Source: Tribonema minus | Taxonomy: Eukaryota; Sar; Xanthophyceae; Tribonematales; Tribonemataceae | Reading direction: 5' to 3' | Length of the DNA: 64,000 bases | Assembly (NCBI GenBank): GCA_017506865.1 | Contig: JAFCMP010000190.1 | Coordinates: 868,001 to 932,000, forward strand | Shown here: positions 1 to 64,000 of the stretch, piece after piece | Layout of the letters: each line of letters begins with the position of its first letter | Position numbering within the stretch: the stretch's first letter is position 1 | Made by a program: the position numbers and the translations under genes | The notes under the pieces: generated by a model | What the model saw: the letters and a program-made list of their open reading frames with translations, nothing else | Told to the model about the DNA's origin: nothing | The model's database searches: none

Positions 1-165
1 CGTCTGCTGCACAACTGGTGCAAGCTGCTGCGCGACTGGCGCGGTCTGCGGCACAACTGGTGCTGCCTGCTGCACAACTGGTGCAAGCCGGTGCGCGACT
101 GGCGCGGTCTGCGGCACAACTGGTGCTGCCTGCTGCACAACTGGTGCAGTGTACGCTACCGGGGC
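1..165 (-). repeat. 63-bp tandem repeat in gag (APVV-type heptads)
   Basis: The first about 165 bases repeat with a 63-bp period (TGCTGCACAACTGGTGCAAG at 5 and again at 68). On the minus strand this encodes seven-residue units starting APVV or APVA. The right-hand copy has a similar but shorter PVVPRS-type stretch near 62800-62900, so the repeat has grown or shrunk between copies. Confidence 0.7.
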
Positions 166-1785
166 TCTGGGCCTGATAGGCTCGGGAGCGGGCGGCGTAT
201 AGACCACTGGCGCAACTGGCGCGGTCTGCACACTTCGCGCATCTGCAACTGGCGGCGCCAATGGCGTCGCTGCAGGCGTTTGTGTTTGTTCTGCAACGAC
301 AACTGGCGCGACTGGCTCAACTGGAGCTGCCGACGCTGTCGCTGCGCTGGGGGGGGTTTGTTCTGTACTTCGCTGCACAGTACTGTCGGCATCTGCAGCT
401 GGCAGATTGAGTTTATAGCCTAGTACAGCGAGTTTCTTTATCAGTGCATCTGCTTCTTTCTTGTTTCTGGCTCTAAACATATCTGCTTGAGAACCACCAC
501 CGTTGGGCTCGGTGTCTGAATCTGAACTAGATTCTAGGAAGCTGCGAATTATAGGGGGCGAGGAGCCGGTGACTGCCGACTGTGGAGGCCTCGCTGCCTT
601 CGCTGATAAAGACTTGCCGGGCTTACTGGCACCGGATCTGCCGGGCGCGCTGGCACCGGCCTGGCTGGGCCGCGCAACTGGCGCGGGCCGTGCTGAGGAG
701 GACGACGACTGGTCATCTGAGCTGTCGGGTTGCGCGACTGGGCGCTTACCGCTCTTGTTGCTCGTAGTAGCAGCGCTGCCAGTAGGCCTAGCGCTACCAC
801 CACCACCCATAGGACGGCTTGCCCCACTTGATGGCTTCTTTGAGCCATGGCCTGTCTTGGCCATTTATAATGTGTATCCTGCACACGGATGCGCGCATGA
901 AGCTGAGTACCGAGACAAAACCGTGTGCAATGTCAAGGCAAGAGCCGTCTGTACCCCGCACGCCCGTGCACATGCACTGGGTGGTGCTACTAAGGCACTC
1001 TGACTGCAAGTTAGCCACATGCAGTGCAGATGCGACCGCAACGTCAGATTTGTAACACAACTGCGGCCACAATTGTGGGACAAACATGCATTGCTTTGCT
1101 CTAAAGCTAGCATTCCTCTCCTCTCCCCCTTCCTTGCAAAAAGACTAACCATAAGCTTTTGAGCAAAGCGGGCGTGAGAGCATGCGGTAGGGTGTCTCTA
1201 ATCATAGGCTATTTTAACGAAAGGCTATTGCATTTCGCAACCCCATCGCTAAATATGATTACTTATCATGTGTCTGCATGATAACTGAACGCGTCTACCA
1301 TGTGTCCTCCCCTAAAGGATCTTCAGCGAAGACCCAGGTCTCCTTTAGCTTAATGACATGATAGTGCAAGGTGCGTGACTTGCGATCAGCAGTCCGTCTA
1401 CCTTGCAATCTTAACCCTCGAGTAGCGCGCAAGTCCGTATAACTGCGAGCACATCCCCAGGGATGTCTACTACGCAGAATAATGTCGGCCAGGTGAATTA
1501 GCCATCACCGCCGCTTAGACTCACTGCAGCACGCACTGCACATGCTAACAAGGGTGATGCGACAATGGAGTGTTGCAACACCGACCATCATCACACCATA
1601 CACGGTTTGCGCAGGATGTCTCGCGTGGTTCTCTGAACTCGGGCCCCCCCGGGCTTTTCGACAGCTTTTGACACGATCGAAATGATGGGTGAAAGTATAG
1701 ACAGCGATCACCACGCTGCTGCCTTTGCGAGAGGCGGGGTGACGCGCAGTGGACTGCTCGGGTGCCAAGTTGAACCAGGCTACCA

Positions 1786-2187
1786 TGTGATGCTGTCATA
1801 AATGCAAACATACAAGCTGGAAGAGCAATCACAGGCAGACAGCTCAGAGAACATGCTGAAGTAGAATAGAATGAAATGGGAGCGCTTACCGATAGGTCTT
1901 ATTGTTGCACGCGTCACGTAGGAAGGCTTGGGGCTTCAAGGAGTCTGCTACAGCTGCTGTCTTGCACAGGCTCCACAACACCTCGTAACTCTTAGACTGA
2001 TGTTGTGCACAGCAAACTGATGTGCCCTTTGGCATGTGACCAGTGTTACTGAACCAGGTCTAGTCTGACCTCTAGAACAGACATCTACTCACATGCAAAG
2101 GTCTAGGGTGACCATAGAGGTCGAAGGATGACCTGTAAGGGCTATGAGGTGTAACTGCTTATGCTAATATACCCCCAAGCCGTATCA
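1786..2187 (-). repeat. 5' LTR of the left Ty3/gypsy copy
   Basis: About 402 bp, beginning TGTGATGCTGTCAT and ending CCGTATCA on the plus strand (TG...CA ends). It aligns along its length with 53130-53527, with shared blocks such as GCCCTTTGGCATGTGACC and the terminal CCCCCAAGCCGTATCA. Inside the element, directly next to the LTR on the minus strand, comes TGGTAGCCTGGTTCAA, a candidate tRNA primer-binding site because it starts with TGG right after the LTR. The tRNA was not identified. Confidence 0.75.
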
Positions 2188-3283
2188 TATGTAATGAATT
2201 CGTTTCTCACCTAGTGATTCTACTGTTGAATCGATTCAAAATAATAAAGTGCAAAGCAACAAAAACCGAACGAGCGTCGTAGCGGCCCCATTTTGGGTCA
2301 GCCTCTTTGGAAAAGTAATATCTGAGGCAGCCTCTGAAAGTTCAAGTCTAAACTTCAAGATGATTCAAACACAAACAGCCATAGGACAGGACAGCAGCAT
2401 GTGGGCCAAGCTCAGCAAACTGGGCCGTGTCTATTGTTGATGGCACCCGCGACCACAACTGCAGACACACGCATCGTGCTCAAATGACTCTTACAAGGTT
2501 AGGTCGCTGGACTAGGAATATGCGTGCAGTCATAAGGCGATATCATGCAATTGTGAAGCACATTTGTTGTCATTATGGTGCACAAAACTGGGCACTGTAA
2601 ATTGTTAATGGCGCCTGTAACCACCAGTTCAAATATGTACAAAGGCAAGCGAAGCGAAATAAGTAGAAAACACAGGGCTTTTTCGCGCCCTGAGCGAGAA
2701 TTAATAAAAAGTACAATGCCTTGGCTCTGTCAGTAGCGCTCCACATGGCGTACTCTGGCCGTGTCATGACACACATGGCACAATCCAGGGGGGGGGGGGG
2801 GCACATGGAGGAGGACGCAGGGGAGGATCCCGATATGCCATTTGGCGGCGGCGGCGTTTGAGTGGGTGTTGTTGAGACGCTTTCAGACTGTCACACGACA
2901 TGTAGATTCCGTACAGAAAGCTTCAAGTTAGATGCCATTCATCTGGACTTTTTCGCACTCTGAGCGAGAATTAATAAAAAATACAATATTTCTGGGCAGC
3001 GAAGCGCACCCAGTGTCAAGCACTGTTAGGAAAAAGTTTGGTCTGAGGAGCTTAGCAGGCACATACATTGAGCGTAGGATGACAGTCGGCCTTCGACGGG
3101 GCTTTCATACTTTTATTTCATGCAACAAGGATCGCACCTCCATATGTGTAGCTTGCACCAAATCTAGGGCTAGAATGCAACTCTCAGAGTCACCCTGATG
3201 CCATCGCCCGGGACATCCACTATCGCTCCGCACATGGTCCCCAAAACCCGACTCTACGAGTACAATGGCTCTCATGAGTCATG
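2188..3283. other. Gene-free block of nested dispersed repeats
   Basis: No supported gene. At about 2400-2560 there is a unit with GACTAGGAATATGCGTGCAG that recurs at about 46731-46853, 47146-47262 and 47340-47432. A shorter related piece starts near 2585. From about 2640 come two copies of a shared-3'-end repeat (separate entry). The last bases before the LINE (3256-3283) match 47436-47460, showing that this block and 46.7-48.9 kb are copies of one repeat region. Confidence 0.5.
2640..2990 (+). repeat. Two 5'-truncated copies of a repeat with a common 3' tail
   Basis: Two tails lie in tandem: 2675-2712 and 2943-2985. Each has a short stem (GGGC...GCCC, decayed in the second), then TGAGCGAGAATTAATAAAA. 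The stretch 2723-2990 aligns with 38615-38877, including its tail. The first copy keeps little more than its tail. A fixed 3' end with variable 5' ends is the pattern left by target-primed retrotransposition. The full-length parent was not identified. A G12 run at about 2789-2800 marks a slippage-prone site. Confidence 0.6.
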
Positions 3284-3299
3284 ACCTGCCCCATTGTAC
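3284..3299. repeat. Target-site duplication, left, of the LINE
   Basis: ACCTGCCCCATTGTAC occurs here and again at 11763-11778, directly flanking the LINE. The related, unoccupied sequence at 47461-47475 (ACCTGCCCTATTGTA) shows a single copy, so this is a duplication made at insertion. Confidence 0.85.
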
Positions 3300-3377
3300 G
3301 TATGAACTTGTATTTATAAAGGCCCAAGGGAGGCCGGGTTGCCTATGCAATCGAAAAGCTTGCGTCAACGCAGCAGC

Positions 3378-5219
3378 CTAGTCTGCGCTGTGCCCTAGGA
3401 GCTTGGATACCGGCGCCGCAACACAGCCCAGCATTCGCGCTCCACGTGTGTACGCCATGACGCGCTCCGCCAACTCCCGCGCCAGCGATATGCTCAGCTC
3501 AATGAGGATCTGACGCTTAGCTAACCCGGCCTTGCGTAACACATCTGCCTTCCCCCCCCCTGAGCACAGTGCTGAGTGCATTGCCAACTCCTTAACAAAA
3601 AGGCTTGTCTGCTTGCCCAGCCGTCCGTACGACTCCTGCACGAATGGCACAAAAGCCCAAGATGACGTCAAGGTGCCGGTGTGGTGCTTGACCTTCGCGT
3701 CCTCCCCCACCCCAGCAGCATAGCCGTCCGTGTTCGAGGCATTTGTTTTGCCTGTCAGGTACGAGCTCGCTGTGGGCGCGCGCACACTTGTGTCTAGCAC
3801 TATTCCCTTGTTACGGTATGCACTGCTAAAGTGCAGACACCCTGGGTCAATGACTGTGTCCGCCCGATACCCCGGTACCTTGAAGACGCTAGCGTCCTCA
3901 TTGCGGACAATAGAGACATGGTGCTGTCTCAAGATGCGCTGCAGGCACCGCTTTTGGGCAGTGTGTGTCGCGTTGTGCCCCCGTATGTGCTGGCTGGGGC
4001 AGCTGATCGCATGCGTGGAGGTGGGGCTCACATCACTGCACCGCCATGGGCACACCTCGCCCTGTATGCCCCACCCGTCTATGAAGATCGCAATCAAAAT
4101 CATCGTGGCTGCTGCCATACTGGACATGGGCGCCGCACCCGGGCGGTCATTGGCAGTGGGTGGCACGCTCATCCACGCCATTGCCCCGGACGCACGCTGG
4201 CTGCGCAGCTGCGCCAGGACCCGTGCGCTAGCCTGTTGGCGGCGGCGGCTGGTGTCGCGCGAGTCACCAATAGGTGCAGCCTGCGTCGGCTTGCCCACGG
4301 CACCAGCCGAGGCAGCCTCTAGGTCCTCCACCAGGCAATCCTCGTATTGACGTCGAAGAACATTTGAAAGGCCGGCTTGTAGTCCGTGCGTGAAGTGACC
4401 GCGCCGGCGGCGGGGCACTACCTTCCTGCAGATCTCGTCAGCATAGGCCTCCCAGTCGTCGTCGTCGTCCTCCTGCCCGCCGCTGCAGCTGCTTTCTTCC
4501 GCGCTAGTTTGTGTTTTAGCGGGCGTGGAAGGGGCAGCCGCGGCAGCGGCTTGAGGGCCAGGTACGGTCGCCGCCGCAGCGGCCGCCTCGGCGCCAGGCA
4601 CAATGCCGTGGGTGTGTGGGGCTGGCTCAGTGGTCACTGTCTCCGTGACGGCAGTTGCGGCGTAGATCGCTTGCACCGCAGTGGGGAGCGTCGACGCTGC
4701 GGCCGTCGTATCTGCTGCCCACCGTAGCAACGATGCTGGGAGCTGCTCGGCCACAGCTGTGCGTGATTTTTCGCCGCCATCAGCTGTCAGCGCTCGCGTA
4801 GAGCGTCGCACGGCCTCGATGATTGGCGGCAGTCCCTGGTCCTCGCGTATTGCGCATGAGTGCTGCGCGAACCAGGTGACTGCGCCGTGTTCGTCAGTGC
4901 CGAGCCTCAGGGCCCCTGCTGCCACAGTGGCATGAATTATTGCCGGCCTCAGTGTTGTGCATGCCTGGGCCGTGTATGCGGCTGGTGCCAGTAGCCCCAA
5001 AAGCGGCATGCCCAGACCGCCTCGTCGCTCCGGCAACCGTGACGCCCGCAGTGGCACTGCGATGTCCGTGAGTTCTGGCGGGCCCAAGCGCGGCAATACC
5101 AGCACGCTGCCACTGCTGGCTTCCTCATTGTCACCAGCAGTGCAGGCGGCCAGCAGGTGTGACTTCATGGCTGCCGCGGTAGAGCAGCCGTGCAGGGCAG
5201 CATGCGTTCGAGCGTCCAT
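3378..5219 (-). CDS. LINE polyprotein, C-terminal region with restriction-like endonuclease
   Basis: 613 codons, overlapping the end of the upstream frame by 55 bases in another frame. Its first residues continue the RT-downstream region (GGLGMPLLGLL, typical of the segment after RT). It therefore looks like the second half of one polyprotein, split by a one-base indel or, less likely, joined by programmed frameshifting. Residues about 190-290 are a low-complexity Ala/Thr/Glu linker. The RLE lies at about 390-560: a CCHC knuckle (C-x3-C-x8-H-x3-C, about 391-408), then GHNATH, a RAD..ID and LDTSV pair and a Lys downstream, matching the PD-(D/E)xK layout with Ala in place of the usual Pro. The RLE would nick the target DNA to prime reverse transcription. 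Confidence 0.75.
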   Translation of the reverse strand: MDARTHAALHGCSTAAAMKSHLLAACTAGDNEEASSGSVLVLPRLGPPELTDIAVPLRASRLPERRGGLGMPLLGLLAPAAYTAQACTTLRPAIIHATVAAGALRLGTDEHGAVTWFAQHSCAIREDQGLPPIIEAVRRSTRALTADGGEKSRTAVAEQLPASLLRWAADTTAAASTLPTAVQAIYAATAVTETVTTEPAPHTHGIVPGAEAAAAAATVPGPQAAAAAAPSTPAKTQTSAEESSCSGGQEDDDDDWEAYADEICRKVVPRRRRGHFTHGLQAGLSNVLRRQYEDCLVEDLEAASAGAVGKPTQAAPIGDSRDTSRRRQQASARVLAQLRSQRASGAMAWMSVPPTANDRPGAAPMSSMAAATMILIAIFIDGWGIQGEVCPWRCSDVSPTSTHAISCPSQHIRGHNATHTAQKRCLQRILRQHHVSIVRNEDASVFKVPGYRADTVIDPGCLHFSSAYRNKGIVLDTSVRAPTASSYLTGKTNASNTDGYAAGVGEDAKVKHHTGTLTSSWAFVPFVQESYGRLGKQTSLFVKELAMHSALCSGGGKADVLRKAGLAKRQILIELSISLARELAERVMAYTRGARMLGCVAAPVSKLLGHSAD

Positions 5220-8200
5220 GCACAGAACCCGTCAAACGCGTGCAACCATGTCTCACTCAAAGCCGTGTCAACGACCCGAGCTAAGAAGCCCATGCGCTTC
5301 GTCAGTGACCTGCGTAGAATGAACTGTGCTGCCTGTAGGTGATGCCGCGCCATTCCAGCTAGCTGCCACGACAATCGCCATGTCCCTGCGTCGACAAGAT
5401 GCTTGCTCATGGCAGCGTGCACATAGGCTGGGTGCCCTACCGGTACCCCGACCGACGTAAAGCCCTGACTGGATTCTGGCATGGTGGTGTCCACAAACGG
5501 TATGTCAAGGGCGCGCAGGCGTGCTCTGGCCGCTTCATCAAACACTGTGCCGCGCATGGCGATGGCCAGCGACTTGTCTGGTCGAACGCGTAGGCCCCCT
5601 GCCGCCAGCCGGCGGATCACCTCTGCCACCCCAGCGGCCGCTGCATCGTCGAAGTAGGCAGCTTGCAGCACGTTGAGGTCATCCAGGAAAGCGCAGTGCG
5701 GGGCTGGCGGTTCCGCTGTGCTGTGGCCGTAGGCCGGCATACTGCCGGGCGTCGCATTCACTCCATCAGGGTAGAAGAGTAGGAAGGCCGCTGCCACTGC
5801 AAAGTACAGCGGCCCTAGAGGGTCCCCTTGCTGGCACCCTAGGTGGGAGCAGATAATGCGAGCTTCACCGTTCACCTCCACCCGCATCTCTGGGGCAGTG
5901 TCACCACAGTATACGGACTCAAAGTGCGGGAGCAGCTCCGGACAGAAGAGCATAAGCCCCCGCACAATGGCGGCGCGATCCACACTGTTAAATGCGTTCT
6001 CACAGTCCAGTTGGATAGTGGTGCCATACAGCTCGTGCCACACGCGCGCGCGCGCTGCCACATGCTCGACGCCAGACCGGTATCCTACGCCAAACTGCGA
6101 CATGGAGGCCAGCAGCCCCGATATCTTGCCCTTGACACTCCGTGCCGCTGTGGACCCGAGGAGTCTGCGCCAGACACTGGAGCAGGCGATCGGACGCCGC
6201 TTCTGTCCTATGCCTGAGAGGGCCGCGGCGCGGAGAAGCCGTTGCGATTGCTCCGGCAGCAGTTCGGGCTCAACAAGCAGCGTCGTGAACACCTTGGCCA
6301 GGTGATGGGCGAATGCCGGTTCCATCACATCTGATTCTGAATCACCAGCTAGTCCTGGCGAGGCACTGCTCACGGGGCGGGTGGCTGCTTTCACTGGTGC
6401 ACCAGGCCCAGCGGCCATCAAGAGGTGTTCATAGCGTAGGCCGTCCAGCCCTCCTGCCTTCCCCGCCCCTGCTGCGGACAAGGTCGACAGTATGTCTGCC
6501 GCCTCCACCTCGAGGCGCCGTCCGGCTGCGCTGGCAGCATCCTCAGGCCTATCGCTGTAATCATGTGCCTGACCCGATTCGAAGACAGGACTGCCGCTGC
6601 CAGCTGGCCCGGTGGTCGTTGCCACCCCTGCGCTGTGTAAGCAGTGCCGCCGGGCGTCGCGTACCAGGCCGCGCACTTGCTCCATTGGCGTATCGACTAC
6701 CCCCGGCCGGGTGCCAGTTTCAGGGTGCTTTGCTGCCAGCACCTGTGCCGTGACCTCGTCTGCTGGGGCGCATGCTTCACGCGCCTCTAGTCGTGCGGCA
6801 GCCAAGCCTACCCCCCGTCGCTTGCCTGAGAGGGCAGCGCATGCTGTTTGCTGCCTGGAGTCAGCCTCCGTCCAGTCGGCATCGAAGTTCGTTTGTGCCG
6901 ACGCCATAGCTGCGTTGTTTGGTTTGGGGGCCCGCAGCGCCGCTGCTGCTGACAGCGTCTTTCTCAGTAGCTCCGCGAAGTCGCCAGACAGCAACGCTGC
7001 CAGCCGGGCCGCAGGCGGCATACCGGTTCCCTCCGGTTGCCTACCAAAGGCCATCGCTGCTAGCAGGTGCAGCAGCCTGTAGCCGCGCTGCACTAGAGTC
7101 TGAGAAACCTGATGAGCAAACGCCCCGGCACCATGGTGGAGGCGCACCCGTGCCGCCTCACGTGCACTGTCTGTGGCGTCCGCCAGTAGTCGTGTGGCGT
7201 GCTCCACTAGCCGTGCCCACTGGGTGCACTGCAGCTGAGTGCGGAAGGGGTTGGCAGTCGTGGTGAACCGCAGCAGCAGTAGATCCGCCTCATTGGTCTG
7301 GTCAAGTGCGTGGACGACCGAGGGCGTCGAGAGGTCCCAAGCCAGGGATGCTCGTGCCTGGGGCTTTGAGGGCCTGCCACTGGTGGTGGTGGTCGGGGGG
7401 GGCGGTGACGCGGCATCGTCCGGCGGGTCCACGTCCATGTCCGCCCATCCCACGGCCGTCCCGTGGGGGGGGCGGCTGTCCTGCAGCCTCAGGCTGTCAG
7501 ACTGAGTGCGGCTGCCGGCGCTGCTAGGCGGTGCCGCAGCAGCTGCCGTTCGGCGCCGGCGTTGCGCGCCGGTTGCCGTGGCCGCCGGGCGTTTCTTGCT
7601 AGACTTTGAGTTGGCAGCGCCACTAGCCGGCACCGCCGGTAGTTTTGGAGGTGTCGCTGCGGCAGCCCCCGCCGCCGCGGCCGCGCCGTCGCTACCCGCA
7701 CCCCCGCCCTCGGACTGGTCCGGGGGTACTGCCGGGCGTGCGCGCGTGGGGGCGCTTCCATTCCGTCGACACGTGTGGCATGGCGAGGTCAGCGCGCATT
7801 GCCTCTGCCCCGCGCTGGCTGACATATGGACCAGGCCGCAGGCACCTGTGCATGCACTCAGCTTCCTTACCGCCCGTAGGAAGTCTTCTGCCGTGCAACC
7901 ATACATGGTGCTCATCTCCTGCACATGCTTGGCATGGTGTGCCCCAGTGCTGCAGGTACTGCTGCCTGAAGGGGCACGGTCACCGGATGGGTCGTGATCA
8001 ACCTGCTGCCGGATGCCCTTGGCGTATGCTGCCGCCGGATTTTGCTGACAGTGTGATGTGCTCGCCTCAGGGTTCAGCATCGACCTCGTGCAGCTACCAC
8101 CGTTGAAGTGGGCCACTACCGGTGCCATGCGGCTCGCAGCTGACAGTTTGCCTCGCTGTTTGCTGTCCTCTTTCTGACCAAGCTGCCAAAATGCCAGTGT

Positions 8201-11200
8201 GCATAGTGGACACCTCAGTGGCTCAGGCTGCTGTGGCAACTGCAGCGCAGTACGGGGCTGTGTCCGACTCGGAGCCGTGATGTGGGTGCTGTCAGCTTGA
8301 GTGGTCGCCGACGCTGTCATAGTGGTTGGCAAGGGCGGAGGTGCCGCAGGGGCGGCAAGCAGTTCAAAGTGTCCCACATTTGTATATAGCCCAGGCGGCG
8401 TCCACAGCACATCCAGATGGCAGTCAGGCTGAGCTGGAGTCGCCGGTGCGAATACCGCTGGCAGCCCCATCAGTTGTGCCAGCACCAGCCCTGTTGATGT
8501 TTGCGTGCTGCCAGTGGCCTGAGGCTTGGCCTGCCACACCGTCACCGAGACCGCGTAGACCGCTGCAACAATGGCCCACACAGACAAACCGAGGGGCCGT
8601 CCCCACACGCCCTCTTCCTGTAGGCGTTGCAGCAGGAGCGTGTGCCCGCTGTCCTTGCTATCCGTTTCATTTGTGCCGTACTCGATTGCGAGGCAGCGAG
8701 CGCGTGTCCCGTACGTGTCGAATTGTTCACGTGTACACGCAGGTTGGGCTGCGGCATGCGCGGTCAGTTGACGCATCGATGACATGCTGGCCCCTTGTTT
8801 GCCCGCCCCCTGCGTGACGTATGCCACCATCCCGTCCAGCAGTGCCTCTCGCATGGCAATCACCAGCGCTGGGGCCGGCAGTCCGTGCTCAACTGCGACG
8901 CTGCCTATGCCGTGTAGAGCTGTATGAATCAGGCAGTTGCCGTTGCCCACGTTGCTCACGGGGCGAAGCTCCCCACCACGTGCTAGCGTCGCTGTGTTTT
9001 CCCCAAGCGCCTGTTTGTGGAGTGCCTGTAGGCCCGTGTGCCAAGTGGAAAAACCATAGTTGGTGGCTTTTGCCATCGCGTCTTGCTGCTCCTCCACGGT
9101 GACTGTATGGCACACGGTTGAGGGTATCCGGGTCGCCACCGTCGCGGTGGTGACCTTCGCCGGCCCGGATATTGGTGCTGAGGGGGCAGAGGCACCGCCC
9201 CTTGGCGGTGTGGTGGCTGGTGCCAGCTGCCCTAGGGGTGCAGGAGAATTGTCGCACTGGGCCTGTCGCTCCTGCGTCCGCCGTCTGTGTTTACCTCTGC
9301 GTCGACTGCGCTTTCCACTGGCCATAGCCGTGGCAGATGCTGTCTCGGTCATTGTTGCGTGGGTGCTGTTATCACCGGCCTGCGTTACGTCTGACTCGTC
9401 ATGTTTCCCGGCTGGCTGGCGAGGCGACCTGGCAACGACCGGTTCCCTAAGGGAGAGTTGGTCAAACACCGCTGCCAGGTCGTTACCCTCTTCTCGGAGG
9501 GAGAGCAAGCTGAACGTGACCGTCAGGTCATGCATCTGATTCACCAGCGGTGCGCAGGGAGTCCGGCCCAGCAGGGTCTGTGTTGCTGGCGCGTGCAGTC
9601 GGTGTGACGTGCGGCAGGGTTCAAGCTTGGTACCCGTCGGCCAAGCGCAAAGCACCGTGACGCGTGCCCGATTGGGGGCAAGGGCCAGTGCACGTACCCT
9701 GCGCGCGAGTGCACCAGCCGCCCCCAGCAAGCCTTGCCAGTGAGATCCCGTCGGGTCCCTGGGGCATTCGCTAGACTGAGCGCCCGCTGCGACAGCAGCT
9801 GCTGCACTGCCAGGTGTGCTGGGCACACGATCGTTGCTTGACATCGTTGCGCCGCTATCGCTAGCACGACTTTCGCCAGGCAGCACACCCATTGTGCTGC
9901 TCCGGGTCAGTCTCGGCAGCGGCGCAACTGCCACACCGTCCAACGTAGATGCATGGGCTTGCCTGGGGTCCACCCCCAGGTGCTCGCATCCGAGGATTTT
10001 GCGTGTGGGACCACATTTGCTAGCGGCGGCGAGCAGCGCGGCTGTTGGCTTCAGGCTATTCCCCCCACCAACAGCTGTAACACCCGCTGCCGCCGCGCAT
10101 GTCGTTGGTCGGGTGTGTATGTCAGCAATGTGATCATGGCCTGATGCACGTTCACAGCCTGACAGTGTGCATGCTGTCGCGGCGACCGGGCCTGCGAGGC
10201 AGTCGGCGCAGCGCCACACGTCGCACTGGTCCAGGGCCCCTAGATCACCAGATGGTGTCGTGGCGCTTGCTGCTGTGCGTCTGATGAAGAGGTTGCCGCA
10301 CCCATCGCAGACCTGCTCCAGGCCGCCGCATATTGGTCGGTGGTCTAGGAAAAGCTGAACATGCAGTTCTGCAAATTGCTTCCCTTTCCCTGTGTGGCGC
10401 GTGCGCTGGTGTGCGCATGCGTGTGCCGCTGGGCAATTCTTGTCCAGGGCGCGAGGATTTGCTCGCACTATGAACTTGTCGCACATGCGGCAGTCCAGCC
10501 CCGGGATATTGACCTTCCGGTTGGCAGCGTGTATCTTGGCGGGCGCCAGATCTGTCCTAGCGGTGATGCCGGATATTGGGTGCCCGTTGCGACTGTTACC
10601 GTCAGAGGTGACGCTGCCGCCTGACAGAGAGGCGCCGCTGCCAGCTGGCTGCAAAGACCGGGACGTGATTTGTCTCTGGTGACCCGCCGGCCCAGGTTCG
10701 CCAACTTCCATCGGTACAGGCATGGTCACGGTGACCGGCTTTGCCAGCGCACCGCCAGACTGTGGCTCTGGGCGGGTGACGCTGCCAGTGCTTTGGGCGC
10801 TGGCGCGGCGCCGACCCCGCCGGGGTGCAGCCGCCCCACGTTCGCCGCCCGGTGCAGCAGCGGCCGCTGGTGCTGTTGTCACCATGTCTGCAGCACATGG
10901 GGTTGCCGCTGCGGTGACCTCCATCGGCTGAGGACCGGGATGCCACTGGGGAGAGGCGCCGCTGCTAGCTGGCTGCAAAGGCCGCGACGTGATCCGTCTC
11001 TGGTGACCCGCTGGCCCACTGGTAGGTTCGCCAACTTCCATCGGTACGGGCACGGTCATGGTGACCGCCTTTGCCAGCGCACTCAGTTTGCCACACGGCG
11101 ACTCTGGGCGGTTGATGCTGCCAATGCTTCCGAGGCGGCCCAGGGGCGGCCCAGCGTTGGCGCCGCGGCGCCGACCCCGCCGGGATGCAGCTGCCCCGCG

Positions 11201-11743
11201 TTGGCCATCTGATGCGGCAGCGGCTGCCGGTGGTTTTGGCACCATGTCTGCCGCACGTGGCGTTGCCGCCGCCGTTAAGTCGGAGGTAACCTTGCGACCG
11301 CATGCAGCGGCGGCTGTGACAGTCGTCCGTGGCTGTGCAACCACCGGGTTGGCCGGTGCGGGCCCCGCCGCTGGTGCGGCAGTGGCAGCCGTCACTAAAG
11401 GCGTTTTCCGCCGCGATCGTCGTTTTGGCATTGGCGTTGTCGCTACTGGTGGATCCGGCGGCAGTGTCGCCCGACGGCGTGTACTTGCCGCTGGTGGCGG
11501 TAGTACCACCAAGCTCAGTACAATTATCGCTGTTGGCGGCAGTGCCTCCCGTAAACTCGCCGCTTGAGACTCCGAGTCACTGGCAGGCTGATGCCGCGGG
11601 CGCTTCGTCTGTGAGCATCCCCTGTTACAGTGATTACTGGCACCTGGGCTGGTCAGATGGCGGCGGCGCTTCTTGACGTGCGCATGGCTGCCACTGCCCT
11701 GAGGCTCGTCCGAGTCGGCTGACGACAAGTGTAGTCTGCGCAT
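5165..11743 (-). CDS. LINE polyprotein, N-terminal region, OTU protease and reverse transcriptase
   Basis: The open frame runs upstream to a Met at 11806, but that Met and the one at 11773 lie in the flanking repeat and target duplication. The Met at 11743, residue 22 of the longer frame, is the first inside the element and is chosen here. Residue numbers below use the longer 2213-residue frame. About 190-430 are Ala/Pro-rich and contain an internal duplication. About 440-580 carry several C-x2-C and H-x-C groups. The OTU domain spans about 945-1155, with catalytic Cys in GNGNC (about 954) and His in VGHFELL (about 1145). A Cys/His cluster follows near 1185-1240. RT covers about 1780-2130, with QQGDPLG (about 1992) and AFLDDLN as the YxDD-type box (about 2039). 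The frame stops at 5165, just after the RT thumb region, where the second frame takes over. Confidence 0.85.
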   Translation of the reverse strand: MRRLHLSSADSDEPQGSGSHAHVKKRRRHLTSPGASNHCNRGCSQTKRPRHQPASDSESQAASLREALPPTAIIVLSLVVLPPPAASTRRRATLPPDPPVATTPMPKRRSRRKTPLVTAATAAPAAGPAPANPVVAQPRTTVTAAAACGRKVTSDLTAAATPRAADMVPKPPAAAAASDGQRGAAASRRGRRRGANAGPPLGRLGSIGSINRPESPCGKLSALAKAVTMTVPVPMEVGEPTSGPAGHQRRITSRPLQPASSGASPQWHPGPQPMEVTAAATPCAADMVTTAPAAAAAPGGERGAAAPRRGRRRASAQSTGSVTRPEPQSGGALAKPVTVTMPVPMEVGEPGPAGHQRQITSRSLQPAGSGASLSGGSVTSDGNSRNGHPISGITARTDLAPAKIHAANRKVNIPGLDCRMCDKFIVRANPRALDKNCPAAHACAHQRTRHTGKGKQFAELHVQLFLDHRPICGGLEQVCDGCGNLFIRRTAASATTPSGDLGALDQCDVWRCADCLAGPVAATACTLSGCERASGHDHIADIHTRPTTCAAAAGVTAVGGGNSLKPTAALLAAASKCGPTRKILGCEHLGVDPRQAHASTLDGVAVAPLPRLTRSSTMGVLPGESRASDSGATMSSNDRVPSTPGSAAAAVAAGAQSSECPRDPTGSHWQGLLGAAGALARRVRALALAPNRARVTVLCAWPTGTKLEPCRTSHRLHAPATQTLLGRTPCAPLVNQMHDLTVTFSLLSLREEGNDLAAVFDQLSLREPVVARSPRQPAGKHDESDVTQAGDNSTHATMTETASATAMASGKRSRRRGKHRRRTQERQAQCDNSPAPLGQLAPATTPPRGGASAPSAPISGPAKVTTATVATRIPSTVCHTVTVEEQQDAMAKATNYGFSTWHTGLQALHKQALGENTATLARGGELRPVSNVGNGNCLIHTALHGIGSVAVEHGLPAPALVIAMREALLDGMVAYVTQGAGKQGASMSSMRQLTAHAAAQPACTREQFDTYGTRARCLAIEYGTNETDSKDSGHTLLLQRLQEEGVWGRPLGLSVWAIVAAVYAVSVTVWQAKPQATGSTQTSTGLVLAQLMGLPAVFAPATPAQPDCHLDVLWTPPGLYTNVGHFELLAAPAAPPPLPTTMTASATTQADSTHITAPSRTQPRTALQLPQQPEPLRCPLCTLAFWQLGQKEDSKQRGKLSAASRMAPVVAHFNGGSCTRSMLNPEASTSHCQQNPAAAYAKGIRQQVDHDPSGDRAPSGSSTCSTGAHHAKHVQEMSTMYGCTAEDFLRAVRKLSACTGACGLVHMSASAGQRQCALTSPCHTCRRNGSAPTRARPAVPPDQSEGGGAGSDGAAAAAGAAAATPPKLPAVPASGAANSKSSKKRPAATATGAQRRRRTAAAAAPPSSAGSRTQSDSLRLQDSRPPHGTAVGWADMDVDPPDDAASPPPPTTTTSGRPSKPQARASLAWDLSTPSVVHALDQTNEADLLLLRFTTTANPFRTQLQCTQWARLVEHATRLLADATDSAREAARVRLHHGAGAFAHQVSQTLVQRGYRLLHLLAAMAFGRQPEGTGMPPAARLAALLSGDFAELLRKTLSAAAALRAPKPNNAAMASAQTNFDADWTEADSRQQTACAALSGKRRGVGLAAARLEAREACAPADEVTAQVLAAKHPETGTRPGVVDTPMEQVRGLVRDARRHCLHSAGVATTTGPAGSGSPVFESGQAHDYSDRPEDAASAAGRRLEVEAADILSTLSAAGAGKAGGLDGLRYEHLLMAAGPGAPVKAATRPVSSASPGLAGDSESDVMEPAFAHHLAKVFTTLLVEPELLPEQSQRLLRAAALSGIGQKRRPIACSSVWRRLLGSTAARSVKGKISGLLASMSQFGVGYRSGVEHVAARARVWHELYGTTIQLDCENAFNSVDRAAIVRGLMLFCPELLPHFESVYCGDTAPEMRVEVNGEARIICSHLGCQQGDPLGPLYFAVAAAFLLFYPDGVNATPGSMPAYGHSTAEPPAPHCAFLDDLNVLQAAYFDDAAAAGVAEVIRRLAAGGLRVRPDKSLAIAMRGTVFDEAARARLRALDIPFVDTTMPESSQGFTSVGVPVGHPAYVHAAMSKHLVDAGTWRLSWQLAGMARHHLQAAQFILRRSLTKRMGFLARVVDTALSETWLHAFDGFCAWTLERMLPCTAALPRQP
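10630..11265 (-). repeat. Internal tandem duplication in the LINE N-terminal region
   Basis: Two units of about 300 bp, about 10630-10930 and about 10950-11265. Both encode the order AADMV, GAA.RRGRRR, VPMEVGEP, AGHQR.ITSR.LQPA. The duplication lies in the disordered, basic part of the protein ahead of the cysteine-rich region. Confidence 0.7.
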
Positions 11744-11762
11744 GCTTCTGCACAGCTCTGCA

Positions 11763-11778
11763 ACCTGCCCCATTGTAC
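11763..11778. repeat. Target-site duplication, right, of the LINE
   Basis: Second copy of ACCTGCCCCATTGTAC, identical to 3284-3299. The bases after it (GTATCTGAGAGAGCACGC) continue the pre-insertion repeat, as seen by comparison with 47476-47500. Confidence 0.85.
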
Positions 11779-12050
11779 ATGTATCTGAGAGAGCACGCAT
11801 GTTCACCTATGAATGTGCTAATACATGTGGTAGCAAGGCTCAAATGATGCACTGTGCTTTGCAGACTTGCAGATTCCTGACGAACGTGCAGCATTGCAGC
11901 AACATTGACTGACTTGCACAGATTGATATACGCTACGAGACACAGTATCTGGCGGCTGAATGAACACCTGCCGTGACAAGCACCGTACTCACACCGGGAT
12001 CCAGTACCTTGCTGAAATCACATGAAAGGTGCTTATGCGTGTATCAACGT

Positions 12051-12508
12051 TAGGGATGCGAGAAACCTTATACGGTCAAACCACATAAGGCGTATGTGCT
12101 TAGAGCTTAGAAAAGGGCTTAACAGCTTCGAAAAGGCTTAGAGAGCTTATGTTAGCTTATGTGGGGGTATTGAAGGGGTTTTTACCACCATTTCCTCGCC
12201 CCCCCACGGACCCTGTCGCGACCGGCCAGCCTCAATGCTCAATAATTTGCAAGCCTCAAACTTCATTATTGAAGCTTCTCAACCTCGATTACAGGCTCTA
12301 TGGTGACTCTAACATGCACACACATGCATGGCAAGCATTGTTGGGTATGGGCAGGCAAGAACAGCAGCAGCCAGATGCTTTTGGCGAGCATCAGATGCAT
12401 TTTCAAAGAAAGCTTACGTATAAGCTCATGTGGCGATTTCACATAAGGTGTCATCTACGTAGTTTGCACCTAAGTAGGTATATGCGTCTAAGCTTTCTCA
12501 CATCCCTA
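12051..12508. mobile_element. hAT-like MITE
   Basis: Terminal inverted repeats TAGGGATGCGAGAAACCTTA (from 12051) and its near complement ending CTCACATCCCTA (to 12508), with 2 mismatches in 20. TAGGGATG is a hAT-type end. The segment is absent from the matching place in copy 2 (about 47718-47740), so the comparison gives an empty site. ATCAACGT precedes the element and TTCAACGT follows nine bases after it, close to an 8-bp target duplication. Subterminal regions hold many AGCTTA motifs, as expected for transposase-binding repeats. It has no coding capacity. Confidence 0.75.
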
Positions 12509-13197
12509 ATCATTAATTCAACGTTTCAGCAAGATGAACTTATACTGAACATCAATCAGCAGCGCACATGCCGCAAGTTGTGGCCGTTCAGCAGATGCCT
12601 CTCTTATCTAGGTTTATCAGGGTGTTGGCATATTTCTACAAGCAGCCGATATCTACCGACCATCAATCGGCAGTGCAAATTCCGTCAGTTGTGGCAGTTG
12701 AGCAGACGCCGTTCTTGTCTACTACTATGTTACTACAGAAGCAAGTGGCACCACGATAAAGGTAGTAGCGCTGTTCAACATCTGCAGGAGCTCTGCAAGT
12801 TTGCCAAACATCCTTCTTGGATCAGAACTGCCATGGTGATCTGAGATCACAGCTTATTCGACTTTGTCGCACAATGCTGTCAGGCTTTGCTTGCACGTCC
12901 GTCAGAGCTGCTGGCACCAGGATTGTTGACTCCGTCATGATGATCTCCACTCGCTATGTGTGCATCATTCGCGATGAGCGTGTGCAGTTAATATTTGTGA
13001 TCCGGATTGCCTCATTGTGCAGACACTGTCAAACCTGAAGCTGACGCCATACACTACACCCACAACACACATGCAGGGCATGCCACAGCAACGAAGCAAA
13101 AAACAAAACAAAACGCTGTTGAGCTCACTGCCAGGACTTTTAAGCTGTTTTCATGTACAATCCTGTGCACAGAAGAAACAAACGGCAAACATTCGCT

Positions 13198-13660
13198 CCG
13201 ACCTGCTGCTGCATTGCTGTTGTTGACAACGAGACGGCCTTCTGTACACTGCCCATGATTGCTAAATCATCTCGGCTAGATGGATGGTGGGCCCCACACG
13301 AACCAAGCTCTCGCTCACGATTTATCATCTCGTGTGCTTACCCACCTGCTGGTGCATTGCTTTGGCTGCCGACACAGAGACTACTTCAGAACCCGAAAAT
13401 GGCACAGCATCCCCGCTCGAACATGCGCTCCGCCCATACCAACCTCGTAGTATCGATATGGCACAGCATCCCGGCTCGAACAAACGCTGTGCCTGTGCGA
13501 TCTGTACCAAGCTCTCGGTACCGTTGTATAACAAAGTGCTGCTGACCAACCTGCTGTTGGGCTTCTAAGACTGCTGACATCGAGACAAGTTCCGTACAGG
13601 TCGGAGGATGGCACATCCCAGGTCGTGTGGTGTTAGCACCGGATTTCCATTACGGTTGAC
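13198..13660. repeat. Degenerate 150-200-bp tandem units, copy 1
   Basis: Three irregular units sharing the order: GACCTGCTGCTG-like, CGAGAC, GGCACAGCATCCC, GCTCGAAC, then ACCAAGCTCTCG followed by TGTAT. The same units recur at about 48282-48690 in the second block. I see no coding function. Confidence 0.55.
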
Positions 13661-14089
13661 TCATCGAGTGCTGCTCTGATGCAGTCCCACTCCAGTGCGA
13701 CGTCTTGACCGCCAGGTCGGTGATATCTACGCAGATGCCCGTCATCTTGCGTGAGCCATCAACAGAGTTGCCTTCCGCCATTATGGTGATGATGGAGCAG
13801 TCTCGGTGTAGGACTCGAAGCACGCGTTGAATGGTGTGCAAGACGTGACTGAGACTGCCACCAGCCGGCTGATGCGAGCGAAATCGTCAGGATGCAGTCG
13901 AGAGGAAACATCCGCTTCGTACCTAATTGGATCAGAGGATGGCGCCTTGTCGAAGAGCGTGTACATGTGGGAGTTCCATCCTATCTCGCCTGTCTCGCAA
14001 TGCCACCACCAGCATCCGATGCCGCTGTTTTCCACCGCCATCGCCACGCGGTCTGGGCTCCATATCATTGCCATCATCGCCGTATGCAC
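13650..14089 (-). pseudogene. PAS-domain exon, decayed copy 1
   Basis: The minus strand encodes most of a PAS domain: GIGCWWW, GWNSHMYTLFDK, RLHPDDFARI, then IMAEGNSVDGS and GICVDITDL. It closely resembles the PAS domain of the kinase at 41578-45698 (RIGCWECN, WNHHMYSIFDK, RLHPDDLP), so it derives from a paralogue of that gene. It is broken: relative to copy 2, one A is missing in the run at about 13808-13812 (CTCGAAGC against CTCGAAAGC), which shifts the frame in mid-domain. No kinase or other domain follows downstream, so this is an isolated exon inside a repeat. Confidence 0.75.
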
Positions 14090-14099
14090 TGCCTTGGCT

Positions 14100-15251
14100 T
14101 AAAGCACGATGTGTTGTGGTTCAGCGACAGATTTCAAAAGCGTTCTGAAGCGTCAGATCAATATACGTATTGTCCACGTCATTCGCGATCGGCCGGGACG
14201 GACTGCAAAATCATTTGCCAAAATGTGAGTACCAGAATTCCAGAATGCTTTACTTGCATGCGAACGGGTGCTGATTAATATTCCGAAGGAATAATATAAG
14301 AATAGAAAGGACAGCCGAGCGGAGCACGCGCACTGTGTCAGGACTGCGTTCCTGATAACTGACAAAGAGCAGCTGCTGCTGCCTCGTATACGTCATAATC
14401 AATGCTCACGAACAGCCCAGCCAACAGACGCACGCCCCACGTCGCTATGTGAACAGCTGCATAGGCAGCAGCAGTCGCGCCAGCTGCAGCAACCGCAGTG
14501 CATTGTTAGACACAAAATATAGAAACCCTCACAGCACGCAGCTTCAGGCTAAGCTGAAATAATCTTTCGTCTCTCATCTTCCCGCTGGCCACCGGCTTGC
14601 GACCTTGGTCTGACTGAAAGCCAGATTACAAGCCCCGGCGGGGGGGGCTCGCGACCCAAAGGGCCAAAGGGGTGTAAACGGCGTTCACAGCTGCTTACCT
14701 ATCTTTGACGTCTGTATAGGTAGTTCGATCAATGACTGGGCCTTTCTATGGCAGCACACACATCAGGCACTTGGTGTTGCTATTCTACGCAAGCTCTGCT
14801 GTGATATCTATCTGTTAACATTAGTCTGCGTGCACTTGCGATATGGTGTGTGTGCGCTGTTGACTTTGTGCTATGCTGGGCATTACCTGGGTGTGATCGG
14901 CACAGTGTGATTGCAAGTGCATTGTTGCAAGCATTTCTGGTGCAATTGCAAAGTATGTGCTGAACATTGTGATCGTAATGCATACTAGTAGTGTGCAGCG
15001 TGCATGGAAATAGTTGTTGGGTCATTTCATTGCAATGCATGCAGCAGTAAGATCGTCATTATTACATGTATGTCTATGTCGCACGTGTCCTTGTGTGAAA
15101 GTGGATGGAGCTTGTTGTGCAATGCAAAACGGATGAAGCTAGTAGTTGTACATGCGTGATCGTACGTGCAGTATGGGTTGCTGATGTTGTTGACTATGCA
15201 CCGAATGCTGTCTATATGGCCTCGCTATCCGGACTTGCTGGATTTGTGTGT
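14100..15251. other. No gene seen
   Basis: No open frame with recognisable content. It contains a G9 run at about 14640-14649 and several TGCAATG/CATTGCA words near 14920-15060. The left end of the Helitron should lie in this stretch or just right of it, but the 5' TC terminus cannot be placed. Confidence 0.4.
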
Positions 15252-15974
15252 TTACGCCACACGCTGGCGCTTGTCTGCTTGTTCTGGTTCGTCACTTGCT
15301 GTTGATGTCGAGTGCCTCTTCTGCTGCTGCTTGGACTTGAAGAACGCGATGATGCGCGAGGTGGCGTATTCCTTGCGTGCATCATAGCAGGCCTTGTGGA
15401 TGTACTTGGCTGCATTGTCTGCTGTGTGCAGGCGGTACAGGTCTGTTGTGCTGTCGTCGTCGCAGTCCATGCAATGCAGTCCCGTTGTCTCGTCTGCGGG
15501 CACTAGCTGGGGTCTAAAGAGGCCGCAGGCGTTGTAGTCGGCGTGCACGCAGTGGTACTTGCCAAACTCGTCGCAGCATTTGTAGAAGAATGTTGCCTGC
15601 GTGCAAAGAAACGTTGTATGGTTAATGTGTTTGCAGTTTGCAGGTGTTAAACTTATGAGCAATTTGCAGGTCGTTTCATCTTATTTAACTAGCACAAATA
15701 AAAGAATTTGGCATGTATTACTGACCTTGTATTCCTGTAGGGTGTTGGCCTCGTAGCCTAGGCCAATCTCTTTGCCGCACAAATTGCAAGGTGTGGGGTC
15801 ACGCGTCCTGATATCGTTTTCATTTGCCTTGCTGTTCGCCCATATCTCGACCTCGTGTATGTCATTAGTGGTGGCTGCTCCTCCATTTTTTGTGGCTATG
15901 TGCAGCAGCAGCGTCCGATGGTGTTGGCAGCAACATCCGTGATGACAATCGCCGTGCGACGCCACAGATTCCAC
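15252..15974 (-). CDS. Two-exon cysteine-rich zinc-binding protein, divergent to the Helitron gene
   Basis: Exon 1 is about 15727-15974 and exon 2 about 15252-15609. The intron has an AAG|GTCAGT donor and a CACGCAG acceptor, and the frames join at EYK|ATFF. The protein has CNLCGKEIGLGYE, then KCC, HCVH, ACGLF, HCMDC and a late HKAC, which look like paired zinc knuckles. It ends in a Lys/Gln-rich tail (KSKQQQKRH, DKRQRVA) that could serve as a nuclear signal. I do not recognise the family. Its 5' end overlaps the first Helitron exon on the other strand by about 85 bases, so the two may share a bidirectional promoter and both may belong to the element. Confidence 0.55.
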
Positions 15975-18900
15975 AACTAGGGGGCCTGGATATGACTGGT
16001 GGCTTTGGCGCTCATACTACGCGGCGCGAGAGTGCATCTGTGGACTTGGATCGGCTTGCGGCAGCAGACAGAGTGGGCGTTCAGCACGATGTGGCTCGTG
16101 ATGATGTGAGTACATGCATGATAATGTAGTGCTACCTTGCACTTGCTGGATGTAATAACGCTGTTTGCATGTGGATAGAGAACAACAGTAATTGAAAACA
16201 ACGACGGTATTGTTTGTGCATTCAGCCATTGGTAGCCATTGGTACTGAATATGCCAATCTGTCTGTTCATGCCATGATGCAGGTGCACGATGTCTACAGC
16301 TATGTGCCTGGTGTTGCTCATGGTACCAGCGAGCTTGAAGCGGTGCGCGACTTCTTGGCCAACAATCCGCAGGGCACGTATGCGATTGCGATGCCTACGG
16401 CGACGCAGATGGTCAATGAGTACAGCACGCCATGGCTGTTCACCGCTGCTTTTCCGCACATCTTTCCCTATGGTCGCGGAGATCCCACAAGTCCACGGCT
16501 TCATTCACGTCCGCAGCTCGCCGCAGCGTGCCAGCACCTGGTGCGTTCTGCAATAACAGATGAAAATGGCAATGCGGTCAGCTATCCGTTCGCGCAGGAT
16601 CCGTACGCGCCGTTCATGGCGCTGAGCATGCGCGATCGGCATACCGCCATTGAGCAAGCTAACGCATTCATGCGTCGCAACGCTGAGACTGCAGCTATGT
16701 CCCGAGAACACATGGAACAGGTGTTGCGTGACCCGCAGCAGCGACAGCAATTGCTCAACAGCATCACGCGGTTCACGGCCAACTTCACCGGCTCGCCAGG
16801 CTACTGGCACCTACGCCGGTTGGATCTGGAGGCAAATTGCTACAACTACGGCGTCGGTTCAGCGTTCACGACATTCACGTCTGCGGCAAATCATTGGCAC
16901 GATCTGCAACGTCTGTTGCCTGGTTACACCGAGGGCCAAGTGCAGCGCGTGGAGTTCCGACGTCAGCAGGTGAATTCGAATCCGGCTATCGCGACGTGGT
17001 GGTACGCGGAACGCGCGCAGCGCTGGCATGACATATTCTTCGGTACGCGCTTCTTAAACGCCGTTTGGGACTGGGCGCGCACTGAGTACCAGAGCAGCGG
17101 CGCCGATCACAGTCACTGCATTACGCGAGAGGGCACCGGACCGGAGGGAGGGCTCACCGAAATGGGCGCGGTGGCCATGGAGGGGCACTTCGCACAGGTG
17201 GAGTTGGAGGCGCGGCAGCGTGCAAGAGAGCCGCATAGGCCAGGGCCGCACAGGCACGCGCGTATGAGGACCTGGCACGTATGAGGGACGCAGGGTTAGT
17301 CGCTGAGCAGCGTGTCGTCGACTATCTGACACATCTCGGAGTAACGATGTACAACCGTCAGCCGCTGCGTGAGGGGGAACATGTCGACGACGACAATCAT
17401 CCGTGTGCAGCAGATCTACGACCTGGCGTCTTTGCGTGGGATGATCCAGCTGCGCGACATGCGCGGTATTGTGCGCTCGTCAATGGCTGCCAACGGCACT
17501 ACCACACAGGCTACTGCTTGCGTCCTATCACTGCAGCCATGCGTCGCAGGCAGCCCGACTGGCCTGACATTGTCGATCATCCTGGGCAGTTCTGCCGCTT
17601 TGGGCATCCTCATGCCGCACGTGACAGTGCAACTCTTGAGTATGGCAGGGACAGGAATGGCGATCCTACGGTGACGTTCGTGCCGCCGGTCAACGGCGCA
17701 GATGCAATGATCAATCGTCATGCTACGTGGCAGTTGCTCACTTGGGGAGCCAACGTTGACTGGAGCGCGTTGTTGAGCAGTCGCAGCGCCATGGAGTACG
17801 CTGTGAAGTACGCGTCGAAGGGGGAGACTAGCTCGGAGTTCATGCGCCGTCTGCTGCAAGCGCTCATTCGGGGTGCTCGCATAGATCCTGATGCTGCAGA
17901 GGGACAGCGCGCACAGAGGGGGGACGACGGTCAGGTAAGACAACGTTTACCTCACATGTGTGACATCAGCAAGTACGATATGTATGTACTACGCATATGC
18001 CAACTAACGCATTGCATTTGTGAATCTTTTGTATGCAGAGTGTACCAGGCGTAGCTGCTGCGAATGATGTACAGCGGCAAGAGCATGGCGGTGTTGCTGG
18101 CATGACAGACGAGGTGAGTGTTGTGTGTGTAAAAAGTGATCTTGTATTTTTTTTGCATTTGGCTTTATGTATTGTTCAGTTGTCCACGACTTTGAGTGCG
18201 CTTGTTGTATCATTACTAATAATGTCATGTTGTGCTTCTGTGCATCCAGAGTGCTGCGGCAGCGAGCGGCGCACCTGCTAGGAATGATGCAGAGCGTCAA
18301 CAGCATGGTAGGGTTGCGGGCGTCACCAACATGGTAAGCGTTTTTATGTCAATATGACCTTGCATTTGAGTCATAATATGATTGGATGACGCGTGAGTTG
18401 ATCTGATATTTGTGTGTTTTTTATGCAGAGCTTGGCACAAAGCGATGCAGCAGCCAGGACTGACGCAGAATGGCAACAGCGCAGCCGGGTTGCTGGCATC
18501 ACAGAGCCGGTGAGTTGTATGTTTTTGCCATGAAATTTTTTGATGTATTTCTAGTATGTTGTGATGTACTATAATGGCTTATGACATTTGGTCAAAATAG
18601 TGTTATCTTTCAATGCCTTGTGCTGATAAGCTGGTATTTGTCTTGTTGTACACAGACCTCTCCTGCGCGTGCAGATCCTGGCGTACGTCATGTCCTACAG
18701 CAAATGGCGATTGCGAGTACCACACGACCCGACTTCGGACCTCAGGAGTGCTGCCATGCACTACTCTGTTTGCCCATGGCGGTCAGCACGGTCACTCACG
18801 AGTCTGTCGATCTGCGAGAGGGGGTGCGAGAGCGCTTACGTCACGATGAGCAGCGTCGTGTGGTGGTGCTCCCTGATCTCATCACTATGTATGGGAATCG

Positions 18901-21900
18901 CATGAGCGCAGACTCGTGGTTGGAGTCAATGCCGGATGAAAGAACTCTGCGGACGATGCGCTTCGATGCGCTTGGCCGACGATACTACGTGGGCTTCACC
19001 CGGCAGTCACCCTATCGCTACGGCTTGCGGCATCATGCTCATGCTCCACCGGTACATGCGCCAAGAGATGGGTCTGTTGCGCGGCGCAGAGGCTTCGATG
19101 CATACCCCAACACGTCATCGGATCCGCATGGTCAGAACTACGCGGAACATTGCAGGGAATGCTTGTTGAGGTGGGGGTGCTGGGAGGGTCATCACAGCCG
19201 CGCATGGGCAGGAGAGCCTGGAGTGGAGCCTTTGCAGCAGCAGCTGATCGATGCATGGGAAACCTTGCGACGGCGGTTCGACACTGATGCTAATGCGGCA
19301 CCAGAGCTATGGCAACATCAACGCCGCATGCTTGACCCGCGACCGGACACTGACCGGTACTGCGATGACAACAACCATCGGCTAGATGTTGTGCGCGAGG
19401 AGAGTGCTGTTGCCACCGCACGACGGATCGGTGTCACACATAATGTGGCAGACTACCTCAGCAATCTAGCGGAGGCGGTGGAGTGGGATCAGAATGCAAA
19501 CTGGAGCCAACTTCGCCTCAACTACACTGAGGGGCAGCTGAACGACATCACGACTAACATCGGAGACCGCGCGTGGCTGTTGCAACAGCGGGCGCACGCG
19601 AGCATCGACATCGACTCTGCTAGACCGCGACCACCACTACCTGCGGCGCAGTACGCTGAGCAACGCAATACCATCAACATCGTGCTGGCTCACTTCCTCA
19701 CCACTCAGCGCTGTCTACGTGATGGGCTACCACTGCCGCCGCCGTTGCGCATGTGCATAACTGGCGGCCCTGGTAGCGGCAAGACACACCTGCTGAATGT
19801 GCTGACTGGCGTGTTGCCACCTGGTGCGCTGGCGTTATCAGCGACCACGGGCACGGCTGCAAGCAACATTTTTGCGCCTATGGCACACCGCCGCTTTCAC
19901 ATCACGCCATCCAACCAGTCCACAGTGGCACAACCGGACCTATCTGGAGCGACATTGGCTGCTCTACAGGTACGTAATAATACCATGGAATACCTGCATT
20001 GTTCGCCGCTGCCAGTCGCCGTCCTCAGTCCTGTTATCCTAGTCAGGTTGCAACAGCGCAGCTCCCGTGACCTGTTAGCATTGCATCGATAGTGCAGCTC
20101 CAGATCTGCATGCAAGAAAGAATGGACGTTGAACATTAATCTATGACAATATCATGCGTGCTGTCATCACAGGCTGAGTTCAGGCAGCTCTATGGACACG
20201 CCATCGATGAAGTGAGCATGATGAGCCCGAGCATGCTCGGATTCGTCGTGTCGCGCCTGTCACAAGGGCGGATGGGGGAAGACCTGCGCATGAGAGGACC
20301 GTTAGCGCTGCTCATGCTGTTCGACACTGATCAGCTACCGCCAGTGCGCGCGCAGGGGTTGTGGGAATACCCCACTGACCCTACGGGGACTGCTGGTATG
20401 GGTCATCTCGCGTACAACTCGCCGAACGCGGTTATACAGCTACCAGGCTCTCACCGACATGACGATGCAGCTCTGCTGGCCGCGCTGCATCGCCTGGCAC
20501 GCTGCGAACAGACCGAGGAGGACTATCAGCTGTTCGCTACGCGATTCACGACCACCGTCTCAGCTGCAGACAGGGCGCGCTTTGACAACGAACCCCACTT
20601 CTTCGCGCGCCATGCGGACGCAATGCGCTACAACATCGACCGTCTTGCGTGCCTGCGCGAACAGCGCCACATGTTAGCGCAAATATATGCACATCACAGC
20701 CATCCTGGCAGCGACGCTGGACGTTCGCACGATCAGTTCAGGGGCATGCGCGCGGTCAACAACCTCGCCATTGGTGTGCATACACGTCTCACGATGAACG
20801 TGTGGGTGGAAGCACAGCTCACTAACGGCAGACGTGGGATCATACGCGACATCATTTGGGCGCCTGGCTCAAGACCGCCAGACCTGCCGCGTGCCGTCAT
20901 GATGTACATACCGCAGTACACTGGTCCTTCTTTCTTCACTGAGGAGCAAATCGCACAGGATGAGGATCTGCGTCGAACGGTGCCTATCCCTCCAATGGAA
21001 GTACACCTGGAACACACTTGGCGGCGCACACGCACCGGCGTACCTGTCACTGTGGTGTACGGAGACACTATTCACAGTTGTGAGGGGTCTACGCAGGAGC
21101 TGGCGTACGTGAACATTGGGCCCCGTGAGTTCTCACATGGTATCACCTACACCGGCCTCAGCCGCACTCATCGGCTGAATGACATGCTGCTGGAGCCTTT
21201 CACTTTGGACCGATTCATGTCCTCGCGCAGGGCATTTGACCATCACCCACAGACCAGCGCCCGACGCCGTGCTGACCGTGACCGTCTACATGCTGCACAC
21301 GAGTACACCGCATGGAGTGTGGCGCGGCATTCTTCAGATCGTCCTGCCGTGGAGCGTACGGCTGCAGAACGCATCGACGTGCTGACGCGTGACATCGCTG
21401 CTGCTCTACCGGACGTGGAGGCATTCTACAGCATGCACATCGATGAGGTCCGGGCAGTACTCACCAGAGAGGCAGAGGACGCCAGCGCAGCCGCACAGCG
21501 CCGAGAGGACCAGCGCAGAGTGGCTGCTGTGAATGCACACACGCGCATGACGGAGGACCTGTGGGCAAATCGCGCAGCTGCACGGAGTACAGTGATCGAA
21601 CAGCAGCAACGGGAGGCAGATGAGGCAATCAGCAGAGCGCAGGAACACGCTGATGAGGTGAGTCGTACTGTAATCTACAAGTAGTTATTGGCCCTGTGAG
21701 CCAGCAGCATGCTTTCTTCTTGCCAATAGAGCACATGCTTTAATTGAATATCAGCCAATATTGTCTCTTGTATGTTTCCATAAATAACCCATTTGTGTGT
21801 GTCTGTGCAGTGGGCGGAGGCGGAGCCGGAAAACGCTGCTGAACAACGCATCATATTTCGACAACAACAGCTACAGCAGCAACAGCAGCAGCGACAACGT

Positions 21901-22590
21901 GAACATCAACTGGCGCAGGCACAGCAGCAACGGCAAGAGCAGCAGCTTCAGGCACAACGGCTACAGCAACAACGCTTGCAGGAGCCACAGCAGCAGCAGC
22001 AGCAGCTACAGCCACAGCTGCAGCAACCGCAGGAAGAGGAGCCGCAGTCATGCGCAGTATGTTTCGAACTGATTGTCACGCTTGCAAGTGTTCAGAGCGA
22101 TTGCGGACATGGAAACCAGTTATGTGCTCCATGTGCGTACCAGCTCATCGCCATTCATGGCCACACTATCTGCCCATTGTGCCGCGCATTCATGACTTTG
22201 CGTTCAACGACAGCTGAATGGCACGCAAGTGCGGGACGAAGCCAGACCTATTCATGGGTTTTCGAACCGCTCATTGCTGACGCACTTGGAAGGCAGAATG
22301 AGTTTGCGTTCGAACGCCCACCTGGATGGGATGCAATAGTGAATGCATATGCTCTCGCATTTGCTGAGCATAACGTTGACTGGGACACTCTAGAACGTGA
22401 TCATCAGCCAGGTCAGCCACCTCACATCACTGCAGATCAGCAGAATCAGCTCATTGACATGAGCTCATTGATGCTGGCCGCACTTGGTGCATATGGTCAG
22501 GCGGTGCGTACTCGAGCGCAGACAGGCCAGGGAGCGGTGGAAAGCCTGCAGCATTACATAGAAGTCGCTACAAACCTGTACATTAATTGA
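15890..22590 (+). CDS. Helitron Rep-helicase protein with C-terminal RING finger (8 exons)
   Basis: Exons: 15890-16105 (tentative), 16226-17934, 18039-18113, 18250-18333, 18429-18509, 18656-19969, 20173-21657, 21811-22590. All junctions are GT-AG and phase 0. The Rep exon has FPHIFPYGRGDP, ANHWHDL, the HUH-type CQRHYHTGYC (about 17490) and EYAVKYASK with the two Tyr (about 17800). One base seems lost between 17236 and 17284, where the frame changes. The helicase has Walker A GGPGSGKTH (about 19766), Walker B IDEVSMM (about 20205) and a late YTGLSRTHR. The last exon opens with a Gln-rich stretch and then a RING finger: CAVC, CGHGNQLCAPC, CPLC (about 22050-22180). The protein would nick, unwind and re-ligate the element during rolling-circle transposition; the RING suggests ubiquitin ligase activity. 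Confidence 0.8.
18039..18509 (+). other. Array of three homologous in-frame mini-exons
   Basis: Mini-exons of 75, 84 and 81 bp (18039-18113, 18250-18333, 18429-18509) sit between the Rep and helicase exons. Each starts AG-(T/C) after a CAG acceptor, ends at a GTGAGT or GTAAGC donor, is phase 0 at both ends, and encodes the same pattern: S...A-A/R-x-D...Q...(V)AG-x-T. The end of the tentative first exon (about 16035-16105, with LAAADRV.VQHDVA) matches the same pattern. They arose by tandem exon duplication, and any of them can be skipped without a frame change. Confidence 0.75.
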
Positions 22591-24103
22591 CCATAAAGCA
22601 TTACGTGTGTGCATAAAAATGGATGATCAATTTTTCGCCCACATACGCCTCTGCTGAGCTCTGTCGCCACGTGCTGCATGTGTACAGATGTCGACTGCGT
22701 TCGTTTCTGTAGTTTAATGATACGTTCACAATTTTTCAAACAGCAGCACCCTATGCTCCAGTCTCAATGACATACTGTCACGGTCGTAGTTTTTACACAG
22801 CATCAGTTGATCACACAACGAGGTCCGCGAGGTGTAGCCTCCAATCTCAAAGAAATTGCTCTGCTCCTGCTGCTGCGTTGAGATGTTGGTGGCTGCTGCT
22901 GCTGTTGAGGATTTCTGTGCTCCGACACCCTACAGCAGCAATAGCAATACTAAAATAGCCTTTGAATACTCGTCGTCTGTCTGCTTCAGCAGCAGCAGCA
23001 GCAGCAGCGCGAAAGGTAGCTTCGAGAGCCATGTTTGTAAACAACAACTGTCTAGCGGACACATCTCAGTCGCCAGCGATGTTCCATCGAGTAAATATGC
23101 ACCAGCCACGCAGCAACAAGGCCACTGTCTCGCTATTCCACTTACCAGAAGGCACTTAGCTCGGCAGCAGCAGCACAGCAGCAGCAGCAAGCCTAAAAAC
23201 TCTTGAAAACTCTGTTCTCCCGCCACGCTGCAGCAAGCTGTGTCCGGACTCTCGCCACCCTCCAGCCATACGCCAAAAAGGCCAGTGCCACAGCTAAGTC
23301 TCCCTCGCAAGGCAAGCTGCAGCCAGCAACGCCCTCTGTGTTTGCTGTCTGCTCCGAAAATCAAAAGACACCGCTTGCGCCCGAACCGGAAAGAAGTAGC
23401 ACACGACGTGGAAAATACAGAACACATTGCCACTACGCCAGAGGCATCCCAGCCATCTTCGCCGGCGCTCAGGCAGCCGTTCTGGCTGCAGCCTGTGACA
23501 TCTGCCAAAGTTTTGAGGGCCGGTAGAGGGACGGCGAGGGGGGTCCAAGGACGGCGGGGGGGAGGGGGGACGGGGACGGGGGACTTGGGCTCCGCTGCCG
23601 CTCCGCGCGCTCCGCTGTCGCGCGCTCCGCCGGTCGCTCGCTATAATGACTGTCACGACGAAGCGGACGTTGCTGTGAGCTGTTGACAGCAGCATGCACC
23701 CGCAAACACCACGGGTTTAGCTTTCCTGTGAGGCTTATGTTGAGGGCATGCACACGAACAAACGACACCAGCACCGGTCTGAGGTCACGTGGAAGGGGCA
23801 GGTCTCATATCATTTGAAAGGGCCATGAACCCCTGTAACGGTCTGATGCGCCATGAATCTAGCATGCTCAAAAGCGAGCATGCATTTCACGACTTCATTT
23901 CAAGAAACACGACAGCACGAGCATAGATGTGGGAAACAGGCCCAAAGCCCGGTGGAGAAAGGCTCATCAATCGATGGATGAAAAGAGGGTTGCAGTGTAC
24001 TTATGGACTTGTATTTATGAAGCCCAAGGGAGGCGTGTATTTATAAAGGCCCAAGGTTGCAGTGTACATTTATTGACTTGGGTTTTGACTATGTCCATGG
24101 ACA
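22591..24103. other. Gene-free stretch between the Helitron and the phytochrome gene
   Basis: No supported gene. It contains CAG/CTG-rich tracts (about 22870-23200), a strongly G-rich patch (about 23540-23586, several G runs of 4-9) followed by GCGCGCTCCGC-type repeats to about 23640, and LINE-tail remnants at 24005-24058. The Helitron 3' end should lie in its left part. Open frames in the CAG tracts are repeat artefacts. Confidence 0.45.
24005..24058 (-). repeat. Two remnants of the LINE 3' end
   Basis: ACTTGTATTTATGAAGCCCA at 24007 onward and GTATTTATAAAGGCCCAAGG ending at 24057 both match the 3' terminus of the LINE at 3305-3337, in the same orientation. They lie 45-100 bp beyond the phytochrome stop codon on its strand, so they are probably in its 3' UTR. 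Confidence 0.6.
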
Positions 24104-27100
24104 TCAGAAACTACTGGTTGATGCTCGCGGCCTTTCAGTCCTTGTCACATCATTGGACGCGATCATGTTCAGTATGACAGTTTCCATCATCCCTGCGGGC
24201 GTGGGCTTGGGTAGGACCGTGGTTGCTCCGGCGTTGAGCAGGATTGCCTTGGATATGTCGGACAGATCTGCGCAGGACACCAGTGACCAAGTAGGAGCAG
24301 TGTGATAAAGCCGACCGGTTGTTGTATGCAAGGAGCGCGCAGAATTTGCAATTCATGATACATCAATTAAAACCATCTGCGATTGGCATGCTGGTGCTTC
24401 ATGCGTCTGTACATGCGTCTGTAGTCAATACAATGTGTGCGCAATGTGCTCTCTGTATTGGTTCACGCTCATCGTTGAGCCACCTCCTCATGAAGAGCCT
24501 CGCCGTTGTGCGTGCTGTAGGGCACTCGTGCACGAGCAGTGCAATCTGTAACATGGTCGTTTCAGCGCCGACACAAATACTGCAGGCACTACTGCTTTGG
24601 ATGGCATAGTGATAGTGTCATGACTTAGATGAGTAGCGCAACACGATGATAGCATCGAGCCACAACGCCACCGAGATGCAACGCTAGCATGACTGACAAT
24701 ATGGTCAGCACGGCCGGAGCACAAGAGCGCTCAGGCACATTAACAAGGAAGCACAAGTGGTGATGCCTGCTGTATACGAGGTGATGGAACTCTCAGGTGA
24801 CGGCTAGTCCTTAGGTTAGTCTGCATCAGTTGACGATCTAGATAAATGACGGGATATGATGATAGCATCACGTCACAGACACTGCTCTGAGATGCAAAAC
24901 AGGCGATGCCACATAATTGGCAAATACGGTCAGCGGACCTACACGTCAAGCACGCTCAGGCAGAGAGAACAACATGTCGGAGTTGAATCCACTTGCCTGC
25001 TGTATACGCGGCGATGGGCACCGCGGGAAGCGCGTACTCTTTCTCCAACGCTCGGATGCGCACGATGGCTTCTTGGCCGTTCATGTTCGGCATGTGATAG
25101 TCCATGAGGATGGCGTTCACAGGGCGCTCATCAGCCACTGCGCTCTGCGCGTACGCAGTCACCGCCTCGCTGCCGTCCCTCGCCACCAGGAACTCCGCGC
25201 CCTGCCCCAGCACGAGTGCTAGCTTGTGCTGGCATAGTCGCAGGTTCAATGTGCTGTCGTCGACAAGCAGCACGCGTGGGCGCTCAACAACCTGCTGCGG
25301 CTTGTTGCCAACACCGCCGAAGAACGATGGCTCCCGTGGCTTTGCGGATATGAGGGAGGCCCCGGAGGGGCTGGCAGGGGCAGAAGCAGCAGGTGTTGAC
25401 GGCCCTGGCCGCGCCAGCTGAAGCGGCAGCGCAAACAAGAACAGGGTGCCTTTCTCCATCGTGGAAGCCACGCCCAGTGCGCCGCCGCACTTTCTGGCGT
25501 GCGAAAGGCTGATATGCAGCCCCAGGCCGGTGCCCTGATGCGCCTTGCTCACACCCGAAGACAGCTGGTAGTATGGCCTACAAGGTTCAAGCGCCACACA
25601 CGGCTTACACAGTACACTCATGGAAGACACACCGGGAGATAGTAGGTGCTTGCAAGGAAAATCCCTGTGGAAGAAAGTAGCACAGTGTAAGCCATGTGCG
25701 TGTCATTGGCTTTCAGGCACTGCTGTAAAGTGGGACATGGCACATCCAGATTTCAAGTAGTCACAGCATACAGATCTGAAAATCAAGTGCGCACTGGACA
25801 GTAATGGTGAGATGAGGCACATGTCTAGGGTTGGGCCACCTGTAGTGTGGCGAGTCGGTGTGAGCCTTAGTAGTTGGAACACCTGAGGCTTTGCGAAGCG
25901 TGCGCGGCTTTACAATTTCAACTTAGACGCACCTTGGAGGCCTAATGGATGGACACAATGTCTCGCAATGAGCTGCCTTCACTTTATTGATAATTGACCT
26001 GCCAGGGTTCTTGGGGACTGAATGCCGGGTTTGGGCGGAAAACAGATCATCCCATGTCAGCCACTTGCACTTGGCGGTTGCGCTCCTGCAAGTGCTAGCT
26101 AGCTGAAATAGTCAATGTCGTCCACACACACTAGATATGTAAACCTGCACATCACATCGAGATACTTTCTTGGTGACTTCAATGCGCACCAACGTCGAGT
26201 TGCACATAGCCAGCGTCCTTCACTATTGCTGAGGCAAGCGGCGGTGGTTCACAATCTACGACATCAGACACTGTTGCAACCCTGTGAAAACATGCCATCG
26301 TCTTGCAATGGTGCAAATGCAAGGCAACATGCTAGTGTATTGCATCCGCCCCTTCACTTGCTGCTGCAGCATCCTGGTCCTCAAAGCATGGACTGCAAAT
26401 AGCTCGACAGAGCACCTGACTCAAATGCTGGGCGTCCATAGTAGCAAAGGAAACTGTTTGCTGGACTCCGCACACCTGACTGGGTCATAGGGCAGCTGCA
26501 GCACGTATTTGCTTTTACGGACATCCGGTACGTCCGTTATTCTGTGCAAAATGAAATACATTGCAGCATCTTCCAGTTGCCCATCGATGTCGCACAAAGC
26601 AGCCTTCAGCTCCCTGGCTCATACAGGTCAGACCAGATAGCGATGGGGGACACATACATACATACATACTCAAAGGTGTTCATCAGGTTGTCAAACAGGC
26701 TCGATCAGACAAAGACGGGGGAAACTTACTTGAAGATGTCGATCAGGTCCTCCCGGCTCTCAATGCCGATGCCTGTGTCCTCCACTTGCACGAGGAACCA
26801 AGTCGCCGAACGCACCTGCGCCTCAGTCCACGATGATGGCTGCACGGGCAGTTTACCTTCGGGCTGCGACCAGTAAGAGTGCTCGAAGCTGGCGGCGCAA
26901 GCGGTCCATATGGCGTACGCCGCCTGGTAGCTGGCTACCTGCTGCGAGGATACCACCACGTCGCCCCCTGCCGCAGTGAACTTAAGTGCGTTGTTCACTA
27001 GGTTTTGTACGGTCTGTGGCGGCAGCAGCGGCAGAGCAGCAGGACGATAGATCGATTTCCAATTCATGGCATCCGCGATTTCAAATTCTTGTTGGTCACA

Positions 27101-30100
27101 TTGAGGGCGCATAAATTATACTCCTGGGGCGAAATGCAATGGCACTATGCTCAAACACACCAATAGTTACCTGAGCATTCGTAGCCACACCATAGGACAC
27201 ATCATCCTCATCCGACCTCCACCACTGCAGACCATGCCTGCATTGACTTGCTAATGCATTCTGAAGCCTGACGTCATGGGTCAGGCTAGCTGCTGCAAGT
27301 TCGAAATCATGATAACAAAACTGCGTATGAGCTTCAAAGGAAGAGGATAGAAAGGTACAAGAATTTTTGCAAGCTCTGGACCCCTCTTCTTGCCAATCGT
27401 TAGCTGACAAAACCTGGCGGCACCAGGCTCAGCACGGCCACGTGCGCTCAAGGGTATCGGAATGTCTCGCACTATGGCTGCGTTGTGAGCCTCGTTACAG
27501 ATGGCGCGTTGCGCACACGTGTTGGGCCATACGGCTGCAACACTGGAGACAGGCGGCTATGGGGACTTTATGGAGGAGGACCCTGGAGGAGGGGAGGAGC
27601 TAGATTGGGATGGGCTGTCCAAGTTATAGCTATTTGGACGCGAGCATGTTATGTTACATACTGCATGTACTTGCAATCATGATTTGTGGTCAGACTGGAT
27701 TGTGGACCTACACATCAATATAAAGTACTTGTAAACTTGTCTGCTGCTATTTAGGTGGACTATAGACGCTGCCACTGGCGCCCATTAATTGGAAAGTAGA
27801 GTTACCATTGTTACTCTGGCACAGACGGCGTGGCTGCCTTATTCACTCCAGCACGGCGGAAAACGGAAAGGCCTCCTCCGTGAATCTTGTTTCCATTTTT
27901 TTTATCAGCAGTTTTGGCATTTCGGTACATTTCGGAGCAAAAACCAACAGTAAGCTGCCGTGCAAGAATGGTGGGTGGGGCAAGTGTGAGCTGCCGTCGA
28001 AGATTTCTCCAGACCCACTTGGTAGCCACTCAGTTTGCGGTGAAAACACAATCCCATCGCTTGCAACAGCAGCAGTAGCAGCAGTAGCAGCGGCTAGCTA
28101 CAGGCGCCTGAGTTAGGCTTGCCGTTCATTTTACGGATACAGATAATTGCGCACAGTATCAGGGCATAAACATTACAGCCAGGGCAAAGACCCCACTGAT
28201 ATTTGATGGCCCAGGTAAAGGTGAGGGGTTGGGATGAGGTTAGGGTAAGGTTAGAGTGGGAGCCAAGATAGCAAGTAAACAGAAACAAAAAGGTTTGCAC
28301 CACCTGCCCACAGTTACACCTCGCACAGCACTGCCTTGGCCACCTGTTATGCTCCACGCACGCTTAGCGTCCCCAGGTACACTGCATACATACTCCAAGA
28401 TTGCTTGCTGTATGTGGTCAATGACAGTCTCTGTTTTTTTTTGTACTTTGGAAGTGTTACTATTTTGGCTAGTTTGAGTCCACACTCGTGTTGTTCAACA
28501 GAGGCCAGAGGATGAGATGCGGGTGTGGGCAGTGAGTATGTTGCTGAGATCGGATATCAATCGGAAAATTAGCTCAGAACTGTTTACTGAAAGGCCTCGC
28601 TCCGCCCATCCACGACCCTGAAAGCCAAAATGCAATTGAGCACTTGCGCTATAGTGAGTTGGTCAAGACATGCCAAGTTTTCCAAAACTGTGTAGTCGGA
28701 AAAAAAAATGTTGTTGGCCGCACTCAGACGCACCTGCGAACTACTTGTTTGTTGAAAGTTGAAAATGGTTGAGCCATTATGTTTTTTGCACGTTGAGCAG
28801 TGATAGTTGAAGAAATAGTAAAGTTGAAGTTTGAATAACACCATTGAAGTATGATTTCACAGATTAACTACAACAACTGAGTGGTCAGTAGATGCCCCTG
28901 ACAGGGCTACAACGTGACATCACCCACCTTCAATATTACTTATAACCTGGAGACTTCAATACTGGACGATGCAGGGCCAAGTGCTCCGTGCACTCTGTCG
29001 CATCTTCATATGCTTCAGTGTATACTAACTACTCAAGTAGTACTACAAATTAGTATATGATGTGTGTGGTGAAGTCACGATGATCAAGCCCTCTGCAAAT
29101 AGCGCTGTGGCCACTCTCGTATACTTACTGCTGACTGGTGGCTGCCCGTATGGTCATTGTGTTGCTGCTACCGCCCTCGTAAGAATGTTTTAAGGGCGAG
29201 CAGCAGAAATGCTGTTTTGCTATAATGTTCTGCTTCGCTCGGGCGCCGATACATCACTCTACTGACTCTACTGCAGCATCTGTTGTGCCTAAGGATCTCA
29301 GCTGTCGCTTCATGCGTGGCACATGGCATCACCGCTCACCTGCACTATCACCGTCGAGTCGCCCACAACGCGGCCGTCCGCTGAGTCCGGCCACGAAGTG
29401 GCGATCCCCATTTTGAGAGTCACGCCCTTCTGCGTGGCATACGGCGTACAGACGCTGCGCACGTCGTACAGCAGTGCGGGCCAGCACAGCGGCTCTGCCG
29501 CCAGCTCCACCCGGTACTTGTTCTTGGACACGGCGAGGATGTTGTCGAGGGTCTTGAGCAGCCCCTCGCCGCAGTCAAGCGCGCCCGCCACGATGTCGTC
29601 TTGGTCTTCGGCGCTGAGCTTGCCAGAGGCGTCCTGCAGGAGCTGTAGCGAGCCCATGATGCCATGGAAGGGGGTCCTGCGGGCGCAGAATACCGCAAAT
29701 CATGGGGTATGAGATACCCGGACTTTGTCCAGTGCTGGCCTCCAGGCCCCCGTATAGACGGGTTCCTGATACCCCGTGGAATAAGAAGGGGTATCGTACC
29801 CAGCATACCATGTAATGTATATCGCATCCTGTACAGCAAACCCAGTAGCTTAGCTGCGTGCCCACTGACATGCGACATATTACAGATATCTTACAAGGCA
29901 CATTAAATAACCGTACCTTATACTTCAAGTACAAAGTTTGTATCTTATATCCGTGACTTGCGGTATGCAGACAGGGCGGGGTGCGTGAACGGGATGATCA
30001 CTTAGACATACCGGTGCTTTCACAAGAATGTGCAAGACAGTGACGCCGTGATGTATGAAGTGCATGTCTCCGCCACCAGTTCTGTGGTTGATGGATGACC

Positions 30101-33100
30101 CTGGCCACCGTAGCAGACGTATGTAACCGAAAACAAAACCCTGGGTCTCCAACAGCCAGTACGACAGTGACGATACACTGTTTGTGCAGCAAGTTATCGC
30201 TAGTATGACCTTGGTGAGCAGATGTTCCAAACGAGTGTCAGTATATACTCCGGAAGCGTGTGCTGAAGGCAGTGAGGACAACGAGGACGCACACAACTCA
30301 CCTAAGTTCGTGGCTCATCTGCGCAAAGTACTCGTAGTTCCCCTGCGCAGCTTTGTACGCCTCAGAGGCATCTGCGTTGGAGCGCTCCAGCCGCAGCTCA
30401 AACGAACGTAGCGTCTGCTGACGCAGGAGCTCGCGGAAGCTGTCAAACACGGCAGTCACAATGTCCTTGTCCTCAGCGCTCCAGGGCCTTGCCTCAGTCC
30501 TACCCTGCTCCATGTAGGCGGCGAAGGATGCGCGCGGCTCTAGCATGCCGTTCGGCAGGGGCGCCTTTGCCTCGTCTGGGCAGCCCCCCCAGGTGACATC
30601 GGCAGTGTTGCAGGAGCGGACAAATGCCACTTGAACGTGCGGCATCCTGAGAAATGCGACGCCGCAGCCGTTGCCACGGAGCCCCGCTTTGAAAGAAGAG
30701 AGGAGGATCACCTGTGCGTGATGAGAACACATGAGGGAGTCGGTGCTTCAGGCAGGAAGGGCGACTATATTGTGGCGGACTGTGCATCTGAGATGTCATC
30801 GTCATTTCTTAGCTCAGCGCCAGGAGTGGCAACCTGGCAAAAAGTCTTGTGCTTGCAAGCCCATTCTTGATGCTGACATTACAGCTTGACTTAGCGGCTA
30901 TGCATTGCCTGACGAGCCTGACCTTGGTCTGGTGTGTGAAGTAAACAGTGCTCAAGTGCAGATGTTTGCTTGTGTTGTAAGGATGCCTCCCTAACACAAA
31001 CAGCAGGGCACTTTCGACTTCAGCTGACGCCTGGCGTAGGCTTCGAGTCCCCAATCCCAGGCAATTGTATGTGAACGTACAGCACGCCTTCAACAACAAT
31101 TATCAAAATGCACTGCCACGCTTTTCAGTTGTGGACTCAGTGAGCTGCAGTTTCAGCCTGCTTTCGGCCTTAATGTGATTTGATGAGGGTAAAACATCAT
31201 ATGGCGCTAGTGATGGACCTAGGTTGATGTTTTCTGCCATGTTACATTGCAATGCAAGGACTTTACGCTGAACGCACTGTCTCCAAGCCGCATCTTCGAT
31301 TGAGCTCTCGCAACCCCCAGGCGGTCGGCATCATGGCTGGGTCGCCATAGTTCGCTGCGATGGCGGTGCCCTCGCAGACCACAATGGTGTCTGCGCCGAT
31401 GATGTAGAGCAGCGAGGCCGAGTGCACCTCCAGGTAGGCGAAGAGCGAGGTGGACTCCGCCACGGCGCTGAGCACGGCCATGAGCTTGAGCGTGCGCTCC
31501 ATGCGCGCTGCATGCATGAAGCTGCCGATGCGGACGGAGCTGACGGACGTAGCCGTTTCTATCATGATGCGCTGCTCCATGGTCGGTGAGACGGGCTCCG
31601 TGTAACAGTGGAAGACGAACAGCCCCCAAAGGACCTCGTCGACGATGATGGCGACGCTCATGGACGCCACGACCCCCATGTTGCGGAGGTACAGGATGTG
31701 CATCTTGCTCACCGCGCGCAGGCTGGACAGCGACAGGTCCAGCTTTTCGCCGGAGGGCAGCGTTGCGCCAACAACCTGCAATGTTCAGAAGCCAAGTGTA
31801 TATGTGCACTGGGTGTAGCAGACCTGTGCTATGCAATGCATGCACGCTAAACGGCAGCATCGTATGACACGCACTCTCATCCTCCATGCGTGTGATACTT
31901 AGCCCAACAGAGTTAGCGCATGTACTGAGTGATGGGGTGTACCACTACAGTTTATGAGCCCCGATGGCCATGGAGAGAAATCAAGCATCAATATGCAAAA
32001 TGCCGCGTCACTCAGGGTCGCTTCACACACAGCAAGTGCTGACATGAGGTTTGCATCTCTTTCGCCAACAACACACCACGTACATGCACAAATACACGGA
32101 ACATAATAACAATGTAGGATCTCATTGGGCATCATTTGCAGGTGTCTTATGAGTGCTGCCACTGATAGCCAGACAGTCACCACTTCATCTCTCACCTTGC
32201 AAGAGCACCGACGTAGAAGGATTCCATGCGAAGGCTGAATAGTTGGATTGAGCTGCTGCTGCTGGTGCGTGGTTCTCATCAGCAAACTTACGTTGTCAAT
32301 ATTAGCAGCATTGATCGATACTACTGGCAGCTGTTCCAGCAGGTGCACGGCAGAAGCATAGCCTAGTTTTCCCACATGATGTAAGGCAGAAGCCTAGTAC
32401 CACAGTTTGCAGCTACTGGAATTGAATACAAAGCACATATCTTGTGCACATGTACATGCACATGTAGTATGCTTCACATACATGCGCACTTCTTGTGGCA
32501 ACTACTGCAACATCTGACAGGCCTTGTACTATGAAGGCATCACTGAGACTGTAATGGGGGCGGTGGCTGATGCGAGCATGTATAGTGGTGCGGTTGCAGC
32601 AACAGTCTCAACCTTTGCAAGCCTCTACTCACAACTTGGGAGCTTGTCATCGCTTGATGGTCGTACCTTGGACTGATGCTTTATGAAAGCGACATACAGC
32701 TATACACATGTTATTGACGTCGGCGGAGCCCGACGAGCGATGAAAAGCAGCAGGCGTGTACTTCATAGAAGCTGCCGCCTCACTCAGGGCAGCGTCGTAC
32801 ACAGGAGCGCTGACACAGGGTTTGAGTCCGTCTCCGCCATCACCGCACCATACAATACCTCACGGAAGGGGACAGATGCACGCGGTAGATCACAGCATGA
32901 AGCATGGGGTGGCACTCACAACTTGCGCTGATACATGCCAGCTGCGTCAGACGGTGCAAATGTTTTCAATAATTGATGCTATGCAGGCTGACCAAGTGCC
33001 AGATGTACAACTGCAGGACACAGGATGACCAAGATCGACGACGGCTGACGTGCGTGAGAGGTTGCATATTGCACACTGAACTCGGTTGCGTGCAGCCAGA

Positions 33101-36100
33101 CTTGCGAAGCACAAGCAATGCGCTGGCTGAAAATGTCACGGACCGATCATCTGTGCAATTGGAGCGTTCCTGGCAACGACCTATGGCTGTCAGCTGGAAG
33201 ACGAAGCTTGCGCGCTTAAGTACATTGAGGCTTGACGTACTTCAAATTGAGGTGTTGTGTTAGATTCAACGATGCCAGCTGTATGTTTACGCTGCTACCT
33301 GCTGGAGAGCAGCTAACCCTTCTCGAATCCCCAACCCTGGTCCTTGTCTGGCTTGTTGAGGCACTGCAGCATGGAATCAGGCGCACGCAACCCCATGTAC
33401 CCCATTGTTTATGTCGCGAAAGGTCATAAACTGCAGCAAATCGCCTCACCGGCACGTCCACTGCTTCGATGTCATGAATCAGCCGCACCCTGTTGAGCAC
33501 AAACAGGCGACGTGCAGGTGCCGGTATGTCGCCAGCAGGGAAACGCAGGCCTGCATATGAGCTCTTGACGGTGCCGGCACGGATGTTCTCGTATATCACC
33601 TCCCCCGAAAGGTCATCTTTGAACCTGCAGCACACGGACATACGAGGTAGTTAGTAACACTTCTTGTCACTTCATGCCTTCCCAGTGGTCACATTGGAGA
33701 TAACGCGGCAGTAGAGGATGTGTGGAGTTGCAGTAGTAACTCGTTGCGCAGCATCTGATGTGATGAAGTGCCTGCTTATTATACTGTGGCATTGTGACAT
33801 TTATTTTCATGAAGCACCTCCTCCAAAAGGTCATCGATGAACCTGCGGCAAACGGAACATAGAGGTGCTGCTATCTGATGCTTTATGTACTCTCAGAGGC
33901 CACATGGCAGTAGAGGAGAACGGACTTTGAGGCAGTGAGATTCGCGGGCAGCATTTGTGATACAGTGGCGTGACTTGAGCGAACCTGCCATGCAACTTCA
34001 CTGCTGATGTTCCGCGGACTTGAGAACCGATGACACCCTTGTGTGCAACCGTTGCGCCCCACCTTGAACATAGACAAACACATCAATATAACACCATCAG
34101 CTAAACAGATGTAGGGGTACGAGGGTTCTTGTAATTGCACACTGTCAGTTCATAATTGACAGCTCCAGTAAGGGGACAATGATTGCTGAACCTACAAAAG
34201 TCGTTGGTAGAGCTCTGGTCGACATAATAATTATGAAGGTGTGTTGCGATTGTTGACGATAGGACAATAGTTTGTAGCCACTCCGGCAGCTATTGGCCAT
34301 GTCTGTCGATAGCGCTTATGGTGGACACATGTTGCAACAGGCGACCGCTCCTATGTGCTGTGATCAGTGGCTTGATGTACGTCAAATGAGATTCGTCATG
34401 GAGTGATAACAAGATCATGACTGTTGCGTTTCGCACAGAGGAACACGGTACATAGCCAGAGATTGCCCTAGGAGGGTGTCACCCAGTTAATTTGGTGATT
34501 GAGTAACATAGAAACTTACAGAATGCATTTGACAAATCGGGGAAATGACGAACCTCAAAAAGGTTACGATGGCGCTCGTCATTTCCATCAATGCGTGAAC
34601 AACATCAACAATGGAACAAGTTGCCATATCAACGTTATATCTGCACTGACATCAGTGGGCGAGCCCAATGCCTGTGAGGTGTAATTCATATGTGTCAGGC
34701 ACAGAAGGCTGAAGGAAAAAAACTGCAGTACCATTTGTGTTGCTGGCTGCACAATGTCATAAAACAGTCCTCACGTTTACGGCGCAGCACCATGAACCTT
34801 GCAACACACACTTGTTGAAAGCACATCAGACATGTGATGGAAGCGCCATCAAAGTGCGTGAGGCTATAGGAACCTACTTCTTACCTATCACCAACTAAGA
34901 GTACTTGGCCCTGGTACGCAAGCATAATTTCAAAGCCAGGCCAAGTCGTTCAACAGGTACCAACATATACAGTAGTAGGACTTTCAAATTAGCTAATACA
35001 GCATACAGCAGCACAAGGTGTACTCAGATCTACAGCATGTAAAGGGGCCACTTTTATGATACATCTGCACCCTGTGTTCCGTATCAGCCTCAAATATCAT
35101 GGCGGCCAGGACTCAAGAGCGTTGATGGAAGATGGCTGACAGACTCACAGTTAGTGCTAACCTGTACACCATGCCGCGATGGTACTGAGGTATAACGTCC
35201 ATGATGGCATCGCACATTGCCGAGGTGATGGACAAGATGTCGGTCGCTTCCCGCGAGCGTTCCATTATGTCTCCCCAGAGCAGCACATCAACTTTTGCTG
35301 CGCTTGTTGACAGGTCGTCCTGTGACATGGGAGAAATTGGAGGCAAGTGCCAACTTGTGCCTCAAAAGGTAGACTCCCAATCGCCCTGCCTGTGCTAGGA
35401 TCACAGGGTGCCATGCGCCGCCAAGGAGACTCACGTGTACTTCAACCGAGCACTGTCACCACACGCTTGCATGATTCTCAGGCGTGTAAGGAGCTTCTCG
35501 CAAAAACTCACTTGCTGAACGTTCGGTTTGGATTAGAGTGGCTCGGAGGAAGCATGACATTACATCCTGTTCCACTCTAGCAGTTCGCAGGAAGCCCCTG
35601 TGCGGTATACAGCTGCCAATATGCTATTGCTGTCACCCATGCTTGCTTACATGTTGGTACCACCAGTGAAGTGTGTAAACGTATGAGGCAATACCAAATT
35701 CTCTAGTTGACATCTTTGGCTCCCACATTGTTGGCAAGAAGTGTCCAGTATACCAGAAGCTTGGCTTGCTGCTCTCAAAGGTATGAAATGTCCAGCACGG
35801 GCTTCAGCAAATGCAGTTGTCGCGATTGAAGCTGCTATCACTTCAATCGATCGATACGCACACAGTGTAATGACCATGCCCCACATGCAATACCAATCAT
35901 TTAGCGGCGTTGAAGACGCTGCAACAACGCTCAAACAATCATCTCAAGAGCGGTCTATCGCTTGAAAAGTACTGACCTGTATCTTGCTACATTGCGCTCA
36001 CCTGCAAATGCTCCAACTCGAGCAAAAACAGTCCATCATTTGCGGGCACGACGGAACAGCACACCACCGATGTGTCCTTCCCATTTAGGCTGAGGGGTCC

Positions 36101-37066
36101 GCGACTGTGTTGGAACTTCAGCGTGCCAAAAGTCCTTGAAGTTCTCCGCCGCGGGAGTGGTGGTTCAGCAAATGGCTGCCCCAGTTGCAGGTGATCCACC
36201 CGTTGGACGAGCTATGGCAGGACGCGAGCAAGGAGTAACTGAGAAGAGTCAGCAACACTTCATGGCCATCTACTCGTGCCTGCAAACTGCAATAAACGGC
36301 GATAGCAGAGGTTCTGTATGCTGGCTCCTGTTTTAACGATATGGTGTGTGGGAACAAGATGCTACAACTGCGACTGCAAGCAATCCACACACTCGATGAG
36401 CTGTAGCAGCATTTGAGAGTGAGGAAAAACTGACAAAAGTACCAACACTTCACACCCTTGTTACGTGTCCGTGAAGTGCAAAGTAGTTCTGCAAATGCAG
36501 CATCAGCTGTTCCATGTACTTACATGAATTACGAGAGCCACATGCTTTGAGTGCCTGGAGACAGCCCTTGCTGGAAACAGAGGTGCCATTACCTTATGGC
36601 ACTTACTTTTTCATCAACATCTGCTCACCTGTTTTACAGTGAGCATAGCATCGCCATGGATAATCATTTGAAGGTCTGCGCCAATCAGCGAGGTGAGAGT
36701 CAGCCCTGGGTCCAGGCATGTGAGCCAAGGAGCGCTGAAGATGTTTTCCGACGCCGCCATTATAATCAAATCGTCATCGCTCCACCCCACCGCCACCATG
36801 TAACCTGTCGCCTGTATAGCACCGATTTCGTGCAGCTTTTCCTTATCGCAAACTGTAAGCGCTGCGGCGACATGCGGATGACCGTTCATCGTCGTCTCCA
36901 TGCTTGTCTCTCCCCTGCTGATGCTGCCTGCGGCTGTTGCTGCTGGCTGCTGCTGCTGTTGCTGTCTAGCTGCCTGCCTGCTGCTGCTGCCGCTGCTGCT
37001 GCCGCTGCTGCTGTCTAGCTGCTGCCTGCTGCTGTTGCTGCTGCATGCCTCTGGCCTCTGCTGCAT
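24104..37066 (-). CDS. Phytochrome hybrid histidine kinase, biliverdin type, 10 exons
   Basis: Exons in transcript order: 37066-36629, 36175-36002, 35319-35162, 33624-33450, 31775-31278, 30711-30302, 29676-29340, 27013-26730, 25577-24997, 24267-24104. Lengths and phases sum to 3219 nt, 1072 residues. Residues 1-60 are Gln/Ser-rich. The PAS domain starts with a Cys at 73 in CDKEKLHEIGAIQ, the bacteriophytochrome-type bilin attachment site. GAF: GMVYRFKDD (about 252-261), PAGDIP (286-291), LNRVRLIHD. In SKMHILYLRNMGV the plant/cyanobacterial Cys position is Met340, beside His341. PHY: VTWGG and PRASF. HisKA: MSHELRTP (His615). HATPase: NNALKFT, VEDTGIGI, GTGLGL. Receiver: LLVDD, Asp984 in LMDYHMP, Lys1039 in LPKP. 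All catalytic residues are present. It should act as a red/far-red light sensor with phosphorelay output, in cytosol or nucleus. Confidence 0.92.
24268..24996 (-). other. GC-AG intron in the receiver domain of the phytochrome gene
   Basis: The last intron has the donor AGCAG|GCAAGT, a GC donor with otherwise perfect consensus, and the acceptor TGCGCAG. Splicing here joins AAYTA to DLSDISKAILLNAG in phase 1 and restores the end of the receiver fold, including the conserved LPKP. Without it the frame ends 12 codons further on, before that Lys. Confidence 0.75.
29692..29815. repeat. Small foldback sequence in a phytochrome intron
   Basis: ATGGGGTATGAGATACCC (29701) is partly complementary to GGGTTCCTGATACCCCGT (29759), and a third related piece, GGGGTATCGTACCC, follows at 29790. 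It can form a hairpin of about 75 bp inside the intron between the PHY/HisKA exons. It may be a tiny MITE or a structured intronic element. Confidence 0.45.
33590..34010 (-). repeat. Tandem duplication of a GAF-exon boundary in the phytochrome gene
   Basis: The acceptor and first codons of exon 4 (33590-33650, reading RFKDDL after GCTGCAG) are repeated about 215 bp upstream on the minus strand at 33810-33860 (RFIDDL after GCCGCAG). Similarity continues in the intron (GGCAGTAGAGGA at about 33709 and 33906; GCAGCAT at 33749 and 33951). The outer copy lacks the rest of the exon, so it is a relic or a cryptic alternative acceptor. Confidence 0.6.
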
Positions 37067-37334
37067 GTTTTTGAAGAACAGAGAGGTGAAGCAAGCAACC
37101 GTTCGTCCAAAGGTAACGCGTTCTTCTGATCAGCGTGTGTCGCCTGTCAATAGAGTGTTTGCGCGTTTCTCGTCACAGTTTGCGCAACCGTTTTTTCGTC
37201 ACATTTTTTCGCCTCGGTTTTGACGTGTGCGGTTGGCGAAAAAACAAGTTGCGCAGCAGCAAAACCAGTATGACGGCAAGGAGTGACGCCAAGCCAAACA
37301 CATTGTCTGAAAAAACACACGCAGTGCGTTTGCC

Positions 37335-37550
37335 ATGCCTGACGGCATGGCGCAGCTCAATCCGGTTGAGGAGCCTCACGCTAAAGGCACGGCAGCAGAA
37401 AACTCAGATGAGTGTGAGTGTGAGGAGGAGGCGGCGGGAAGGGCCAAAACGCTTCGCAATTTGTCCACCACGCAGCGGATGGCACTTCTCACCCAGGTCG
37501 AGGCTGCAGGAGCCCATGCAGCCGCCCACAATTTGAAAGGCTTCACATGA
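37335..37550 (+). CDS. Small open frame inside the TIR element, unrecognised
   Basis: 71 codons starting MPDGMAQLNPVEEP, acidic in the middle (ECECEEEAAG), then a basic segment (RAKTLRNLSTTQRMALL). It lies wholly between the terminal inverted repeats and is divergent to the phytochrome gene. It could be the first exon of a decayed transposase or chance. No homology is recognised. Confidence 0.25.
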   Translation: MPDGMAQLNPVEEPHAKGTAAENSDECECEEEAAGRAKTLRNLSTTQRMALLTQVEAAGAHAAAHNLKGFT

Positions 37551-37957
37551 AATGCTGTTGGTCCAGGTTCAGGTCGGCAAGTACATGACTGTAATGCACA
37601 CGGGGAGCCAGATAGAGCGGAACCCCATGGTACAGCTTACAGCGCATCGCCAGCAACCCGATCGCAGCCAGGGCCAGAGGCCGCACCTGGACATCGAATC
37701 GATAGTCCTGCAAGTAGTAGCGCTATCCCGGGCGTTCTCGCCGGTGCTCCGCCACATCTACTGCCAGCAGCACAGCTACGCAGAGCAGAAGCCGCCTGCT
37801 CTGCACCCACTCCCGAGCACATATTGCGCCAGCTCGCAGCCTGGGGCATGCGCGCCTAATGTTCTTACGGTGTTGGACCATGCCTGATGCAGCGGCCTGC
37901 TAATCTCACAACGTGAAGCCATCCATCACACGCTGGTGTCGTGAACTTATGTTTTCA

Positions 37958-37988
37958 CGTCAAAAGCCCTGCCCGGGGCCTTTTGACG
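37958..37988. other. Perfect hairpin near the right end of the TIR element
   Basis: CGTCAAAAG (37958-37966) pairs exactly with CTTTTGACG (37980-37988) around a GC-rich loop. The arm is also part of the element's subterminal inverted repeat, so it is likely a transposase-binding or structural motif. Confidence 0.6.
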
Positions 37989-38068
37989 CGAATCTCTAGC
38001 CGTATTTTTGGCGAGCTGCAACTTTGCCGCAAAAACATTGGCAGAAATATGTCTGCGCAAACACTCTA

Positions 38069-38468
38069 ATGAGCGCCAGCTCCTGCACTTGTGTGACCAC
38101 TTGCCCAGAGCAATTGTTTTTAGGAGTTCAAGTCAATGTGGAAGCTGGTCAAAACGTACTACAGTCCTTCAAGAAGTTCAAGTGTCACAAGAGCTAGATC
38201 CTTGCACTTCATTGTTGCAAGCCTGGCAGCCACTCAGCCACGACCAATGAACTGAGAGCACTGCGGTCTGCAGGCTTTGCCTCTGTAACGAATACACACA
38301 TCCACCACAACAAACCCACAGCTTACATCATTATGGCGGGGCAGCAGCAGCTGTGCTGCTTCGGCACCATGACAAGGCAGCCCGTCTCAGCAGCCATGCA
38401 GCGATGGTATAAATAAGTAAACCCAATATTCTGGTCATTATGATCAGAATTGCTACAAACCTGCCACT
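38069..38468. other. No gene seen
   Basis: Short spacer between the TIR element and the dispersed repeat. The only structure noticed is a TATAAATA-like word at about 38408 ahead of the open frame at 38469. Confidence 0.4.
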
Positions 38469-38878
38469 TTGGCAATTGAGTCATTTGGCAGCATCGGGGC
38501 GCAGGGGCGGAAGCTGCTGGAGGCTGTGGCAACGGAGTATGCCAGCAGGATGTCAGTGCCTGGGGGAGCGCAACCGAAAGCTCTCAAACGCATCGCCCTG
38601 GCGCGCTTACGCTCGGCTCTGTCGGCAGCGCTCCACATGGCGTACTCTTGCCGTGTCATGACACACATGGCGGAATCCAGGGGGGGTGGGCACATAGACG
38701 AGGACGTAGGGGGGGACGTCGAGATGCTATTTGGCGGCGGCATCGCTTGATTGGTTGTCATTGAGGCACTTTCAGACTGTCACGCGACATACAGATTCCG
38801 TACAGCAAGCATACTAGTAGATACCATTCATCTGGGCTTTTTCGCGCCCTAAGCGAGAATTAATAAAAAGTACTCAAG
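38469..38878 (+). repeat. Longest copy of the shared-3'-tail repeat, with an open frame
   Basis: 38615-38877 aligns with 2723-2990, and the end 38833-38874 is the same stem-plus-AATAAA tail (GGGCTTTTTCGCGCCC, then AAGCGAGAATTAATAAAA). The frame 38469-38750 encodes 93 residues (FGSIGAQGRKLLEAVA, then ALARLRSALSAALHMAYS, then a Gly/Asp-rich end) and looks like the C-terminus of a longer protein of the parent element. The frame is partly kept in the 2.7-kb copy (ALHMAYS, RVMTHMA). The family is not recognised. Confidence 0.5.
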
Positions 38879-38879
38879 T

Positions 38880-41060
38880 ACATGCCCCCCCCGGGCCAGC
38901 TCGCCAACATCGAAAGGTGTGGCAGCGCCATGAAGTGGAGGGTGGGGGCTGCTTGTCTGGCGCGCCTAGCATGTTACACCAGCCATGGTGCATCTGGCGC
39001 GCCGCAGCAGCACCTGCCACATTTCAGCCGCACATTTGGAGCCCCTCATTACACAGCACCAGCAGGCCAGAGGAGCATTGCGTTTGAGCTCGCGGCATCG
39101 GCAAGGACATGGAAAGCTTTGCAGTTCGCCTCTCAAGCAGCACGAGCAGCCACTTCCCTCCCCTCACGCCACCCAAGGATACTATCTCCGGGCCTTTCGG
39201 CACCGTTGATTGACATACCAATTGCTCTTCGAGCTGATCCGTGGCTGAAGCAGAAGGAGTGGGGCTCATGCAGCTGTGCGCAGCTGCTGCAGACTACGCC
39301 TGTTCGGCCGTCGCCAGGGCTCGTGCCTTCTCCGCCATGTGCCGACCAACCTGTGCTTGAAGTTCGCCACCAAGGACACTATCCCGGGGCTTCACGGCAC
39401 CCTGGATTGTTGACCCTACTCCTATGGAGTGTTGTTCGTCACGGTGTGGCGGCAAACCGCAGCTTCTGCTGGCACCTCTGGCCCCGACCGCTGCATCGGC
39501 GACTATGGACATCGGACCTGCGCTGCCTCCACCAGCACTTGCCGCCGTACACCGCATTAGCTGCCCCAGCACCTCACATCTGGACACTATTTTGGGACCT
39601 AGCGGTACCCTTGATTGTTGTTACACACACTCTTTCAGAGTCTTGTCCGTGGGGAGGGTTAGCGATGCGGCGACGGCGCAGGCAGGTGGCGGCTTCGCCT
39701 GCCTGGTGGCCGACGCCGACGCAGCGACCGAGTGTCAAGCCTGCTGCCTGCTGCACCAAGATCATCACCGCGAACGCCAACACCTGCAACCACAACGTCG
39801 AATACCGGAGCCTCTCCGCCGCCGTCCCTGCCGGCGGCGATGGCGCACGCCTTCAACCCACAACCGACACAAGGACACTATCTTGGGGCCTCGCGGCATC
39901 CTTGATTGTTAGTCATACAACTCTGCGGAGTGTTGTCCAAGGAATGTGGTTAGAGAGCGGCGCCTGTGCGCGGCGACGGGGCAGGCGGCGGCAGCTGCTT
40001 GGCGGGAGCGGCGCGGAGGAGCAGGAGCAGGAGCAGCAGGAGGAAGGAGTTCGCAGCAGGGGTTCCAGTGTGCGGCCGGGGACACCGGGGGGGGTAACAC
40101 TAGCAAATACAAGGGCGGGTTTTAGTAGATATGCTTGCTTTAGTGACAGCATCAGCCTTTGCAGCACCAGTGCCTGGCACTTGGTGATCCATGACCATTG
40201 TCCTCAGTTCTGGGCGCTGCTATCAGTAGCCCAGGCCTGCACAAAGCTGTTCACGGTTAGGACCATTTTGGCAGAGACACGGGAGGCCTCAAAGTGGGTC
40301 TGGTCGTGTAGAGGCAGTAGCTTAGGCACTTTGGTGCAGCATGATAGTGGGGACCAATCAGGGTTTGGGTGGGGGGTGTTGGGGTTGGGTCGGACTCTTT
40401 GTAGCAACAGCATTGATACCTTTAGCACCAGTGCCTGGTGCCCAGCGATCATTTTGCCTAGAGGCGTGATTCAGACGTGTCAGCATGGTCCTCAGTTCTG
40501 GGCGCTGTCAAAGGCGACCCAGGCCTGCATAAATCTTTCCCAAGACGGGACAAGTGTGCCTCACGGCTGGGCAACCCTAAGTAGGGTTTGGTTGTGGGGT
40601 GTTGGTGGTAGTGTGAAGAGGGGGAAGCCTGTTGGCGTTTGAGTCTCTCTTCGGAGAAGGAATGTTGCATTGAGTGCACATCCACAGAGAGGGCTTTTCG
40701 CGCCCCTTGCGAAGCAAAATAAATAAAAGTACAACAGCATCGTTCACGTAGATAGCCACAGTCTCCAGTTCAGGGCCCATTATGGTAACCTTGGCCTGCA
40801 TGTTAACTTTGAGATGGAGTCTGCGTGGAGCTGAGTGGCCCTAAGACGGGTCTGTGGGGGGAGAGTTTTGTAGCTTTGTTTGGTATCCCTGCTAGTGTAT
40901 GGGGGACAGTCACTACGGGTGCTTTGTTGGGGGTGATGTGGGGGGCGGGGTGTGGCGTGCAAGCTTTGCATGCTACATCCAAGAGTGAAATCAAGGCGAC
41001 ACACCTACAGCATGGCATTTCCACAGCCACAAGTGGAATATCATAAAAGTACAACAGCAT
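38880..41060. repeat. Degenerate tandem repeats, two types, and further tails
   Basis: Type 1: four units at about 39172, 39369, 39581 and 39870 share AAGGACACTATC-x-(G/C)GGGCC, then CGGCACC-(C/G)TTGATTG, with 195-290 bp spacing. Type 2: three units at about 40150-40280, 40415-40550 and 40760-40800 share CACCAGTGCCTGG and CCTCAGTTCTGGGCGCTG, followed by CCAGGCCTGCA, spaced about 280 bp. Tail-like AATAAAAGTACAACAGCAT occurs at about 40722-40741, and a shorter form at 41043-41061. A 586-codon frame runs through the plus strand but is built from these repeats and has no recognisable domain. Confidence 0.55.
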
Positions 41061-41577
41061 TAAGCTTCAAGCTCAACTGTCAGCCTAGTAGCATCTTATC
41101 ATCCGAATCAACAGCTTTTATTGATGCAATCGAGTCAACTTATCGCTGTGTCATCAATGCCATCAGCAATAACATGGCATCTGGCTCCGGCAAGTATTTG
41201 TGCACATGATGCTATTGTTTGCCATTCATCAAGCATCTAATATAATACTGCTGTGTGATTTCAAGCTTATGCATATTGAAACGACGCGTCCGCGTACGGA
41301 AGTTTGACGCACATCTTGCGCACATGAAGCCATTGGTGCATCTGGCACAGTAGTCCAATTTATTCGATAGGATTAACGTTTTCAAACCTTGCAATTGGTG
41401 CCATGAAGGGCAAGGGTTTTGGCGATTGCATCGATACCGTCACTGAACACACAAGACGTGCTATAACCCTGCTTGTGAATGTCGATGCGACAGAATATAT
41501 AGTGGTACGGCAGCAACAGCCACCCATAACGCATCCGCGGCTCAACATCAGCAGCAGCCTCCAAGTATTTCTGTGCG

Positions 41578-44500
41578 GTGTTTACAACACGCGGCAAACT
41601 TGCCGTATGTCCGGGAGTGGCAACAGACGCACAAACCATTAAAGCAGCAGAAACAATGACAGAGACCACCGTCGACGCATCCGCAGCAGCACGTCATCAT
41701 CATCTGCATCAAAGTCATTGGACAATCTGGCTAGCGCAACTGCTCTGGGCTTTTGAAGCGGCTGTTGGGAACGAGGGGCTGCGCTGCTGCGTGTGTCACA
41801 GCTTTTGGAACGGCTTTCTTGTTCTAAGGCTGCAACTCTTGGTGTGTCACCATTGCAGTGGCCTTCTTGAACAAGAGGCTGCACAGCCGCTGCAGCCACT
41901 TCGCAGCCGGCAGTGTTTGGCATTGTCGACGATGTGGAAAGATGACCTGTCGTTGCCTGTACTTCAGACCCAACGTGTGCTGGCAGCTGTTGAAGCCGGT
42001 CGTATTGGGTGCTGGGAGTGCAACAAAGATGCTGATGTGCTCTCGTGGAACCACCACATGTACTCGATTTTCGACAAGGATCCGTGCTCCGGGCCAGTGG
42101 ACTTCGAGATTGACTTCTTGGCGCGGCTGCATCCAGATGACCTGCCCGTCGTCCAACGGCTGCTGGACACATCGATTAGAACAGGGTGCAACTTCGAGAT
42201 GTGCTACCGCGTTGTTTGGTGGAACGGCTCAGTTGCGACCGTGCGGGCTGGTGCCGAGTTCGCCACAAATGCTGATGGCACGAAGTCCCTTCTGGGCACG
42301 TGCGTCAAAGTATCAGCTCTGGAGGGCCAGCAGCAGCGAGCACCTGAGGCGGAGCAGCAGCAGCAGCATTGGCGTACTCAACAGCAGCCGCCTGCTGTGC
42401 TTGGGGAGAGCGATGATGAGCAAGAGGCGGCGCGCGACAGTCGCAACAACAGCAGCTCTAGCACCGGTAGCAGTGGTAGCAGCGCTGGCACCGGGTTTGT
42501 TCATCGGGGCAACTGGGTGCTGGGCTCACAGATTGGGAGGGGCGCCTTCGGCCAGGTGCACATGGGCCACAACCAGGTGACAGGAGAGCTCATTGCGGTA
42601 AGACGTCGTCAACCTGTTGTGCTGTTGCGCTTGCTCATGCTGGTTTTGACGGTCTGCATCTGTACTCGAATCACGCCATCATATTGTTTCACAGTAGTTC
42701 ATCTACCCCTGCAAGCGCGCTTCTTGAAAAATCACGCACTCAGCGGTAGCACACCGTACCAGTGCCATGTGCAAAGGCAGCAGGGGCAGCTGAACGGCAA
42801 CACACAGACGTTGTGCTGAAAGCGAGTTATGGGAAGCTGAAAACATGAGACAGGCTGGACATCTTCAGCTCAGCGTAGCTGTGTCATCGAGCTCCAAAAT
42901 CTCAAACAGATCTAGAAACGATTCTGGAACAACAAATGCGATTTAAACTGCAACTTCAAGTGTACAACTTGCAGTGCAACCACAATTAGGGCCTGCAACA
43001 TTATGTATTACATAATGGAATCCATAATGGGTCTTAATTACTGAAAATACATAATCATGGTAGCTGTTTCTCAGCCTCCTGTTCTCTGCAGCTTGATTTT
43101 GCAAGGTTTGTATATTGAAGTCCACTAGTGATGTGCCTTGTAGCGCAGTAGCTTCAGTTGAAGTCACTATGCAGTAGGGTAACAGGCATTTGAGGTCATA
43201 TTCTGTGAAAATACATAATGAAACACATAATGCAATCCATAATGGGCTGTGTGAAAATACATAATGTTGCAACCCCTAACCATGATGCAATCAAAGCATT
43301 TATATTCATCAACACCCTCCCCCCGTGTACCCGCCGCTAGGTAGTGCTATGTGCGCTAAGGGGCACCGCCCACAGCGTGCAACGCTGCCGTTGAAAGCCA
43401 TAGCCCATGCCATGAAGCACTTCTGCAGACCCTGGTTGCTCAAACCTCACACAAGCTGAATGCACTTCTGCAGATCCTTCTTCTTGTGCTCGAACCTCAC
43501 ACAAGCTGAAAGCACTTCTGCACACCCTGCTCCTTGTACTGATCTGCATCGACTGTATGCGCTTTTGGGACCCCCCCTCTTGTGCATCACTTCTGCAGTT
43601 ACTAATGCACTTCTGCAGTAACTTATGCACTTCTGCAGTCACTTGCATTTCTCGAGAACCCCTCTGCTGTGCACTGCAATAGTCGAGAGCCTCATGCATA
43701 GATGCTCTCGTGTCCAGTGCATCCTGCACAGGCAGACCAAATCTGGCCATGGTGCGCTATCCTCCGAGCAGTACAACCCTCACCCGCTACAAGGCTACTG
43801 CTCAAGTTGATGTACCGTTCGTCACCGTGCAGTACCAGCACAACTTCTGTCGGTAGCCCAATGCATAAACTTAGGCCCCTTGTTTGGTGCTGCATGAGTC
43901 CTCAAGCATCTCCTGAATGTCTCATTGAGTAAGAACGCAACCATTGAGCGATACCGTGATGGCAATTGTCTTAGCTGTGCAGACTCAAAGAGAATAATTG
44001 GCCGCACCACCCTGCCTGTCTCTATCATTCTTTTGCTGCGCCTGGTGTCATGCCGCGTAAGAGCCCTTCGCCAGTGGACTGCCGTTCCTTTCGCTACAGC
44101 ATTGCTTCTCATTGTGCCCCACCTTGGAGCACCAGCCGCAGATGATATCGAAACGGATGACGATGCAGGCTGCATCGCTGCTGAAGATGTCCAAGCTGCT
44201 GCTGCTGTTGGCTACTGCTCCTTGCTGATGCTGTCCTGTACCTGGATGTTCATGCGCACTGACTCAAACTGTGGTGGCAGGCTGTTGATGATGAAGTCAC
44301 GAAGCATCAGATCTCCCACAGGCTCCACGAGCAGCGTGAACTGAAGCTACATGCACTCAGCACGAAGGAAGAACGTGTTGCAGTCGCTGCTGGTGTCCTA
44401 AGTGCATGTTCAATATGAGCTCCACAGCGTGAGCCTGCGCAACATTGAGTGCAAAACATTTCTACTTAAGGTATCAGCGCTCATGTCAACAGAAGTCATG

Positions 44501-45698
44501 CGACATCTCGCTGAGGTGCCGTTGCTGCCACCACTTCTGCTGCTGCCGACGCTGCTGCACGCCTCAGGTGAAAGTCTGCTTGGTCTCAGATGAGAAGAGA
44601 GCCGCAACCAGCCAGCTCATAAATGAGATCCAGCTCATGCAGCGCTGTCACCACCCCAATATTGTCGGCTACCTAGGAGCCGAGCTGCACACGTCCTGGG
44701 TCTGCATCCTGCAGGAGTGGGTTGCCGGTGGCAGCATCACCAGTATGCTCGCCAGCTTCGGCGCATTTCCACAGCCCGTCACCCACTGCTATGCACGCCA
44801 GCTCCTGCAGGGCGTCATGTACCTGCACAGCTGCGGCATCGTCCACCGTGACCTCAAGGGCGACAACGTCCTCATCAGCGCCAGCGGGGTCGTGAAAATA
44901 GCCGACTTTGGCACAAGCAAACAACTGTTCGACCTGCAGGACAACAGCGCCCAACTGCAAGGCACCCCATACTTCATGGCCCCGGAGGTGCTGCAGCGCC
45001 AGCCTCACGGCATGGCCGTGGACATCTGGGCATTCGCCTGTGTTGTCTTGCAGATGCTCACTGGCGACATGCCGTGGAGTTTGGCGCTGGGCACCCAGAA
45101 GACAGTGACGCAGCTGCTGCAGATTATGCAGTCGGAGCGCATACCACCGCTGCCGCCGGATCTTGACCTGTCCCTGCGCATGGCCCTTGTCGCGTGCTTC
45201 AGCTGGGACTCCGTCGGGCGTCCGACCGCCAAGTCCCTGCTGCATTCCGGCTACTTCAGCACGGTAAACGCAGGTGGCGACGCAGAGCCGGTCAGCAGCA
45301 GCGACACAAAACCGGTTAGCAGAAGCGACAGAGACGGTGAGCAGCTTGACTTCACTGGTGCCCCTCACTTTGCGAGTAGCGAATCGTGCGCTACCATTTG
45401 GTCCCCCGACGTTGGGGACCAGCCCTGCTCTTGGACTCGGCAGTTCCTCCGAAGGATCAGAGGCGGCACTAGGAGGACGAGTCAGGACTGCGGGGAAGTT
45501 TCCATCGACAGTAGCAGCGGGCCTGCCAGCGGCAGCAGCGGGCCTGCCAGTGGCAGCAGCGCTGTCCTTAGGAGGACAGGTGCGCCGCAGCAAGAGCTTC
45601 CCTCCCCTCATGCGCGCCCGGCATCACGATTGAACCCATTTGCACTGCGGCGGCTGCCACCGCGCTCCCCCACTGGGAAACACTGGCAGTGTTCGTAA
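41578..45698 (+). CDS. PAS-domain protein kinase, MAPKKK-like, 2 exons
   Basis: Exon 1 is 41578-42597 and exon 2 is 44568-45698. The donor is GCG|GTAAGA, the acceptor CCTCAG, and the phase-0 joint falls at LIA|VKV inside the VAIK motif, restoring it. The protein is 716 residues; a second Met at 41656 is an alternative start. The PAS domain is at about 125-250 (RIGCWECN, WNHHMYSIFDK, RLHPDDLP), then a Gln/Ser-rich linker. Kinase at about 312-570: IGRGAFGQV, catalytic Lys about 342, HRDLKGDNVL (about 432), DFG (about 452), GTPYFMAPE (about 476). HRDLKGDN and GTPYFMAPE place it near STE-type MAPKKK families. A Ser/Pro-rich tail with GPASGSS repeats follows. All catalytic residues are present, so it should be an active Ser/Thr kinase controlled by its PAS sensor. 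The PAS ligand is unknown. TGTAA lies at 45850, 150 bp after the stop. Confidence 0.88.
43410..43640. repeat. Minisatellite in the kinase intron
   Basis: The word CACTTCTGCA occurs six times (about 43418, 43463, 43513, 43587, 43608, 43628), three of them with ACCTCACACAAGCTGAA or a similar spacer. Upstream at 42990-43270 of the same intron, CATAATG and AATACATAATG words are also repeated. Confidence 0.65.
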
Positions 45699-47457
45699 CG
45701 CCAGCAGTTGTGTATGACGGCGGATTGGTAGTGTACGCTGCGCAGCACTGACGTGTTGCGGCTGCACAGCTAAATAGTTGAGCTGATGTGCAGCTGTTGT
45801 TTGCCCACGGTTATCCGTCACTTGAATGTGGACAGGTTCTCAGACGCAATGTAACTTTGCGCACTGGGTGACGTCAGAGTGAAGTGCAGTCAGACCGTTT
45901 GTCCTCAAACGACGTGTCACCCACCATGTGCTGCGGATAGCCTCTACACGCGCTGTGTACACTAGCGTTGCAGGTTCAGACAAGTTGAAGCGCAATTGTT
46001 CGTCCTTACACAATTATGTGCTGTGGATCGCCTCTTCAGACGCCGCAACTTTCCTACTGGTGCGGTTAGTGTAGTTGCGTTTATGTGGAGTTCCTCTGTC
46101 TTTGTATGACAGGAGATGCACTGCGTGCTGTCGACTAGTGACAGCCGCGCATACACATTGTGCTGCGTGATGTTATCATAACATACATGAGCACTTACAT
46201 CAATAGGCTGATGCACACGCTTATGACGTGCCTTGGCGCCTGGTCTGCCTTCTTTCTGCGTTCCTTTGTATAATGGCTCTGCATGTTAGATTTTCTTCTC
46301 GATTTGCCCTTGCATGCGTGCCTATGTCCCATGGAGGCATGTGATTATTGTGTTGCCTGCGTTGGAGCATCACGCTTGCAGGCTAGCACGCCACACCGCA
46401 CCAATGCATAGCGCAGACGCATACAGAGGCAGCCACAAGGTGACACACACACTCGGCGTTGCCGGAAAGGACGGTAGGGAGGAAGTGACATTACTATCAA
46501 CAGCAAACCTACTCGTGCCAGCTCAGAATTGCTGAGGCACCTAAACCAATGATCTGGAGCTGATCTTGAACACCTCGCGAATATAACTGCACTTTAACTA
46601 CAACAGTAGGTGCAAACCTCAACTAGGACATCTAACCCTAGTAGTGCACAAGCGCCATATTGTAACACCTGCACATGTTGGTGTGCTGCTGCTTATCTGT
46701 CATGTTCTCCCAAATGTGCTGCAGTCAATTTTGCTACAAGTGTTTTGCTACATGCTCAGCAATTGTTTTAATGCTCAAAAAGACTCTTGCAAGGTTTCGA
46801 TTGCTGTATCAGCAATACGCATGCAGTCATACTGCAATATCGTGAAATTGTAACGCATGTTGCCCACTGTTGCATGGTATTTATTGTGCTGCGTGATGTG
46901 ACACATATTTACCTGAGCACTTACATCAAGGCCCTGATGTGCACGCTTGTGGCGTGCCTTGGCGCCTGTTCTGCAATCTTCATGCATTCACTTGTATAGT
47001 GGCTCTGTACGTATAAGTTCATTCTCAATGAGCCCTTGCATTCGTTGCGTATGTGCTACTGAGGCTGTTGGTGATTATTGTGTTGTCTGTTGGTGTGCTG
47101 CTGCATCATGCTTGTTTGTCATGGCCTAACGCTGCTGCTATCGCAGCTGCTGCAAGTGTTTTGTACAGTAATTACCATCATGCTCGAAGTGACCCTTGCG
47201 AGCTCTTGATTTTTGGACCAGCAGTTTGCGCGCAGTCATACTGCAATATTGTATAACCGTACCACATGTTAGCTGTTGCACAGAAACCAGATTGGGCACA
47301 GTACAATGTGGATGGCATCCGTTTCCACAACTTCAGAACGAGTATCATGCTCAACATGACTGTTGCAAACTTTGGATCACTGGACTAGCAATATGCGTGC
47401 AACTGGCCAAATTGCGATATCATGCTATCGTACAGCGCGCAATGGCTCTTATAAGTC
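45699..47457. repeat. Gene-free stretch of direct repeats
   Basis: 46159-46393 is repeated at 46885-47115 (shared CTGAGCACTTACATCAA-like, GCGTGCCTTGGCGCCTG, GTGATTATTGTGTTG). A second unit, with GACTCTTGCAAGG-like and CAGTCATACTGCAATAT, occurs at 46731-46853 and 47146-47262, and in diverged form at 47340-47432 and 2480-2560. The period of the larger array is about 725 bp. No gene is seen. Confidence 0.6.
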
Positions 47458-48944
47458 ATGACCTGCCCTATTGTAGATCTATCGGGGAGAGCGCGCATTT
47501 TTGCAAAGTGCTAGTACATGTATTGGCAAGTCTCAAATGGTATGCTTTGCAGATTCCTGATAAAAGTGCAGCATAGCAGCATCATCGGCTGAATTACGCC
47601 GATCTATGTACGATACAGGATACACTTTCTGGCCGCTAAGTGAGCAGCTGCTCGCTGGCAAGTGCCATACGTGTTCACACAAGCATCCAGTACCTTGCGA
47701 AATCACATGACAGGTGCTTATGGGTTCATCAAGGTTTGACCATCATAAATCTGCCCGCCATCAATCAGCAGTGCATATGCCCTCAGTTGTGGCAGATGAT
47801 CACACGCCTTTCTTGTCTACTACTTATAGAAGCAGTGGCGCTGTTCTACATCTGCAGGAGCATCAGCGCTTTGTGATCTCGCAAAACCATCTCTGGCCAG
47901 CTTGTCAATTGCTTCTGCGTTGGGACAGTACAGTGCCCTGAGATAACAGGTAGTCTGTTGCAAGATGCTGCTAGGTTTGTAAGTCAGTCGGGGCTGCTGG
48001 CACCAGGAATGTTGACCCACTTGTGGCGACACTCCACATGCAATCTGTGCATCATTTCGGATTGCGTGTGTGCAGTCACTATTTGTGATCGAGGTTGCCT
48101 CATTGCACAGACACTTTCAAAGCTAGCATCATACACAAAGCCCACAACACAAATGCAGTGCATGCCACATCAATGCAGCAAAACAACAAAAGTTAATGCT
48201 GCTGCGCTCGCTGCCAGCTTTGCAGCTGTTTTACTGTGCAATTCGATGTACAGGAGAAGCAACAGGCACACACTTACTCCGACCTGCTGCTGCGTTGGTG
48301 TTGACACCGAGACGCCCATCTGTACACAGCCCAAAATTGCAAATCATCTCAGCAAGACGATGGGCGCTGCCCACACTAAGCTCTCGCTCCCGTTGTATCG
48401 TTCAGCGCTGCTTACCGACCTGCTCCTGCGCTGCTGCTGCTGCTGACATCGAGACTAAATCTGTGCACGGCCCGAGAAATGGCACAGCATCCCGCCCGCA
48501 CATACGCTCTGCCCGTACCAAGCTCTCGGTACCGGTGTATTGTCTAGTGTTGTTGACCGACCTGCTGCTGTTCTTCTATAACGGCTGACATCGAGAGAAT
48601 TTCCATACAGGGCAGAACATGCCACATCCGAGGTCGAGGGTGATGATGCGCGCCGCCTGCACCGAGCTCTCGCTACGATCGCATCAACGAGTGCTGCTCT
48701 GGTGCTGCCCCTTGCTGTGCGACGTGTTGACCTTCAAGTCGGTGATGTCTACGCAGATGCCCGTGATCTTGCGTGAGCCATCAACAGAGTCGCCTTCCGC
48801 CATTATGGTTGTGATGGAGCCGTCTCTGTGTAAGACTCGAAAGCACGCGTTGAATGGTGTGCAAGACGTAACTGAGTCTGCCACGAGTCGGCTGATGCGG
48901 GCGAAGTCGTCAGGATGCAGTCGAGTGGATACATCCGCTTCGTA
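47458..48944. repeat. Repeat block, copy 2 (homologous to 11779-13920)
   Basis: Collinear with copy 1 but without the MITE and the LINE, so it shows the pre-insertion state of both. It includes the degenerate tandem units at about 48282-48690. The similarity stops abruptly at 48944, where the Crypton-like sequence begins. Confidence 0.75.
48700..48944 (-). pseudogene. PAS-domain exon, copy 2, interrupted
   Basis: The minus strand reads YEADVSTRLHPDDFARI, then FRVLHRDGSITTIMAEGDSV and GICVDITDLKV in one frame, so this copy lacks the frameshift of copy 1. It keeps only the second half of the PAS domain: the upstream half (GIGCWWW, HMYTLFDK in copy 1) is replaced by Crypton-like sequence. No matching half was found to the right of that element. 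Confidence 0.7.
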
Positions 48945-50457
48945 GAAGGGGGTTGACAGGGACGATCTATGCCGCCAGGTACTTGAGGCCACCAGCGAAA
49001 ACACGGTCGCCGGTTTCAATAACAACCTGGCGTCCGTGTTCGGCGCCCTCAAGAGGAGCGGAGCGGAGCGATACAGGCCAGATGCCATGGACATTGCGGC
49101 TTTACGCGCCTACTTGCCTGCGGCAGACCTGGCTTGGCTCGACACATCTGGGCAAGCGCTGACATACTCGGTCAACAAGTTCATCGACACATTCAGGGAA
49201 GCGTTTCTCACCACACGCAGGCGGTTGCGCGCGGATGTCACCGTCAGCCGCGCGCTGGACAGGGGAGGCCTCAAAGCCAAGACAGCCGCAGGTCGCCTCC
49301 CAGACTTCGAAAGTGACGGTCTGCGCGATATGATGCGGGCCCTCCGCAAGCAGATATGGAGCCGCGTGTGGCAGTCAATCATCGCCCCCTGGCTGCGCGC
49401 GCACAGCATACCCCAGGAGGCGCAGTCGTTCCTGATGACAAACGCCATAGCAGCAGACTCTGAGGAGGGAAATATCGTCAAATTTGCAGACAGCAAGGGT
49501 GTCACAAAGTATGATGCAGAGAGAGTTCAGCTCCTGTTGATGCTTCACTTATCGTGCTTGAGGTCACAGGTGTGGCGCGACTCGATAGTGAGCGAGTACT
49601 CCCTTGACAAACGCGACGGCAAGCAGTTTTACACTCTCCACATGACGCGCGCATTCAAAACCGCTGCCTGCAAAGATGACGGGCTCCCGCACCTCGCCAA
49701 GTGGGAGCCGTCGGAGACAGAGAGCATGCTAGTGCACTGTGCGCTGTTGCTGTGCCGGCCCCTTCTCGCCGTGGGAGCAAAACGGACAGCACACATGTTT
49801 CTCGACGCCGCCGGTGCTCCCGTCGCCCAGCGCTGGATAGAGAACAAGATTGCACAGGTGGGGGCGGATTTTATGGGGGTACCGAGGCTTGGGCCGCACA
49901 CGCTCCGCACCTGTTGGATTTTGTGGATGGTAAATCAGGGACTGGTGGCTGAGGCAGACTTTGACAGCCTGGCTGCATATGTGCAAGTCTCTAGGATGAC
50001 TATGCTGGAGAGTTATGTCACACCCAGCAGCACAGGCCCTGCACAGCGAGTTGGCCAGCATCTGAGGGATGGAGGGCTCAACTCTCACGTGCCTCCTCCT
50101 TCAGAAGCTGCAAAGGGTGCGGACGATTGCTTTGAGCAGGATGAGGAGTGCGACACTTCCATCGCAGACACGGCGTCCACAGCTGCTGCGTTGGACACGA
50201 CAGACGAGATGGACATAGACGGTGGGGGGGCGGCAAAGCCATACGGCAAGGCTCTGCGCACAAAACGCAATACATACATTGACAACATCACGCTTGCGGT
50301 TGGGACATACAATGGCGACGCGAAGCAAGCGTTCGATGCCTTGGTCTCAAAGCGCAAGCGCGGCCAGCTGAGCGCCCAGGAGCAGTGGTTCCGGGAGGAC
50401 GTGACTTTCTTCAGAGACGTAGACCTCCCTGCGTTCAAGAAGATGTGCACAAAGTGA
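48945..50457 (+). mobile_element. Crypton-like element (tyrosine-recombinase DNA transposon)
   Basis: The left border is set by the end of similarity between the two PAS repeat blocks. The right border is unknown and is given as the end of the recombinase frame. There is no RT nearby, so a DIRS-type retroelement is unlikely. Cryptons lack terminal inverted repeats, which fits what is seen. Confidence 0.55.
49036..50457 (+). CDS. Tyrosine recombinase of a Crypton-like element
   Basis: 473 codons from the first Met. The frame is open leftwards to the element border at 48946 without another Met, so the true start may be spliced on or lost. The N-terminal about 150 residues are helical and basic (core-binding type). 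The catalytic layout is Arg in CLRSQVWRDS (about 180), H-x-x-R in PHTLRTCWILW (about 292) and Tyr in TMLESYVTPS (about 330), giving the R...HxxR...Y set of tyrosine recombinases. After it comes an acidic linker (DEMDIDGGG) and a basic end (KRKRGQLSAQEQWF). It would cut and rejoin DNA through a 3'-phosphotyrosine link. It has the right length for Crypton proteins. Confidence 0.7.
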   Translation: MFGALKRSGAERYRPDAMDIAALRAYLPAADLAWLDTSGQALTYSVNKFIDTFREAFLTTRRRLRADVTVSRALDRGGLKAKTAAGRLPDFESDGLRDMMRALRKQIWSRVWQSIIAPWLRAHSIPQEAQSFLMTNAIAADSEEGNIVKFADSKGVTKYDAERVQLLLMLHLSCLRSQVWRDSIVSEYSLDKRDGKQFYTLHMTRAFKTAACKDDGLPHLAKWEPSETESMLVHCALLLCRPLLAVGAKRTAHMFLDAAGAPVAQRWIENKIAQVGADFMGVPRLGPHTLRTCWILWMVNQGLVAEADFDSLAAYVQVSRMTMLESYVTPSSTGPAQRVGQHLRDGGLNSHVPPPSEAAKGADDCFEQDEECDTSIADTASTAAALDTTDEMDIDGGGAAKPYGKALRTKRNTYIDNITLAVGTYNGDAKQAFDALVSKRKRGQLSAQEQWFREDVTFFRDVDLPAFKKMCTK

Positions 50458-50719
50458 AAGTGCCCTACATAAATGTCAACTTTCTGTTCTATGTTTCCAG
50501 GTCTCTCATTTTTATTCTCGTCTGTTGTTGATTGAAAGGCTGGCATGCTGCATACTCGGCTGACAATTGCATGTCGTTGACCCCTGTAGCAACAGCAGCA
50601 GTCACCACGCGGCTGCCGCATCATAGTTGACAGCACAAAAGCCGCCCTGCAGCAGTAGTAGATAACAAAGCAGCTCGACTGTAAATGGTGCGTGAAATTA
50701 TGGTGGCATGGCATTGTAA
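50458..50719. other. Spacer between convergent genes
   Basis: No gene or notable structure seen. The recombinase and the cysteine-rich gene converge here. Confidence 0.4.
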
Positions 50720-52324
50720 TCAGAATGGCGTGTACCGTGCACGTTTGCGGCATAGCGGTGTGTTGCTTGGTACACCATGATCCTTGTGGCGAGCACAGGT
50801 CAGGAAAAATCTGCATACCTTGAAGCTCCAGTTTGTGCGCCCTCCGCAATTTGCGACGATGCACTTTTGCTCACATGGCTTGCATCGAGAATCTTGTGGG
50901 ACGCGCTCTCCTTGTGCCAGCCAGGTTTCACCAGCACAGCCTTGCGAGCCTTTCCGTGGGCAGGACACACTGGCATAATGTTCTGGACATGCCTTGCTGC
51001 CCTGAGAATATGTCTCATGACACACCTTGTACTTTCTGCATGCTTCACACTTGACGTGACTGTGCGGAACATGCTCATCAGCGGTAAAGCATACAATTTC
51101 GCCACACTCTGGCTGTGAACATATTGCTGAAGTGTAATGCTCTGGGCAGCCATATTCATCTCCGCTCCAAACAACACCACACTCTACACACAAGCGGCAC
51201 ATGTCACAAGTATCTGTCTTGCACACCCGTTCACCCTGCCTAAACCAGAAAGTTTCGCCACAATTGTCAGTAGGACAATGAACCTCTTTAAAGTGTTCAG
51301 CGCACTTGCCCTTCTCATATCCTGGAATTACACCACACACGGGGCATGGTGGCTTTCGCATTTGACGTCTCTTGTGTCTGAGCGAGTCGCAGTGAACTCA
51401 TTAGATTACTGTTTTCCACTTCCACTTCCTCATCTTCGCCTGCCCCATCCCCACCTTCGCCTGCCCCATCCCCACCTTTGCCTGCCCCGTCCCCACCCTT
51501 GACTGCCCCGTCCGCACCCTTGACTGCCCCGTCCGCACCATTGCCTGCCCCATCCGCACCTTTGCCTGCCCCATCCGCACCTTTGCCTGCCCCGATATGT
51601 GTGATGCAGTCCTTACCAATCGGCCCTATTGTTTGCCCAGCTGTGCCGTGTATCATCACGTATACTACTGTAATTGTTTGAGAACACTGGCACCTGAGCT
51701 GCTGAAAACTTGTGTTGTCATCTGCAATCGCAACCGTCTTCCACTCAAGCCGTGCACCGCTCCATCTGGGGGCGATCGAGAACGCTGTGACAATACGTTG
51801 CAGGCGCATATGCTTGTACGCTGCAGGTACGTCGTAACCGCCACTTTTCGAAGTATTGTCACTTTCACCTGGTGACATCCACACAAGGCGACCGTCATGC
51901 ATGTCATGCCCTGCGTACACGAGTTCAAGTCTGACTGTCTCCTACCTGAGGCAGCTCTCCTCTGCATTAATTCACTGTATGCCTGCTCCAACTCTTGTGA
52001 ATGCCAGCATACTTGCTCCGCCTTACTACACGGCTTGAATTGTGCAAGCAGTCTTGAATTTTTGCGGCCCCATAGTTCAGAGGAGCTCCGTGTGTGATAG
52101 TTGCTGATCATGTGTAGAATGACCCACTTGAACATAATGCAAGTACGCAACTTTCCTTTTACGACTACATCAACTAGCCCCAGATCTTGCGCTTCCTGCC
52201 TATACCATACCTGCCAACTACCATCAGTGGGTAAAGGTGTCAGTTCAACAGAAAAGGGAGTCACATGTTGGTCTTCATAGCTGGTGTTTGTATATAAGTG
52301 GCGTTGTTGGCACAGTGTACACAT
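50720..52324 (-). CDS. Cysteine-rich protein with repeated C-x(3,4)-CGE zinc motifs
   Basis: Three overlapping open stretches on the minus strand (52324-51665, 51920-51315, 51361-50720) seem to be parts of one gene whose joints I cannot fix. The first has MCTLCQQRH, a C-x2-C knuckle, and FKWVILHMISNYH. The second has LVWMSPGE, CQCSQTITVVYVMIHGTAG...IGKDCI, a zinc-binding layout, then a 7-residue repeat (GAGKGAD type) and a Glu-rich stretch. The third has at least three units of the form C-x(3,4)-CGE-x5-(G/D)E-x-V plus CPEHY and further Cys pairs, about 30 Cys in all. The family is not recognised. It may be an accessory gene of the Crypton-like element or an independent gene. A nucleic-acid or zinc-binding role is an inference from composition. 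Confidence 0.5.
51434..51595 (-). repeat. 21-bp tandem repeat coding GAGKGAD heptads
   Basis: About eight units of CCTGCCCC(A/G)TCC(C/G)CACC-type sequence. On the minus strand they encode G-A-G/V-K/E/N-G-A/G-D, an in-frame coding minisatellite. The length is a multiple of three throughout, which argues that the frame is or was translated. Confidence 0.7.
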
Positions 52325-53129
52325 CGCTGTTTACCGCACAGTGCTCATCGTGGTGTGTGGGGTCAACACATTTAATTGGCGCCATATCTATATGCAGCAC
52401 TCCACCACCCCACCTGAATGTCAGTAGTCACAGATAATAATCATTGTCTGCGTAACACAAATAGGTGTTGTAAGTAAGTTATTAAACATATGTAGGATGT
52501 ACGTCAAGGAGGCCGGTGCAAAGCCAGCAGCAGCAGAGGTGCTCTGCATGCACAAAGTTCAACAGCTCAAAATGCTAATTGAACCTGCGCCTTCGATCTT
52601 GAGCCATGCTTTCATTTACAGTTTATGAATACTTTCATGACAGGACCAGACACAGGAACCTTCAATGAATATAGTTGACATGTGTTGAGCTTTCACCATC
52701 CTTGGCAGGCTGATGTTCTGTTGACAGTTGAGCAAGAGCTGTACAAGTTTGGCGCCAGTCCATGCCCTGCACATGGCACACGTCATAACCAGGAAGCCGG
52801 TTGCAGGAAGATGAATGAGAGAGTACACAAAGCATTGACAACAAGCAAGATACCAACACCAGCAATAACATCTGTAAGGAATGGTGCATGTGCCCTTATA
52901 TTCCATCATGCAAGTATGTGTGTAGCTTGAGCATAAAGTGTGTGTGCGAATATCAGCACGTCGGCCGCACGGCAGTGTGACGCTCCTTGTGGCGAGCTCA
53001 ATTATAATGGCGCCATTCCATGCCCTGCACGTGGCAAACGCGTTGTGTTGATGAAATTGCTACAGATGTCGGCGTATGTGCCTGCTGACAGACTTGGCTG
53101 CGGTGGCACGGTGGTGAAGCGGCTTACCT
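52325..53129 (+). other. No intact gene; two fragments with the CGE-type cysteine motif
   Basis: At about 52725-52790 the plus strand encodes EQELYKFGASPCPAHGTR, and at about 52975-53045 it encodes CDAPCGELNYNGAIPCPARG. The pair shares nucleotide similarity (GGCGCCA-TCCATGCCCTGCAC) and resembles the C-x3-CGE units of the neighbouring minus-strand gene. They look like decayed pieces of a related gene. Confidence 0.45.
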
Positions 53130-53527
53130 TGTGATGCTGTCATGAATGCAAACAAGCAAGCTGGAAGAGCAAAACAAGTAGACACGCTTCAGAGAACTCA
53201 AATGAAATGTTATGCGAAAGGAAACGCGATGCGCTTACCGGATATCTTATTCTGCTGCTGAGAGACGGAAGGCTTGGGGCTGGGCGACGGCAGGCGCAGC
53301 AAGGTTCGGGCTTGCCGCGTGCAAGGGAGGTTCTTATACTGTGCATACTACTTTGATGCGCCCTTTGGCATGTGACCCAACTAGTTGCACCTGCCTTCAA
53401 CTAAGGTCAGGCCAGCTCTCAATCACATGTCAAGGTCTACACCGACTACACAGGTCTACTGAGACCTGTGCCAACCTGTGAGGTGTAACTGCCTGTAACT
53501 GTTTGAATACACCCCCAAGCCGTATCA
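53130..53527 (-). repeat. 3' LTR of the right Ty3/gypsy copy
   Basis: About 398 bp, TG...CA ends (TGTGATGCTGTCAT ... CCGTATCA), collinear with the LTR at 1786-2187. Its end next to the element body is followed on the plus strand by GATCCCCCTTCTTTGCT, which on the minus strand is a purine tract ending at the LTR. Confidence 0.8.
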
Positions 53528-53544
53528 GATCCCCCTTCTTTGCT
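53528..53544 (-). other. Polypurine tract
   Basis: On the minus strand AGCAAAGAAGGGGGATC lies directly before the 3' LTR, as expected for the plus-strand primer of an LTR element. It is absent beside the 5' LTR at 2188, as expected. Confidence 0.7.
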
Positions 53545-53769
53545 GAGCATCGCCCTCGATGCGGACTTGAACTCGAAGCAGCAGATCGCGGTCCCTAGTG
53601 TAGTTGCAGCATGCTCGCACTAAGTGCACTACTAAGCATGGAGGCCAATATATAACTGGTTGGAAACCCCATTAAAAACCTGGGAGGCAAACCTGCTAGT
53701 CAGGGAAATCCTCTCTGCAGGAAAAGGGAGTCGCCGGCCTCAGCTTTGACTCAACTTGAGTCCCCACAA

Positions 53770-56700
53770 CTACTTCGCACTCTCCTCTGAGGATATACTG
53801 CGAGCGGCGAGCACGTTCCATGATGAGTATGGGCTGTCTTTTGGCGTGCGGTAGTCACCCGGACGTAAACGCATCCGCCTGACGGTCTTCTCGCCGTCGA
53901 ACAGCACATCAAACGTGAACTGCGACCTGGCAGGGTAAAACTCGCCTAGGACGCCGCGGCTCCAGCCTGTTGGAAAGTGATACCAGATCACTTCACCCTC
54001 AAAACCTGATCCGAAATCAGATGGCAGTTTGGGCAGCCTTACCAGCGAGATCTGCGGCTGAGCAGAATCTTGGGCTGAGCTTGCCTCAGAACTAGTTTGG
54101 GAAGATGGCAGACCTCGCGTGACCTGAGAGTTGGGACTTGCACTACTCGCGCTGTCCGGCGCGCTTTGCGCCTGCAACCTCTTGGCTTTGTCACGCACTG
54201 CCTCTGCCAACTGTATGGCAGACTTGACCTGTGTACGGGTCATCTGTTCCCACTCACCATCCTCATATCTGATCCTCCAGTATGGTGACACAAAGTTCTT
54301 AACGGCCCCCCACACGTAAGTGATCGGGCCGCCCACTACCGTTCTGTGCTCCCTGACCAGCGCCGTGCCGATGGGATAGAGTTGCAGCGCGCTCTCTCGG
54401 CGCATGCCAGCATCCTCCTTAGGTGTGGGCCTGATGGCATATGCCGGCAACCTTCCTTCGTTGCGCAGCTCATAGAGCGCGTGAAAAGCGTCTAAGGTCC
54501 ATGGCGTCACTTCTTGCAGCATGTCATCCTCTGACACCCACGCATGTGACTTGCCATCTATGGACTGCCATTTGTACTGCCACGAGCCATTGGGGCCCGC
54601 TTGGCGGTCCAGAACTCTGTATAACTTCTCACCATCTGCTAGCTCCTCCACTTGTCGGGGGCTCAGCATGGCGTGCACACCTGGCTCCAACATGGCACTA
54701 GGCCTCATGTGGAAGGGCTTCATGTTCTCAACATGAGCTGTGGTGTGTCTAACTCTTCTGCCCATCATCCTGCAGATGAATGAGAGACCTGATTCGCCTG
54801 TGCGAGCCTCGATTTGCCAAGGCCCCACATACCTGGCATCAAGAGCAGCCGACCTGTCTCTTTGCCTGGGCAGCCGTATCATGACAGTCACCGACGGCGA
54901 ACTTCACCGCGCGCTTAATAGCTTCATTGCGCTTGGTGATCTTCTGGGCGCGCACTTGCAGCGCCTTTGACACCACTTTGTCTGCAAGCTCAAGCATATC
55001 TAGCTTGTGCTCAATCTCCTCGTGCAGGTCCAACTTCCTGCTGCCATCCTCGTGCATAAACGCATCATGTGGCAGTGAAGCCTCCCGACCGTACACACAG
55101 AAAAAGGGTGTTAAACCTGTTTCATCTCGGGGAGTTGTCCTCAACACAAACTGTACGAGCTCTAAGCCTTCGTGCCAGTTTGTCTGCTGAGCGCTGACCC
55201 AAGATGCTAGTGCCTTCTTAGCACGACCATTTGCATGTTCTGCCACACCATTGGTCTGTGGGTGGTATGCACTGGTCTCTATGCGTTTAACTTTAAACGC
55301 TCTGCAAAGGTCACTGACCACATTGCCAAGGAAGACTTTGCCCTTGTCTGAGCATAGTTCCTCCACTAATGCTCCAACCTCTAGGAACACTGTCATGAGG
55401 TGCGGGGTTACATCTTTAGTACCCTGGCCATGCATAGCGGCTAGCCATACAAAACCGGACCTCGTCTCCACAATAGTCAGAACATATTTATGCCCCGCCG
55501 CGGACTGGATACCAGGCTCTGTGATATCAATGTTGAGACGTTGCCACATGCGCACTGGCTCAGCCAACCACTGCTTATATTGAGTGGAGCTGGCGCGCTT
55601 GCGTTCTAGGCACGTCATACAACTCTGCACGTACGTTCGTATGTCTGCGCCCATACCAGGCCAGAAATACCTCTCGAATATACGCGTGTGCGTAGCGCCT
55701 ATGCCGCAATGCATAGCGCTCGCGTCATCATGCCCTAAACGCATGACTAGGGTTCGTAGCACCACTGGCACGACCCACTGCAACAACACCATACCTCTCT
55801 TGGGGTGGCTTGTTGAACTGTGCACTAAGAGGCCATCTTCCTCCACGGTATACTGCTCTCTCTGTGCTAAGACGTGAGCGGCTAGCTCCGCGCCTTCGGG
55901 TATGTCACCCTCAATGAGCATCTTGCTCACTGCTCGACAGAAGCCGTCCGCTTTCTGAACTTCAAGAAATGCGGCTCTGCTGAGCATTGCTGGCGTGGCA
56001 GGCGAGTCTCCCTCGGCCACCCGTTTCAGCAACTGCACTACTTCTGGCCTTGGCAGCGTCTTCTTGCGCTTGCCTAAAACAGCTTCGCCATCCGGTGGCT
56101 CGTCTGCCTCATCTGCATCAGCAGCAGCTTCTACCTCTGGAATCTCTCCTTCTTCCAATGAGTCTGCCGCCGGCTGAGCCGTGGTGACGCTGCACTTGGC
56201 CCTCTTTGAGCTGATGCTGCGTCGCCTGTCGCATGCGATCTGCCTTAAGAGTCGCTGCGCTTGGGAATGCTCCCACGAGCCGGTGTACTTATTGACTGGC
56301 TCTGCGTACGCTGTGTTGATCTCAACTTCATCAACCTCTGCTTCCTCCACCGTGGAGTCATCTAGCCTTCTGTCCAACAACTGTGCTAGCTCCACAGCTG
56401 TCAGAGCGGCTAACCTAGCGGCCACCGCGCCTGATATGGCGACGGCCTCGTTGAACTTGAACGCTGGCCCGTAACGTGCGTCCGCCGTGTACCCACGACA
56501 GCCGTTCACGTCGGCCACCTTGTGCGTTCTCGTGGCCTCGTCCGCAAAGCGCACACCCGACGGCGGTGCGTCCATGCTCGGGACTGCGTCTGGCCACTGT
56601 TCGTCTGCTGGCTCCGTAGAGCGCTCAGCATCTAACTCTGCCTGCTGTGGCAGCCTGGATGGGGCATCAGCATTGGCATTCCTTTTGCCAGGCCTGTGCT

Positions 56701-59150
56701 GAATGGTAACGTCATACTCCTGTATGCGCATGGCCCATCTTAGTAGCTTGCCGTTGTAGTCTTGCAACGTCAACAGCCACCTGAGCGCAGCGGCATCTGT
56801 GACCACTGTAACGGGGTTACCCCAAATGTAAGGCCTGAAGTGGTTGAGCGCCAGCACTACTGCCAGACACTCTACTGCCGTCGCTCCTAACTTCGCGTCG
56901 GGTTCAGAGTTCAGCTTGCTGAAGTAGCCAACGACTACTTCTCTGACCTCCTCGCCTTCAGCTATGCGGCGCCTGCCCGTGTGAGCATATGGCTGTCCCG
57001 CTGTTGCCCTTTCGACCTCACTCACAGGTCTGAATTGTGTAAGCACACCTGCCGTCGCCGTCTTGGAGGCGTCGGTGTACAATACGAAAGGCAAACTGAA
57101 ATCTGGGTGCATCACTGTGCGACTGTCGCACATGGCACTCTTCAGCCGCTTGAAAGCCCGCTCTTGCGCAGACCCCCAAACCATGACTGCTTTGTTCTTG
57201 GTCAGGGCTACTATAGGCTCTGATATCGCCCCAAAGTCGGGTACATATCGCCTGTAATAGTTAAACACTCCCATAACCACTTGTACCAACTGCTTGTCTG
57301 GTACCCCGCCTTTCAGTGGGGGGCTCATGTCAAGCATGGCCTTGAACTTGTCAGGGTCTGGTCTTGTTCCAGCGGCGCCAACTATATGGCCTAGGAACTT
57401 GACTTCAGCTTGAAATAGCTGACACTTTGGGCGAGATACACTCATGCCCGCCGCGCCTATGCGGCCAAGAACATCATCTAACTGCTCGATGTGCTCCTCG
57501 ATGTCCGTGCCATACACCAACACGTCATCTATGTACACTAGCGCGTGGGAGCCTAAGGCATCTCCCAGCACTTGGTGCATCAATCTCGTGAACTGCGCTG
57601 GCAAGTTCACCAGCCCGAATGGCGCCACCTTGTAGTGCCACAACGAGCCGTCTGGGACTCTGAAGGCCGTCTTGGCCTTAGCCGTCTTCGCCAGCGGGAT
57701 CTGATGGTAACCCGCTGCCAGATCTAACGAAGATAAAATCCTGGCACCTTGCACAGCCCGCATCATGTCATCCATGTTGCCTAAGCCATGACTATCACGC
57801 TTCGTGACCGCATTCAACTTCCTGAAGTCTATGCAGAAGCGGATCTTGTCGCCTTGAACCACTAGTACTGGGTTGCTTGCCCATGCACTAGCTGATGGCT
57901 CAATCTGTTGGCGCTTTGCCATCATCTGAATCTGTTTCATGATGTACTCGGCTTCTTTGAAAGCCCAATGGCGTGCCTTGTCCGCCACCGGCTCGGCCGT
58001 CTGAGTGTCAACATCAATCTCAAAATGCTGGGTGACTCGAGGGTTTTTAGGGTCCTTAGCAAAGACATTCCTGTGCTTTTTTAGCATGTCAAGTGCTTTT
58101 CTTTTTAACAGTACCCCATCTTTCCCCCTTCCTTGCAAATGAGGCGCAAGCCTGCCATCTTTCACAAGGATTTCCTCCAGCTCTGCATCTGTGCAGTTCT
58201 CTAGCTGGTCATTGTGGCGCTGGCTGAGGTCTGCCAGCCGTTGCACTTCTTGTGCAACCTCTTTGGCAGTCTTGCCTATGCTAGCAGCTAATTCTGCCAC
58301 TAACTTAGCATTTTCAGAGTGCCTTTTGGCTGCTATTACTAGCAGTTTGGCTTCTAGAGCCTGCTGAGTAGCTGTCTGCACTTCTAGCAGATCATCAGCC
58401 TTAATTGGAGTCACTTTTCCCCAATACGTGTTGCGGCGCACGTAAACCGGGTACATTGAAGTGTTGCTCAATGTAGCGTATATCGTGCCGCTGGCATTTA
58501 CGGTGAGAGCGGTGATATTTGCCTTAACACCTTTGCCTCTCATCATTTCTGTAGTCACTGTCTCTTCTGGTATGAGCAATGCCTCATAGGGCTGCACGCG
58601 CTTTGGCTTTGGTAGCAGCGTGAGTTCCACAATCGTCTCCGACGATGGTGCCAGTACAGTGTTATATGCCATCCTAGCTGAGCACTGCTGAGGCTTGTCT
58701 GGTGCCTCAGTGCTCTCAGCGCTGCCATTGCCCTTGCAACTGGCTAGTGCTGCCGCACGCGCGTTCGCGTTGTCTGCGCGATTCTTGTCGTGCATGGGGC
58801 GTATGGCCACACCTGTTAGTCCCCCTGGGAAGAAGGCTGGGCTACCGCCGTGATACGAGATGACTGAGCCATGCGGGGCAAAGAAATCCGTACCTAAGAG
58901 CACGTCCATGGGTGCGTTCACCACATAGAACTTGTGCAAGAACATCTTGTTCTTAAACCGCAGCCATGCATTGACCACACCACTGATCTGCAGCGACGTC
59001 TTGCCGTCTGCCAAGAGGATCTCAGTGTAGTCACCTTGCTGAGGTGTACATACATAGCTGTTGGGGAGCTTGTCTGCAATGCGCTTGCCCATGATGGTTA
59101 CGGTCGCACCGCAGTCTACCATGGCGCGCACATAGAGTTCTTTGGGCGTC
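53770..59150 (-). CDS. pol region of the right Ty3/gypsy copy (protease, RT, RNase H, integrase)
   Basis: Retropepsin with VDCGAT and LLGTDF; RT with FCIDFRKLN, LDLAAGYHQI and VYIDDVLVYG; RNase H with LYTDAS and a GKLLRWAMRIQEYD-type connection; integrase with an H...C-x2-C zinc end (about 55600-55720), DITEPG, SDKG and a late Glu-bearing TNGVAEHANG segment. The C-terminal GPWQI element lies near 54810-54840, followed by a Ser-rich tail. This order is diagnostic for Ty3/gypsy. No clear chromodomain was recognised in the tail. Confidence 0.85.
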
Positions 59151-59969
59151 TGAGAGTTGCTTTGTACGCGTAACGACGCGGACACAAACATCTGCCCTGG
59201 AGGTACAACACCGGCTACTGGGCGTATGTACTCCACTGGAGCCTCCGACTTGGAGCGCTCTACCGAGCTAGGCTCAGGGGACCCTACTGCAAGGTCTACA
59301 TGAGGTAACTTGACTGGTTCCCTCGGTTTTGTGATCTCTTCTGTGAGATTCTTAATTGTCTCTGCCACACTCACTGGTGTGGCTGTGTCTAACTTGCTGA
59401 CACCTGGCACATGGTCTAATATGCCTAGAGACTGAGCATCAAGGCCAGCGCGCCTGAGCGCTGCCTTCAACTCACCTGGGGCAAGGCGCGGGTCTGTACC
59501 GCCGCCGAGCTTCTTGCGTGCCGCTGCGGCCGCAATGGGTGGAGCACTGATTTCTGTGTCAATGTCCATGTCGTCTGCGTCACTGCAAACGCTCATAACT
59601 GACTGTGAGTCCCACTCAGAGTCAGACCCTGAGTCAGAGTCATCGACTTCCACGATGTCAGCCATGCCGGGCTGCACCACAGCCAAGTCTACCTCTGGCT
59701 CTTCCCATGCACTGCGCATCGGAATTATGGGTACCTCTGCATACCCTGCATCATGCGCCTTTGCATGTATGCTACGCGCCACTGCTGCTGAGCAGTGTGC
59801 ACTTGACGTGGGCGCTGCATGTACCGCGGTAGCGGCCTGCACCAGCGAACCACTCTGACCAGCCAACCAAGACGGGGGCGGGCAGTCAACTGAATGCCTC
59901 AACGTAGAGTCTGACCTACGCGGCAAACGTACCTGTTGTTCTGGCAGTGTGCACAGGCCTGAGGCCTCA

Positions 59970-60880
59970 ATTGCCACGAACAAGTGAAATGCCATCTCTG
60001 GGATGAACAAGTCTGCAATGTAACGCCGTACATCACTACTGCATGCACTCGCTGGTAATTCATGATGATAAGTCATGAGCACTGCCATTTCCGCAAGCGA
60101 CAGCAAGCGGGCAGATGCCACTGGACCAGCGTCTTTTGCATGTGCAACATAACTCGCAGTGGGCCTACCAGGCAGTCTGCGCACTGGGCTAGGCAACAAG
60201 CCATCAGCATCCAAAACACCAGGGTGCTGAGCACTGCGTGGTTGCAAGAAGAATGTGCGTTCGGGGCAGCGCAAGCGAGAGCGAACAGATGTGGGTCTGC
60301 TTTGTAAACGCTTGGTATTTATTACCGCACCGAACCTCTGGAGCGCCTCACGTGAGGCCACCCCTGCTGGTACTATGACAATGTACACCCTCTGCCTCCT
60401 GCAAGGTACTTCAAACTCAGAAGCCCTTAACTTGGCAATGTACAGCATGTAACCAGCCAACTTGAGAATGCGTACTGCGCGTGCAAACGCGCGTGACACT
60501 AGCACTCCTGGCACATTCTCATACAACACCACCCGAAGCTTGGCCCGCACGATGAGCCGTGCGGCATGGACCGTGCACTCGGCAGCTTCGCCCTCGACCT
60601 TCTTGCCCTCCGCAGAAAAATCTGTGCAGGGCGGCGAGATGGTGGTGACGTCAGGTTTCTCGTCGATGAGACGTGCAACAACCTTCGCATCAGTGATGCA
60701 TGCAGTGAGCGTGGGCACTTCTAGATGAACTTCATGCAGAGCCTCAATTGCCTTGACGTCTTTGTCAACTGCGAGCACCGTGCGTGTTACAAAACCTGCT
60801 CTGGAGGTCAACTTACCCCCAGCTATGGCGCCTCCTAGCGCCCCACAGCAGACAGACGCGTGTTTGATAACTCTGGGTGG
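59970..60880 (-). CDS. C5 cytosine DNA methyltransferase domain within the retroelement polyprotein
   Basis: This region between gag and protease carries the ordered motifs of C5 cytosine methyltransferases. Motif I is ASVCCGALGGAIAG (about 60845), motif IV PPCTDFS with the Pro-Cys pair (about 60635), motif VI YENVPG (about 60515), motif VIII RRQRVYIV (about 60390), and a motif IX-like RLLSLAEMAVLMTYHHELP (about 60080). A C-terminal helix region (FIPEMAFHLFVAIEAS) follows. It methylates cytosine in DNA in its known relatives. Retroelements bearing such domains have been reported from dinoflagellates and charophyte algae. Its position here, fused in frame downstream of a zinc-finger gag end, suggests it is made as part of the polyprotein. 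Self-methylation of new copies is a reasonable but unproven role. Confidence 0.85.
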
Positions 60881-61079
60881 TGGCTCTGGCCCACCCTCAA
60901 TTGCCGCCATCTGCGCGCGCAAAGAGACATCGTAAACAGCGTCAGTGGCATGCTCAGCTACCTGTGCTGAACGTGCATCTGCTCTAACTGCACCAGGCAA
61001 TTCACTGATCGCTGGTGCTGAACTTGCAGTAGGCAAGTCACTTTCTAACAAGGCAGCAGACAACTGCAAGTGTGATTCA

Positions 61080-63768
61080 CCTTGGCGGTGCTTTTCTGCC
61101 ATCCTCTTTCGGTGCGCAATGCACTGAGGGCAGGTAGTCTTGTGCCGCATGAGTGCGTCCCAGTCTCCCTGGTCCACTCTGCAGCCAAGACACTTGAAGT
61201 TGCTCTTGGGCTTGGCTCCGCCGCCGCCGTTACCGCCTGTAGAGCTAGCCTTGCCCTGCGGCGCGCGGTCGCTGACTCCAAGCTGGCGACGCTCGTTAGC
61301 GCTCAGCCCCGCCAACACAGCGCGAGCAGCCGAAAGCTTATTCTTCTTTTTATAGCGATGGTCGTTACTGACCACGCTCCACCCATCCTTGGCAGGGCGC
61401 TTGCCTGTGTCAGAGTAGGGGGGGGTTGAGATGTGTGCCGCGGCCATTGCAGACACAACATTTCGAGTCTCGCGCTCGTCAATAGGCGCTGCCTGCCACT
61501 TTTGCTGGGCAGTTGCCACGACCTTGGGAAAAGCGGTGTTCTTTAGATCCCAGGTCTCATACATGCCGTTTACTTCTTGACGGCAGCATAATGGCAGTTC
61601 ATGAACGAACTTCATACGAACAATTTGCTGGTTGTCCGCGCAGCCGGCGTCGTGCGCGGCTGCAACTACCTCCCTGCCCCACACTTCGGGGCTGGTACCG
61701 GAGGTACGCGTGAGTTCATGATACTTTTGAAGTGCTATTTGCCTGGCAGATGTGCTATCGTACGCTGCCGTAAGGCATTGCACCATCTGCTCATAAGACA
61801 AATCACTAAACGCACGAGTTTCTAGCATTCCCGTGCGCTCATTGGTGACTGCGCTGGTCAGATCAGCGTACTGACTCTTGGTCAGACTCTGCAACAGCGC
61901 TTCTGAGTAGGCCGACTTGGGCACGCCACGCGTGTCGCAGCTACGCTCAAAAGCTCTAATGGAAGCTTCAAGCCTGCCTACTTGCGTTACAATGACGACG
62001 CCAGTGCCGCCGAAACCCCTCAAGTCAACTTTGGGTTTCCGCACCGTCATGGCAACTGAGGAGTACGAGGGTTCTACTGACCCCGCAGTCCTAATGCTCT
62101 CACCTAGAGCCGATGCGCTGGTGGCTACGCCGGCCACTGCGCCATCTTCACGCGGACTCGCAGCTGCGCCGGCTGCGTCGTCGTCCGACGTGTCGGAGTG
62201 CCCGTCAGTGTTGAGGAACGGGTGCGTCACCAAGCTGCGCGGGTAAGTGTCCGCAGCTAGGTGCGCCTCCTCGGTGACCAGAGGCGTGTTCTCGAACTCC
62301 CTTAGCATTCGCCAGAGTTCCGCCTCCTCACCGTCGCCTGTGCCGAAGGCGAAGCGATGCCAACTATTGGACCGCTTACGGTGTTCACCTATGGTCAGCA
62401 GCTCGCCGAACTGGCTAGCTTTGAAGTCATGACCACGTTTTTCCAGAAGTGCAACATTATGCTTGCGCACCTCTTCGGCCTGCTCCGCAGCGAACGTCCG
62501 CGCCATCGGCAGCAGTGAGTTCTTCACCATGTTCTTGCTCTCACTGGGAGCTCTGGTGACGCGAAGCTGGAGCTCGCCAAGGCGTTCGTAAAGGGCACGC
62601 TCGTGAACTTCGGCGAACGTTGCAGCCGTTTTGGCGGCCTTGGCAGCTCGCTTATGTGCCTCGACGCGAGCTTCGATGCCCTCACGCCACTGGTCATAAG
62701 CCTCATCTGTGCCCTCAGGATCAAAGGGCACACCACCCTCATCACCAGATGACTCAGAAGACTCGAGCAGTTGCCTAACTGCCCTCCGTCGCTCTGCCGC
62801 TTGTCGCTCAACTGGCTTTTGCGGTATGACGGGCGCGCTACGTGGCACAACTGGCGCACTTTGCACGACTGGCACGCTACGTGGCACAACTGGCACACGC
62901 CGCGCCTTACCACTTGCACCCCGACGCGGCTGCGTCACAGGCGATTTATCTGAGGCTTTAGGGGCCCTCGCTGGTGCAGTATAGTATGTGGGAGCCACTA
63001 GCCTAGCTGATGGCTTGGAGCTCTGAGGCGTCGGAGCCGCCGGTGCTACTTCAGGCGCCGCAACTGGGACCCGTGCACCGCGCGTAACCGACGTCTTGGC
63101 CGGCTGACTGCGCGCGACCTTAGGTGAGGCCACCGCGGGCGCAACCAGTGCTGCAACTGGCACTGTGGACTTCGCAGGTGCTGGCGCCGCAGACTTCGCG
63201 GGCGCTGCCGGCACAGCTGGCGCGGCTACCGGCACAACTGGCGCGGTTGTTGCAGCTGCACGCGGTGTCTTGCGTGGGCTTTTCGTTGGTGCGAGTTTTT
63301 CTCAACAGCTGCACGTGCAAAAGCTTCTTCGCCTTCTGCTACCTGGGCTTCGCTAAGCATAATGCCCATTGCTGCAAGCTGTTCTCTTTTCTGCCTCAAA
63401 CGTAACTGCCTTGCCACTATGGCTTCGGCTTCTGAGCCGCCACCGCCGGGCTCGTCGCTGGACTCAGCGAAATTACGTATAAAAGGAGGTGCGGCACCAG
63501 TGACTACTGATTCTGTGGACCGTACCGAGGCAGACGTGTCGGGCGCGCTGGCACCGACCTGGCTGGGTCTTGCGGACGCTGCCGCGGGCCGGGGAGGGGG
63601 GCGTGACGGCTTGTCACCCGAGCTTGGTGCGGGGCGCGTAGCGGAGCGCTGACCGCCCTTGTTGCTCTTAGCAGCAGTGCTGCCAGCAGGCCTAGCACCG
63701 CCACTAACACCTCCGCTGCGGCTTGACCCACTCGTTGGCTTCTTGGAGCCATGGTCAGTCTTGACCAT
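61080..63768 (-). CDS. gag region of the right Ty3/gypsy copy
   Basis: A Ser/Pro/Ala-rich N-terminal part (62700-63768) with PVVPRS-type repeats and an AEEVRK-type basic helix is followed by a capsid-like helical region (about 61500-62080). A C-x2-C...H-x4-C-x2-C knuckle cluster (about 61120-61190) fits a nucleocapsid role. The start at 63768 is supported by alignment with the left copy's gag start at about 866. Read in the minus direction, it leads into the methyltransferase region. Confidence 0.7.
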
Positions 63769-64000
63769 TTATGGTGTATCCTGCACACGATTCACGCGCA
63801 TGAAGCTGAGTGCGACGACAAAACCATGATTTTAAATTGTCAGCGCACGAGCCGTCTATGCCCCGCACGCCTCTGCACGAGGTCTGATGCTACTAGGGCA
63901 CTCTGAACTGCAAGCCAGCCAGTTTGACATAGCAGTTGTACAGATCGACCGCGTTGTCAATTCTGCAACACAATTGCGGCCGTACAATCATGAAGCAAAA
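63769..64000 (-). other. Leader of the right Ty3/gypsy copy
   Basis: Aligns with 867-1090 of the left copy (shared GTGTATCCTGCACACG, GCGCATGAAGCTGAGT, GCCCCGCACGCC-like blocks and a final CACAATTGCGGCC-like block). Untranslated 5' region; the 5' LTR lies outside the window. Confidence 0.7.

What the first reader, a model, noticed from the sequence alone, without database searches (positions are those of the whole stretch)
53130..64000. Retroelement that carries its own DNA cytosine methyltransferase
The sequence shows ordered C5-methyltransferase motifs between gag and protease of a nearly whole Ty3/gypsy element. Such fusions are known from very few lineages (dinoflagellates, charophyte algae). 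If this genome belongs elsewhere, it is a further independent capture. A mobile element that can mark DNA could protect its copies from cutting or expression noise, or alter host methylation around insertions.
Basis: partly seen in the sequence, partly recalled or inferred. Interest (0 to 1): 0.85.

Follow-up and report, generated by a model that had tools for sequence, protein, structure and literature searches.

The report
Jumping genes carrying DNA methyltransferases
In an alga, a young virus-like jumping gene, and several distantly related ones in the same genome, carry their own enzyme for putting methyl marks on DNA, which is known from only a few other groups of organisms and may let new copies arrive already marked.

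Summary
The window carries a 12,053-bp Ty3/gypsy element (identical 412-bp LTRs, 5-bp target duplication; the 5' LTR lies beyond the window) with a complete-looking C5 cytosine methyltransferase between the gag zinc finger and the protease. It is not a lone copy: 47 listed copies are 91% or more alike in RT. In the same genome, methyltransferase domains sit in four deep Ty3 lineages, whose RTs are 23-36% alike, about as far from each other as from yeast Ty3. The domain lies upstream of RT in three of them and between RNase H and integrase in the fourth. It is mostly under purifying selection. It is not DNMT3-type, unlike the published Klebsormidium gypsy and Symbiodinium DIRS cases. The host is photosynthetic and probably a stramenopile. 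One lineage carries a degraded domain, in one subfamily without the catalytic motif, still under selection and in dozens of copies. Most likely the enzyme travels with reverse transcriptase and methylates the new cDNA; that step is inferred, not shown. One origin with spread between lineages, or several captures, is unresolved. A new variant of a known kind.

The parts
53110..53114 (.). target-site duplication GGTGG (partner just outside the 5' LTR, beyond the window)
53115..53526 (-). 3' LTR, 412 bp, identical to the 5' LTR at contig C190:932756-933167 (outside the window)
53527..53541 (-). polypurine tract AAAGAAGGGGGATCT (element strand) next to the 3' LTR
   Evidence: recognised by eye
53770..54903 (-). 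377-aa frame: end of integrase and C-terminal region; a chromodomain-like stretch at 54472-54627 by eye only
   Evidence: no Pfam match; predicted fold unusable
54839..63301 (-). main frame, 2820 aa: gag - methyltransferase - protease - RT - RNase H - integrase
55259..55543 (-). integrase core (rve), below the Pfam cut-off
   Evidence: E 1.4e-6, 29 bits against 32.6
55595..55771 (-). integrase zinc-binding H2C2
   Evidence: E 2.3e-17
56714..57178 (-). RNase H domain
   Evidence: PF17917 E 4.1e-23, PF17919 E 4.5e-22
57380..57850 (-). reverse transcriptase, YIDD within 57512-57541
   Evidence: E 6.9e-28; yeast Ty3 RT E 1e-55
58880..59131 (-). retropepsin-like protease, below the Pfam cut-off
   Evidence: PF13975 E 4.5e-5, 24.4 bits against 28.2
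59759..60892 (-). C5 cytosine methyltransferase domain, 378 aa, catalytic Cys codon 60626-60628
61130..61192 (-). gag-type C2HC zinc finger just upstream of the methyltransferase
   Evidence: motif by eye
63226..63768 (-). 180-aa frame beginning with Met: start of gag (by position; no Pfam match)

Best explanation
A young Ty3/gypsy LTR retrotransposon whose Gag-Pol polyprotein contains a compact C5 cytosine methyltransferase of bacterial/DNMT1/DNMT2 type (not DNMT3). Shown: the architecture, the multi-copy family, the conserved catalytic motifs and purifying selection. Inferred: being part of Gag-Pol, the enzyme is packaged with RT and integrase in the particle and methylates the newly made double-stranded cDNA, probably at CpG, before or at integration, so that new copies enter the genome already carrying the mark and are not read as foreign or unmarked DNA. 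Inferred: the same benefit explains why the module is found in four Ty3 lineages of this genome, at different places in the polyprotein.
For: Element anatomy. Methyltransferase in 20 of 20 seven-kb copies that were picked by methyltransferase match, and in 6 of 6 elements picked by RT or RNase H (full length in 4, degraded in 2). Catalytic Cys in 19 of 20, ENV in 19 of 20 and motif VIII RxR in 20 of 20 element rows, which are 16-36% alike between groups. dN/dS of the domain: 0.224 pooled within the window family (RT 0.176); 0.07-0.25 in 16 of 22 pairs run and below 1 in 21 of 22; window/L038 0.163, p 1e-7. Among near copies, C-to-T changes at 25 of 1213 CpG against 25 of 3508 other C sites (odds ratio 2.9, p 2e-4), transversions equal (4 of 1213, 12 of 3508), as expected if CpG in the copies is methylated. 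Published precedent: SymbioDIRS-Dnmt3 domains methylate CpG de novo in yeast (PMC5890265).
Against: No methylome, expression or enzyme assay here. The CpG signal could come from host enzymes, counts sites and not independent events, and CpG observed/expected is not lowered in the element (0.82 against 0.82 around it). In 6 of 22 pairs dN/dS is above 0.255 (0.26, 0.30, 0.37, 0.48, 0.61, and 1.0 on 8 changes), and the methyltransferase is less constrained than RT in 5 of the 9 pairs where both ratios could be had. Motif I has an extra residue in this family, and 6 of 20 rows lack the Pro-Cys of motif IV. The degraded domain of lineage III is still under selection, which a purely catalytic role does not explain. 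A published opinion proposes antiviral defence instead (PMC6338049). KnitGypsy-Dnmt3 and SymbioLINE-Dnmt gave no activity in yeast (called inconclusive there).
Confidence: 0.5

Rival explanations
1. The domain is kept mainly as a DNA-binding or structural part of the particle or integration complex, as a pseudo-enzyme in some lineages, and catalysis is secondary or lost.
For: Lineage III: the L064 type has TRC in motif IV; the L063 type lacks the motif in 28 listed places where the match resumes at residue 99 or 103, 27 of them with a listed partner piece ending at 74, yet dN/dS between the two types is 0.177 and single frames reach 3455 aa. Four other rows have SSC, TLC or SNC.
Against: 12 of 20 rows keep the full PPC, 19 of 20 the Cys and ENV; the window family keeps PPC.
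Confidence: 0.2
2. The enzyme methylates RNA (the element's own genomic RNA or its tRNA primer), as DNMT2 does.
For: The best solved-structure hit of the 13-row profile is the tRNA methyltransferase DNMT2/TRDMT1, E 2.8e-27.
Against: In the tree, DNMT2 (host and human) is a separate starred branch (100/100) away from the element enzymes, whose nearest outsiders by path are bacterial DNA methyltransferases of the HindV type. The tRNA primer was not identified.
Confidence: 0.1
3. The enzyme acts on other DNA: host chromatin around insertions, or infecting DNA viruses, to the benefit of the host or the element.
For: Proposed for retroelement methylases in PMC6338049. The genome holds loci that look virus-derived by eye, with their own C5 enzyme (L001-L003).
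Against: No evidence here for a substrate; position inside Gag-Pol favours action in the particle.
Confidence: 0.15
4. Assembly chimera or an isolated accident in one copy.
For: None; the 18S contig appears to carry small deletions, judged against recalled sequences only.
Against: Dozens of copies on different contigs, with the same order in those opened and open frames of over 3000 aa in several.
Confidence: 0.01

Closest known systems
KnitGypsy-Dnmt3 of Klebsormidium nitens (de Mendoza et al. 2018, PMC5890265; outline and abstract, results parts 1 and 3 of 3, discussion and passages read)
   Same: LTR gypsy element with a C5 methyltransferase in its polyprotein, multi-copy, under purifying selection (paper: Ka/Ks below 0.2).
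   Different: There DNMT3 type in one gypsy family with DIRS-like repeat structure; here not DNMT3, ordinary LTRs in the window element, at least four Ty3 lineages and at least two insertion positions, probably a different host group.
SymbioDIRS-Dnmt3 and SymbioLINE-Dnmt of Symbiodinium (same paper)
   Same: Hundreds of element-borne methyltransferases in one genome there, over a hundred matches here; different domain orders coexist; CpG activity shown for the DIRS enzymes.
   Different: DIRS (tyrosine recombinase) and LINE elements, not Ty3/gypsy. SymbioLINE enzymes are an orphan type that could not be compared here.
M.HindV-like bacterial C5 methyltransferases (plasmid AP026749.1, Rhizobium plasmid NZ_CP140867.1, contig MT837117.1)
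   Same: Nearest non-element rows in the tree by path. A stretch EG-x-x-A after motif IV is in 12 of 15 rows of lineages I, III and IV and in HindV and Rhizobium, but in 0 of 5 rows of lineage II and in 2 of 17 other rows in all. Similar compact size.
   Different: About 24-32% identity; the joining branches are weak.
DIRS elements with Dam-like adenine methyltransferase (named in PMC5890265 and PMC6338049)
   Same: Retroelements with a DNA methyltransferase domain.
   Different: Unrelated adenine enzyme, other element class.

Membership tests
Ty3/gypsy LTR retrotransposon | RT and RNase H closest to Ty3, integrase downstream of RNase H | tested here: met
   (Ty3 RT E 1e-55, best of 21 PDB hits)
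Ty3/gypsy LTR retrotransposon | direct LTRs and short target-site duplication | tested here: met
   412/412 identical LTRs, GGTGG on both sides
Ty3/gypsy LTR retrotransposon | LTR ends TG...CA on the element strand | tested here: not met
   with the boundary set by the duplication the LTR reads GATAC...TTCA; that not all families have TG...CA is recalled
Ty3/gypsy LTR retrotransposon | primer-binding site and polypurine tract | tested here: inconclusive
   PPT clear by eye; TGGCACCCGAAGACAG follows the 5' LTR after three bases, but no matching tRNA was sought
C5 cytosine methyltransferase (PF00145) | motifs I, IV with Pro-Cys, VI ENV, VIII RxR in order | tested here: met
   motif I carries one extra residue
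C5 cytosine methyltransferase (PF00145) | methylates cytosine in DNA | not testable with these tools
   -
DNMT3 family (type of KnitGypsy-Dnmt3 and SymbioDIRS-Dnmt3) | closest relatives are DNMT3/DRM | tested here: not met
   profile A1 against PDB: DNMT2 E 2.8e-27, HaeIII 1.9e-20, HhaI 2.2e-20, DNMT1 6.3e-18, DRM2 0.83, no DNMT3 among the 60 of 61 hits shown up to E 10
DNMT2 | groups with DNMT2 in a tree | tested here: not met
   host and human DNMT2 form their own starred branch
DNMT1 | groups with DNMT1, N-terminal RFTS/CXXC/BAH domains (recalled) | tested here: not met
   human DNMT1 falls elsewhere; no such domains reported in the polyprotein pieces scanned
DNMT5, CMT, DIM2 | grouping in a tree | not tested
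   only profile scores: ZMET2-type 4e-11, DIM2-type 1e-7, DNMT5-type 9e-6 (type names recalled from entry codes)
SymbioLINE-Dnmt orphan type | sequence relation | not testable with these tools
   no such sequences at hand
M.HindV-like bacterial enzymes | one well-supported clade with them | tested here: inconclusive
   nearest outsiders by path, open branches; shared EG-x-x-A in lineages I, III, IV

The most novel reading that the evidence does not exclude
In this alga the methyltransferase is a travelling module of Ty3 elements: it passed between, or was captured separately by, at least four distant Ty3 lineages at different points of the polyprotein, perhaps until Ty3 elements without it are rare. 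In one lineage it has become a catalytically dead but conserved partner domain (DNMT3L-like in kind, not in descent), so that self-marking plus chromatin or DNA engagement is a general part of the Ty3 life cycle in this host.
Probability: 0.35. Interest if true: 0.88.

Novelty: new variant of a known kind. Interest (0 to 1): 0.74.

Why it matters
Element-borne cytosine methyltransferases had been described in detail for dinoflagellates and a charophyte. Here is probably a further host group, a different enzyme type, four Ty3 lineages and at least two insertion positions in one genome, plus natural pairs of canonical and degraded versions of the same domain. That makes the question of what such an enzyme does for an element testable: compare methylation of young and old copies, and of elements with active and dead domains, in one genome.

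Tried and rejected
Dead ends. Relatives in genome contigs: 1 scan, none. The search uses exact peptide patterns, so distant relatives would be missed. Single-sequence structure predictions of the window methyltransferase and of the 377-aa frame were useless (pLDDT 33 and 39), so no fold search was done. SSU search of the own genome by Rfam family failed twice for technical reasons; a pattern found the 18S instead. SRA-domain search of the own genome found nothing, but none of its controls rang, so it says nothing.

Rejected readings. DNMT3 type. A lone copy or chimera. I first took L065 as a Ty3 element without the domain; my fetched stretch had ended too early, and the next 1.25 kb shows the domain behind RNase H. 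Substitution counts over whole 7-kb stretches showed high transversion rates in the window family, probably from poorly alignable parts, and were replaced by counts over the methyltransferase and RT coding parts. Protease position upstream of the methyltransferase in lineages II and III rests on motifs seen by eye: Pfam found none there, and profile comparison with the lineage I protease gave E 0.006 for II, 0.65 for III and 0.02 for IV, at probabilities of 6% or less. So I claim two positions firmly and a third only tentatively.

Statements of absence in print rest in an open-access library only. PMC6338049 says, without data in the text I read (part 2 of 4 and passages), that Dam- or Dcm-carrying Ty3/gypsy and DIRS elements occur in stramenopiles among others; so a stramenopile host for some methylase-carrying element is not a new statement. 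PMC9998398, PMC12730594 and PMC11244446 were seen as passages only.
Full report
What is there. The window is G000:C190:868001-932000 of a 158-Mb assembly. On its - strand lies an LTR retrotransposon of 12,053 bp. Its two LTRs, 412 bp each and identical over their whole length, lie at window 53115-53526 and, outside the window, at C190:932756-933167. GGTGG stands on both outer sides, a 5-bp target duplication; a polypurine tract abuts the 3' LTR. Identical LTRs mean a recent insertion (inference). The main frame (54839-63301, 2820 aa) gives PF00145 methyltransferase (E 1.2e-16), a weak retropepsin (4.5e-5), RT (6.9e-28), RNase H (4.1e-23), H2C2 (2.3e-17) and a weak integrase core (1.4e-6), in Ty3/gypsy order. 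The RT is closest to yeast Ty3 among solved structures (E 1e-55). The methyltransferase follows a C2HC gag finger and precedes the protease active site. This copy is split into three frames, whereas other copies run as single frames of over 3000 aa.

It is a family. An RT search of the own genome lists 48 places of 91% or higher identity, two of them pieces of one copy, so 47 copies; all other listed places are 64-72% alike (rows counted by hand; the tool calls its counts lower bounds). A PF00145 search scores 123 matches out of 378 candidates. Not all are in elements: L001-L003 are separate enzymes in frames of 367-390 aa, and L004 looks like host DNMT2, which the tree supports.

Four Ty3 lineages carry such enzymes. 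I opened 20 seven-kb copies picked by methyltransferase match; 20 of 20 have RT sequence downstream in the same orientation, though some have their frames broken. Six further elements were picked by RT or RNase H alone: L060-L062, L063, L064, and L065 with L073. Six of 6 have a methyltransferase, degraded in L063 and L064. The RT tree with yeast Ty3 gives lineages I (7 rows), II (3), III (3) and IV (3), each starred (100/99 or better), 23-36% alike between lineages, while each row is 26-37% alike to Ty3 (the program warns of long branches, so the order among lineages is unsure). So they are about as distant from each other as from Ty3. Position: lineage I gag - methyltransferase - protease - RT; lineages II and III also upstream of RT, with a protease-like stretch in front of the enzyme by eye only; lineage IV behind RNase H in L071, L072 and L065/L073, with the integrase following in L071 (rve E 5.2e-16) and L072 (1.3e-13); in L073 the fetched stretch ends before it. 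A search with the L072 enzyme lists eight further places that cover nearly the whole domain at 45-46% identity, L071 and L073 among them.

What enzyme it is. A profile of 13 diverse element enzymes finds in PDB: DNMT2 (2.8e-27), HaeIII (1.9e-20), HhaI (2.2e-20), DNMT1 (6.3e-18), DRM2 only at 0.83, and no DNMT3 among the 60 of 61 hits shown up to E 10. The window domain alone is a weak match: best 3g7u, E 5e-4. Within the 13 rows the invariant residues include the catalytic Cys, ENV, and two Arg of motif VIII. Profiles of lineage I and lineage II enzymes align over 303 columns, E 6.5e-21. A 37-row tree on motifs I-VIII puts all 20 element enzymes on one side of a branch with weak support (61/67); I+III+IV has 81/86; each RT lineage is one methyltransferase clade (I 89/86, II and IV starred, III 90/92); the nearest outsiders by path are M.HindV-like bacterial enzymes. 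A stretch EG-x-x-A after motif IV is in 12 of 15 rows of I, III and IV, in 0 of 5 rows of II, and in 2 of 17 other rows, HindV and Rhizobium, which leans towards a separate history for lineage II. The association is therefore old within each lineage. Whether it began once and moved between lineages, or several times, the data do not decide.

Selection. Nei-Gojobori dN/dS of the domain, 22 pairs: 16 lie between 0.07 and 0.25 (among them window/L038 0.163, L032/L038 0.108, L053/L049 0.167, L041/L046 0.175, L041/L050 0.072, L022/L031 0.236, L060/L062 0.191). The other six are window/L060 0.26, L060/L061 0.30, window/L021 0.37, L071/L072 0.48, L021/L028 0.61, and L036/L048 1.0 on 8 changes only. 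Synonymous sites are near saturation in the distant pairs. Pooled over the window family: 0.224 (RT 0.176). Where both ratios could be had (9 pairs) the methyltransferase is less constrained than RT in 5. Difference tests for four pairs: p from 1e-7 to 6e-36.

A degraded but kept domain. In lineage III the L064 type has TRC in motif IV, and the L063 type lacks about 25 residues there, including the catalytic Cys, and has ENA for ENV. A search with the L064 domain lists 21 places covering the whole domain at 96% or more, 6 at 59%, and 28 of the L063 type in which the match begins at residue 99 or 103; 27 of these 28 have a listed partner piece ending at residue 74, so the loss is common to that subfamily; four of them lie in single frames of 3452-3455 aa (counted by hand; the list is cut). 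dN/dS between L063 and L064 is 0.177 (Fisher p 1e-29), RT 0.033. Elsewhere motif IV reads SSC, TLC or SNC in four rows.

Methylation signal. Among near copies, C-to-T changes were found at 25 of 1213 CpG sites and 25 of 3508 other C sites (p 2e-4), with transversions at 4 and 12. Sites, not independent events, are counted. CpG observed/expected of the element equals its surroundings (0.82). This is a hint of CpG methylation, by whichever enzyme.

Host. There are 92 light-harvesting matches. One such protein hits antenna proteins in PDB: best the chains of 9vfj, whose organism I cannot name, then ACPI and CAC chains that I recall as cryptophyte. The 18S fragment L018 matches RF01960, and L018 and L019 each match, at one site, a heterokont probe that I recall as HETERO01. 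So: photosynthetic, red-lineage, probably a stramenopile; the class is not determined.

Function. A domain inside Gag-Pol should be packaged with RT and integrase (inference from retroelement biology). De Mendoza et al. (PMC5890265; outline with abstract, results parts 1 and 3 of 3, discussion and passages read) showed CpG methylation in yeast by SymbioDIRS enzymes and suggested cDNA marking. The same is the most likely reading here. The degraded lineage shows that the domain can be kept without normal catalysis, so a second, binding role is likely in at least that lineage.

Novelty. The kind is known. New here, as far as nine searches of an open-access library tell: non-DNMT3 enzymes in Ty3/gypsy elements, in four lineages and at least two positions of one genome, with a fixed catalytically degraded version. 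PMC6338049 already names stramenopiles among hosts of methylase-carrying retroelements, as a statement without data in the part I read.

Noticed in passing
L063 (C214), L064 (C533) and copies listed: Ty3 lineage III carries a degraded methyltransferase domain (motif IV changed or deleted) that is still under purifying selection, in dozens of copies; one copy of the L064 type lies near the window at C190:957663-958622.
   Followed up: partly
L071 (C509), L072 (C112), L065/L073 (C224): Ty3 lineage IV has the methyltransferase between RNase H and integrase.
   Followed up: partly
L001, L002 (C223), L003 (C181): Stand-alone C5 methyltransferase frames of another type; L001 lies beside a kinase-like frame; they look like endogenised virus genes (by eye). 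In the tree L001 and L002 sit with two phage enzymes.
   Followed up: no
C190:861000-870000 (L011), at the left edge of the window: A second, older copy of the same family (RT 93% alike) with the methyltransferase split over two frames.
   Followed up: partly
window 3378-11806: LINE-like frames with an RT match just under the Pfam cut-off; an OTU-like stretch by eye.
   Followed up: no
window 16196-22590: Helitron-like N-terminal domain (E 2.7e-21), helicase-like frames by eye, and a RING-finger frame.
   Followed up: no
window 51427-51593: Tandem array of 8 copies of a 21-bp unit beside the element.
   Followed up: no
window 48946-50457: 503-aa frame, tyrosine-recombinase-like by eye, without a Pfam match.
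   Followed up: no
L018 (contig C300): The 18S copy on this short contig appears to lack single bases compared with recalled sequences: possible sequencing errors, a caution for frame breaks.
   Followed up: no
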